Shown here: piece after piece, positions 1-37,240 of the stretch | How the letters are laid out: each line of letters starts with the position of its first letter | Position numbering within the stretch: position 1 is the stretch's first letter | NCBI GenBank assembly: GCA_025062235.1 | Contig: JANXAE010000016.1 | Span: 1-37,240, forward strand | Reading direction: 5' to 3' | DNA from: Bryobacteraceae bacterium | GTDB lineage: Bacteria > Acidobacteriota > Terriglobia > Bryobacterales > Bryobacteraceae | DNA length: 37,240 nucleotides | Notes under the pieces: model-generated | Told to the model about the DNA's origin: nothing | Database searches by the model: none | What the model saw: the letters and a program-made list of their open reading frames with translations, nothing else | Made by a program: the position numbers and the translations under genes

Positions 1-1
1 G

Positions 2-91
2 ATCGTCCGCGAGACCCTGATTGCGCGCGACGGCCAACTGGTCCATCCCCGCCTGCGCGAGGCGTTGCTCGGGGCCGGAAGCCGCGGCTAA
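2..91 (+). CDS. pntAA: NAD(P) transhydrogenase subunit alpha part 1, C-terminal end (partial)
   Basis: Only the last 29 codons and the TAA stop are inside the window; the frame is open from base 2. The tail contains IVRETLIARDGQLVHP, which resembles the conserved end of the NAD-binding alpha-1 subunit of proton-translocating transhydrogenase. The assignment rests mainly on context: pntAB and pntB follow in the same orientation 15 bases downstream, as in split three-subunit transhydrogenase operons. In that family this subunit is the soluble dI domain that binds NAD(H). The rest of the gene lies to the left of the window. Confidence 0.85.
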   Translation: MVRETLIARDGQLVHPRLREALLGAGSRG

Positions 92-106
92 CTGGAGGGT
101 TTCGAT

Positions 107-385
107 ATGGAAAATCTCATCGGTGCGATCACTGTGTTCGTTCTGGCGATGTTCGTGGGCTTCGAGGTCATCGTCAAGGTGCCGCCCACGCTGCACACGC
201 CGCTCATGTCGGGTTCGAACGCCATCTCGGGCATCACCATCGTGGGCGCGCTGCTGGCGGCTGGCGTGGGGCACACGACGCTCACCACCGTGCTGGGGCT
301 GCTGGCCGTCATCTTCGCCACCATCAACGTGGTGGGCGGCTTCCTGGTGACGCATCGGATGCTCGAGATGTTCCGGAGAAAATGA
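107..385 (+). CDS. pntAB: NAD(P) transhydrogenase subunit alpha part 2 (membrane)
   Basis: A 92-residue integral membrane protein with three hydrophobic segments, at about residues 4-22, 43-62 and 64-82. FEVIVKVPPTLHTPLMSGSNA at the end of the first segment is the family signature, and the TPLMSG(S/A)NAI loop is strongly conserved. It forms part of the dII proton channel together with PntB. GGAGGG eight bases before the ATG is a good ribosome-binding site. It lies 15 bases after pntAA and 3 bases before pntB, so the three genes should be co-transcribed. Length is normal for the split-alpha type found in many non-enteric bacteria. Confidence 0.95.
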   Translation: MENLIGAITVFVLAMFVGFEVIVKVPPTLHTPLMSGSNAISGITIVGALLAAGVGHTTLTTVLGLLAVIFATINVVGGFLVTHRMLEMFRRK

Positions 386-388
386 GCC

Positions 389-1792
389 GTGCCGCAAACC
401 ATCGTCAACCTTGCTTACCTGCTCGCTTCCGCGCTTTTCATCTTGGGCCTGAAGGGCCTCTCGCATCCGCGCACGGCGGTCCGCGGCAACCTGCTCGGGG
501 CCGTGGGCATGTTGATCGCGGTGCTGGTCACCGCGCTCGATCGCCGCATCGTCAGCTACGAGATGATTCTGCTCGGGCTGGTGGTGGGTTCGGCCGCGGG
601 GGCCCTGTTGGCTCTGAAGATCCACATGACGGCGATGCCGCAGATGGTGGCGCTGCTCAATGGTTTCGGCGGCGCCGCGTCCGCGCTGGTGGCCGGCGCG
701 GCGCTCCATGAGGCGCAAGGGGCGCCGGCGGCGCTCACCGGGCAGTTTACCGTGGCCACGGTGGCCTCGGGCCTGATCGGTGCGGTGACCTTCTGGGGTA
801 GCTTGGTGGCTTTCGCCAAGCTCCAGGCACTCATCACCGAGAACGCCGTGGTTTTCCGTGGGCGGCACCTGGTGAGCGGTCTCGTATTGGCTGCGGCTCT
901 GGGGTTCGGCGTTCGGCTCGTGTTGGCTCCCGATCAGACCGCCACGTACTGGATCGTGGTGGCTGCGGGTTCGGTGCTGGGCGTGCTGCTGACCATTCCC
1001 ATCGGCGGTGCGGACATGCCGGTCGTCATCTCGCTGCTCAATTCCTATTCGGGTCTGGCGGCGGCGGCCACCGGCTTCGTGCTCGACAACAACATGCTGA
1101 TCATTGCCGGCTCGCTGGTGGGGGCCTCCGGGATCATCCTCACCCGCATCATGTGCGTGGCCATGAACCGATCGCTGACCAACGTGCTCTTCGGCGGATT
1201 CGGAGCGCAGCCTGTAGCGGCGGCCTCGGCCGACAGCGTCTATGCGGGGAAGGTCAAGGCGGCCTCGGCCGAGGAGGTCGCCATGTTGCTCGAAACCGCG
1301 CGGCGCGTGGTCATCGTCCCCGGCTACGGCATGGCGGTTTCGCAGGCGCAGCACGCCGTTCAGAGCCTCGCCAACCTGTTGAAGTCGCGCGGGACCGAGG
1401 TGCTCTACGGCATCCATCCCGTAGCCGGCCGCATGCCGGGCCACATGAACGTGCTGCTGGCCGAGGCCGACGTCCCCTACGAAGATCTCAAAGAGATGGA
1501 CGAGATCAACCCGCTGCTCAAGCAGACCGACGTGGCCATTGTCATCGGCGCCAACGACGTGGTCAATCCGCTGGCGCGCACCGACCCGAACTCGCCCATT
1601 GCGGGTATGCCGATCATTGACGTGGATCAGGCTCGTACGGTGGTGGTCATCAAGCGCAGCCTGAGCCCAGGTTTTGCCGGCATTCCCAACCCGCTGTTCG
1701 CCGCCCCGAACACGCTCATGCTTTTCGCCGACGGCAAGAAAGCGATCAACGAGATCATCCGCTCGTTGCAGGAGGCGGGCGTTACGGCCTGA
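389..1792 (+). CDS. pntB: NAD(P) transhydrogenase subunit beta
   Basis: 467 residues with a GTG start; GGAG lies ten bases upstream, inside the end of pntAB. The N-terminal part, up to about residue 265, is a series of hydrophobic helices (dII proton channel). The C-terminal part is the soluble NADP(H)-binding dIII domain with VPGYGMAV near residue 310, HPVAGRMPGHMNVLLAEA, VIGANDVVNP and KRSLSPGFAGIPNPLF, all hallmarks of PntB. The enzyme couples proton entry to hydride transfer from NADH to NADP and so supplies NADPH. No key motif is missing. It converges with the small YdcH-like gene, with 33 bases between the stop codons. Confidence 0.97.
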   Translation: MPQTIVNLAYLLASALFILGLKGLSHPRTAVRGNLLGAVGMLIAVLVTALDRRIVSYEMILLGLVVGSAAGALLALKIHMTAMPQMVALLNGFGGAASALVAGAALHEAQGAPAALTGQFTVATVASGLIGAVTFWGSLVAFAKLQALITENAVVFRGRHLVSGLVLAAALGFGVRLVLAPDQTATYWIVVAAGSVLGVLLTIPIGGADMPVVISLLNSYSGLAAAATGFVLDNNMLIIAGSLVGASGIILTRIMCVAMNRSLTNVLFGGFGAQPVAAASADSVYAGKVKAASAEEVAMLLETARRVVIVPGYGMAVSQAQHAVQSLANLLKSRGTEVLYGIHPVAGRMPGHMNVLLAEADVPYEDLKEMDEINPLLKQTDVAIVIGANDVVNPLARTDPNSPIAGMPIIDVDQARTVVVIKRSLSPGFAGIPNPLFAAPNTLMLFADGKKAINEIIRSLQEAGVTA

Positions 1793-1825
1793 CGCGAGGC
1801 CCGTCCCCTACCGCGCCGGGGGCTT

Positions 1826-2059
1826 TCACGCCGGCTGCTGGGCGCGGTAGCGTTCCATGATCTGTTGCATCTGATCTTTCAGCCGGAGCTTGAGCTTCTT
1901 GAGCTGAGCTTCTTCCAGTTGCTCCTGGGGCGTCAGGTAGGGCCGCAGGGCCAGTTCCTGGAGCCGCTGCTTGTACTGGCGATGTTGCTCGGCCAGACGG
2001 CGAAACTCTTCGTCGGTCTGGATCAGATGCGCTTTCAGTTCGTCCTCGGTCAGGTGCAT
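1826..2059 (-). CDS. YdcH/DUF465 family small coiled-coil protein
   Basis: 77 residues starting MHLTEDELKAHLIQTDEEF and ending in a basic coiled coil (KKLKLRLKDQMQQIMERYRA). This is the DUF465/YdcH pattern: a small helical-hairpin protein of unknown function. The frame stays open upstream to another ATG at 2251. The start at 2059 is preferred because GGGGAG lies about nine bases before it, because DUF465 proteins normally begin just before the LTEDEL helix, and because a promoter-like element lies at 2251-2225. If the longer start were used it would add 64 residues that I do not recognise and would overlap the upstream gene. Confidence 0.8.
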   Translation of the reverse strand: MHLTEDELKAHLIQTDEEFRRLAEQHRQYKQRLQELALRPYLTPQEQLEEAQLKKLKLRLKDQMQQIMERYRAQQPA

Positions 2060-2224
2060 GCAGATTCGCTCCCCGGGCGCATCACCCGCGGCCTGCACGA
2101 TGAGCTCCTCGATGGCCCATGCCGTTGAATGATGAAAGAGGATCGGAACCAGGGCTGGCGGGTGGGCGCTACGTTCCTCATCGAACACGAAACCGGCGGC
2201 TCGGCCATCAGCCGCCAATTCGAC

Positions 2225-2251
2225 ATTATCATGAATCCCGGCGCATGACAA
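2225..2251 (-). promoter_or_regulatory. Possible promoter for the DUF465 gene
   Basis: Read on the minus strand, TTGTCA (2251-2246) and GATAAT (2230-2225) are separated by 15 bases. Both hexamers are close to the sigma70 consensus but the spacing is short. The -10 touches the stop codon of the glycosyltransferase-acetyltransferase gene. It would give the DUF465 gene its own transcript with a leader of about 160 bases. Confidence 0.4.
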
Positions 2252-4319
2252 CCGCGGCTTCCCCCGTATCCTGATAGTAGGATGGGCGCCGGCCCACCTC
2301 GCGGAAGCCCATTTTTTCGTAAAGCCTGCGAGCCGGGTGGTTCGATTCCCGCACCTCCAGGAACCAGCGATAGCCCGGCGTGGCCAGGACCGATTCCAGA
2401 AGGCGCGTGGCGATGCCGAGGCGGCGCCGTTCCGGCCATACTGCCAGATTCAGGATCTCGGCCTCCCCAGGTGAAGTGACGCGCCAGACCAGGAAGCCCG
2501 CCACCTTTCCCTCGACTTCCGCCACGCGGCACGAATAATGCAGATACTCGCGCGGATTCCACATCGCCGCTTCGGGCGAGGCGACCTCGATGCGCGCGAG
2601 CTCCGCCAGATCGTCCGGCCGCGCCTGGCGGATCCGCACCGCCGGCCGCAGCAGTTCGCGCCACAGGCTGCGCTGGCGTGCGCCCAGCTCGCGCCAATCG
2701 AAGTGCGCGACAGCGAGCTGGCGAGCGCACTCGGCCAGACGTGCCCGCAACTGGCGGTCTCCGAGCAGGCGCACCACGCCCTCGGCAAACTCCTGTGGCT
2801 CGTCAGCGATCCAGACCGACAGCCCGTGTCGCAGACCGAGGCCGGCACATCCGCACGAAGTCGAGACCACCGCCCGCTGCATGGCCATGGCTTCGAGGAC
2901 CTTCAGGTTGGTGCCTGCGGAAACGGGCGTGGGTACGACGACGACGTTGCAGTCGGCGTAGAGCGGCCGCACGTCGTGAACGAACCCCAGCAAGACGACG
3001 CCCTCGGGTACGGGCAGCGTGGGCTCTCCTGTGTGCTCGCGCCAGTACAGCTCCGGGTGGGGTCCCGCCACGACGGTCAACTGCGCGTCAGGCACCGATG
3101 CGCGCACCCGGGGCCAGATTTGCTCGGCGAGCAGCCGGTAGGCGGCCGCGTTGGGGAAGTGGCGGAAGGAGCCCACGAACAGCACACGGCGGCCTGCTGG
3201 CTCCGGCTCCGGCAAGAAGCGTTCGAGATCCACGCCGTTCGGGATCACCTCCGGCCGCGCGCCCGGTAGCCGCTGCGCGTCCTCCTGCGACATCACGACC
3301 ACTCGGGCGAAGCGCCGGGCGGCGCGCAGTTCGAAGCGCCGCCAGCGCCACAGGTTCCACCAACTCGACCAGCTCCGCTGGCGCTCGTGGATCTGACGGA
3401 ACAGGTCGCTCGTCACGTCGTGCGCCACCAGGACGTGACCGCGATAGGTTGCAAGGTGCGTGTACTCGAGTTGCACGAGCTCGATGCCCCACCTGGCAGA
3501 AAGCTCGCGCAACGCCCGCCGCATGGCGGGCGAGCGATACTCGCAGGCTTCCGGCGGCGCCAGCGAAGCCCATCGCGGCTCGCGGTAGCGCGGCTTGTCT
3601 ACGAGCACGATCTTGGTCAGGAACTCGGGTAGCGGACCGTATTCCTCGGCAGCGCCTTCGCTGAAGGCGAACAGGTAAACGTCGAACTCCCGCGCCGCTT
3701 CCCGCAGCAGATGGTAGATGCGAACGGCGCCTCCGTGCGCCAGGGGCCAAGGGATGTACGGCGAAACCACGGCCACGCGGCGTCGCCCGGCCTCCGGCGC
3801 GCGCCCTTCGATGACACGCCAAGTCTCCGGGTAGACCGAGCGGTCTTGCCGGAACGGAAAGAGCCATCGTGGCCGGATGAAAATGCGGTCCAGCGGCACC
3901 CCGCGCAAGAACAGAAGCGAGGCGATGGCGGTTCGCAATCTGAGATGGTGCCGCTCGAGACGCGCATTGTATGCCAGGATTCGAGCAGGAGCGAGAAGGA
4001 ATGCCGCCAGCCGCAGCGGGCGGTAGTGCGCCTCCGCGCTGAACAAGACGGGCGCCATGCCGATCCGATAGGGTCTGAAGAGGCGTCGCAGGCGCCGCCA
4101 GAGCTGCCACACGCTGCCAGGCGCCAGCCGGATCACGGTGACGCCCGGGCGTTGCAGCGGCACGTCGAGCGTGACGGCGAAGTGCCTGCGATCGGGCAGC
4201 AGGCTCAGCACTTCTTCCAGCATGGCGCTGGCCTTCTCTCCGGTCAGGAAACTGACGACGATGGCTTCGGGGTCCTTGCCGAGAAGGCCGAAAATCAGGC
4301 GTTTGAGAAGCTGTTTCAC
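2229..4319 (-). CDS. Glycosyltransferase family 4 protein fused to RimI-like GNAT acetyltransferase
   Basis: 696 residues with a GTG start overlapping the TGA of the MFS gene (GTGA). Residues 1-175 are an unrecognised basic N-domain. From about 178 (RRVAVVSPYIPWPLAHGG) to 550 lies a GT-B glycosyltransferase: VIPNGVDLERF links the two lobes, VLFVGSFRHFPN opens the second lobe, and GTNLKVLEAMAM near 470 is the nucleotide-sugar E-x7-E region of GT4 enzymes. From about 561 to the end is a GNAT domain with the acetyl-CoA loop RRRLGIATRLL near 630 and the RimI-like tail LEVRESNHPARRLYEKMGF. RimI acetylates the N-terminus of ribosomal protein S18; GT4 enzymes transfer sugars to lipids, glycans or proteins. 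No stop separates the halves. A GTG at 2639 could start a free acetyltransferase of 136 residues but has no clear ribosome-binding site. Confidence 0.88.
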   Translation of the reverse strand: MKQLLKRLIFGLLGKDPEAIVVSFLTGEKASAMLEEVLSLLPDRRHFAVTLDVPLQRPGVTVIRLAPGSVWQLWRRLRRLFRPYRIGMAPVLFSAEAHYRPLRLAAFLLAPARILAYNARLERHHLRLRTAIASLLFLRGVPLDRIFIRPRWLFPFRQDRSVYPETWRVIEGRAPEAGRRRVAVVSPYIPWPLAHGGAVRIYHLLREAAREFDVYLFAFSEGAAEEYGPLPEFLTKIVLVDKPRYREPRWASLAPPEACEYRSPAMRRALRELSARWGIELVQLEYTHLATYRGHVLVAHDVTSDLFRQIHERQRSWSSWWNLWRWRRFELRAARRFARVVVMSQEDAQRLPGARPEVIPNGVDLERFLPEPEPAGRRVLFVGSFRHFPNAAAYRLLAEQIWPRVRASVPDAQLTVVAGPHPELYWREHTGEPTLPVPEGVVLLGFVHDVRPLYADCNVVVVPTPVSAGTNLKVLEAMAMQRAVVSTSCGCAGLGLRHGLSVWIADEPQEFAEGVVRLLGDRQLRARLAECARQLAVAHFDWRELGARQRSLWRELLRPAVRIRQARPDDLAELARIEVASPEAAMWNPREYLHYSCRVAEVEGKVAGFLVWRVTSPGEAEILNLAVWPERRRLGIATRLLESVLATPGYRWFLEVRESNHPARRLYEKMGFREVGRRPSYYQDTGEAAVVMRRDS

Positions 4320-5530
4320 GGCTGGCGATCCAGGCGGGCGAGTCGCAGCAACCACCATGCAAGCAGCGGCAGCAGGGAAACGCCGGCGCACACCGGCAGG
4401 AAGCCATAGCGGTCGGCCAGTGCGCCATAGAGCGGAGAGACGGCCGCTTGCAGCAGGCCGTAGGCGGCCGTCAGCAGCGAGGTGGCAAAGGCCGCCCGGT
4501 GAGCCCCGTAAAGATCCAGAGGAAGGCTGTAGAGATTGACGCTCCAAGCCGAGGAGAGGAAAAAGCTCAGCGAGACGCCAGCAGCCGCCAGGGCGGGCGA
4601 CGGTGCCAGCGGGATCAGCGCCGTGCCCGCCAACAGCACCGCGGCAATGAAGCATGTGCGCATGCGTGCCGCGGGCGCCGTCAGGCCGCGGTTCATCCAG
4701 GCGAGCGAAACGAACCCGCCTGCCAGGCCGCCGAGGTTGGCCGCCAGGGGAGGCAGGGCCGCCCAACCCGCCGTCTGCTCGAAGCGCATTCCTTGCGCGT
4801 CCACCAGAAACAAAGTCGTCCAGTTGCTCCACAGCGTATAGACCGTCATGCCGAGCAGGTTGGCCGCTACCAGCGTCCAGAGCGCCCGTTCGCCGAGCAG
4901 CTGGCGCGCGCCAAGTCCCGGTCGCGAACTTGCGGGGGCAGCCGGCGCGCGGCTGGCGAACGCGTTCCAGAGGGGTACCCACAGCAGGCCCAACATCCCC
5001 GTGGCGAAGAAAGCGGCGCGCCAGCCGTGACGCACGGAGATCCACACGGCTAGCGGCGGCGCCAGGACTGCGCCCAGGCTCAGCCCCGCCTGGCTCAGCG
5101 CATGTCCGAGGGCCCGTTCGTGGGGACGGAGGTAAAGGGCGATGACCTTGCCCGTGGCAGGCACGCCCGCGGCTTGGGCCACTCCCAGCAAGGCCCGACA
5201 CGCCAGCAAGCCCGCCAAGCTGTTCATCAGCCCCGTTGCGGCCCCGGCCAGCGACCACAGGCCGACCGCGCAAGCGATGCCCCGCTTCAACCCCACGCGG
5301 TCCACGAACAGGCCCGCCAGCGGCGCTGCCACCGCGTAGGGAATCGAGAAGGCCGAAAGCAGGGCTCCATAGTGGCGGCCGGAAATGCCGAACTCGGCTC
5401 GCAGCAGGGGGGCCAGGGCAGGCAGGAGCTGACGATCGAGGTAATTCAACACCGACGACAGCACGAACACCGTCATCAGACGCCAGCGGCCGGCCCAGCC
5501 TCCCTCGGTGCGGCACTCAGCGGTACTCAA
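4316..5530 (-). CDS. MFS transporter (anion:cation symporter-like)
   Basis: 404 residues with about twelve hydrophobic segments. The first helix region VFVLSSVLNYLDRQLLP, followed by FGISGRHYGALLSAFSIPYA and LAGLFVDRVGLKRG (the loop 2-3 motif A), is typical of the ACS/hexuronate-type MFS branch. RALLGVAQAAGVPATGKVIA corresponds to helix 4-5 of that branch. The substrate cannot be read; sugar acids or other organic anions are likely in this branch. The ATG overlaps the last 14 bases of the upstream TPR gene, and the stop overlaps the GTG of the glycosyltransferase fusion, so translation of the three is probably coupled. Confidence 0.9.
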   Translation of the reverse strand: MSTAECRTEGGWAGRWRLMTVFVLSSVLNYLDRQLLPALAPLLRAEFGISGRHYGALLSAFSIPYAVAAPLAGLFVDRVGLKRGIACAVGLWSLAGAATGLMNSLAGLLACRALLGVAQAAGVPATGKVIALYLRPHERALGHALSQAGLSLGAVLAPPLAVWISVRHGWRAAFFATGMLGLLWVPLWNAFASRAPAAPASSRPGLGARQLLGERALWTLVAANLLGMTVYTLWSNWTTLFLVDAQGMRFEQTAGWAALPPLAANLGGLAGGFVSLAWMNRGLTAPAARMRTCFIAAVLLAGTALIPLAPSPALAAAGVSLSFFLSSAWSVNLYSLPLDLYGAHRAAFATSLLTAAYGLLQAAVSPLYGALADRYGFLPVCAGVSLLPLLAWWLLRLARLDRQP

Positions 5531-7214
5531 CGGTTGCCACCTCGCCGGCGGTGCCGAGCGCTGCGTCCTGTCGCGGGTGGAACTCGATGATCACGGTCCG
5601 CGGGGCCTTTTGGGGTCCGCAAGTCAGCTCCAGCTTGCCGCCCCCGAGCACCACCACGCGCGAGGGATCGCGAACCGCGAGCCTGGTCTGCTTGCCGTCC
5701 GCCGTCTCGATCAAAAGACGCGCAACGCCGCGCAAGCAATCCACCTGCCGCAATTTCCCTTGCACGCGGCCCGGCGGCCTCTCGGTTTCAAACCAGGGCA
5801 CGACGTTGGCCGGCGGCGGACCCGCATCACGGTTGGCCCTGGCTTCAGCCTCGCGGATGCGCCGGAGCGCCTCTTCTTTCAGCCGCGCCAGCTCCCGCTC
5901 TTTTTCCTCCGCCTCGCGGCGGCGGGCCGCAGCTTCGGCTTCCAGGCGGCGCGCGTCGAGCGTGCGGCGGATCTCGCGGATCCTGGCCCGTTCGGCCTCC
6001 TCCAGGCTGGCTTGTTCGGCCGCCATCCAGGACCGTGCCGCGGCGCGATAGTCGCCCGCCTGCTCTTGCGCTTCGGCCAGGGTGCGCCACAGCCCGGCAT
6101 CGCGCGGTGCCAGTTTCGCGGCGGCCCCCAGCGCCTCCAGCCGGAGCCTCGGATCCGACAGGCGTTCGGCCAGCAAGCGGAGGGGTTCGGCCCAATTCGG
6201 GTTCAGCGCAGCGGCTTTGCGCAACATCGCCACGGCCTTCGTGGCGTCGGTTTCCGCGCGGGCCGCTTCGACCCAGACCCGTGCGTTGCTGCTGCCCTTG
6301 GCTATCGCCGTCTCCGAGTGCCGGCGAGCGGCGGCTGCGTCGCCCGCAGCCAGCGCGGTCAGGGCCAACCCCTCCCGAGCTTCGGCGGAGCCGTCATGGC
6401 GTGCGAGCACTGCTTCGTAGAGCCGGGCTGCCTCGGCAAGGCGCCCTTGCGCCAGTCTCAGATCGGCCAGCGCAATCTCCCCGGCAGGAGGATCCGCCGT
6501 TTCGACCCGGAAGTCGGTGCGAGGGTCGAGCACGCGTCCGGAGATCGTCTCCTCTGCCAAGCGGCCTTGAGCGAGCCACTGGCTGGCCTCCTCGCGCACC
6601 TGCTCGGGCCTCTTGCCCGTGGCGTTTCGCCATGCGGGTTCCGGGTCCAGGCCCTGCTGGAGGTTGTACAGCAATGGGCGCAGCTTGCCGCGATAATCCG
6701 GATGGAGACTCAGCATGTGCACCAGTCCCCAGCCGATCGTGGGGGAAGGGGGCGGCATGCCCAACCTTAGGCGGTTGCCCTCGATGCGGACCTGCGCGTA
6801 GAAATCGAGCAGGCCTTCCTCGAGATCCCGCGGCATGGGTCGGGTGTTGGCTTCGAGCAGGATGCGCGCCAAGACCCGCAACCATTGCGGCGTGGGATGA
6901 ACGTCTGCCTGGAGCGAGGCCACGAAACTGTCGCGGCCCAGCGCAGGCGGATACGCAGGTTCCGCGTCGCGGCCGCGGCGTACGAGGAGCACGCGCACGG
7001 GCCAGACCGTCCTGGGATCTTCCCGCGAGAGCTCCCGCCCGAAGATATAGCGGAACTGATCGAGGATGCCGAGAGTCTCCTGAGCTGCTCGCTCTCCCGC
7101 CCGGGAGAGGACCTCGAACGGGCCCGAACGCACCCGAGACCAGCGCTCCTGGGCAGAGAGCGGCGATAGAACCGCGAGCCAGAACAGCAGCCGGCGCACT
7201 TCCCCACACATCAT
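5517..7214 (-). CDS. Secreted TPR-repeat protein with coiled-coil and C-terminal domain
   Basis: 565 residues. A signal peptide is visible (RRLLFWLAVLSPLSAQ, likely cleaved near residue 22). Residues 23-200 (WSRVRSGPFEVLSRAG, later PRDLEEGLLDFYAQV) look like the catalytically inert peptidase-MA-like region that often precedes TPRs in acidobacterial proteins. Residues about 240-405 contain TPR-type helical pairs (LAQGRLAEAARLYEAVLARH and similar). Residues about 405-462 form a charged coiled coil rich in R, E and A. The last 95 residues are beta-rich (VVVLGGGKLELTCGPQ) and unrecognised. It heads the operon with the MFS transporter and the glycosyltransferase fusion. AGGCGG lies before the tandem ATGs at 7214 and 7211. 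No enzymatic motif was seen; a periplasmic scaffold role is only a guess. Confidence 0.8.
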   Translation of the reverse strand: MMCGEVRRLLFWLAVLSPLSAQERWSRVRSGPFEVLSRAGERAAQETLGILDQFRYIFGRELSREDPRTVWPVRVLLVRRGRDAEPAYPPALGRDSFVASLQADVHPTPQWLRVLARILLEANTRPMPRDLEEGLLDFYAQVRIEGNRLRLGMPPPSPTIGWGLVHMLSLHPDYRGKLRPLLYNLQQGLDPEPAWRNATGKRPEQVREEASQWLAQGRLAEETISGRVLDPRTDFRVETADPPAGEIALADLRLAQGRLAEAARLYEAVLARHDGSAEAREGLALTALAAGDAAAARRHSETAIAKGSSNARVWVEAARAETDATKAVAMLRKAAALNPNWAEPLRLLAERLSDPRLRLEALGAAAKLAPRDAGLWRTLAEAQEQAGDYRAAARSWMAAEQASLEEAERARIREIRRTLDARRLEAEAAARRREAEEKERELARLKEEALRRIREAEARANRDAGPPPANVVPWFETERPPGRVQGKLRQVDCLRGVARLLIETADGKQTRLAVRDPSRVVVLGGGKLELTCGPQKAPRTVIIEFHPRQDAALGTAGEVATVEYR

Positions 7215-7281
7215 ACCGCCTGCTCGAGCCCGGGGCGCGACGCGCTGGGACCGGGACGCATCGGGCCACAGGCCCGCGCCT

Positions 7282-7287
7282 TATACT
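7282..7287 (+). promoter_or_regulatory. -10 element TATACT giving a leaderless methyltransferase mRNA
   Basis: TATACT ends seven bases before the ATG at 7294, so the expected transcription start is the A of the start codon. No ribosome-binding site precedes the ATG (GGCGCT only). No good -35 is visible. Confidence 0.5.
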
Positions 7288-7293
7288 GGCGCT

Positions 7294-8268
7294 ATGGAAC
7301 CCGTCCCCGAGCATCTGCTGGAGCGCCTCAACGCCTTTCGCGAGAGCCGGCTGCTGCTGACCGCGATCGAGCTGGACGTGTTCACCGCCGTGGGCGAGGG
7401 CTCGACCGCCACCGAGACGGCGGCCCGGGTGGGTACGGCGCTGCGCTCCACGGAAATGCTGCTCGATGCCTTGGTGGCCGTCGGCCTCCTCGGCAAGCGC
7501 GAAGACCGGTATTTCAACGTCCCCGCTTCGCGCTGGTTCCGGCGCGACACTGCCGAAAGCGCCCGCGACGCCCTTATGCACATCGTCAAGCTGTGGGAGC
7601 GCTGGAGCCGGCTGACCGCATGCGTGCGCAAGGGAAGTTGCGTGCGGGCGCGCCGGCGCACGAAAGCCGAAACCGAGGCTTTCATCGCGCTGATGCACTA
7701 CAACGCCCGCTGGCGCGCGCCCCTGGTGGCCGAGGCCATCGGACTGGAAGGAGTCGGGCGCATGCTCGACCTGGGCGGCGGTTCCGGAGCCTACGCCATC
7801 GCCTTCGCGCAGGCAGCGCCCTCGCTCGAGGCCGACGTCATGGATTTGGCGCCCGTGCTGCGCATCGCGCGGCGGCACATCGAGCAGGCGGGCGTGGGCG
7901 ATCGCGTGAAGACCAAGGTGGGCGACCTGCGCCAGCCCTCCTACGGCGCCGGGTACGACCTGGTCTTCATCTCCGCGGTCTGTCACATGCTGGATCCGCA
8001 GGAGAACCGGGCCATGCTACGAAAATCGCACGCCGCCTTGCACCCCGGGGGCCGCGTCGTCATCCAGGATTTCATTCTCGAGCCCGATCGCACGGCTCCG
8101 CGCCACGCGGCGCTGTTCGCGTTGAACATGCTGGTGAACACGCCGGGCGGGGCGACGTACACGGAGACCGAGTACCGACAGTGGCTGGAGGAAGCCGGAT
8201 TCTACCCAGTGCGCCGGTTGCACGTGCCGGGGCCAACAGGCCTGATGGTGGGTTGGCGGCTGATCTGA
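7294..8268 (+). CDS. SAM-dependent O-methyltransferase (acetylserotonin O-methyltransferase-like)
   Basis: 324 residues. The N-terminal third is the dimerisation/winged-helix domain of the plant-COMT-like class (LLLTAIELDVFTAVGEG, then RVGTALRSTEMLLDALVAVG). The Rossmann domain begins at about residue 157 with SAM motif I LDLGGGSG; acidic motif II follows (ADVMDLAPV), then VVIQDFILEPD. ISAVCHMLDPQ occupies the place where the catalytic histidine normally sits. This class methylates hydroxyl groups of small aromatic or polyketide-like molecules, but the substrate cannot be inferred. It stands alone: divergent from the TPR gene and separated from the ABC ATPase by 76 bases with two hairpins. 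Start chosen by the -10 geometry. Confidence 0.88.
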   Translation: MEPVPEHLLERLNAFRESRLLLTAIELDVFTAVGEGSTATETAARVGTALRSTEMLLDALVAVGLLGKREDRYFNVPASRWFRRDTAESARDALMHIVKLWERWSRLTACVRKGSCVRARRRTKAETEAFIALMHYNARWRAPLVAEAIGLEGVGRMLDLGGGSGAYAIAFAQAAPSLEADVMDLAPVLRIARRHIEQAGVGDRVKTKVGDLRQPSYGAGYDLVFISAVCHMLDPQENRAMLRKSHAALHPGGRVVIQDFILEPDRTAPRHAALFALNMLVNTPGGATYTETEYRQWLEEAGFYPVRRLHVPGPTGLMVGWRLI

Positions 8269-8286
8269 CGCGGCTGCCGGCGGAGC

Positions 8287-8312
8287 GGATCAGGCGATCC
8301 CTCCCGATCGGG
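8287..8312 (+). terminator. Two tandem hairpins after the methyltransferase
   Basis: GGATC-AGGC-GATCC (8287-8300) is followed by the palindrome CCCGATCGGG (8303-8312). There is no T-run. They lie 19 bases after the methyltransferase stop and before an AT-richer patch (TAGATATT, 8323-8330) that may hold the promoter of the next gene pair. Confidence 0.35.
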
Positions 8313-8344
8313 CGTGCTAGCGTAGATATTTGGGGGGTGCGGCG

Positions 8345-9094
8345 ATGACGGGCTCCACTGGATCGGCGATCCGGGCGATCGGGCTGGAGAAGCGATACCG
8401 CTCCGGGGATGCCGAGCTCGTGGTCTTCTCGGACTTGGATCTGGAAGTGGCCAGAGGCGAGCGGCTCGCCATCGTGGGGGAATCGGGAGCGGGCAAGTCC
8501 ACGCTGCTTCATTTACTGGGCGGTCTGGACAGGCCGACGAAGGGGACGATATACTTCGGGGAAAAGGAGTTGACGCGGCTGGGGGATGCTGAACTGGCGG
8601 AGTTCCGCAATCGCGAGATCGGTTTCGTCTGGCAGAGTCACTATCTTTTGCCGGAATTCACGGCCTTAGAGAACGTGATGATGCCTTTGCTGATTCGCGG
8701 CTGGACGCGCCAGCAGGCTGCGGAAGTGGCCCGGGACCGGTTGCAGGAGACGGGCTTGGGCGGGAGGTTGCACCATCGGGCTGGGGAGCTTTCTGGGGGT
8801 GAGCAGCAGCGCGTGGCGCTGGCGAGGGCGCTGGTCGGTCAGCCGCGCGTGCTTCTGGCCGATGAGCCTACGGGGAACCTGGACGCCCGGACCGGTGAGA
8901 TGATCATTGCCCTGCTGGCCGAGATCCACCGCACGCACCGGCTGACTTCGGTCTACGTCACGCACAACCTTTCGTTCGCGCGACGCTGCGATCGTATGTT
9001 GAAGCTGGAGGCGGGGAGGCTGTCCGAGATCGAAGAACCCCCGGCCTCGGAGAGGCATCCAACTAAGGGAGAGGGCGGAGCCAGCTATGTTTGA
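8345..9094 (+). CDS. ABC transporter ATP-binding protein, LolD-like
   Basis: 249 residues from the ATG at 8345, preceded by GGGGGG. Walker A GESGAGKST lies at residues 45-53, followed by the Q-loop region IGFVWQSHYLLPEFTALENV, signature LSGGEQQRVALARAL, Walker B VLLADEPTGNLD and switch VYVTHN. The FVWQxHxLLPEFTALENVMMP pattern is characteristic of LolD/MacB-type ATPases, which drive lipoprotein release or mechanotransmission rather than solute import. No LolC/E-type permease is encoded next to it. Instead its last eight bases overlap the start of clpC (ATGTTTGA), so the two are translated from one message. A general LolD-family assignment is secure; the exact partner is not. Confidence 0.93.
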   Translation: MTGSTGSAIRAIGLEKRYRSGDAELVVFSDLDLEVARGERLAIVGESGAGKSTLLHLLGGLDRPTKGTIYFGEKELTRLGDAELAEFRNREIGFVWQSHYLLPEFTALENVMMPLLIRGWTRQQAAEVARDRLQETGLGGRLHHRAGELSGGEQQRVALARALVGQPRVLLADEPTGNLDARTGEMIIALLAEIHRTHRLTSVYVTHNLSFARRCDRMLKLEAGRLSEIEEPPASERHPTKGEGGASYV

Positions 9095-11558
9095 GCGTTA
9101 CACGGAAAAGGCCCGGCGGGTGATCTTCTTCGCCCGTTACGAGGCGAGCCAGTATGGCAGCCCTTACATCGAGACCGAGCACCTGCTGCTCGGACTCCTG
9201 CGCGAAGACAAGGCGCTGGCCAGCCGGTTCCTGCGCTCGGCTTCGGCGGTGGATTCCATCCGCAAGCAGATCGAGGCGCACACCACGATCCGGGAAAAGG
9301 TGCCTACGAGCGTGGATCTGCCGCTGAGTCACGAGTGCAAGCGGGTGCTGGCCTACGCGGCCGAGGAGGCCGAGCGACTCAATCACCGGCACATCGGCAC
9401 GGAGCACCTTTTGCTCGGCTTGCTCCGCGAGGAGCGCTGTTTTGCCGCGGAGCTGCTGCACGAGCGGGGCCTCAGGCTCTCGGCGGTCCGGGAGGAAGTT
9501 GCGCGCGCCTCGAGCGAACGGACCACCAGCCGGCCGAAGGAGACCTCCCTGCTGTCGGAGTTCAGCCGCGACCTCACGCAGGCGGCCGCGGACGGACTGC
9601 TGGATCCCCTCATCGGTCGCGAGAACGAGCTCGAGCGCGTCATCCAGATTCTCTGCCGCCGGACCAAGAACAACCCCGTGCTGATCGGGGAGCCTGGCGT
9701 CGGCAAGACCGCCATCGTCGAGGGCCTCGCCCAGCGCATCGCCGACGGCGACGTTCCCTCTTTCCTGGCCGACAAGCGCATCCTGGCGCTCGATCTGTCG
9801 CTCATCGTGGCTGGCACAAAGTACCGCGGCCAGTTCGAGGAGCGCTTGAAGACCATCATGAAGGAGCTCATGGAGAGCCAGAACGCGATCATCTTCATTG
9901 ACGAGCTCCACACGCTGGTCGGTGCCGGGTCGGCTGAGGGCTCCCTCGACGCGGCCAACATCCTCAAGCCCGCGCTCTCGCGCGGCGAGATCCAGTGCAT
10001 CGGCGCCACTACGCCGGCCGAGTACCGCAAGTCCATCGAGAAGGACCGCTCGCTCGAGCGGCGCTTCCAGGCTGTCAAGGTCCCGCCCCCTACCGAGCAG
10101 GACGCCATCAAGATCCTGTTCGGCATCAAGGAGCGCTACGAAAAGTTCCATGCCGTGGTCTACACGGACGAGGCGATCGAGGCGGCCGTCTACACCAGCA
10201 GCCGCTTCATTCCCGACCGCTACCTCCCGGACAAGGCCATTGACCTCATTGACGAGGCGGGCGCGCGCGTGAAACTGCGCCAGACGACGGTGCCGCCCGA
10301 GGTGGCCGAAGTCCAGAAGCGCATCAAGTTCATCGTCCAGCGCATGGAGAACGCCATCGCCAACCACGAGTTCGAGAAGGCGCGCTTTTATTCGGACGAG
10401 GAGCGCCGCGAGCGCGAGAACCTGCGCCAGTTGCGCGAGAAATACAACCTGGACGATTCCTCGACCGCCGTGGTGACCAAGGACGATATCGAGGAAGTCG
10501 TGGCGCGCTGGACTGGCGTGCCCATGACAGCGATCAAGGAGGAGGAGGTCACCAAGCTGCTCCGCATCGAGCAGGAACTGCACAAGCGCGTGGTCAGTCA
10601 GGACAAGGCCATCTCGGCGGTGGCGCGGGCCATCCGCCGCTCGCGCGCCGGACTGAAATCGCCCAAGCGCCCAGCCGGCGCCTTCCTTTTCCTCGGTCCT
10701 ACCGGCGTGGGCAAGACCGAGGTGGCGCGGGCGCTCGCCGAATTCCTCTTCGGCAGCGAGAAGGCCTTGGTGCGCTTCGACATGTCGGAGTTCATGGAAA
10801 AGCACTCGGTCTCGAAGCTCATCGGCTCCCCGCCCGGCTACGTGGGCTACGAAGAGGGCGGTCAGTTGACCGAGCGCGTGCGCCGGCAGCCCTACTCGGT
10901 CATTCTCTTCGATGAGATCGAAAAGGCGCATCCGGACATCTACAACATCCTGCTCCAGGTGTTCGAGGATGGCCAGTTGACCGACGGGCTGGGCAATACC
11001 GTGGATTTCAAGAACACCATCATCATCATGACCTCGAACATCGGCGCGCGCTTCCTCGAGAAGCGCACCGGCGTCGGCTTCTCCGCGCCCGCCAACGCCG
11101 GCATCCCGCAGAAGGTCGAGGACATGGTGATGGCGGAAGTCAAGCGGGTCTTCAACCCCGAGTTCCTGAACCGCCTCGACGAAGTGATCCTCTTCCAGCC
11201 GCTCACCGACGAGGATCTGCTCAAGATCATTGACCTGCTGGTCGGGCAAATCAACCAGAACCTGGCCTCCAAGCAGATTTGCATCCGGCTCGCCCCGGAC
11301 GCCGCCAAATACATCCTTGAGAAGACCTGCGCCGACCGCAGCTTCGGTGCGCGGCCGCTGCGCCGGGCCTTGCAAAAGTACATCGAGGATCCGCTTTCCG
11401 AGCTGATCATCCAGGGCGCGCTGCCGCAGCCCGCCGAGCTCGAGGTGTTCCTCGGGGACACGGGCATCTTCTGCCGTCCAATAGGGGAGCCCGAGCCGGC
11501 CACGGTGGGCGTAGGTGGCAGCGGAGGCACGAGAGCCTTCCCGTTGTATCGCTTCTGA
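9087..11558 (+). CDS. clpC: AAA+ ATPase ClpC, Clp protease chaperone subunit
   Basis: 823 residues. Two Clp_N repeats occupy residues 3-145. AAA-1 has Walker A GEPGVGKT (201-208) and Walker [15 protein letters not shown]-like helical insert ([20 protein letters not shown]) lies near 410-445 between the rings, as in ClpC rather than ClpA or ClpB. AAA-2 has Walker A GPTGVGKT near 537 and Walker [15 protein letters not shown] near residue 663 (TGVGFSAP) is the loop that docks on ClpP, so it should act as an unfoldase for ClpP and not as a stand-alone disaggregase. The C-terminal D2-small domain ends at [14 protein letters not shown], followed by a divergent tail. No ctsR, mcsA or mcsB is adjacent. 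It is translationally coupled to the LolD-like gene. Confidence 0.96.
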
Positions 11559-12463
11559 TCCGTCGCGGGCGTGGCGCTGCCCGATCTCGCCCGAGAGGGA
11601 TTGCGGCGGTGGAGCTCGCCGTGTACCGCCCCAAGAGGAGAAGGTGACTCCTGCCGGGCGCAGCTCTGGCCCGGATCCCCAGCCTGCTCCGGCGCGGGTT
11701 CGCCCGTCGCTTCCCGCAGTGGAGGCGGAGCTCACGCAGATGCATTGCGGGCCGCGCCTCGATGAAGCCCAGCGACGGCACCCGCCGGCAGACCTCGAGC
11801 ACGCGGACAAGCTGCTGACCGCATGCGAAGGGTTTCTCGCCGCTTCGCAGTCCCGGACCTCCTCGGCCATGGTTTCCGCGGCCTCCGCTGGGGGACGCTG
11901 GCTGCCGCTGCTTGCGCGCTCGTGCTCGCCCGCGAAGGCGATCCGCGAGAGGCCGACGCCGAGGCGATACAGCGGACTGTCGCCGGCTGTGTGCGAGCCG
12001 CCACGGCGGCCTTGGCAGCGGCCGGCCCGCGACGTCGTCCGCGCTCTCGGGGAGTCCGGGGGCGCTCCGGGCCGCCTGCCCCTTGGCAACGAAGCCGATC
12101 TCCCTGGAGCACCGATTCGTGCAACGAAGGTTGCGGGACGCGGCCCGACCGCCGGCCCATGCTGCCCCTATGGGCTGCGGCGACCTGCTCGAGGCTCGGG
12201 TGCGGTGCAGATTGAGGAAGCTGGGATGGCGGTTGGGATCCTGCGCAGGCATCCCTCACGCCCGGTGCGCGCGCCTGCGGGCGCGAGGCTTCGCGGCATC
12301 CCGGAGACAGGCGGGACTGACGGGCGATATCGCGGAGCCGGATCGGCACCTGTCGCCCGTTTGGTGCGCGCCGGCTGGTGGGTCGGCGAGAGGCTGTGGC
12401 ACAATGGGCGTTTGTGCTCGCCGCCGGCCAGCGCGGGCGCGCACAACGGAAGAGAAGCACACC
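11559..12463. other. 905-base stretch without a recognisable gene
   Basis: Open frames run through this GC-rich stretch on both strands, but none has a good start site, a recognisable family or a sensible composition. The only readable element is GCTGTGGCACAAT at 12393-12405, whose CACAAT could serve as the -10 of the alkaline phosphatase gene, giving a leader of about 50 bases. I see no tRNA or terminator after clpC. Confidence 0.5.
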
Positions 12464-13570
12464 ATGACCCTGAGCAGAAGGACGTTCGTCGCCCTCGCCG
12501 TTCTGGCCTTGTTCGCCCCGGCGAACGGCGCGCCGCGCAGGGCGCGCAACGTGATCCTGTTCCTCGGCGACGCAGGCGGGATTCCCACGCTGAACGCCGC
12601 CAGCGCGTACGGGCACGGCGCGCCGCAGAGGCTTTACATTCAGCGCATGCCGCACATCGCGCTGATGGATACTTCCACCGCCAGCGAATGGGTCACCGAC
12701 TCGGCAGCCGGCATGACTGCCATCGTCACCGGGCAGAAGACGCATAACGGCGTGGTCTCGCAATCGGCGTCGGCGGTGCGCGGAAAGTCCGACGGCGAGC
12801 CGCTGAAGACCATCCTCGAGCACGCCGAGGAGCGTGGCCTTTCGACTGGCATCGTCACCAACACCGGCGCGGCGGATGCGACTCCGGCCGCCTGCTACGC
12901 CCACTCGAACGACCGCCGCAAAATCGGCGAGATCTTCGTTCAGTTCCTCAAGCCGCGCTTCGGTGACGGTGTGGAGGTGCTGGTCGGCGCCGGGCGCAGC
13001 AAGATTCTCGCCGCGGTGCGCGAACTGGGTGTGGACGCCGAGGCTGCCTTGCGCGAGAGGGGCTACACGCTGCTGGACCGGCCGGGGCCGCTGCCGGCGG
13101 AGGCTCGCCGCGTCGTGGGCTTGTACGACACCGGCGACTTCGATCCCTGGGAGGCGGTCGAGGGAGCCATCCGATTGCTCGAACGCAACCGGCGCGGCTA
13201 TTTCCTCATGGTCGAGTGGGACATGCACGCGGACAACTTGAAGCGCGGGCTCGACCGCGTGCTCCAGATGGACGAGGTCGTCCGCCGCACCGCCGAGCGC
13301 GCCAGCAGGGACACTCTCATCGTGTTCACCGCGGATCATTCCTTCGATCTCCGGCTGCGCGGCGGGCGTAAGGGCGAGCCGCTGTTGGCCGGCGAGCGAT
13401 CGGCGGGACCGGAAAATCGGCCTTACATCAGGGTGGACGGCAGTCACACGGGCGAGGAGGTCCTGGTCGCCGCCCAGGGGCCGGGCGCGGAGCGGGTGCG
13501 TGGGTTCATCTCCAACACCGACCTGTTCCGCATCATGATGGCGGCCTACGGCTGGTTGCCGGAGCGTTGA
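12464..13570 (+). CDS. Alkaline phosphatase family protein, Tat-exported
   Basis: 368 residues. The N-terminus LSRRTFVALAVLALF has a twin-arginine motif followed by a hydrophobic stretch, so export through Tat is likely, with cleavage near residue 23. Metal and catalytic motifs of the PhoA superfamily are present: ILFLGDAGG (Asp36), VTDSAAGMTA with Ser80 as the expected phosphoserine nucleophile, AADATPAACYAHSNDRR, VEWDMHADN, FTADHSFD and DGSHTGEE. In VEWDMHADN the acidic and histidine ligands are closer together than the E-x4-D-x3-H of PhoA. The protein is shorter than E. coli PhoA (about 450 residues precursor). The ATG follows GGAAGAGAAG. The gene overlaps the convergent MFS gene by 25 bases. 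It probably releases phosphate in the periplasm. Confidence 0.9.
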   Translation: MTLSRRTFVALAVLALFAPANGAPRRARNVILFLGDAGGIPTLNAASAYGHGAPQRLYIQRMPHIALMDTSTASEWVTDSAAGMTAIVTGQKTHNGVVSQSASAVRGKSDGEPLKTILEHAEERGLSTGIVTNTGAADATPAACYAHSNDRRKIGEIFVQFLKPRFGDGVEVLVGAGRSKILAAVRELGVDAEAALRERGYTLLDRPGPLPAEARRVVGLYDTGDFDPWEAVEGAIRLLERNRRGYFLMVEWDMHADNLKRGLDRVLQMDEVVRRTAERASRDTLIVFTADHSFDLRLRGGRKGEPLLAGERSAGPENRPYIRVDGSHTGEEVLVAAQGPGAERVRGFISNTDLFRIMMAAYGWLPER

Positions 13571-14748
13571 TGGCGGCGGCTGGCCAGCCCGAAGAGCCAG
13601 GCCGCTCCGAGCAGCATCGAAACCGAAAAGCCCGCGAGCGCGCCGCACGAGACGCCATAGAGCAGGCCCATGAGGGCGCTCCCCGCAAACCAGCTCACCC
13701 CATACGCAGCGTGAAAGATCCCGTAAGCGCTGGCGCGCCGCTCCCCAGGCGCCAGTTCCGCGACGGCCGCCCGCAACACCGATTCCTGTGCGCCCATTCC
13801 CGTCGCCCATAGCGCGAGCCCGGCCAGCGACGCGGCCTTGTTCCCTGTGAAGACGAGCAACGCGCACGGTGCCGCGGCCAGCGCCACGAAGCTGATCAGT
13901 CGCAGGCCGATCCGATCGTACAGGCGACCGAGCCACAGCGCCGCCAGACCGTCCCAGCCCATCGCGGCAGCGTAGAGGATCGCGATCGAAGGGCCGTCGA
14001 AGAGTTGTTCCCCTTGCAGATGGTAGGCGATGAGTGCGAAGTCGGCGTAGCCCGCCGCCCACAACGCAGCTCCCCCCACCGCGAGCCAGAACAGAGGCGG
14101 CAGGCCGTCCGTCGCCGGCGGTGGTGACTTCCCCTCCAACTCGCGCGGGTGCGGCCAGAGCGCGCGGGCCATCGCCAGCGTGGCGATCGCCAACGCTGCC
14201 GGAATGCCCAGCAGGAGGAACGCCCGTCGGTAACTCCCGTGGGCGGACAGGGTCCAAGCAACGAGCGCCGGACCTGCCACGGCGCCCAACTGGTCGAGCG
14301 CTTCGTGCAGCCCGAAGGCCCAGCCTCGCCCCAGGTTCGCTGCGGCGTGCGAGAGCATGGCGTCGCGCGCGGGCGTGCGCATGGCCTTGCCCGCGCGCTC
14401 GGCGACGATCAACAGCGCAGCGACGCGCCAGCTTCCCGCCAGCGCGAGCAACGGAACAGCGGCCAGGTTCACCAGATAGCCGCCGATGGCAATCGCCCAG
14501 TACCGGCGCGTGCGATCGGCGATCAAGCCGGAGAGAAGACGCAACGCGTAGCCGGCCATCTCCCCGAGGCCTGCGACGAAGCCCACCGCTGCCGCGCCCG
14601 CCCCCAGCAGGGCGAGATACGGGCCGCTTACGCTGCGCGCCCCTTCGTAGGTGGCATCGGCCAGCAGGCTCACCAGGCCCAGCAGCACCACGAAGTACAG
14701 GCTGCTGCGCGCGATTCCCGGCCTGGGCCGCATGCCTGATTGTGCCAC
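13546..14748 (-). CDS. MFS transporter
   Basis: 400 residues with about twelve hydrophobic segments. LSGLIADRTRRYWAIAIGGY is the loop 2-3 motif A, RAGKAMRTPARDAMLSHA lies in the helix 4-5 region, and GLAALWLGRLYDRIGLR is the second-half motif. The branch is a general MFS_1 type whose substrate cannot be inferred. The GTG at 14748 is preceded by GAGG eight bases away, inside the end of the dynamin gene. The in-frame ATG at 14733 is an alternative: CACAAT (14744-14739) would place a transcript start almost exactly on it. It follows the dynamin-like GTPase by nine bases and converges on the phosphatase gene. Confidence 0.88.
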   Translation of the reverse strand: MAQSGMRPRPGIARSSLYFVVLLGLVSLLADATYEGARSVSGPYLALLGAGAAAVGFVAGLGEMAGYALRLLSGLIADRTRRYWAIAIGGYLVNLAAVPLLALAGSWRVAALLIVAERAGKAMRTPARDAMLSHAAANLGRGWAFGLHEALDQLGAVAGPALVAWTLSAHGSYRRAFLLLGIPAALAIATLAMARALWPHPRELEGKSPPPATDGLPPLFWLAVGGAALWAAGYADFALIAYHLQGEQLFDGPSIAILYAAAMGWDGLAALWLGRLYDRIGLRLISFVALAAAPCALLVFTGNKAASLAGLALWATGMGAQESVLRAAVAELAPGERRASAYGIFHAAYGVSWFAGSALMGLLYGVSCGALAGFSVSMLLGAAWLFGLASRRHQRSGNQP

Positions 14749-14757
14749 AGCAGAGCC

Positions 14758-16518
14758 TCAGGCGGCCGTGGGCAGCTCCGGCATGCTCTCCCGGATCGCC
14801 TCGCTCAGCGCTCTCAACTGCTCGATGGACCGCGATAGATTCTCGGCCAATTCGCTCGCGCGGAGCGAACTTTCCCTGTGGCGCTGCAGAGCCGCTTCCA
14901 TGGCTTGCCGGATCCCATGGACGGCCTCGTCCAGCCTGGCTTCGAGCGAACGCTCGAAGTCCGAGACGCTCTTCTGCAAACGCCGCTTGAAATCGCAGGC
15001 GACACGCGTGGCGTTGCGATCGAGCTCCTCGGAAACCGCCTTCAGCACGCGCTTCAGCAGATAGCGGCGATACAGGGGACGCGGAAGCAACAGGGGTGCG
15101 TTGCCGAGGCCCCAGTCGAGCAGGGGATCGGTGTAGTAGCCCGTGGGTTCGAGCCAGGCGAGCTCGTCGGCCAGCTCCACCGGATTGATCTCGATGCCGA
15201 ACAGCTCGCCTGCCGTCTGCCGCACGCGGTCTGCAAGCTCGTTGGTGGCCCGCTGGAAGCGAATGGCTAGCGAGCGGAATTCTTCGAAGGCCTGCCGTTC
15301 GACCTCGCGCCTCCATGGTTCGAACAGCTCGTGAACCGTGCGAGCGATGAAACGATCCATTTCGGCGGCGAGCTGACGGCGGGGCAGGGTGGAGGAGGCC
15401 TGGAAGTGTCGCTGCGCCGCGGCCGTCGCCTGCAAGAGCCGGGTTTCAACGAACTGGCGCGCTGCGTCCTCGAGGGAGCTGGACAGGCGCGCCAGTCCGG
15501 CTCGCAATAGCACGCGGTTGTCCTCCCGTTGCTGCCGTGCGAGCTCGAGTTGGCGGTCGAATTCGGCGATTTTCTGCTGCAACTCAACGAGCGGCATGCG
15601 CGCGGCTTGGATCTCGAGGTTCATGAGCATGTGCAGCTCCGCTGCAAGCTCCAGCAGGCGCCGGCCGGCGGCGAACCGGAACACCCCCTTCTTCTCTTCG
15701 CGCAGGAACTGCTCGATCCGGCGCTCCACGGCAGGAAAGCCGCTGCGCTCGAGCAACGAGCGATCGCCGCTCAGTTTGGCCTCCAGCGCCTGCCGCGCAG
15801 AGACGGGAAGGATCTGGCTGCTGTCGGCGGGAAGATCCATCGGCAGGGAGCGACGGGTGAAATCCAGGATTTCGGCCATATGCTCCCGGCTCACCGTATC
15901 CGCCTTGTTCATCACCACGAAGACGCGCCCGACCTGCTTGCCCAGCTCCCGCAGGAATTCCATCTCGGCGGAAGTGAGCGGCGGCTCCGGGGAGGTGATG
16001 AAAATGGCCGCGTCCATGCGCGGCAGGAACTCGTAGGTGGCGCGGGTGTTGTGCTCGTAAATGCTGGCCACCCCGGGAGTGTCGATCAGGGTCAGGCCGC
16101 CGGCAAGGCAAGGGCTCGGATGGCGGACCTCGACGTAAGCCACCTGCCTGGCGTTGCGGGGATTGCCCTGCTCGGTGATGAATTCCGACAGGCGGTCGAG
16201 AGGGATTTCTGCTGTGCGCCCATCTTGAAAGTGCACCAGGCCGTGGGCGCGCTCTCCGTGGCGCAGCAGGGTGACCACGGAGGTCAGGGGCAACACGGCC
16301 ACGGGAAGCACTGGTTCGCCGAGCAGGGCATTCAAAAAAGTGGTCTTGCCGCGCTTGAACTGCCCGACGACGACCAGGTGGAAGCGGTCCTGCTCGATCC
16401 GCTGCGCCAGTTCAGCCGCGGCGGATGCGATACCTTGCTGGTGAATTCCGGCGGCGAGCTCTTGCAGCCTGCGCGCCGCGCTGGAAAGGTCGGCGGCGGT
16501 GTCGGCGCTGACGGTCAT
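14758..16518 (-). CDS. Bacterial dynamin-like GTPase
   Basis: 586 residues from the ATG at 16518; a GTG six codons upstream at 16536 is also possible, and neither has a clear ribosome-binding site. GTPase motifs: G1 GQFKRGKT (residues 52-59), a threonine in LPLTSVVTLL fitting G2, G3 DTPG (146-149) and G4 NKAD (204-207). LNALLGEPVLP after G1 is characteristic of the dynamin family. The rest is mostly helical with long charged segments (residues about 290-586), as expected for the dynamin stalk, and includes a short hydrophobic stretch (GNAPLLLPRPLY) that could be the membrane-contact paddle. Such proteins remodel or repair membranes. It is upstream of an MFS transporter in a probable two-gene operon. 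Confidence 0.9.
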   Translation of the reverse strand: MTVSADTAADLSSAARRLQELAAGIHQQGIASAAAELAQRIEQDRFHLVVVGQFKRGKTTFLNALLGEPVLPVAVLPLTSVVTLLRHGERAHGLVHFQDGRTAEIPLDRLSEFITEQGNPRNARQVAYVEVRHPSPCLAGGLTLIDTPGVASIYEHNTRATYEFLPRMDAAIFITSPEPPLTSAEMEFLRELGKQVGRVFVVMNKADTVSREHMAEILDFTRRSLPMDLPADSSQILPVSARQALEAKLSGDRSLLERSGFPAVERRIEQFLREEKKGVFRFAAGRRLLELAAELHMLMNLEIQAARMPLVELQQKIAEFDRQLELARQQREDNRVLLRAGLARLSSSLEDAARQFVETRLLQATAAAQRHFQASSTLPRRQLAAEMDRFIARTVHELFEPWRREVERQAFEEFRSLAIRFQRATNELADRVRQTAGELFGIEINPVELADELAWLEPTGYYTDPLLDWGLGNAPLLLPRPLYRRYLLKRVLKAVSEELDRNATRVACDFKRRLQKSVSDFERSLEARLDEAVHGIRQAMEAALQRHRESSLRASELAENLSRSIEQLRALSEAIRESMPELPTAA

Positions 16519-16580
16519 CGTGGTGCACAACTTCACAAGATGATGTCTCGGGGAATCACTGGGAGGATCGCCGGGAGGGG

Positions 16581-16609
16581 CTCCTACAGCGATTCCGCCA
16601 CCGTAGGAG
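16581..16609. repeat. 7-bp inverted repeat between dynamin and gnd genes
   Basis: CTCCTAC (16581-16587) and GTAGGAG (16603-16609) are perfect complements separated by 15 bases. The repeat lies in the 370-base region between the divergent dynamin and gnd genes, 63 bases upstream of the dynamin ATG. It could be an operator or a leader hairpin of the dynamin mRNA. Only the repeat itself is observed. Confidence 0.45.
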
Positions 16610-16680
16610 TTATTGGCCGGCGCGGCGGATCGCTCTCCGCTGGGCGCCGGCGGTTGATGGCGAACTCCACCGCCGGTTCT

Positions 16681-16686
16681 AGTATA
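16681..16686 (-). promoter_or_regulatory. -10-like TATACT for the dynamin operon
   Basis: On the minus strand TATACT occupies 16686-16681, predicting a start near 16674 and a leader of about 155 bases that includes the 16581-16609 inverted repeat. No matching -35 was found. Confidence 0.35.
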
Positions 16687-16749
16687 GCGCGCTCAGGCGT
16701 GCCGCGACGCAAGCCGAACAGCTTCGTCATCTGAATCCGGACGGGTCCG

Positions 16750-16755
16750 TATGAT
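16750..16755 (+). promoter_or_regulatory. -10-like TATGAT for the gnd operon
   Basis: TATGAT followed by ATAAGG is the only AT-rich -10-like patch upstream of gnd. It would give a leader of about 125 bases. The -35 is not recognisable. A small palindrome (CGGAC-GG-GTCCG) sits just upstream. Confidence 0.3.
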
Positions 16756-16888
16756 ATAAGGGTAAAGTTGGCGTCGCGCTAGCACGAGCCATTCCCCGCG
16801 GGATCCGGAAAATGGGGCGCTGGTGCGCCCTTCCCGCACGCGCCTCATGCGCTCCGCGCGCGTGACTATTCGTGAAGGAGAAGCAAGC

Positions 16889-18346
16889 ATGGAACCCAAA
16901 GGCGACATCGCACTGATCGGCCTGGCGGTGATGGGCCAGAACCTCATTCTCAACATGAACGACCACGGCTACACGGTCGTGGCGTACAATCGGACCGTTT
17001 CCAAGGTGGACGAATTCTTGAACGGCGCGGCCAAGGGCCGCGACACCATCCTGGGGGCCCGCTCGATCGAGGAAATGGTCAGCCTGCTGAAGAAGCCCCG
17101 CAAGATCATGCTCATGGTGAAAGCGGGCAAGGCGGTGGACGATTTCATCGAGCTGCTGTTGCCCCATCTGGAGCCGGGCGACCTCATCATTGACGGCGGG
17201 AACTCGCATTTCCCCGACACCATTCGCCGCACCCACTACCTGCGCAGCAAGGGCCTGCTGTACATCGGTACGGGCGTTTCCGGCGGCGAGGAAGGCGCCC
17301 GTCACGGCCCCTCGATCATGCCCGGCGGGACGCCCGAGGCCTGGCCGCTGGTGAAGGACATCTTCCAGGCCATTGCGGCGAAGGCGCCCGACGGTGCCCC
17401 CTGCTGTGAGTGGATCGGCAGCGACGGCGCCGGCCACTACGTCAAGATGGCGCACAACGGCATCGAGTACGGGGACATGCAACTGATCTCGGAGGCTTAC
17501 CAGTTGATGAAGGAGGGCCTCGGCATGTCGAACGAAGAGATGCATGAGGCCTTCGCGGAGTGGAACCGGGGCGAGCTTTCGAGCTACCTGATCGAGATCA
17601 CGCGCGACATCCTCGCTTACAAGGACGAGAACGGCGAGTACGTGGTGGACAAAATCCTGGACGCCGCCGGCCAGAAGGGCACCGGGAAGTGGACCACGAT
17701 CAGCTCGCTCGATCTGGGCGTGCCGGTGACGCTCATCGCCGAGGCGGTCTTCGCACGGTGCCTCAGCGCCATGAAGGAGCAGAGGGTGGAAGCCGCGAAG
17801 ATCCTCAAGGGCCCGAAGGGCCGCCTGGAGGGCGACCGCGCCACCTGGATCGAGGACATCCGTCGCGCGCTACTGGCCTCCAAGATCGTCTCCTACGCGC
17901 AGGGGTTCATGCTGATGCGCGAGGCGGCGAAGGAGTACAACTGGGAGCTCAACTACGGCAGCATCGCCTCGATCTGGCGCGCCGGCTGCATCATCCGTTC
18001 GGTGTTCCTGGGCCGGATCAAGGAGGCTTTCGACCGCAATCCTGGCCTGAGCAACCTGCTGCTCGACGAGTACTTCCGCGGCGTGATCGAGCGCTGCCAA
18101 GACTCCTGGCGCCGCGTCGTTTCCTCGGCCGTGCAGATCGGCGTGCCCGTGCCCGCCTTCTCGACGGCGCTGGCCTTCTTCGACGGCTACCGCTGCGAAC
18201 GCCTGCCCGCCAACCTGCTCCAGGCACAGCGCGACTACTTTGGTGCGCACATGTACGAACGCGTGGACCGGCCGCGCGGCGAGTTCTTCCACACCAACTG
18301 GACGGGCCGCGGCGGCACGGTGGCCTCCACGGCTTATACCGTCTGA
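16889..18346 (+). CDS. gnd: 6-phosphogluconate dehydrogenase (NADP-dependent, decarboxylating)
   Basis: 485 residues. The Rossmann nucleotide site is IALIGLAVMGQNLILNM, followed by VVAYNRT; NRT is the usual NADP-preferring context. LIIDGGNSHFPDT, GVSGGEEGARHGPSIMPGG and GAGHYVKMAHNGIEYGDMQ are the substrate and catalytic motifs with the expected lysine, histidine and asparagine. GTGKWT and SYAQGFMLM lie in the helical C-domain, and the tail FHTNWTGRGG is conserved. Length matches the long (dimeric) form. AAGGAGAAG precedes the ATG. The enzyme makes ribulose-5-phosphate, CO2 and NADPH. It is the first gene of a four-gene operon: 21 bases to the sugar kinase, followed by overlapping or near-touching genes. 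Confidence 0.97.
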   Translation: MEPKGDIALIGLAVMGQNLILNMNDHGYTVVAYNRTVSKVDEFLNGAAKGRDTILGARSIEEMVSLLKKPRKIMLMVKAGKAVDDFIELLLPHLEPGDLIIDGGNSHFPDTIRRTHYLRSKGLLYIGTGVSGGEEGARHGPSIMPGGTPEAWPLVKDIFQAIAAKAPDGAPCCEWIGSDGAGHYVKMAHNGIEYGDMQLISEAYQLMKEGLGMSNEEMHEAFAEWNRGELSSYLIEITRDILAYKDENGEYVVDKILDAAGQKGTGKWTTISSLDLGVPVTLIAEAVFARCLSAMKEQRVEAAKILKGPKGRLEGDRATWIEDIRRALLASKIVSYAQGFMLMREAAKEYNWELNYGSIASIWRAGCIIRSVFLGRIKEAFDRNPGLSNLLLDEYFRGVIERCQDSWRRVVSSAVQIGVPVPAFSTALAFFDGYRCERLPANLLQAQRDYFGAHMYERVDRPRGEFFHTNWTGRGGTVASTAYTV

Positions 18347-18367
18347 GAAAGGAGGTCGGCAACCGGA

Positions 18368-19450
18368 ATGGACATCGGGCTGCACATTCCCAAGGAAGGG
18401 GCTTTCGACTTGGTTTCCCTGGGCGCGCTGGTGCACCGGCTGGATCCCGGCACCGTGCCCTTCCGCAAGGCCACGCGCTGCGACATCCACGTCTCGGGCG
18501 GCGAATACAACGTGGCGGCCAACCTTGCGGACTGCTTCGGAATGCGCACGGCGATCGTCACCGCCATGGTGGACTACCCCATCGGCGAGCTGATCGCCGA
18601 ACGCGTGCGCGCCATGGGCGTGAAGGGCATCTACAAGCACTTCAAGCACAATGGCGTCAACGGCCCGAACATGGCCACCGTGTACAGCGACCGCGGCTTC
18701 GGCGTGCGGCCGCCGGTGGTTTTCTACAACCGCTCGAACGAAGCCGCGGCCCTGCTCAAGCCGGGCGATTTCGACTGGAGAGAGATTTTCTCGGGCGGCG
18801 TGCGCTGGTTCCATTCGGGCGGCATTTTCGCGTCGCTTTCGGCCACCACGGGCGAGCTGATCGTGGAAGGCATGAAGGCGGCCAAGGCTGCCGGCGCCGT
18901 GGTCTCCTTCGACCTGAATTATCGGGCCAAGCTGTGGAGCGTGTGGGGCGGCCAGCAGAAGGCGCAGGAAGTGCTCGGCCGCATCGTCGAGAACGTTGAC
19001 GTGCTGGTGGGCAACGAGGAGGACCTCCAGCTCGGCCTGGGCATTCCCGGTCCTGAGGTCACGGCGGCCTCGCAGCTCGATCCCAAGGTCTTCCTGGCCA
19101 TGATCGAGACCGTCGTGCAGCGCTACCCGAACGTCAAGGTGGTGGCGACCACGCTGCGCGAGGTGCACTCCAGCAACCGTCACAGCTGGAGCGCCGTGGC
19201 GTGGATCAACGGCAAGTCCTACCAGGCGCCCACCTGCGAGCTGGATGTGTACGACCGGGTGGGCGGCGGCGATGGCTTCGCCTCGGGCCTGTTCTACGGC
19301 TTGCTGGCGGGCGAGCCTCCGGAGGAAGCTGTCAGGCTGGGCTGGGCGCACGGCGCCTTGCTGACCACGTTCCCGGGCGACACGACCATGGCCACGCTGG
19401 AGCAGGTGCGCGCGTTCGCGCGCGGCGGCTCGGCGCGGATCCAACGCTGA
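18368..19450 (+). CDS. PfkB-family sugar kinase, 2-dehydro-3-deoxygluconokinase-like
   Basis: 360 residues, longer than most KdgK proteins (about 310). The ribokinase-type motif near the N-terminus is HVSGGEYNVAANLADCFG. YDRVGGGDGFASGLFYG near the C-terminus has the anion hole and catalytic base at Asp302. VSFDLNYRAKLW is the SFDxNxRxxLW motif seen in KDG kinases. An insertion of about 40 residues (KHFKHNGVNGPNMATVYSD and following) sits in the substrate-lid region. KDG kinase makes KDPG for Entner-Doudoroff-type breakdown of sugar acids. AAAGGAGG lies 12 bases before the ATG. Its TGA shares one base with the ATG of the phosphatase gene. Confidence 0.85.
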   Translation: MDIGLHIPKEGAFDLVSLGALVHRLDPGTVPFRKATRCDIHVSGGEYNVAANLADCFGMRTAIVTAMVDYPIGELIAERVRAMGVKGIYKHFKHNGVNGPNMATVYSDRGFGVRPPVVFYNRSNEAAALLKPGDFDWREIFSGGVRWFHSGGIFASLSATTGELIVEGMKAAKAAGAVVSFDLNYRAKLWSVWGGQQKAQEVLGRIVENVDVLVGNEEDLQLGLGIPGPEVTAASQLDPKVFLAMIETVVQRYPNVKVVATTLREVHSSNRHSWSAVAWINGKSYQAPTCELDVYDRVGGGDGFASGLFYGLLAGEPPEEAVRLGWAHGALLTTFPGDTTMATLEQVRAFARGGSARIQR

Positions 19451-20007
19451 TGCAGGCAAGCTACCCCGGATCCGTTTTCGAGCGGGCCGCGCGCGTCCGC
19501 CTGCTCTTGATGGACGTGGACGGCGTGCTGACCGACGGCAAGCTGTACAACGTCCCGGATGCCAGCGGCCGCATGGTGGAAACCAAGGGTTTCGATTCGC
19601 AGGACGGCATCGCCCTCCAGTGGCTTTCCTGGAAAGGCATACGCACCGGGCTGATCAGCGGGCGCGTCTCCCCGGCCACCGAGGAGCGCGCCCGCCAGTG
19701 CCGCTTCAGTTATGTCTACCAGGGCCACATCGAGAAGATTCCCATCCTGGAAGAGATCTTGCGCGACGCGGGCGTCGCCCCGGAAGAGGTGGCTTACATC
19801 GGCGACGATCTGACGGACGCCGTCATCATGCGGCGGGTGGGGCTGGCCATCGCCACAGCCAACGCGCGGCCCGAGGTGAAGCGCATGGCTCACTGGGTCA
19901 CGGAGTCGCCGGGGGGACGGGGTGCGGTGCGCGAAGTGGCCGAGCTACTGTTGAAGGCGCACGGTTACTGGGAGGAGATCCTGCGCAAGTACGAGGTGCT
20001 GGAGTGA
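19450..20007 (+). CDS. KdsC-like HAD-family phosphatase
   Basis: 185 residues, the usual length for KdsC. LLLMDVDGVLTDGKLY carries the nucleophile Asp22 and acid-base Asp24. ISGR is HAD motif II (serine), KIPILEEIL supplies the motif III lysine, and YIGDDLTDAVIMRRVGLAIA is motif IV. The absence of a large cap and the DGVLTDG signature place it with 3-deoxy-D-manno-octulosonate-8-phosphate phosphatases. The neighbours are not Kdo-pathway genes but gnd and a KDG-kinase-like gene, so a related 2-keto-3-deoxy sugar phosphate is also a possible substrate. ATG overlaps the kinase stop (TGATG). Confidence 0.85.
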   Translation: MQASYPGSVFERAARVRLLLMDVDGVLTDGKLYNVPDASGRMVETKGFDSQDGIALQWLSWKGIRTGLISGRVSPATEERARQCRFSYVYQGHIEKIPILEEILRDAGVAPEEVAYIGDDLTDAVIMRRVGLAIATANARPEVKRMAHWVTESPGGRGAVREVAELLLKAHGYWEEILRKYEVLE

Positions 20008-20017
20008 GGAGGCCGTC

Positions 20018-20677
20018 ATGGCCGGCGAACGTGTGGGCCTGCTGATCGAGGGACCCGGCGGTCCCGGGGTACTCCACCAGCTCACGGGCGTAATCGCGCG
20101 GCACGAGGGCGACATCTCGCTGGTCGAGATCCTCGAGAATGCGCCGGAGCGTTCGCGCATTTATTTCGAGGTCGAGCTGCCGGGCCTGCCCGACGCGCTC
20201 GTCGGAGAACTGCAAGGCCTGCCGATCGTACGCTCGGTCACTCTGACGGAAACTTTCCAGAAGATCTACGGCAAGCGCGTCATCATCATGGGCGGCGGCG
20301 CTCAGGTCGGACAGGTCGCCATCGGCGCCATCTCGGAAGCCGACCGTCACAACATCCGCGGCGAGCACATCTCGGTGGACACCATCCCGCTGGTGGGCGA
20401 GCAGGCGCTGGCGGCTGCGGTCCGGGCGGTGGCGCGATTGCCGCGGGCCAAGGCCTTGGTGCTGGCGGGTTCGCTCATGGGCGGCGAGATCGAAAGGGCC
20501 GTGCGCGAGGTCCGTCAACAGGGCCTGCTCGTGATCAGCCTGAACATGGCGGGCAGCGTGCCGGAAGCTGCCGATTTCGTCGTGACCGATCCCGTCCAAG
20601 CCGGGGTGATGGCGGTGATGGCCGTAGCGGACACGGCGAAGTTCGATCCTGCACGTCTGAAGCGCAGGGTGTTCTGA
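20018..20677 (+). CDS. ACT-domain protein (DUF5612-like)
   Basis: 219 residues. Residues 4-75 (RVGLLIEGPGGPGVLHQLTG, then DISLVEILE) form an ACT ligand-binding fold. The remaining part begins KRVIIMGGGAQVGQVAIGAIS and continues SVDTIPLVGEQALAAAVRAV, ALVLAGSLMGGEIERAV and LLVISLNMAGSVPEAADFVV. This second domain resembles the DUF5612 proteins I know mainly from methanogens; its function is unknown. GGGAQVGQ is glycine-rich but not a classical dinucleotide fold. GAGGAGG lies five bases before the ATG, and the gene is ten bases after the HAD phosphatase, so it is co-expressed with gnd, the kinase and the phosphatase. A role in sensing a small molecule and tuning the pathway is a guess. Confidence 0.75.
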   Translation: MAGERVGLLIEGPGGPGVLHQLTGVIARHEGDISLVEILENAPERSRIYFEVELPGLPDALVGELQGLPIVRSVTLTETFQKIYGKRVIIMGGGAQVGQVAIGAISEADRHNIRGEHISVDTIPLVGEQALAAAVRAVARLPRAKALVLAGSLMGGEIERAVREVRQQGLLVISLNMAGSVPEAADFVVTDPVQAGVMAVMAVADTAKFDPARLKRRVF

Positions 20678-20725
20678 GCCCGGGCAGTCCGCTCGCAGTG
20701 GGCCTGCTCCCGGCCAGGTTCCAGG

Positions 20726-20753
20726 GCTTGCGCTGCAAGCGGCGGCCCGCCGC
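20726..20753. terminator. Adjoining hairpins between the gnd operon and GH9 gene
   Basis: GCTTGC-GCT-GCAAGC (20726-20740) and GCGGCG-GCC-CGCCGC (20739-20753) adjoin and share two bases. They lie between the convergent ends of the ACT gene (20677) and the GH9 gene (20844), where a bidirectional stop of transcription is expected. No T-run is present. Confidence 0.45.
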
Positions 20754-20843
20754 GGGGCAGACGGCTGCCGCGCCAGAATCGCCGGCTTCCACGGGCTCCG
20801 CCTTCGGGGCTGGCGCTGCGCCGCGATGCCTGATCCGGCCGGC

Positions 20844-23693
20844 TCAGCGGTTGCGCCGCCAGCCGAGCAGTTCGCGCTTGCGGGTCAAGTCGCCATCGGG
20901 CACGACAACGACGACCCACGGCGCCGCGGGATCCTTCGGCTTGCCTTCCCAGCTGAGAGTCTGGGTTCGTCCCGCTTCGAGCCGAAGGGTCCGTTCCGTG
21001 GGCGCCAGTTCCAGGTTGGAAGTGCGGAGCGAGATCGTGTGGCGCCCGGACCCCTCCGCTGTCACCTCGAGGTGGACGAGGCCTCGGGCGTTCACGCTCG
21101 CGGAGGGCTTCAACTCGATCCAGTCCTCGGATCGCAGATCCAGGTGGAACATCCCGCCCGGAAGCAGCGTGACCTTGCGCGCGGTGCCGCCGCGCGAGAC
21201 GGCGTATTCGCCGGCCGGCAGCGCCCCTCGGAAGACGGAGCTGCCGGCCTCGGGCCACAGAAGAGTGACGGATGCGGTTTCGAGATGCTGGAACGTTACC
21301 GGCTCCGCCGTTCCCTGGGTCACGCGGCCCGAGACGAAAGCCGGGCCGGCCAGGTCGCGCATCAGCCAGATCCAGCGCGTGACCGGATGGACCCAGACCT
21401 CTTTCCAGTTGTGACAGTTCTCGGTGGGCCAGTAAGGCAAGTCCGTGTTGCCGCGCGTCTGGATCCCGACGGGCAGCGAGCCCACGATGTCGCCGGACAT
21501 GGCCGTGTACTGCGGGGCGTAATCGTAGCCTTCTCCCCACATGGTGCTTTGCGCGAAAGGATTGCGGCCCACCACCCATTGGAGCTGAAGGTGGGCCAGC
21601 GCAGCCAGTTCGAAATTCGAGCGCAGGTGAGCCGCAGCCGAGAGCGCCTTGGCTTGCGTGAGCACAGTGCCGTGGTTGCCGCGGAACTCGAACCAGACAG
21701 GAAAGAGTCGGACGTAGTGCCGCGCGCCGACCTTGATGCCATTGAGGACCTGTTCCCGGTAGGCCTCGGCAGTGGCGCCTTTGCCTTTTCCCGCTTGTTT
21801 GTATTCCTCGTCGTGGTAAATGGAGTTGGCCAGCATAGCGTAAGGTTCGGACATCCGTGACATGGCTTTGTGAAAGTACTCCGAGTAAATGGCGACGGCC
21901 GAGTACCATTCCATCCATTGGGGATGCTCGGGCAGAAGCTCACAGAGGCGGACCAGGGCGACGACCGGCGCTGTCTCTCGGCTGATGTGATCGTAACGGA
22001 GGATACGTTTCTTCTCCGGGCCGGTGTAAAAGAAGCCGGTCAGGGGTTCGGTGAGTTCGGGCAGGAAACTGCGTTGCTGTGAATCGAGGATGATCCGCGC
22101 GTACGCCGTCGCCCTTTCGGCATAGTTCCATTCGCCGGTGGCCTGATACAGTTCCAGAGCCGCCAGGACCGCCATGCCTGCGATTTCGGCAGGCGCTCCC
22201 CGGGTTGGCTTTTCGAAGCCTGCAACTGCGAAGTTCCAGTCCTCGATCGCCTGTTTCAGGCTGTGCGCGGACCGGATGGGATCGGAAGGTTTCAGGATGC
22301 GGGCAGCCAGGGCTTCGGCGGCGGCGGCCGAGAAGTTGCCGGCCGGGCTATTGACCGCCTGGCAAACCATGTCGTCGAGGTCGCCGATGATCCCGTTCGT
22401 CCAGCGGTCCATCGTGCAGAAGCCCGGCCGGTAACCGTCGTGGAAGGTAACCTTGAGGAGCCAGTCCAGGCCCCAATTTGCTTCCTGGACGAGGCGGTCT
22501 TCGAGCTCGGGGTCTTCCCCGGTCGCTCGCAGCCGTTCCGCCAGGGCGAACATCGCGTAGACGGCCTCGGCAGTGTTGATCAGGGACTGGGAGAGGTCCC
22601 CGGCGTCGTGCCATCCGCCGTTCGCGACGATGCGCTTGTCGCCGTGCACGAGCAGCCAGTCGCGGTGGCAGACATCGTGCACTCCCGGAACCGCGTAGCC
22701 GCAACGTTCCACGAAGAAGAAATTGATGGCCTTCCAGAGGCTGCTTTTCCAGACGTCGGCTCCGATGCGGAACGGGCGGCTGGTGCGTTCGCCGGCGCGC
22801 AGCACATACGTGCCCGGGGCCTCAACTTCGGAGAAATCCAGGAGCTGGAATTCGCCCAACCGCGTTCGCAATCGTTGCACGGGCTTGCTGGCGGCAGGCA
22901 GTCCGGAACTCACGTTGACCAGTTCGAAGGAATCCGCCGTCAGGTCGCTCGCCAGTGCGGTCTTCGCGAAACCGATCTGGTAGCCGCTGTGACTGAAGGC
23001 GAACTGCCCGGGGGCGACGTTCCAGCCGAGGTAGTGGTCTTCGTTGACCCTTTCCAGCTCGAGCCTGTCTATGAAGAACCTCACCGTCTCGCTCGCACCC
23101 GGTTCGTTGCCTTGCATGCGGTAAGAGAATTCCAGGCCGGTGACCCTGTCGCGCGGCAGGTTCGCGATCTCCCAGACCACGCGATTCCATCGGTGATTCT
23201 GAAGGATGACGTAGTTGAGTCCCATCTTGCCGTAGGCGTCCGGCACGGGCTCAGCGCCCTGGTTATGGAAGATCATGAGCAGGGAGACGACGCGGAAGCC
23301 TGGCAGATCGGGATAGATCCATACCGAGATGCGGTTCCAGCGGCTCCAGTCTTCGCCTTCGACCACGTGCAGTGCGCCGGCCGCCCCGTAGTACCGCGTC
23401 GTGGGAATGGGCTTGTCTCCGGTCGTGGGGCTGGTCAACAGCAGCGAGCTCGAGCCGCTGAGGGCCTTTTCCCTGGACAGGAGGAGCTGACCGCGGGCCT
23501 GTCCCGAGTTGACCAGCTTCCAGCTGGCGAGGCTCTCGGCGTCGTCGAGCAGCGTCGAAGCCAGCACGGGCTTGCTCAGCCAGCGCGTCTTGATGGAGTT
23601 CGTGTAGTCGTTGGGCATGGGGAAGCGGGGCGGCGGATCCCCGACGAGGACACCCAGGAGGAAAGCCGTCAGCCAGCGGATCATCTTCAGCAT
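20844..23693 (-). CDS. Glycoside hydrolase family 9 protein
   Basis: 949 residues, with a hydrophobic N-terminus (MIRWLTAFLLGVLVG) that acts as signal or anchor. Residues 45-225 look like a beta-sandwich carbohydrate-binding or jelly-roll region (WSRWNRISVWIYPDLPG, FFIDRLELE). Residues 235-330 are the cellulase N-terminal Ig-like domain (SGYQIGFAKTALAS, LDFSEVEAPGTYVLRAGE). The (alpha/alpha)6 domain follows, with NGGWHDAGDLSQ carrying Asp363 and Asp366 of the GH9 base motif. Near its end WVVGRNPFAQSTMWGEGYDY matches the conserved VxGxNP region, and KEVWVHP probably holds the acid Glu. The last 140 residues are beta-rich. GH9 enzymes are mostly endo- or exoglucanases, but exo-glucosaminidases also occur. 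GGGAG fits the second ATG (23684) better than the first. It follows the Oar-like gene by 89 bases. Confidence 0.88.
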   Translation of the reverse strand: MLKMIRWLTAFLLGVLVGDPPPRFPMPNDYTNSIKTRWLSKPVLASTLLDDAESLASWKLVNSGQARGQLLLSREKALSGSSSLLLTSPTTGDKPIPTTRYYGAAGALHVVEGEDWSRWNRISVWIYPDLPGFRVVSLLMIFHNQGAEPVPDAYGKMGLNYVILQNHRWNRVVWEIANLPRDRVTGLEFSYRMQGNEPGASETVRFFIDRLELERVNEDHYLGWNVAPGQFAFSHSGYQIGFAKTALASDLTADSFELVNVSSGLPAASKPVQRLRTRLGEFQLLDFSEVEAPGTYVLRAGERTSRPFRIGADVWKSSLWKAINFFFVERCGYAVPGVHDVCHRDWLLVHGDKRIVANGGWHDAGDLSQSLINTAEAVYAMFALAERLRATGEDPELEDRLVQEANWGLDWLLKVTFHDGYRPGFCTMDRWTNGIIGDLDDMVCQAVNSPAGNFSAAAAEALAARILKPSDPIRSAHSLKQAIEDWNFAVAGFEKPTRGAPAEIAGMAVLAALELYQATGEWNYAERATAYARIILDSQQRSFLPELTEPLTGFFYTGPEKKRILRYDHISRETAPVVALVRLCELLPEHPQWMEWYSAVAIYSEYFHKAMSRMSEPYAMLANSIYHDEEYKQAGKGKGATAEAYREQVLNGIKVGARHYVRLFPVWFEFRGNHGTVLTQAKALSAAAHLRSNFELAALAHLQLQWVVGRNPFAQSTMWGEGYDYAPQYTAMSGDIVGSLPVGIQTRGNTDLPYWPTENCHNWKEVWVHPVTRWIWLMRDLAGPAFVSGRVTQGTAEPVTFQHLETASVTLLWPEAGSSVFRGALPAGEYAVSRGGTARKVTLLPGGMFHLDLRSEDWIELKPSASVNARGLVHLEVTAEGSGRHTISLRTSNLELAPTERTLRLEAGRTQTLSWEGKPKDPAAPWVVVVVPDGDLTRKRELLGWRRNR

Positions 23694-23732
23694 CTCCCGG
23701 AACGTCGGACCGCTGTGCGGAGAGAGGCTGGC

Positions 23733-23756
23733 GGGGCGGAGCCCGACCTCCGCCCC
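23733..23756 (-). promoter_or_regulatory. Stable hairpin between the receptor and GH9 genes
   Basis: GGGGCGGAG (23733-23741) and CTCCGCCCC (23748-23756) form a perfect nine-pair stem with a six-base loop. It sits in the 89-base gap between the receptor stop and the GH9 start and has no T-run after it on either strand. It could terminate part of the transcripts or protect the upstream mRNA, so that receptor and hydrolase are made in different amounts. Confidence 0.55.
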
Positions 23757-23782
23757 ATCTCAGCGGTCGCGTGCCATGTCGC

Positions 23783-26700
23783 TCACCACTCCAGCCGGGC
23801 GCCCAGTTGCCCGGTTCTCCTGCCGCTGGCGTTGAAGATGTTGCCGAAATACGCCACGTTCATATTGGTGCTGGGCGAGCCGAAGTAATGCCGGTTGAAG
23901 AGGTTGAACATCTCCAGCCGGAACATGATCCTCGCCCGTTCGCGGATGGAGAAGTACTTGACCAGGGAGGCGTCCTCGCTGAAAGTGGAAAGCATGCGTA
24001 CCTGCGGGAAGCGGACCGGGCTGTTGCCCAGCGACTGAGGAGCCGCGTCAGAGAAGGCGGCCGGGTCGAAGAACCGGTTGCCCGGGTCCGCGGCGTTCCA
24101 TGGGTTGAAAGTCTCCGGGTTGAAGACGCGTCGGAACCCGCCCGGCGGCGAGACGAAGTTGGCGTGGATGGCGCCGCCGTTCCAGAAGTTGGGCGTAACC
24201 CGGGAGACCGGCCGCGTTAGCGGCGTACCGGTGGAGTAATTGAGCAGGGCTGACAGGCTCCAACCGCCGACGATCGCGTTGAGGATGCGGCCGGCATTGG
24301 GCAGCAGGGAACGGTTCCTGCCCAGGGGCAGGTCCCATTGCATCACCGCTTTCAGCACGTGAGTTCTGTCGGCCGCCGCTACCGCCTTGTACAGACGCCG
24401 GTTGTAAGTGTCCTGGACAGGGCCGCCGCTTCCCCCGTTGGCGACGTTCGTAGTGTCGGTGATGTTCTTGGAGAAGGTGTAGGCGCCGTAGAGGTAATAG
24501 CCCTGGGTCATTCGCTTGGTGAGGATGAGGTTCAGCGAATGGTAGGTGCTGTTGCCTACCGGATCGCCGAAAGCCGACAGGCTGCGGCTGGTAAGTTGGG
24601 GGAAGGGCAACAGGGTGTAAGCGCCCAGCCCGCTGAAGCCGGGGTAAGGATAGGGCAGGCCCGCGGCGGCCGCCTGCGCCGGAGTGCTGATGGTCTGCGT
24701 CAGCACCGCTCCGCGCGCCAGTTCTCTGGGATGGATCTGGTTGGGGTATACGATGCCTCCGGCATGCAGCCGTGTGCCCTTGCTGCCGCGCCACTCCAGA
24801 TCCACCCGGAGGTCGCGCAGAACTTCGGTCTGGAAACCGAAGTTGAAGTTCTGGACCTGTCCGGACTTGGCGAATTCCGGATGATACCGGCGGCCGCCGA
24901 ACTTGGCTGCGAAGGAAGGATCGGTGCTGGGAGGCCTCCTGACGTCCAGGGGGAAGCCATCGTCAATGTTGAAGACCGGGCGGAAAACACCCTTGCTGTC
25001 CGCCGCTGCCTCGTACGTCTCATTGAAGCCGGCCCGCCATGGGTAAGTCCAGCCGAACCCCTCCGGCGTATAGCTGATGCCGTAGCCGGCGCGCATGACG
25101 ATTCTGCGCGTGATCTGGTAGGCGATGCCGCCGACCGGTCCCCAGTCGCTCCAGCTGCCGGGAAACATGGTGCGGCGGCCGGCCCGTCCTTCGCCGGCGC
25201 CCATGTACTCGACGGCGCCACGCAGGCCGCCGAAGTTCGGATCGGGCAGGTTCTCGTTGAAGTTCGCCAGCTCATCCCGGGCTTCGTAATAGTTGGAGTT
25301 GCCGCTCCAGCGCAGCCCCAGCGTCAGTGTGACCCTGCGGGTGATTTTCCAGTTGTCCTGGATGAAAAGCGCGGCGTAGTAGCTGCTGGTGATGGGGTTG
25401 AAGATCGGCCCGAGCGTGGCGCTGTTGACTTCGCCGAGCAGGAAGCTGGCGAAGCTGTTGCCGATGCGGGACGTGAAGGTCTCGCCGGGAATGGCCGTGG
25501 TGCGAGCAGCGAAGTTGAACGTCCCTCCGGTGTTGTTGAACTGCTGGGAGTCGTAGCGGAACAGGTTGATTTCGCCGCCGAGCTTGATGGTATGCGTCCC
25601 CTTGTACCAACTGAGCGAATCCGAAAGGACCAGGTTGCGGTAGAACTCGTCGCGGTTGGCGTCATGGTTCCAACTCTGGAAGGTAACCACCGGCGAGCTG
25701 CCGAGATTGATCACCGGCCGGGTAACCTGGTCGTCAGGGGCGCCCAGGCCGACGTTCTTGATGCCCCACTTGTCCGCGAAGTGCTTCCCGATCTGGCGGC
25801 TGCGGAATGCGTTGGCGTTGTTGTTCAAACCGACCGAGGCGTGGTTGAGCAGGCTCGGGCTCAGGACCCAATCGTGCGAGACGTTCCAGTTATATCCCCG
25901 GCGGTGCTGCCGGATCGAGCGGGAAAGCGGTCCGCCCAGATCCGGATCGAGCAGGGACCAGACTTCGCTCACGTTCTCCTGGAAGTTCCGCGGAAAGCTG
26001 TGCTTGTAATAGTAGGCGGAGATCTTGTGAGCGCTCGAAAAGGTGTGATCCACTTTGAGCGAGTAGTTGCGCGCGTCCATGCGGTACTGGTTGGATGTGA
26101 AACTGTTGTTGGTGAGGTTGGAGTTCACCGGCATGTACCATTTCTTGAACTCTTCGGCGAAGGCCCGGGCGACTTTGGAAATTCGCGAGGGGGGAATGAT
26201 GTTGCCGTAGAACGGGTCAGCAACGTAGCGGCCGCCAACCAGACGCCACGTGGTGGGGTCGTAGATCATGCCTTCGAAGACGTCGCGGCCGAGGGCGTCG
26301 GTGCCCACCCGCGTAGGACGGAGCAACGCGCTCAGGTTGCCTTCCCACATCTCCGGCTGCGGCACGCTGCGAGTCAGGGAACCGGGGCCCAGCGTTCGGG
26401 TGAAGAAACGCTCGGCGGTGAAGTAAAAGAAGGTCCGGTTGCGGCCGTCATAGAGGTTCGGCAGGTGGACCGGGCCGCCGAGACTGCCGGCGTAGTTCTT
26501 CTGCCGGTCCATGGGGCGGCGGAAGGTGCTGTTGGAAGGATCCCGCGCAAGGTAGAGGTTGTTGTTCCAGTCGTTGGCGTGAAGGAACTCGTTGCGCAGG
26601 GTGTAGAAGGCGGAGCCGTGCAGCTGATTGGTCCCGGACTTGAGCGTGAAACTCAGAGTGCCCCCGCTCTGCCGGCCGTGTTCCGCGCTGGGCGTCCCGG

Positions 26701-27367
26701 TGATGACGGTCAGTTCCTGGACAGCTTCCGCCGAGATGCTGGCTTCGGCGAAGTCGCCGGGCAGGAATCCGGCAAGGTTCGTCATTCCGTCCACCACGAT
26801 TCCGGCGCTGGCCCCTGGCGTGCCTTGAATGGACATGGTGTAATCGGAGCCTCGCACGCCCGGCACGAGACGGGCCGCGAAGTCCGCCATGTTCCGCCCG
26901 CGGCTGCCGAAGGCCAGAGGCAAGGTAGCGAAGATCTGCGAGGTCACGCTTTCGGTGCTCTGGGCGGTTTCGGTTTGTAGCAGGGGCGCTTCCGCGGTCA
27001 CCGTGAGTTGCTCGACGAGTTGCCCTACTTCCAGTACGGGGTCAATGCGCGCGATCTGCGCGGTCGCAAGGCTGATCCCTCGACGCACGAGGGTCTTGAA
27101 GCCCGCCGCCGAATAGGTCACGGTGTACTCGCCCACGGGCAGCGCGCTCAGGGTGTAGGCTCCGACTTCGTTGCTGACGGTCTGGTAGTCCACGCCGGTG
27201 GCCACGTGCCTGGCTTTGACCGTGACCGCGGGGATGACGGCCCCGGTGCTATCGGTGACGATGCCGGTGATGGATGCCCTGCCGACCTGGGCGAGCGAGC
27301 TCTGTTGCGCGCCCACCAGAATCAGGAGGCAGAGAACGATCGGTGGGGGAATTCGAATTGCTCCCAT
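23783..27367 (-). CDS. Oar-like TonB-dependent outer-membrane receptor
   Basis: 1194 residues. A signal peptide (PPIVLCLLILVGAQQSSLAQ) ends near residue 27. Residues 28-115 are a carboxypeptidase-regulatory-like Ig fold (ASITGIVTDSTGAVIPAVTV, GAYTLSALPVGEYTVTYSA). A plug domain covers about 120-235 (GIVVDGMTNL, AVQELTVITGTPSAEHGRQS). The remainder is rich in beta strands and aromatic residues (GSAFYTLRNEFLHANDWNNN, RTFFYFTAERF, LFIQDNWKITRRVTLTLGLR) and closes with GARLEW, an aromatic end expected for outer-membrane barrels. These proteins are abundant in Acidobacteria and thought to take up large substrates. The genes downstream (GH9) and divergent (winged-helix/PD40) suggest polysaccharide use. 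ATG choice follows the signal peptide; only a weak AGG precedes it. Confidence 0.92.
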   Translation of the reverse strand: MGAIRIPPPIVLCLLILVGAQQSSLAQVGRASITGIVTDSTGAVIPAVTVKARHVATGVDYQTVSNEVGAYTLSALPVGEYTVTYSAAGFKTLVRRGISLATAQIARIDPVLEVGQLVEQLTVTAEAPLLQTETAQSTESVTSQIFATLPLAFGSRGRNMADFAARLVPGVRGSDYTMSIQGTPGASAGIVVDGMTNLAGFLPGDFAEASISAEAVQELTVITGTPSAEHGRQSGGTLSFTLKSGTNQLHGSAFYTLRNEFLHANDWNNNLYLARDPSNSTFRRPMDRQKNYAGSLGGPVHLPNLYDGRNRTFFYFTAERFFTRTLGPGSLTRSVPQPEMWEGNLSALLRPTRVGTDALGRDVFEGMIYDPTTWRLVGGRYVADPFYGNIIPPSRISKVARAFAEEFKKWYMPVNSNLTNNSFTSNQYRMDARNYSLKVDHTFSSAHKISAYYYKHSFPRNFQENVSEVWSLLDPDLGGPLSRSIRQHRRGYNWNVSHDWVLSPSLLNHASVGLNNNANAFRSRQIGKHFADKWGIKNVGLGAPDDQVTRPVINLGSSPVVTFQSWNHDANRDEFYRNLVLSDSLSWYKGTHTIKLGGEINLFRYDSQQFNNTGGTFNFAARTTAIPGETFTSRIGNSFASFLLGEVNSATLGPIFNPITSSYYAALFIQDNWKITRRVTLTLGLRWSGNSNYYEARDELANFNENLPDPNFGGLRGAVEYMGAGEGRAGRRTMFPGSWSDWGPVGGIAYQITRRIVMRAGYGISYTPEGFGWTYPWRAGFNETYEAAADSKGVFRPVFNIDDGFPLDVRRPPSTDPSFAAKFGGRRYHPEFAKSGQVQNFNFGFQTEVLRDLRVDLEWRGSKGTRLHAGGIVYPNQIHPRELARGAVLTQTISTPAQAAAAGLPYPYPGFSGLGAYTLLPFPQLTSRSLSAFGDPVGNSTYHSLNLILTKRMTQGYYLYGAYTFSKNITDTTNVANGGSGGPVQDTYNRRLYKAVAAADRTHVLKAVMQWDLPLGRNRSLLPNAGRILNAIVGGWSLSALLNYSTGTPLTRPVSRVTPNFWNGGAIHANFVSPPGGFRRVFNPETFNPWNAADPGNRFFDPAAFSDAAPQSLGNSPVRFPQVRMLSTFSEDASLVKYFSIRERARIMFRLEMFNLFNRHYFGSPSTNMNVAYFGNIFNASGRRTGQLGARLEW

Positions 27368-27466
27368 GGTTGCAACCTCGAAAGCCTTGCCTGGTCGGGC
27401 GGCTGGTCGAGCGGGGGCCGTTCCGACGAGCAGACAGCCACCCCCTCCCACACGCGCCTTGGGCCC

Positions 27467-27495
27467 AGTATCGGTGTTGCTGGCCCCCGCTTCAA
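27467..27495 (-). promoter_or_regulatory. Sigma70-type promoter of the receptor-GH9 operon
   Basis: On the minus strand TTGAAG (27495-27490) and GATACT (27472-27467) are separated by exactly 17 bases. The start is predicted near 27460, giving a leader of about 93 bases before the ATG at 27367. The inverted repeat at 27500-27534 lies just upstream of the -35. Confidence 0.55.
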
Positions 27496-27499
27496 CCCA

Positions 27500-27534
27500 G
27501 TTACCGCAACAGGCAGGCCTGCTGTAACCGTAAC
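27500..27534. promoter_or_regulatory. 35-bp imperfect inverted repeat, candidate operator
   Basis: The left arm GTTACCGCAACAGGCAG (27500-27516) and the right arm CTGCTGTAACCGTAAC (27519-27534) are complementary except for three mismatches and one extra base, with a two-base spacer. It lies between the divergent receptor and winged-helix/PD40 genes, at about -40 to -74 relative to the predicted receptor start, a position typical of an activator site. The binding protein is unknown. Confidence 0.55.
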
Positions 27535-27670
27535 ATGGGCCGTGAGCCGGTCCTCCCCGATCCCGCCCGAACCCTTCCCACAGCCACCTTGCCGGTCGCC
27601 GCCTTGATCGAACCCAGCGAAAAGACGACGGATGCCGGTCGCCGCACGGGGAGGAGCATGGCGGTTGAGC

Positions 27671-27676
27671 TAAAAT
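27671..27676 (+). promoter_or_regulatory. -10-like TAAAAT for the winged-helix/PD40 gene
   Basis: TAAAAT predicts a start near 27683, about 15 bases before the ATG at 27698. AAGGGGGCC in between can serve as the ribosome-binding site. The -35 is poor. Confidence 0.45.
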
Positions 27677-27697
27677 AGCCGCGACGAAGGGGGCCTG

Positions 27698-29899
27698 ATG
27701 CAGCCGGTGGCTGGAAAGCTGGGCGACGCCGGCGATCCGGGCGGTGCAGCCGCCGTGCTCGCCCACTTGGAGACGATCCTTCGCAGCCGGACATTTTCGG
27801 GAGCATGGAGGCAGCAGCGCCTGCTGCGGTTCCTGGTGGACAAGTACGTGCAGGGGCTGGCGGGTGAGCTGAAGGAGTACTCCCTGGGCGTGGAGGTCTT
27901 CGACAAAGGAGAGGCGTTCGATCCGCGCTTGGACCCGATCGTCAGGGTGGAGGTCGGCCGCTTGCGGGCGCGCTTGGAAAAATACTACGAAACCGAGGGC
28001 CGCAAGGAGCAGATCAGGATCTCGCTGCCGAAGGGGAGTTACGTGCCGCGCATCGTGCGGTGCGTGGATGGAGGGACGGCGGAGGCCACGCCGCCGACGC
28101 AGTATCCCGCAAAGGTGGACGGTTCGCGGGCTTTCCGCGGACCCAAATGGTGGATTTGGGCTGCCGCCGCGGCATTGGCCGCCTTGGGGTGGGCGGCGTT
28201 CAGGCTCGCCAGCAGCGCAGGCGGCCAGCGTTCCCCTGCCGCGTACGAGTTCTCGAGGCTGACCCGCGAGGCGGGGCGATGCAGCTTTCCGAGCGTGGGT
28301 CCGGACGGGCGCCGCTGGCTCTACGCATGCCTCGAGCGAGGCCAGTGGGATTTGTTCGCGAGGTCTGCTGGGACGGAGCTGGGCGTCAACCTCACCGCGG
28401 ATTGTGCGGCCGACGATTGGCAGCCCGCGATTTCGCCCGACGGCTCCCAAGTCGTGTTTCGCAGCGAGCGGGATGGCGGCGGAATATTCCTGATGCCCAG
28501 CGCGGGAGGCCCGGTCAGGAAGCTGGCAAGCTTCGGTTACCACCCCTGCTGGGCGCCGGACGGGCGGCATGTGGTCTTCTCCTCGGGGACGTTTTTCGAA
28601 CCCGAGGACGGGCCGGCGCGCCGGGCTAGCGAGCTTTTCACGGCCGACGCGAAGACAGGGGAGCTGAGAAGGATCACGTCGGCGGCCGTGGTCTACGACG
28701 CTGTTCAGCCGAGCTGGTCTCCTCACGGGCACCGTATCGCCTTCTGGGCCTCCAGTCCCGACGGGCGGAGAGACATTTGGACGATCCCCGCTCCCGGTTC
28801 GGCGACCCGCGAGGCGGTGGCCACGCCCGTCACACAAGATGCGTGGGTTGACTGGAGCCCCCATTGGTCGCCCGATGGACGTTTTCTTTACTTCACGAGC
28901 GACCGCGACGGCAGCATGAACATCTGGCAGGTGCCCATTGACGAGCAGACCGGCCGTGTGTTGGGTTCGGCGACTCCCCTGCGCACGCCGTCGGCTTACA
29001 GCACGCACTTCTCGATGGCCCGGGATGGCCGGAGTTTCGTTTACACCCGGCGCAGCATATCGAGCATCCTTTACGTCGCACCCTTCCGGCCATTCCAGGC
29101 GGTGGACGCCTCCGTCGCCAAGCCCCTGACAGGCCGTGGGCGACAAGTGCGCGAGCCGGAGTTCTCCCCCGATGGCGCCTGGCTTGCTGCGCGCGTTCAG
29201 GACCCCGAGGAGGACATCGTGATCCTGCGGCCTGACGGGAGCCAGCTGCGCCGCCTGACGAACGACAGGGCCAAGGACCGCAATGCGCGCTGGTCGCCGG
29301 CAGGCGATTATCTGGTGTTTCTGAGCGACCGTGGGGGGCGATTCGAGTACTGGGCCGTCAACCCCGACGGCAGCGGGCTGCGCCGCGTGGCCCCCTCGAT
29401 GGCTCTGGTGTGGGATTCGGCGAAAAATCTGGTCGGCTTTCCGGCGGGCTCCGAGCCGCTTTGCGTGCTGGCCTTCTCGCGTCCCTGCCCGGCGGTGTCT
29501 CTGCCAGCGGATTTCGCACCCATCAGCTTCGCGCCGGACGGCAGGCTGGTTGCGGGACGGCTCCGCTCGGCGCCGGCTCCCAGGGAGCAGCTCTATGTGC
29601 TTTCGCTGGCCGACGGTACCTTGCACAAGATCGCCGAACATGGCTGGTCGCCGGTCTGGTTGAAGGACAGCCAGAACTTGCTGTTCTGGGAGACCAACGC
29701 CATCTGGGCGATTCGTGCCGACGGACGCAACAGGAGGATGGTCCTCGGGTTGCCCGGGCAGATCTTGCAACAGCGCTTTGCGCTGAGTCCTGACCAGCAG
29801 TTCATCTACTTCGTGCGGACAGAGATCGAAGAAGATATTTGGCTGGCTCGCGAGCACGGTACGGGCCAAACGGGGAACATGCTCGGTCAGTTGCGCTGA
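27698..29899 (+). CDS. Membrane protein with winged-helix-like N-domain and PD40 (TolB-like) propeller
   Basis: 733 residues. Residues 17-120 are the domain often found at the N-terminus of adenylate-cyclase-like and TPR proteins, with RLLRFLVDKYVQG, KEYSLGVEVFDKGEAFDP and DPIVRVEVGRLRARLEKYY, ending PKGSYVPRI; it is generally treated as a winged-helix-like, possibly DNA-binding, module. One membrane helix follows at 151-170 (WWIWAAAAALAALGWAAFRL). The rest is a beta propeller of PD40/WD40-like repeats, each with a SPDG-type turn (WAPDGRHVVFSS, WSPHWSPDGRFLYFTSDRDG, FSPDGAWLAARV), as in TolB. The layout suggests a cytoplasmic N-domain and a periplasmic propeller. It is divergent from the Oar-like receptor. 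Signal sensing and gene control are inferred from architecture, not shown. Confidence 0.85.
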   Translation: MQPVAGKLGDAGDPGGAAAVLAHLETILRSRTFSGAWRQQRLLRFLVDKYVQGLAGELKEYSLGVEVFDKGEAFDPRLDPIVRVEVGRLRARLEKYYETEGRKEQIRISLPKGSYVPRIVRCVDGGTAEATPPTQYPAKVDGSRAFRGPKWWIWAAAAALAALGWAAFRLASSAGGQRSPAAYEFSRLTREAGRCSFPSVGPDGRRWLYACLERGQWDLFARSAGTELGVNLTADCAADDWQPAISPDGSQVVFRSERDGGGIFLMPSAGGPVRKLASFGYHPCWAPDGRHVVFSSGTFFEPEDGPARRASELFTADAKTGELRRITSAAVVYDAVQPSWSPHGHRIAFWASSPDGRRDIWTIPAPGSATREAVATPVTQDAWVDWSPHWSPDGRFLYFTSDRDGSMNIWQVPIDEQTGRVLGSATPLRTPSAYSTHFSMARDGRSFVYTRRSISSILYVAPFRPFQAVDASVAKPLTGRGRQVREPEFSPDGAWLAARVQDPEEDIVILRPDGSQLRRLTNDRAKDRNARWSPAGDYLVFLSDRGGRFEYWAVNPDGSGLRRVAPSMALVWDSAKNLVGFPAGSEPLCVLAFSRPCPAVSLPADFAPISFAPDGRLVAGRLRSAPAPREQLYVLSLADGTLHKIAEHGWSPVWLKDSQNLLFWETNAIWAIRADGRNRRMVLGLPGQILQQRFALSPDQQFIYFVRTEIEEDIWLAREHGTGQTGNMLGQLR

Positions 29900-29935
29900 C
29901 GGGCGGGAACGCCTCTTCGCGACGCTCGAAAAAGC

Positions 29936-30865
29936 TCAGACGATGGCGAGCATGCGCTCCAGCGGCAGGAGCGCCCGTTGCCGGATTTCCTCAGGCACTT
30001 CCACGCGCGGCTCGAGGTTCCGGAGGCAATCGCGGAGTTTCTCCAGCGTGTTGCGCTTCATGTAGGGACATTCGCTGCAGTTGCACTCCTCGTTGGGTAT
30101 GAAGTAGAAGCGCTTGTCGGGAGCCACGCGGGTCAGCGAGTGAAGGATGCCGCTCTCGGTGACCACGATGATCTCGCGCGCAGGCGCTCTCCTGCACCAT
30201 TCGACGATGGCCGATGTGGACCCGATGAAATCGGCCTGCTCGAGCAGCTCTTGGGGGCACTCGGGGTGCGCCGCCACCAGCGCTTCGGGATGCTCGGCGC
30301 GGGCAGCAGCCAGCCTTCTGGCAGTGAAAGTGGCGTGTACCACGCACAGACCCTGCCAGATCTTCATGTTTTCCCGGCCGGTCTGCCGCTTGACGTAGTT
30401 GCCCAGATTCGCGTCGGGCAGGAAAAGGATGGGCTGCTCGCGCGGGATCGAGTTGACCACGGCCACGGCGTTGCGCGAGGTGCAAAGGATGTCGCTCAGC
30501 GCCTTGACCTCGACGGACGTATTGATGTAGGCCACGATGACGTGGTCCGGATGGCGCTCGCGGAACATCCGCACCTGATCCGCCGGGCACGCGTCCACCA
30601 ACGAGCATCCGGCCTCGCGGTCCGGCACCACCACGATGCGAGCGGGGTTGAGCACCTTCGCGGTTTCGGCCATGAACCAGACGCCACAAAAGGCGATCAC
30701 GTCGCCTTCGAACTCGCGGGCTCTGCGGGCGAGCTCCAGGCTGTCGCCGACTGCGTCGGCAAGCTCCTGGATTTCAGGAACCTGGTAGTGGTGCGCCAGC
30801 AGGATGGCGCGGCGCTGGCGCTTGAGCTCGAGGATTTCCTCGGCAGTGGCGGTCGTGACTGGCAT
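29936..30865 (-). CDS. nadA: Quinolinate synthase
   Basis: 309 residues from the ATG at 30865. ILLAHHYQVPEIQELADAVG is the N-terminal substrate motif. The expected [4Fe-4S] cysteines lie in GCSLVDAC, in GLCVVHATF and in ECNCSECPYM. VAYINTSVEVKALSDILCTS and LFLPDANLG are further family motifs. The enzyme condenses iminoaspartate with dihydroxyacetone phosphate to quinolinate in NAD synthesis. An ATG at 30889 would add eight residues, but it overlaps the likely -10 TAGAAT (30893-30888), and NadA proteins usually start just before the EEI-LK helix, so the shorter form is preferred. No Shine-Dalgarno precedes either. nadB and nadC are not adjacent. It converges with the PD40 gene, 36 bases apart. 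Confidence 0.96.
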   Translation of the reverse strand: MPVTTATAEEILELKRQRRAILLAHHYQVPEIQELADAVGDSLELARRAREFEGDVIAFCGVWFMAETAKVLNPARIVVVPDREAGCSLVDACPADQVRMFRERHPDHVIVAYINTSVEVKALSDILCTSRNAVAVVNSIPREQPILFLPDANLGNYVKRQTGRENMKIWQGLCVVHATFTARRLAAARAEHPEALVAAHPECPQELLEQADFIGSTSAIVEWCRRAPAREIIVVTESGILHSLTRVAPDKRFYFIPNEECNCSECPYMKRNTLEKLRDCLRNLEPRVEVPEEIRQRALLPLERMLAIV

Positions 30866-30887
30866 GGAAGCAGAGGGCTTTGTTCCC

Positions 30888-30893
30888 ATTCTA
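30888..30893 (-). promoter_or_regulatory. -10 element TAGAAT of nadA
   Basis: On the minus strand TAGAAT (30893-30888) predicts a start near 30881, 16 bases before the ATG at 30865. The -35 is weak. It lies 28 bases from the opposite-facing TSUP -10, so the two promoters share their upstream DNA. Confidence 0.4.
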
Positions 30894-30921
30894 GCAACCG
30901 TCAGGATCGCGGCTGCCTTGT

Positions 30922-30927
30922 TAGACT
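30922..30927 (+). promoter_or_regulatory. -10 element TAGACT of the TSUP gene
   Basis: TAGACT ends eight bases before the ATG at 30936, predicting a leader of only about two bases and no ribosome-binding site. Confidence 0.4.
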
Positions 30928-30935
30928 CGGCTGTT

Positions 30936-31298
30936 ATGCCTTACGTTGCGCTCGTTCTGATCGGGTTGGTGGCGGGAGTGGCGGCGGGAATGTTCGGCAT
31001 CGGCGGGGGACTGATCATCGTGCCGGCTCTGATGCTGGTTCTGAAAGCAAGACCGCTCGAAGCCATCGGCACCAGCCTCGCGGCGTTGATTCCTCCCGTA
31101 GGATTGCTCGGCGCCCTGGAATACTACCGCAGCGGTCACATGCGGCTGGCCTGGGCGGCGTTGATCGCACTCGGACTCTTCGCCGGCGCCTTCTTTGGGG
31201 CCCGCATCATGATCTCCCTTCCCGAGGTGATGGTGCGGCGGGTCTACGCCCTTTTCCTGCTGGCGATGAGCCTGCGCATGCTGATCATGGGGAGGTAG
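30936..31298 (+). CDS. Half-size TSUP (TauE/SafE-like) membrane protein
   Basis: 120 residues with four hydrophobic segments. GLVAGVAAGMFGIGGGLIIVPAL is the glycine-rich signature of the TauE/SafE family (sulfite/sulfonate and other anion exporters), followed by EAIGTSLAALIPPVGLLGAL and RLAWAALIALGLFAGAFFGA. Typical members have about 250 residues with two such halves; this gene encodes one half only and ends at a normal stop, with no second half nearby. It may work as a dimer. The transported compound is unknown. Confidence 0.85.
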   Translation: MPYVALVLIGLVAGVAAGMFGIGGGLIIVPALMLVLKARPLEAIGTSLAALIPPVGLLGALEYYRSGHMRLAWAALIALGLFAGAFFGARIMISLPEVMVRRVYALFLLAMSLRMLIMGR

Positions 31299-31324
31299 GG
31301 CGCACCGATCTGGGTCCTGCGCCC
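31298..31324 (+). terminator. Hairpin directly after the TSUP gene
   Basis: GGGCGCA (31298-31304) and TGCGCCC (31318-31324) form a perfect seven-pair stem with a 13-base loop, beginning on the last base of the TSUP stop codon. There is no T-run. Confidence 0.4.
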
Positions 31325-31427
31325 GGCTTCCCAGAAACGTCCTGAGCGGCGTTCCCTGCCGGTCGGCTGGCCGTAGGCGCAGGCCGTTGCCTGTGTCGAG
31401 GTGCCCGCTTGGGCGCCAGGGCTCGCT

Positions 31428-31889
31428 TCAGCCCGCCGGACGCGGCGTGACAGGCAGCAACTTGCGGCTTGTCGAAGCGATCGTTTGGGCAGCGGAGTCG
31501 CCCGTTTCTTCGAGCCAGTACTCGCGCTCGATCCAATCCGACAGCGGCAGGTTTCGGAAAAAAAGGCGCTCCTGAACGACCAGGCATTTGCGGGTCACGA
31601 ACAGCGACTTGCTCTCGCGGATGTAGCGCCGCTCCTCGATCCGGAGGTCGCTGAGCAGCTCCTCCAAGGCGTGCCGGCGAGCAGCCTCTTCGGCGGCGCG
31701 GATCCGTTCCTCGACCTGCTGGTTCTGGGCGAGCGCCAGAGCCCGTGCCTCGGCGGTCGCGGCGCGCTCCCTGGCCAGGCTCACCTCCATGCGTGCCTGC
31801 ATGATCAGGGCGGAAAGCAGCGCCGAGCCTACGGCGACGAAGCCGGGCAGGACGATCCACAGCAGGGCTTGAAGCGTCTCGCTGCTCAT
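31428..31889 (-). CDS. Hypothetical membrane-anchored coiled-coil protein
   Basis: 153 residues. One N-terminal hydrophobic helix (LLWIVLPGFVAVGSALLSALI) is followed by a charged coiled coil at about residues 32-85 (ARERAATAEARALALAQNQQ, RHALEELLSDLRIEERRY). The C-terminal part has a compact segment (SLFVTRKCLVVQERLFFRNL, SDWIEREYWLEE) before a loose tail. I do not recognise a family. The order of anchor, coiled coil and globular end suggests a structural or scaffold protein at the inner face of the membrane. Codon pattern looks like its neighbours. It is convergent with the TSUP gene, 129 bases away, and the DNA upstream of it is gene-poor. No strong ribosome-binding site is seen before the ATG. 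Confidence 0.65.
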   Translation of the reverse strand: MSSETLQALLWIVLPGFVAVGSALLSALIMQARMEVSLARERAATAEARALALAQNQQVEERIRAAEEAARRHALEELLSDLRIEERRYIRESKSLFVTRKCLVVQERLFFRNLPLSDWIEREYWLEETGDSAAQTIASTSRKLLPVTPRPAG

Positions 31890-34015
31890 GGCTGCGATCT
31901 CAGGTCGCCTGCAATCAGACCTACTGGACGTCGCAGTGCTTGCAGCATCTCGTTGCTCATCGTTTCGACCGCTTGGTCCAAGGGCCTCTCAGTTTCTCGA
32001 TCGGGCGGACGCGCGCCGAACATTAGGTGGCTCAGGCAACGCGAACCCGAAGGCTCAGCAATTCCCCCGAGCGAGCACCCTCATTTCGCCGCGCGGAAGC
32101 GCGGGCTGCCCGGCCGGGACCGTGCCAGGCGCAGAGGCGGGTCTTCAGGTTTCGCCAGCGACTGCCGTTGAAGCCACCCCCAGCTATGGCCGCTCCCGGC
32201 AGGCCCGGCTCCGGTGCGAATTGCGGCGATCTGCATCGCGCCGTGGCCCGTTGCGCCCGGGGTGCAAGATGGCCCGCGGCCGCCGCCTCGTGCGGACCGT
32301 CTCGCAGGAGGCTTCGTGCTCGTCTGTCCGGCCGGGGATCCTCGCCGGGCGGGCTACGATGCCAGGGCTCTACCCGGCTCGCGAAGGTCTAACCGTGACT
32401 GTCGTGTGCAACCAGCGGTCGGGACCGACGCGACGCGAGGTCAACGGCGTGGGGGAGCGAGTCGAAACCGAACCCGTGGGCGGAGATCCCAACGTAGTCC
32501 GGCTTGGCGAGAGCGCACTGGGCCCATGGAAGGCCGATGTGGCAGGGAAAGAACTCCATCCATGTCGCTTGAGCACGGCCCGAAGTGGACCCTGCCCGGC
32601 GAGGCGCACCGCGCAACGGTACTGACAAACGACCGAGCCTGTCATGTTCCAGACCTCGCAAGGCTGCGTGGGGCGGCGCTTTGGCCGGGACCGCGGTTGC
32701 TGGATTGTGGACCTGCGGATGGCTTCCGATTCACCAACAGCGGAGCTGTGTTCCAGTCGGGCGGTTCGACCTCCGGGACGGTTGCCCTTCAGGGCGGCCC
32801 GCCGACTTTTTCCGCGGGAATACCGATCAACGCACCGGCTCACCGATGCGCACCTGTTCTGCCTTCACTGCTGACGGTCGAACCTGACAGGTCGAGAGGG
32901 CAGACCGTGCGACGCCGCAGGCTGCGCGCGCAGGCGCCTGGGGCGGGCCATCGGCCCCGCTGCGGTTCGCTGGTGGCGGTGGGTGATGGGGCTGGCATTT
33001 GTTCATCGTGCCGGTCCGACGTGATTTCGGCCTCAGCTGCGGCCTCGGAGGGCGCAGGATGTGCGGGACGACGAGCTCCGACGGTCTGAGCAGGGTGCGC
33101 CACGATGGCATCAGGCTTACCCCACCCTCAGGGCCTACGGCCACCAAAGGCCGGACGGGCACCTTGGTGTACCGCCTGCGACCGCTGCGAGAGTGGCCAG
33201 GCCCGAGCCGATCGCGTCGGCGGGCTCGGCCGGCGCCTCCAGCAGCCCGTGACGACACCGCCTTCCGGATTCCTGGCCTCGGTTCCCCGATAGACGGTGC
33301 TCCCCGGCACGCACACCGTGGATACGGCCGCTTTCCGCCCCGTCAGCTCGCCGAGGGCTACCTTTTGCGCGGCGCACGGTTCGAACCCAGGCGCCCCGAC
33401 CTGGTTTCGTCCAAGTACGGGTCCGCCCTGTTGCGCCGTTGGCTGCTCTTCGAAGACGCCGATGCGGCGGACACGAGTGTGTTCCCGTTCTCCGACCGGC
33501 AATGGATTTCCGTGTCTGGGGGCGTCCGGGACATTCCGGCGCGCTTTCACGATGGGTTCCGCGTCTCGAGTACACGCGCCCGACTAACGAACTTCGGCGC
33601 CCGTTCTGTTGCGCGATGGCCGGTCGCGGTTCTGCCCGTTCGACGGGCGTACGCTTCCAGGAACGTGGACCGGAGTTTCACCTCTGGGGATGGCTCGCTT
33701 GGGAATCTGGAACGGAGCGAGCGGATTCGAGCGGGACCGCAGGAGCCAATAAGCCTCGGTTCGTCCTCCTGTCCGACCGTGGCTTTGAGCAGATGTGCGC
33801 CAGACTCGCCGCCGGCCAGGCGGCGAATGCTCGGTCCAATCGGCGGTGGTGATTGCTGGGCGTCGCTTGGGCTCCTCGCCGTCACCGGGGCCGTGCGGCG
33901 GTCAGCCAGCGCGGTGGCCGAGCCTCGTGTTACACTGGCGGGTTCGCGACGTTACAACCCGAGCCTCGGGGGCTCTGCTCTGGGGTAACGGTCGTCAGAG
34001 TCCTACGAGCAACCC
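31890..34015. other. 2.1-kb gene-poor stretch
   Basis: Many overlapping open frames cross this GC-rich DNA, but none gives a recognisable protein, a plausible start or a consistent coding frame. A short perfect hairpin GCCCGT-TCG-ACGGGC lies at 33634-33648. I found no tRNA, no clear group II intron domain V and no terminal repeats of an insertion sequence. It may be decayed mobile DNA or hold non-coding RNA; nothing in it decides this. Confidence 0.45.
33931..33936 (+). promoter_or_regulatory. -10-like TACACT before the glucosaminidase-like gene
   Basis: TTACACTGGCG matches the TTATACTGGCG element in front of the methyltransferase gene except for one base. It would start transcription near 33943 and give a leader of about 73 bases before the ATG at 34016. 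The -35 is not visible. Confidence 0.35.
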
Positions 34016-34549
34016 ATGGGAAGGCAGATCGCAGTAGTGGTCTTGGCGTGCGGCCTGACAGCCGACGCAACCGGGCCGGCTGAGCTGCCCGAGCGCGTAT
34101 GTGCAAAATACGACGACGATCCGCGCTTGGAGCGCATCAGATCCTTCTTTGAGAGCTACCGGTGCCCGGCGGCCGAGCATGCCGAACATTTCCTGCTGGC
34201 GGCCGATTTGCACGGGCTCGACTGGCGCCTGCTGCCCAGTATCGCTCTCGTGGAAACGGGTGGCGGCAAGACCGCTCGGGGTAACAATCTCTTCGGCTGG
34301 GATTCTGGCAGGCAGCAGTTCGAGACGCCAGTGCACGCCGTGCACTGGGTTGCCTGGCGGCTGGCGAGTTCCAAACTCTACGCCGGCAAAACCGGTCGCG
34401 CCCTGCTCCGCGTGTACAATCCGCACCCGCGCTACGCGGAGCTCGTTCTGGCTGTCATGCGCCGGCTCGACTCCCAGGAAGGAACCGGCTCTGTCAGCCC
34501 TCCAGCAAACGGATGGCGGCATACAGGCCGCCGAGAATCAGCGCGGTAA
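34016..34549 (+). CDS. Secreted glucosaminidase/lysozyme-like protein
   Basis: 177 residues. A short hydrophobic N-terminus (RQIAVVVLACGLTADATG) looks like a signal peptide. Residues 58-150 carry a lysozyme-like fold signature: FLLAADLHGLDWRLLPSIAL, then VETGGGKTARGNNLFGW with Glu80 as likely catalytic acid, and the N-N-L-F-G-W turn seen in glucosaminidase/FlgJ-type and lytic-transglycosylase-like domains. VYNPHPRYAELVLAVMRRL closes the domain. It probably cuts peptidoglycan in the periplasm. The last 18 codons overlap the opposite-strand small membrane gene by 56 bases and have the composition of an antisense tail, so the functional protein may end near residue 155. No clear ribosome-binding site precedes the ATG. 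Confidence 0.75.
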   Translation: MGRQIAVVVLACGLTADATGPAELPERVCAKYDDDPRLERIRSFFESYRCPAAEHAEHFLLAADLHGLDWRLLPSIALVETGGGKTARGNNLFGWDSGRQQFETPVHAVHWVAWRLASSKLYAGKTGRALLRVYNPHPRYAELVLAVMRRLDSQEGTGSVSPPANGWRHTGRRESAR

Positions 34550-34643
34550 CGAGGACTGCCAAGCCCCACTTCAGCAGCCGTTCGGCGGGTGTGGTTTCCG
34601 CCGCTACGTCCCGCTTGATGTGCTCGTCCAGGCTCTCGAACAT
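34494..34643 (-). CDS. 49-residue single-pass membrane protein
   Basis: The product begins MFESLDEHIKRDVAAETT, continues PAERLLKWG and ends in a hydrophobic helix LAVLVTALILGGLYAAIRLL (about residues 28-47). AGGAGGTGA lies five bases upstream of the ATG, the strongest ribosome-binding site in the window, which makes a real gene likely in spite of the small size. An acidic, soluble head with a tail-anchor-like helix suggests an inner-membrane microprotein with a cytoplasmic N-terminus. I cannot name a family or function. It overlaps the end of the glucosaminidase-like gene on the other strand. Confidence 0.75.
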   Translation of the reverse strand: MFESLDEHIKRDVAAETTPAERLLKWGLAVLVTALILGGLYAAIRLLEG

Positions 34644-35917
34644 GGCCTCACCTCCTGACGCCGAAGCGTCTTATGAGACCGCTATGAGGACGACTTTATT
34701 GTAGTACGGTCGGGTCTGGAAAGCACCTGCAAAATCTTTGGTTGGTGTCCTTGGCGGACGGCCGGCGATCGCGTGGTGGCTGCCTACCCGCGCCAGTCCC
34801 TGTCGCTGGAGCGGGGCCCCTCCTGCCAACTCACGGAGAATGCAGGTAGGCCGTGCGTGGCGCACCCTCCAACCTCGGTCCCGGCGGAAGGGCCCGGCAA
34901 ACCTCGTGCCACCGAGGAAATCCTTGGGGCCACCGCCGGCATCTCCCGAGCTGGCCTGTGGAGCCCCGGCCGACCCACCGGCGCAAAGGCAGAACAGCCC
35001 CGCGCCAGCGACCAGACGAAGGAAAGACCCAGCTCAGCTTCTTGATCGAGCCGGATTTCCCTCTCCAACTGCCCGAAGCGGGGCACGGGGGGCGGGCTCC
35101 GAGCCCAGACGGTGATCCTCCTCGGAGGCTCGGCCCGCCACGTGGGCCGGCCGCAGAGAAATTCCATGGGTTCGCGATTCGCGCCAAGGCTCCGCCGCCG
35201 CGACAGTTTCTGGCGCGGGCAACGGGCGATGAAGAGCGCGACGTTGGCGCCGGGGTCGGGTTGCGGTCCTGCACTGCACCAAGTCACCGAAGATTGGTCG
35301 GCCCGCACGAGTCTGCGCAGCGAAGAATCCGATCCGGTTGCTGCAAGCCGGCGGCCCCAATGACGGGTTGCTTGCTCGACGACAGCCGGCTTGGTTCATG
35401 GAAGTCCCTCTGCTTCGCAAAGGCGTTTTGGCGGATCTGCGTTCCGATACCCGAAACCCACGCCTCTTGGGAGGCGGATCGGTCGAGCCTCCCCGCCTCC
35501 CGTACGAAGCGCTGATGGTGCAGGGGTAGCCCACCGGGAGCGCCGTGCGTTTCTCCCCCGCGATACTCTCGGGCGGGGCCGTTGAGTGTGACCGCGGCGC
35601 GGGTCCGGTTTGCGACCCCGTGCTGCGGGAACCCTCCTAGGGCCCTGAACGGCTTGGGTTACCTGGCGCAAGGCGGCGCAAACTGTCGTCATGGGGAGCG
35701 AGTCCCCCGACCCGGCCGAAAAGACTTTCCCGCAAGGGCTGCACGCGATGCATCAAACTTCGTTGCGGGGCAGAGACATGCTCGGCAGACCGGCCGCCGC
35801 AAAGCAACGAGGCGCCTGCCATCGCTTCCCGCGTGAAGACCGGGGTTGCCCGGGAGCGCACGGCGTCCGCCCTGTGCCCTACGCGGAGGGCGTCGGAATC
35901 GCGCGGTTCCCGTCCGA
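34644..35917. other. 1.3-kb gene-poor stretch
   Basis: No frame here gives a recognisable protein or credible start. Readable structure is limited to hairpins: CCCCGC (35556-35561) with GCGGGG (35573-35578), and GCCCT-ACGCGG-AGGGC shortly after the end of the sigma54-activator gene, at about 35887-35902, which could end that transcript. No tRNA was found. Confidence 0.45.
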
Positions 35918-37240
35918 TCAGAGTCCCATGCGCTCGAGCTTGCGGTACAGCGTCTTGCGTTCGATGCCCAGGATGCGGGCGGCGCGGCTCTTATTGCCGC
36001 CGGTGGCCTGCAAGACGCGGCGGATCTGTTCCTCTTCGGCGGCGGCGAGCGTCTCGGAGGGTTTCTCCCTGGGTGCGCTGGCTTGAATGGCGTCGCGAAC
36101 CGCCGCGCCGTCAATGCGTCCTCCCGGCGCGAGGATGACCAGACGTTCGATGATGTGCTGGAGCTGGCGGACGTTGCCGGGCCAGGTATAATCCTCGAGT
36201 GCGCGCAGACCGTCCGGCAGCAGGCGAGCCTGCGTTCCGTAGCGCTCGTTGTACTTCTTCAGGAAGTGAGCTGCCAGCAGGGGCACGTCGCCTGCGCGCT
36301 GGCGTAGCGGGGGCAACACGATCCGCACCACGTTCAGGCGGAACCAGAGGTCCTGGCGGAACCGGCCCTCTTCGACCGCCCTTTGCAAATCGCGGTTGGT
36401 GGCGGCGATGACGCGGACGTCCACGGATTTGGGCCGCGCCGCGCCCACCGGACGGATCTCCTTTTCTTGCAAGAAGCGCAGCAACTTCAATTGAAAGCCT
36501 GCCTCGATGTCGCCGATTTCGTCCAGCAGGACCGTGCCGCGGTGGGCAGCCTCGAAAACGCCGATGCGGTCTCGATCGGCTCCGGTGTAGGCGCCGCGCA
36601 CGGCGCCGAACAGCTCGCTTTCGAGCAGCGAGGGCGGGATTCCCGCGCAATCCACGGCCACGAACGGATGCGCGGCGCGCGGGCTCTGCGCATGGATCAT
36701 GCGGGCCACCAGTTCCTTGCCCGTGCCCGTTTCGCCTTCGATCAGGACGGTGGCGTCGGTCGGAGCGACCCGGGAGATGATCTTGTAGATCTCGATCATC
36801 GGCGGCGAACTGCCCACCAGCTCGGTCTCCGGCAATTCGTCGGCTTCCTCGTCCTCCTGTTCCGGCCGCTGCGTGCGGGCCTGCTCGGCGCGCCGGATGG
36901 CTTCGAGCATGCGCTCGAGCTCGAACGGCTTGGCGATGTAGTCGAAGGCGCCGCCACGGGTGGCGGCCATTACGGTCTCCAGCGTGCCGCGCGCCGTCAT
37001 CAGGATCACGGCGCAGGAGGGGTCGCGCCGGCGCGCCTCTTCGAGAACGTCGAGCCCGGTACGGTCGTCGAGGTATATGTCGGAGATGACGATCGCATAC
37101 GACTGCCGGCTCAGGCGCTCGAGAGCCTCGCGCGAGGATGCCACGGCATCCACCTGATAGCCTTCCAGCTCGAGAAAGGTCACCAGCGTCGTGCGGACGG
37201 CGCTGTCGTCCTCGACCACCAACAACCGTTGCGCATTCGC
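35918..37240 (-). CDS. NtrC-family sigma54-dependent response regulator (partial at window edge)
   Basis: 440 codons are visible; the frame is open to the last base with no convincing start (the only nearby one is a TTG inside the conserved LLVVEDD strand), so a few N-terminal residues lie outside. The receiver domain has the acidic pocket VVEDDSAV and the phosphoacceptor Asp in ISDIYLDD (codon 37081-37079). The AAA+ domain has Walker A GETGTGKE, the sigma54-contact loop GAYTGA (36595-36578, Tyr in place of the usual Phe) and Walker B GTVLLDEIGD. The end is a Fis-type HTH (NKSRAARILGIERKTLYRKL). It should activate sigma54 promoters on phosphorylation; the partner kinase is probably beyond the right edge. 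Confidence 0.95.
   Translation of the reverse strand, partial: ANAQRLLVVEDDSAVRTTLVTFLELEGYQVDAVASSREALERLSRQSYAIVISDIYLDDRTGLDVLEEARRRDPSCAVILMTARGTLETVMAATRGGAFDYIAKPFELERMLEAIRRAEQARTQRPEQEDEEADELPETELVGSSPPMIEIYKIISRVAPTDATVLIEGETGTGKELVARMIHAQSPRAAHPFVAVDCAGIPPSLLESELFGAVRGAYTGADRDRIGVFEAAHRGTVLLDEIGDIEAGFQLKLLRFLQEKEIRPVGAARPKSVDVRVIAATNRDLQRAVEEGRFRQDLWFRLNVVRIVLPPLRQRAGDVPLLAAHFLKKYNERYGTQARLLPDGLRALEDYTWPGNVRQLQHIIERLVILAPGGRIDGAAVRDAIQASAPREKPSETLAAAEEEQIRRVLQATGGNKSRAARILGIERKTLYRKLERMGL

Follow-up and report, generated by a model that had tools for sequence, protein, structure and literature searches.

A receptor–hydrolase operon that is probably under the control of a divergently encoded transmembrane one-component regulator, sensing a periplasmic ligand, was identified in the window, the 37,240-nucleotide stretch of DNA analyzed here (contig C77 of a 3.2-Mb acidobacterial bin, G000, 81% complete, the nearest named kin of which belong to the Bryobacteraceae). 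The genes for an Oar-like receptor and a GH9-family enzyme are co-oriented with an 89-bp gap between them, and the regulator gene diverges from the receptor gene across an intergenic gap of 330 bp (Table 1). The first-pass annotation had placed three genes here, and all three proved to be real and correctly located. Its reading of receptor and hydrolase as one probable operon agrees with their co-orientation and spacing, while control of that operon by the regulator is suggested by gene position and operator-like repeats.

In the proposed mechanism, the GH9 enzyme would be exported and, either in the periplasm or outside the cell, would cut a glycan that is β-glucan-like or related, and the TonB-dependent receptor would import glycan fragments. 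The propeller of the regulator would sense a periplasmic ligand or partner, and the signal, passed through one membrane helix, would alter the binding of an OmpR/CadC-type winged helix at the doubled site in the shared intergenic region. This change in binding would set transcription of the receptor–GH9 operon and probably also of the regulator's own gene. We infer the control relation and its direction, the DNA binding, the ligand, and the substrate; by analogy with CadC and ToxR, activation is more likely than repression.

Table 1. Positions of the genes, protein regions, and candidate operator in the window
Feature	Position	Strand	Basis
GH9-family glycoside hydrolase, predicted secreted, 949 aa	20844..23693	-	PF00759
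Oar-like TonB-dependent outer-membrane receptor	23783..27367	-	PF13620, PF25183
Candidate operator, two GTWDCSGYWACA copies 24 bp apart	27500..27535	.	divergent intergenic region
Membrane-bound one-component regulator (predicted), 733 aa	27698..29899	+	N-domain, helix, PD40 propeller
N-terminal OmpR/CadC-type winged-helix domain (modeled), aa 13-122	27734..28063	+	AF2 model, VIA-align
Single predicted membrane helix, aa 153-171	28154..28210	+	hydropathy
PD40/TolB-like beta-propeller sensor region, periplasmic-type	28223..29896	+	PF07676, TIGR02800

Domain Architecture of the Locus

The hydrolase matches the GH9 model PF00759 at 1.5e-25 (90.8 bits against a curated cutoff of 27.7), which places it in family GH9. 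The domain search also returned a weak match to a CelD_N-like Ig domain, and two extensions, an N-terminal jelly-roll-like region and a C-terminal β region, were recognized by eye. Its PDB relatives are GH9 endoglucanases. With GH9 cellulases and relatives (PDB 3x17, 3h7l, 5dgq) the enzyme shares the catalytic fold and the DAGD motif, but the similarity is low, and the presumed acid Glu lies in KEVW, where the usual motif is NEV..DYNA. Alignment of 22–23 orthologues showed that D363 and D366 (HDAGD) and E765 (KEVW), the last assigned as the acid residue only by its alignment position, are invariant. The window enzyme and its orthologues may constitute a separate GH9 subfamily that keeps HDAGD and carries KEVW.

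The receptor displays CarboxypepD_reg (PF13620, 1.3e-18) and OMP_b-brl_4 barrel (PF25183, 2.3e-157) domains, and its Plug match of 23.6 bits falls slightly below the cutoff of 23.9; we judge this domain content to be that of an Oar-like receptor (CarboxypepD_reg plus OMP_b-brl_4). The domain order and family are likewise those of Oar-like receptors, the difference being that the window receptor is linked with a GH9 enzyme and with a divergent regulator of its own. Its start is probably the ATG at 27367, with a signal peptide. A mechanically called ORF of 2028 residues (23783–29869), which runs over the regulator gene, has a spurious 5′ end.

The N-terminal domain of the regulator (N-domain, first 120 residues) matches no Pfam or NCBIfam model, and nothing useful was found in a PDB sequence search with an N-domain profile. 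An AF2 model built from 56 sequences (pLDDT 90.6) predicts the order helix–helix–recognition helix–wing. Foldseek itself gave no match at E ≤ 0.001; when its candidates were re-aligned with VIA-align, the DNA-binding domains of PrrA, SaeR, PhoB, and CadC came out on top (Z 6–8), and 11 of the 12 or more top-ranked structures were OmpR-family domains, with CadC at rank 12. Because the Z scores are middling, Foldseek gave no significant match, and sequence searches gave none, the winged-helix fold is supported, not proven. The model and the OmpR/PhoB/SaeR/CadC type of the best-aligned structures are consistent with the “winged-helix-like” domain of the first-pass annotation. The single membrane helix that it had proposed between the DNA-binding and sensor domains is weakly predicted for the window protein itself, with a best Kyte–Doolittle value of 1.58 over aa 153–171, and clearly predicted for relatives, most of which reach a hydropathy of 1.6–3.1. 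A helix is predicted in nearly all sensor-bearing relatives.

The C-terminal region matches PD40 (PF07676, 1.1e-25) and, under its equivalog cutoff, TolB (TIGR02800, 9.1e-50), in agreement with a propeller of periplasmic type, the topology being predicted. PD40 propellers often bind proteins. With TolB as the best named relative, albeit below the cutoff, the regulator might instead be a TolB-like, protein-binding sensor of envelope state or stress, and the locus would then answer envelope stress. We consider this quite unlikely in view of the heads found at sister loci, which are malectin or BcsB-like and thus carbohydrate-linked folds.

The sensing of a periplasmic ligand or partner is the reading that we follow. 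The commonest sensor head of the family, here called UNK (∼220–260 residues; for example, locus L148, 7424–8209, and some 80 other regulators), had no prior characterization. A model from 17 sequences (pLDDT 85) matched part of BcsB, a cellulose-synthase subunit, with Z 12.4 over 170 residues (rmsd 3.5); enzymes of families GH67, GH115, and GH84 matched through their N-terminal parts (Z 7–10), and the remaining matches lay at Z 5–6.5; such fold likeness alone shows no function, and the matched structures are carbohydrate-related.

Pairing of the Regulator Family with Oar-like Receptors

Using an N-domain profile seeded with three receptor-adjacent genes, which introduces a mild bias, members were found in 13 of 119 genomes phylum-wide (E ≤ 1e-5), with 1–19 members in each Acidobacteriota genome having the domain. 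For 79 regulators fetched by N-domain match regardless of their neighbors (genes called with a simple in-house caller), the first upstream neighbor was an Oar-like receptor in divergent orientation 38 times, co-directionally 8 times, and convergently 3 times; addition of the window brings the divergent pairs to 39 of 80. Oar-like receptors number from 48 matches to >100 first-look candidates per genome, or roughly 1–2% of genes, so that even at an assumed background of 5% the figure of 38 of 79 corresponds to a binomial p of ∼2e-28, which is not a strict probability given that members of the regulator family are related.

Sorted by sensor class, the 80 regulators comprise 59 UNK (BcsB-like), 6 malectin, 5 PD40, and 10 other proteins (TPR, AAA, or soluble), of which 30, 4, 4, and 1, respectively, are divergent to a receptor. 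A second, named set was obtained from a scan of genome contigs with a profile of 7 sequences; here, divergent receptors accompanied 12 of 29 malectin, 6 of 19 UNK (plus 6 co-directional), 1 of 9 PD40, and 1 of 21 other regulators. Of 19 PD40-type regulators chosen by likeness to the protein of the window, 4 had a receptor in divergent and 2 in co-directional orientation. The receptor pairing is real but looser for the PD40 class.

N-domain members from outside the Acidobacteriota (records named Lysobacter, Luteimonas, Paraburkholderia, Robbsia, and others) belong to the “other” class, and those scanned are TPR or NB-ARC/TPR proteins. More widely, TPR or NB-ARC/AAA-TPR proteins (L103, L160, L172, and others) carry the N-domain in both Acidobacteriota and Proteobacteria-named records, mostly without receptors nearby. 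The genome of the window itself holds a decayed divergent pair on contig C19 (locus L087), with receptor fragments at 3599–5993 on the reverse strand, an N-domain remnant at 7072–7386 on the forward strand, and several stops. This pair is a second, lost receptor/regulator unit.

Genes beside other N-domain-paired receptors encode Alpha-amylase, GH88, Pectate_lyase_2, GH5-like, and GH65-like proteins as well as non-glycan cargo: phosphatases (tyrosine phosphatase, metallophosphatase), phosphodiesterases, and FG-GAP proteins. Glycan sensing is consequently not general in the family; the general unit consists of regulator and receptor with variable cargo, and GH9 marks one substrate line. The pairing of this switch with receptors across the phylum, under three sensor heads, looks like a widespread and little-described means of sensing food outside the cell and switching on its uptake. 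Soils harbor Acidobacteriota in abundance, and each genome encodes dozens of Oar-like receptors, for few of which the substrate or the mode of control is known. Where a sensor-regulator is encoded beside a receptor, it offers a handle on what that receptor imports, and the malectin, BcsB-like, and PD40 heads are testable in vitro.

Conservation of the Operon and Probable Turnover of the Divergent Regulator

Across 200 family genomes, an orthologue of the full-length GH9 enzyme (E < 1e-150) was present in 23 and an orthologue of the receptor (E < 1e-250) in at least 5, all 5 of which also have the GH9 enzyme (hypergeometric 1.3e-5); the receptor count is a lower bound because the search scored three candidates per genome. 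The first-pass annotation had proposed looking for the trio in other Acidobacteriota, and orthologous loci were indeed recovered from other genera, with co-occurrence beyond chance. Receptor orthologues 58–82% identical to that of the window stand beside a divergent N-domain regulator in four other genomes. Bryobacteraceae HOT.MAX.089 (G191) possesses a receptor (82%), a PD40 regulator (58% over its full length), and a GH9 enzyme (70%), split over contig ends. Tandem malectin regulators are found at two loci in G028 (receptor 78% and GH9 65% at G028a; 58% and 54% at G028b) and at one in G306 (74% and 64%), the latter also split over contig ends, while G336 (62% and 58%) has a BcsB/GH67N-like regulator. 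All of these regulators are divergent and belong to the same N-domain family as that of the window. In G300, receptor and GH9 genes are adjacent and no regulator was seen; in G203, a malectin regulator sits between GH9 and a different receptor; and distant GH9 orthologues (45–51%) often have no N-domain regulator nearby.

A conserved pectate-lyase-like/SMP-30 protein of 985 residues is encoded after GH9 in malectin-type loci (L023, 2156–5113; L256, 3658–6606) but not after the window GH9. The pectate-lyase/SGL proteins that follow GH9 in G028a and G306 are 77% identical to each other.

These loci bear on whether the regulator might govern the import of non-polysaccharide compounds, such as peptides, phosphorylated or sulfated compounds, or metal chelates, with GH9 as a passenger. 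The tyrosine phosphatase, phosphodiesterase/sulfatase, metallophosphatase, and FG-GAP genes beside other pairs would suit such a role, as would the sheer number of Oar-like receptors per genome (48 or more matches). We nevertheless hold it to be unlikely: GH9 follows the receptor at every orthologous locus of the window's receptor clade where the contig allows, and sister loci join malectin sensors to the conserved pectate-lyase-like third gene.

Returning to the proposed regulator of a glycan-uptake operon, the orthologous receptor–GH9 loci carry all three regulator classes, so the regulator has seemingly been replaced whole while its place and orientation were kept. In an N-domain tree, which was built on few columns and from which deep order is not to be read, a branch with support 93 sets the malectin class apart, and the protein of the window clusters with that of G191 and one further PD40 type. 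An in-place swap of the sensor domain was set aside on this grouping, and whole-gene replacement appears to fit better. An operon that is conserved while its sensor is replaced would offer a clean natural experiment in how regulation is rewired.

That regulator lineages supplant each other at one place could also mean that the receptor operon is not a target of the regulator at all, divergence then being incidental to shared promoters or to regulator-gene mobility. We regard this as very improbable, as replacement left both orientation and place intact and the shared region contains class-specific repeats that seldom occur in the 110 control divergent regions.

Operator-like Repeats and Relation to Known Systems

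The repeats consistent with control by the divergent regulator are clearest in the malectin class. CGTTA occurs in all 15 shared intergenic regions of this class, CGTTAAC in 10 of 15 versus 1 of 110 control divergent intergenics (Fisher 1.8e-10 before correction and still near 1e-6 after correcting for ∼8,000 possible 7-mers, with a few of the regions sharing descent), and AGGCTAA in 9 of 15 versus 1 of 110. The density of GTTAC per kb is 5.3 in PD40, 3.4 in BcsB-like, and 5.5 in malectin regions, against 1.0 in control divergent intergenics.

A doubled site in the window, GTTACCGCAACA-N12-GTAACCGTAACA, corresponds to GTTGCGGCTACA-N12-GTATCGGTTACA in G191, with equal spacing and diverged sequence in the rest of the intergenic region. 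The sites agree at 18/24 positions and the spacer at 3/12; two of the differences, C to G and A to T, fall at the matching place in both copies. The best doubled-12-mer score was 37, and 300 paired shuffles reached 35 at most. When 237 family genomes were searched, the doubled pattern, which was derived from the window and G191 themselves and elsewhere stays at about background level, matched the window, the G191 locus, and one place in G331, and a reversed control also gave one match. The site, at 27500, came to light by eye and in the alignment with G191; a simple inverted-repeat search of the window intergenic region did not single it out. We interpret the repeats in the shared intergenic regions as operator-like and the doubled site as a candidate operator, to which the regulator would bind.

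On balance, we lean toward a still broader picture: membrane one-component regulators of one family, spread across the phylum and characterized by an undescribed winged-helix subfamily, at least three exchangeable periplasmic sensor heads, and a GTTA-cored operator, would locally control part of the very large Oar-like repertoire. Whole regulators would be swapped at a conserved operon to change the inducer, and the family would fill the role that HTCS and ECF/anti-sigma systems have in Bacteroidetes.

By prediction, the window regulator shares with ToxR/CadC-type TTRs (PMC10269533; CadC, PMC5430869) a one-component design with a cytoplasmic OmpR-type winged helix, a single membrane helix, and a periplasmic C-terminal sensor. 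It differs in an N-domain too divergent for Pfam/NCBIfam models, in the heads of its family (PD40, tandem malectin, or BcsB-like), and in the systematic divergent placement of that family beside Oar-like TonB receptors. A survey reported TTRs to be somewhat enriched in Acidobacteriae and did not name a receptor pairing, the words “TonB” and “propeller” being absent from its main text (PMC10269533); in the Solibacter genome paper, TonB receptors and winged-helix regulators appear solely as groups of paralogues (PMC3174227). Within the open-licence literature, no description of acidobacterial winged-helix regulators with malectin or of TonB-receptor-paired regulators was found.

The first-pass annotation had likened the logic of the locus to that of Bacteroidetes PULs and had suggested that it may be an undescribed acidobacterial counterpart. 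Such PULs likewise encode a TonB-dependent receptor together with a secreted glycoside hydrolase and a membrane sensor of their own; GH9 adjoins the receptor in the window, twice in G028, in G336 and G300, and, across contig ends, in G306 and G191. In place of SusC/SusD, the window has an OMP_b-brl_4/Oar-like receptor, and in place of an HTCS or ECF-sigma/anti-sigma pair, a predicted one-component winged-helix regulator. SusD_RagB (PF07980) is absent from the window's genome (81% complete) and from six relatives with the GH9 locus, and a Bacteroides control was positive. The locus operates in the manner of a PUL, its regulator being ToxR/CadC-like, and is not a Bacteroidetes PUL, as SusD was not found. 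The likeness in logic thus stands, through the conserved trio, the phylum-wide predicted sensor–receptor pairing, malectin, a head of carbohydrate-binding type, at sister loci, and the negative search for SusD; the trio as a unit fares less well, since GH9 is not its defining part, the sensor head varies, and some cargo is not polysaccharide-related.

Beyond the convergent end of the window GH9 gene, positions 16823–20677 include genes for a PfkB-type kinase like KDG kinases (18368–19450), a KdsC-like phosphatase (within ORF 19201–20007), and an ACT-DUF5612 protein (20018–20677).
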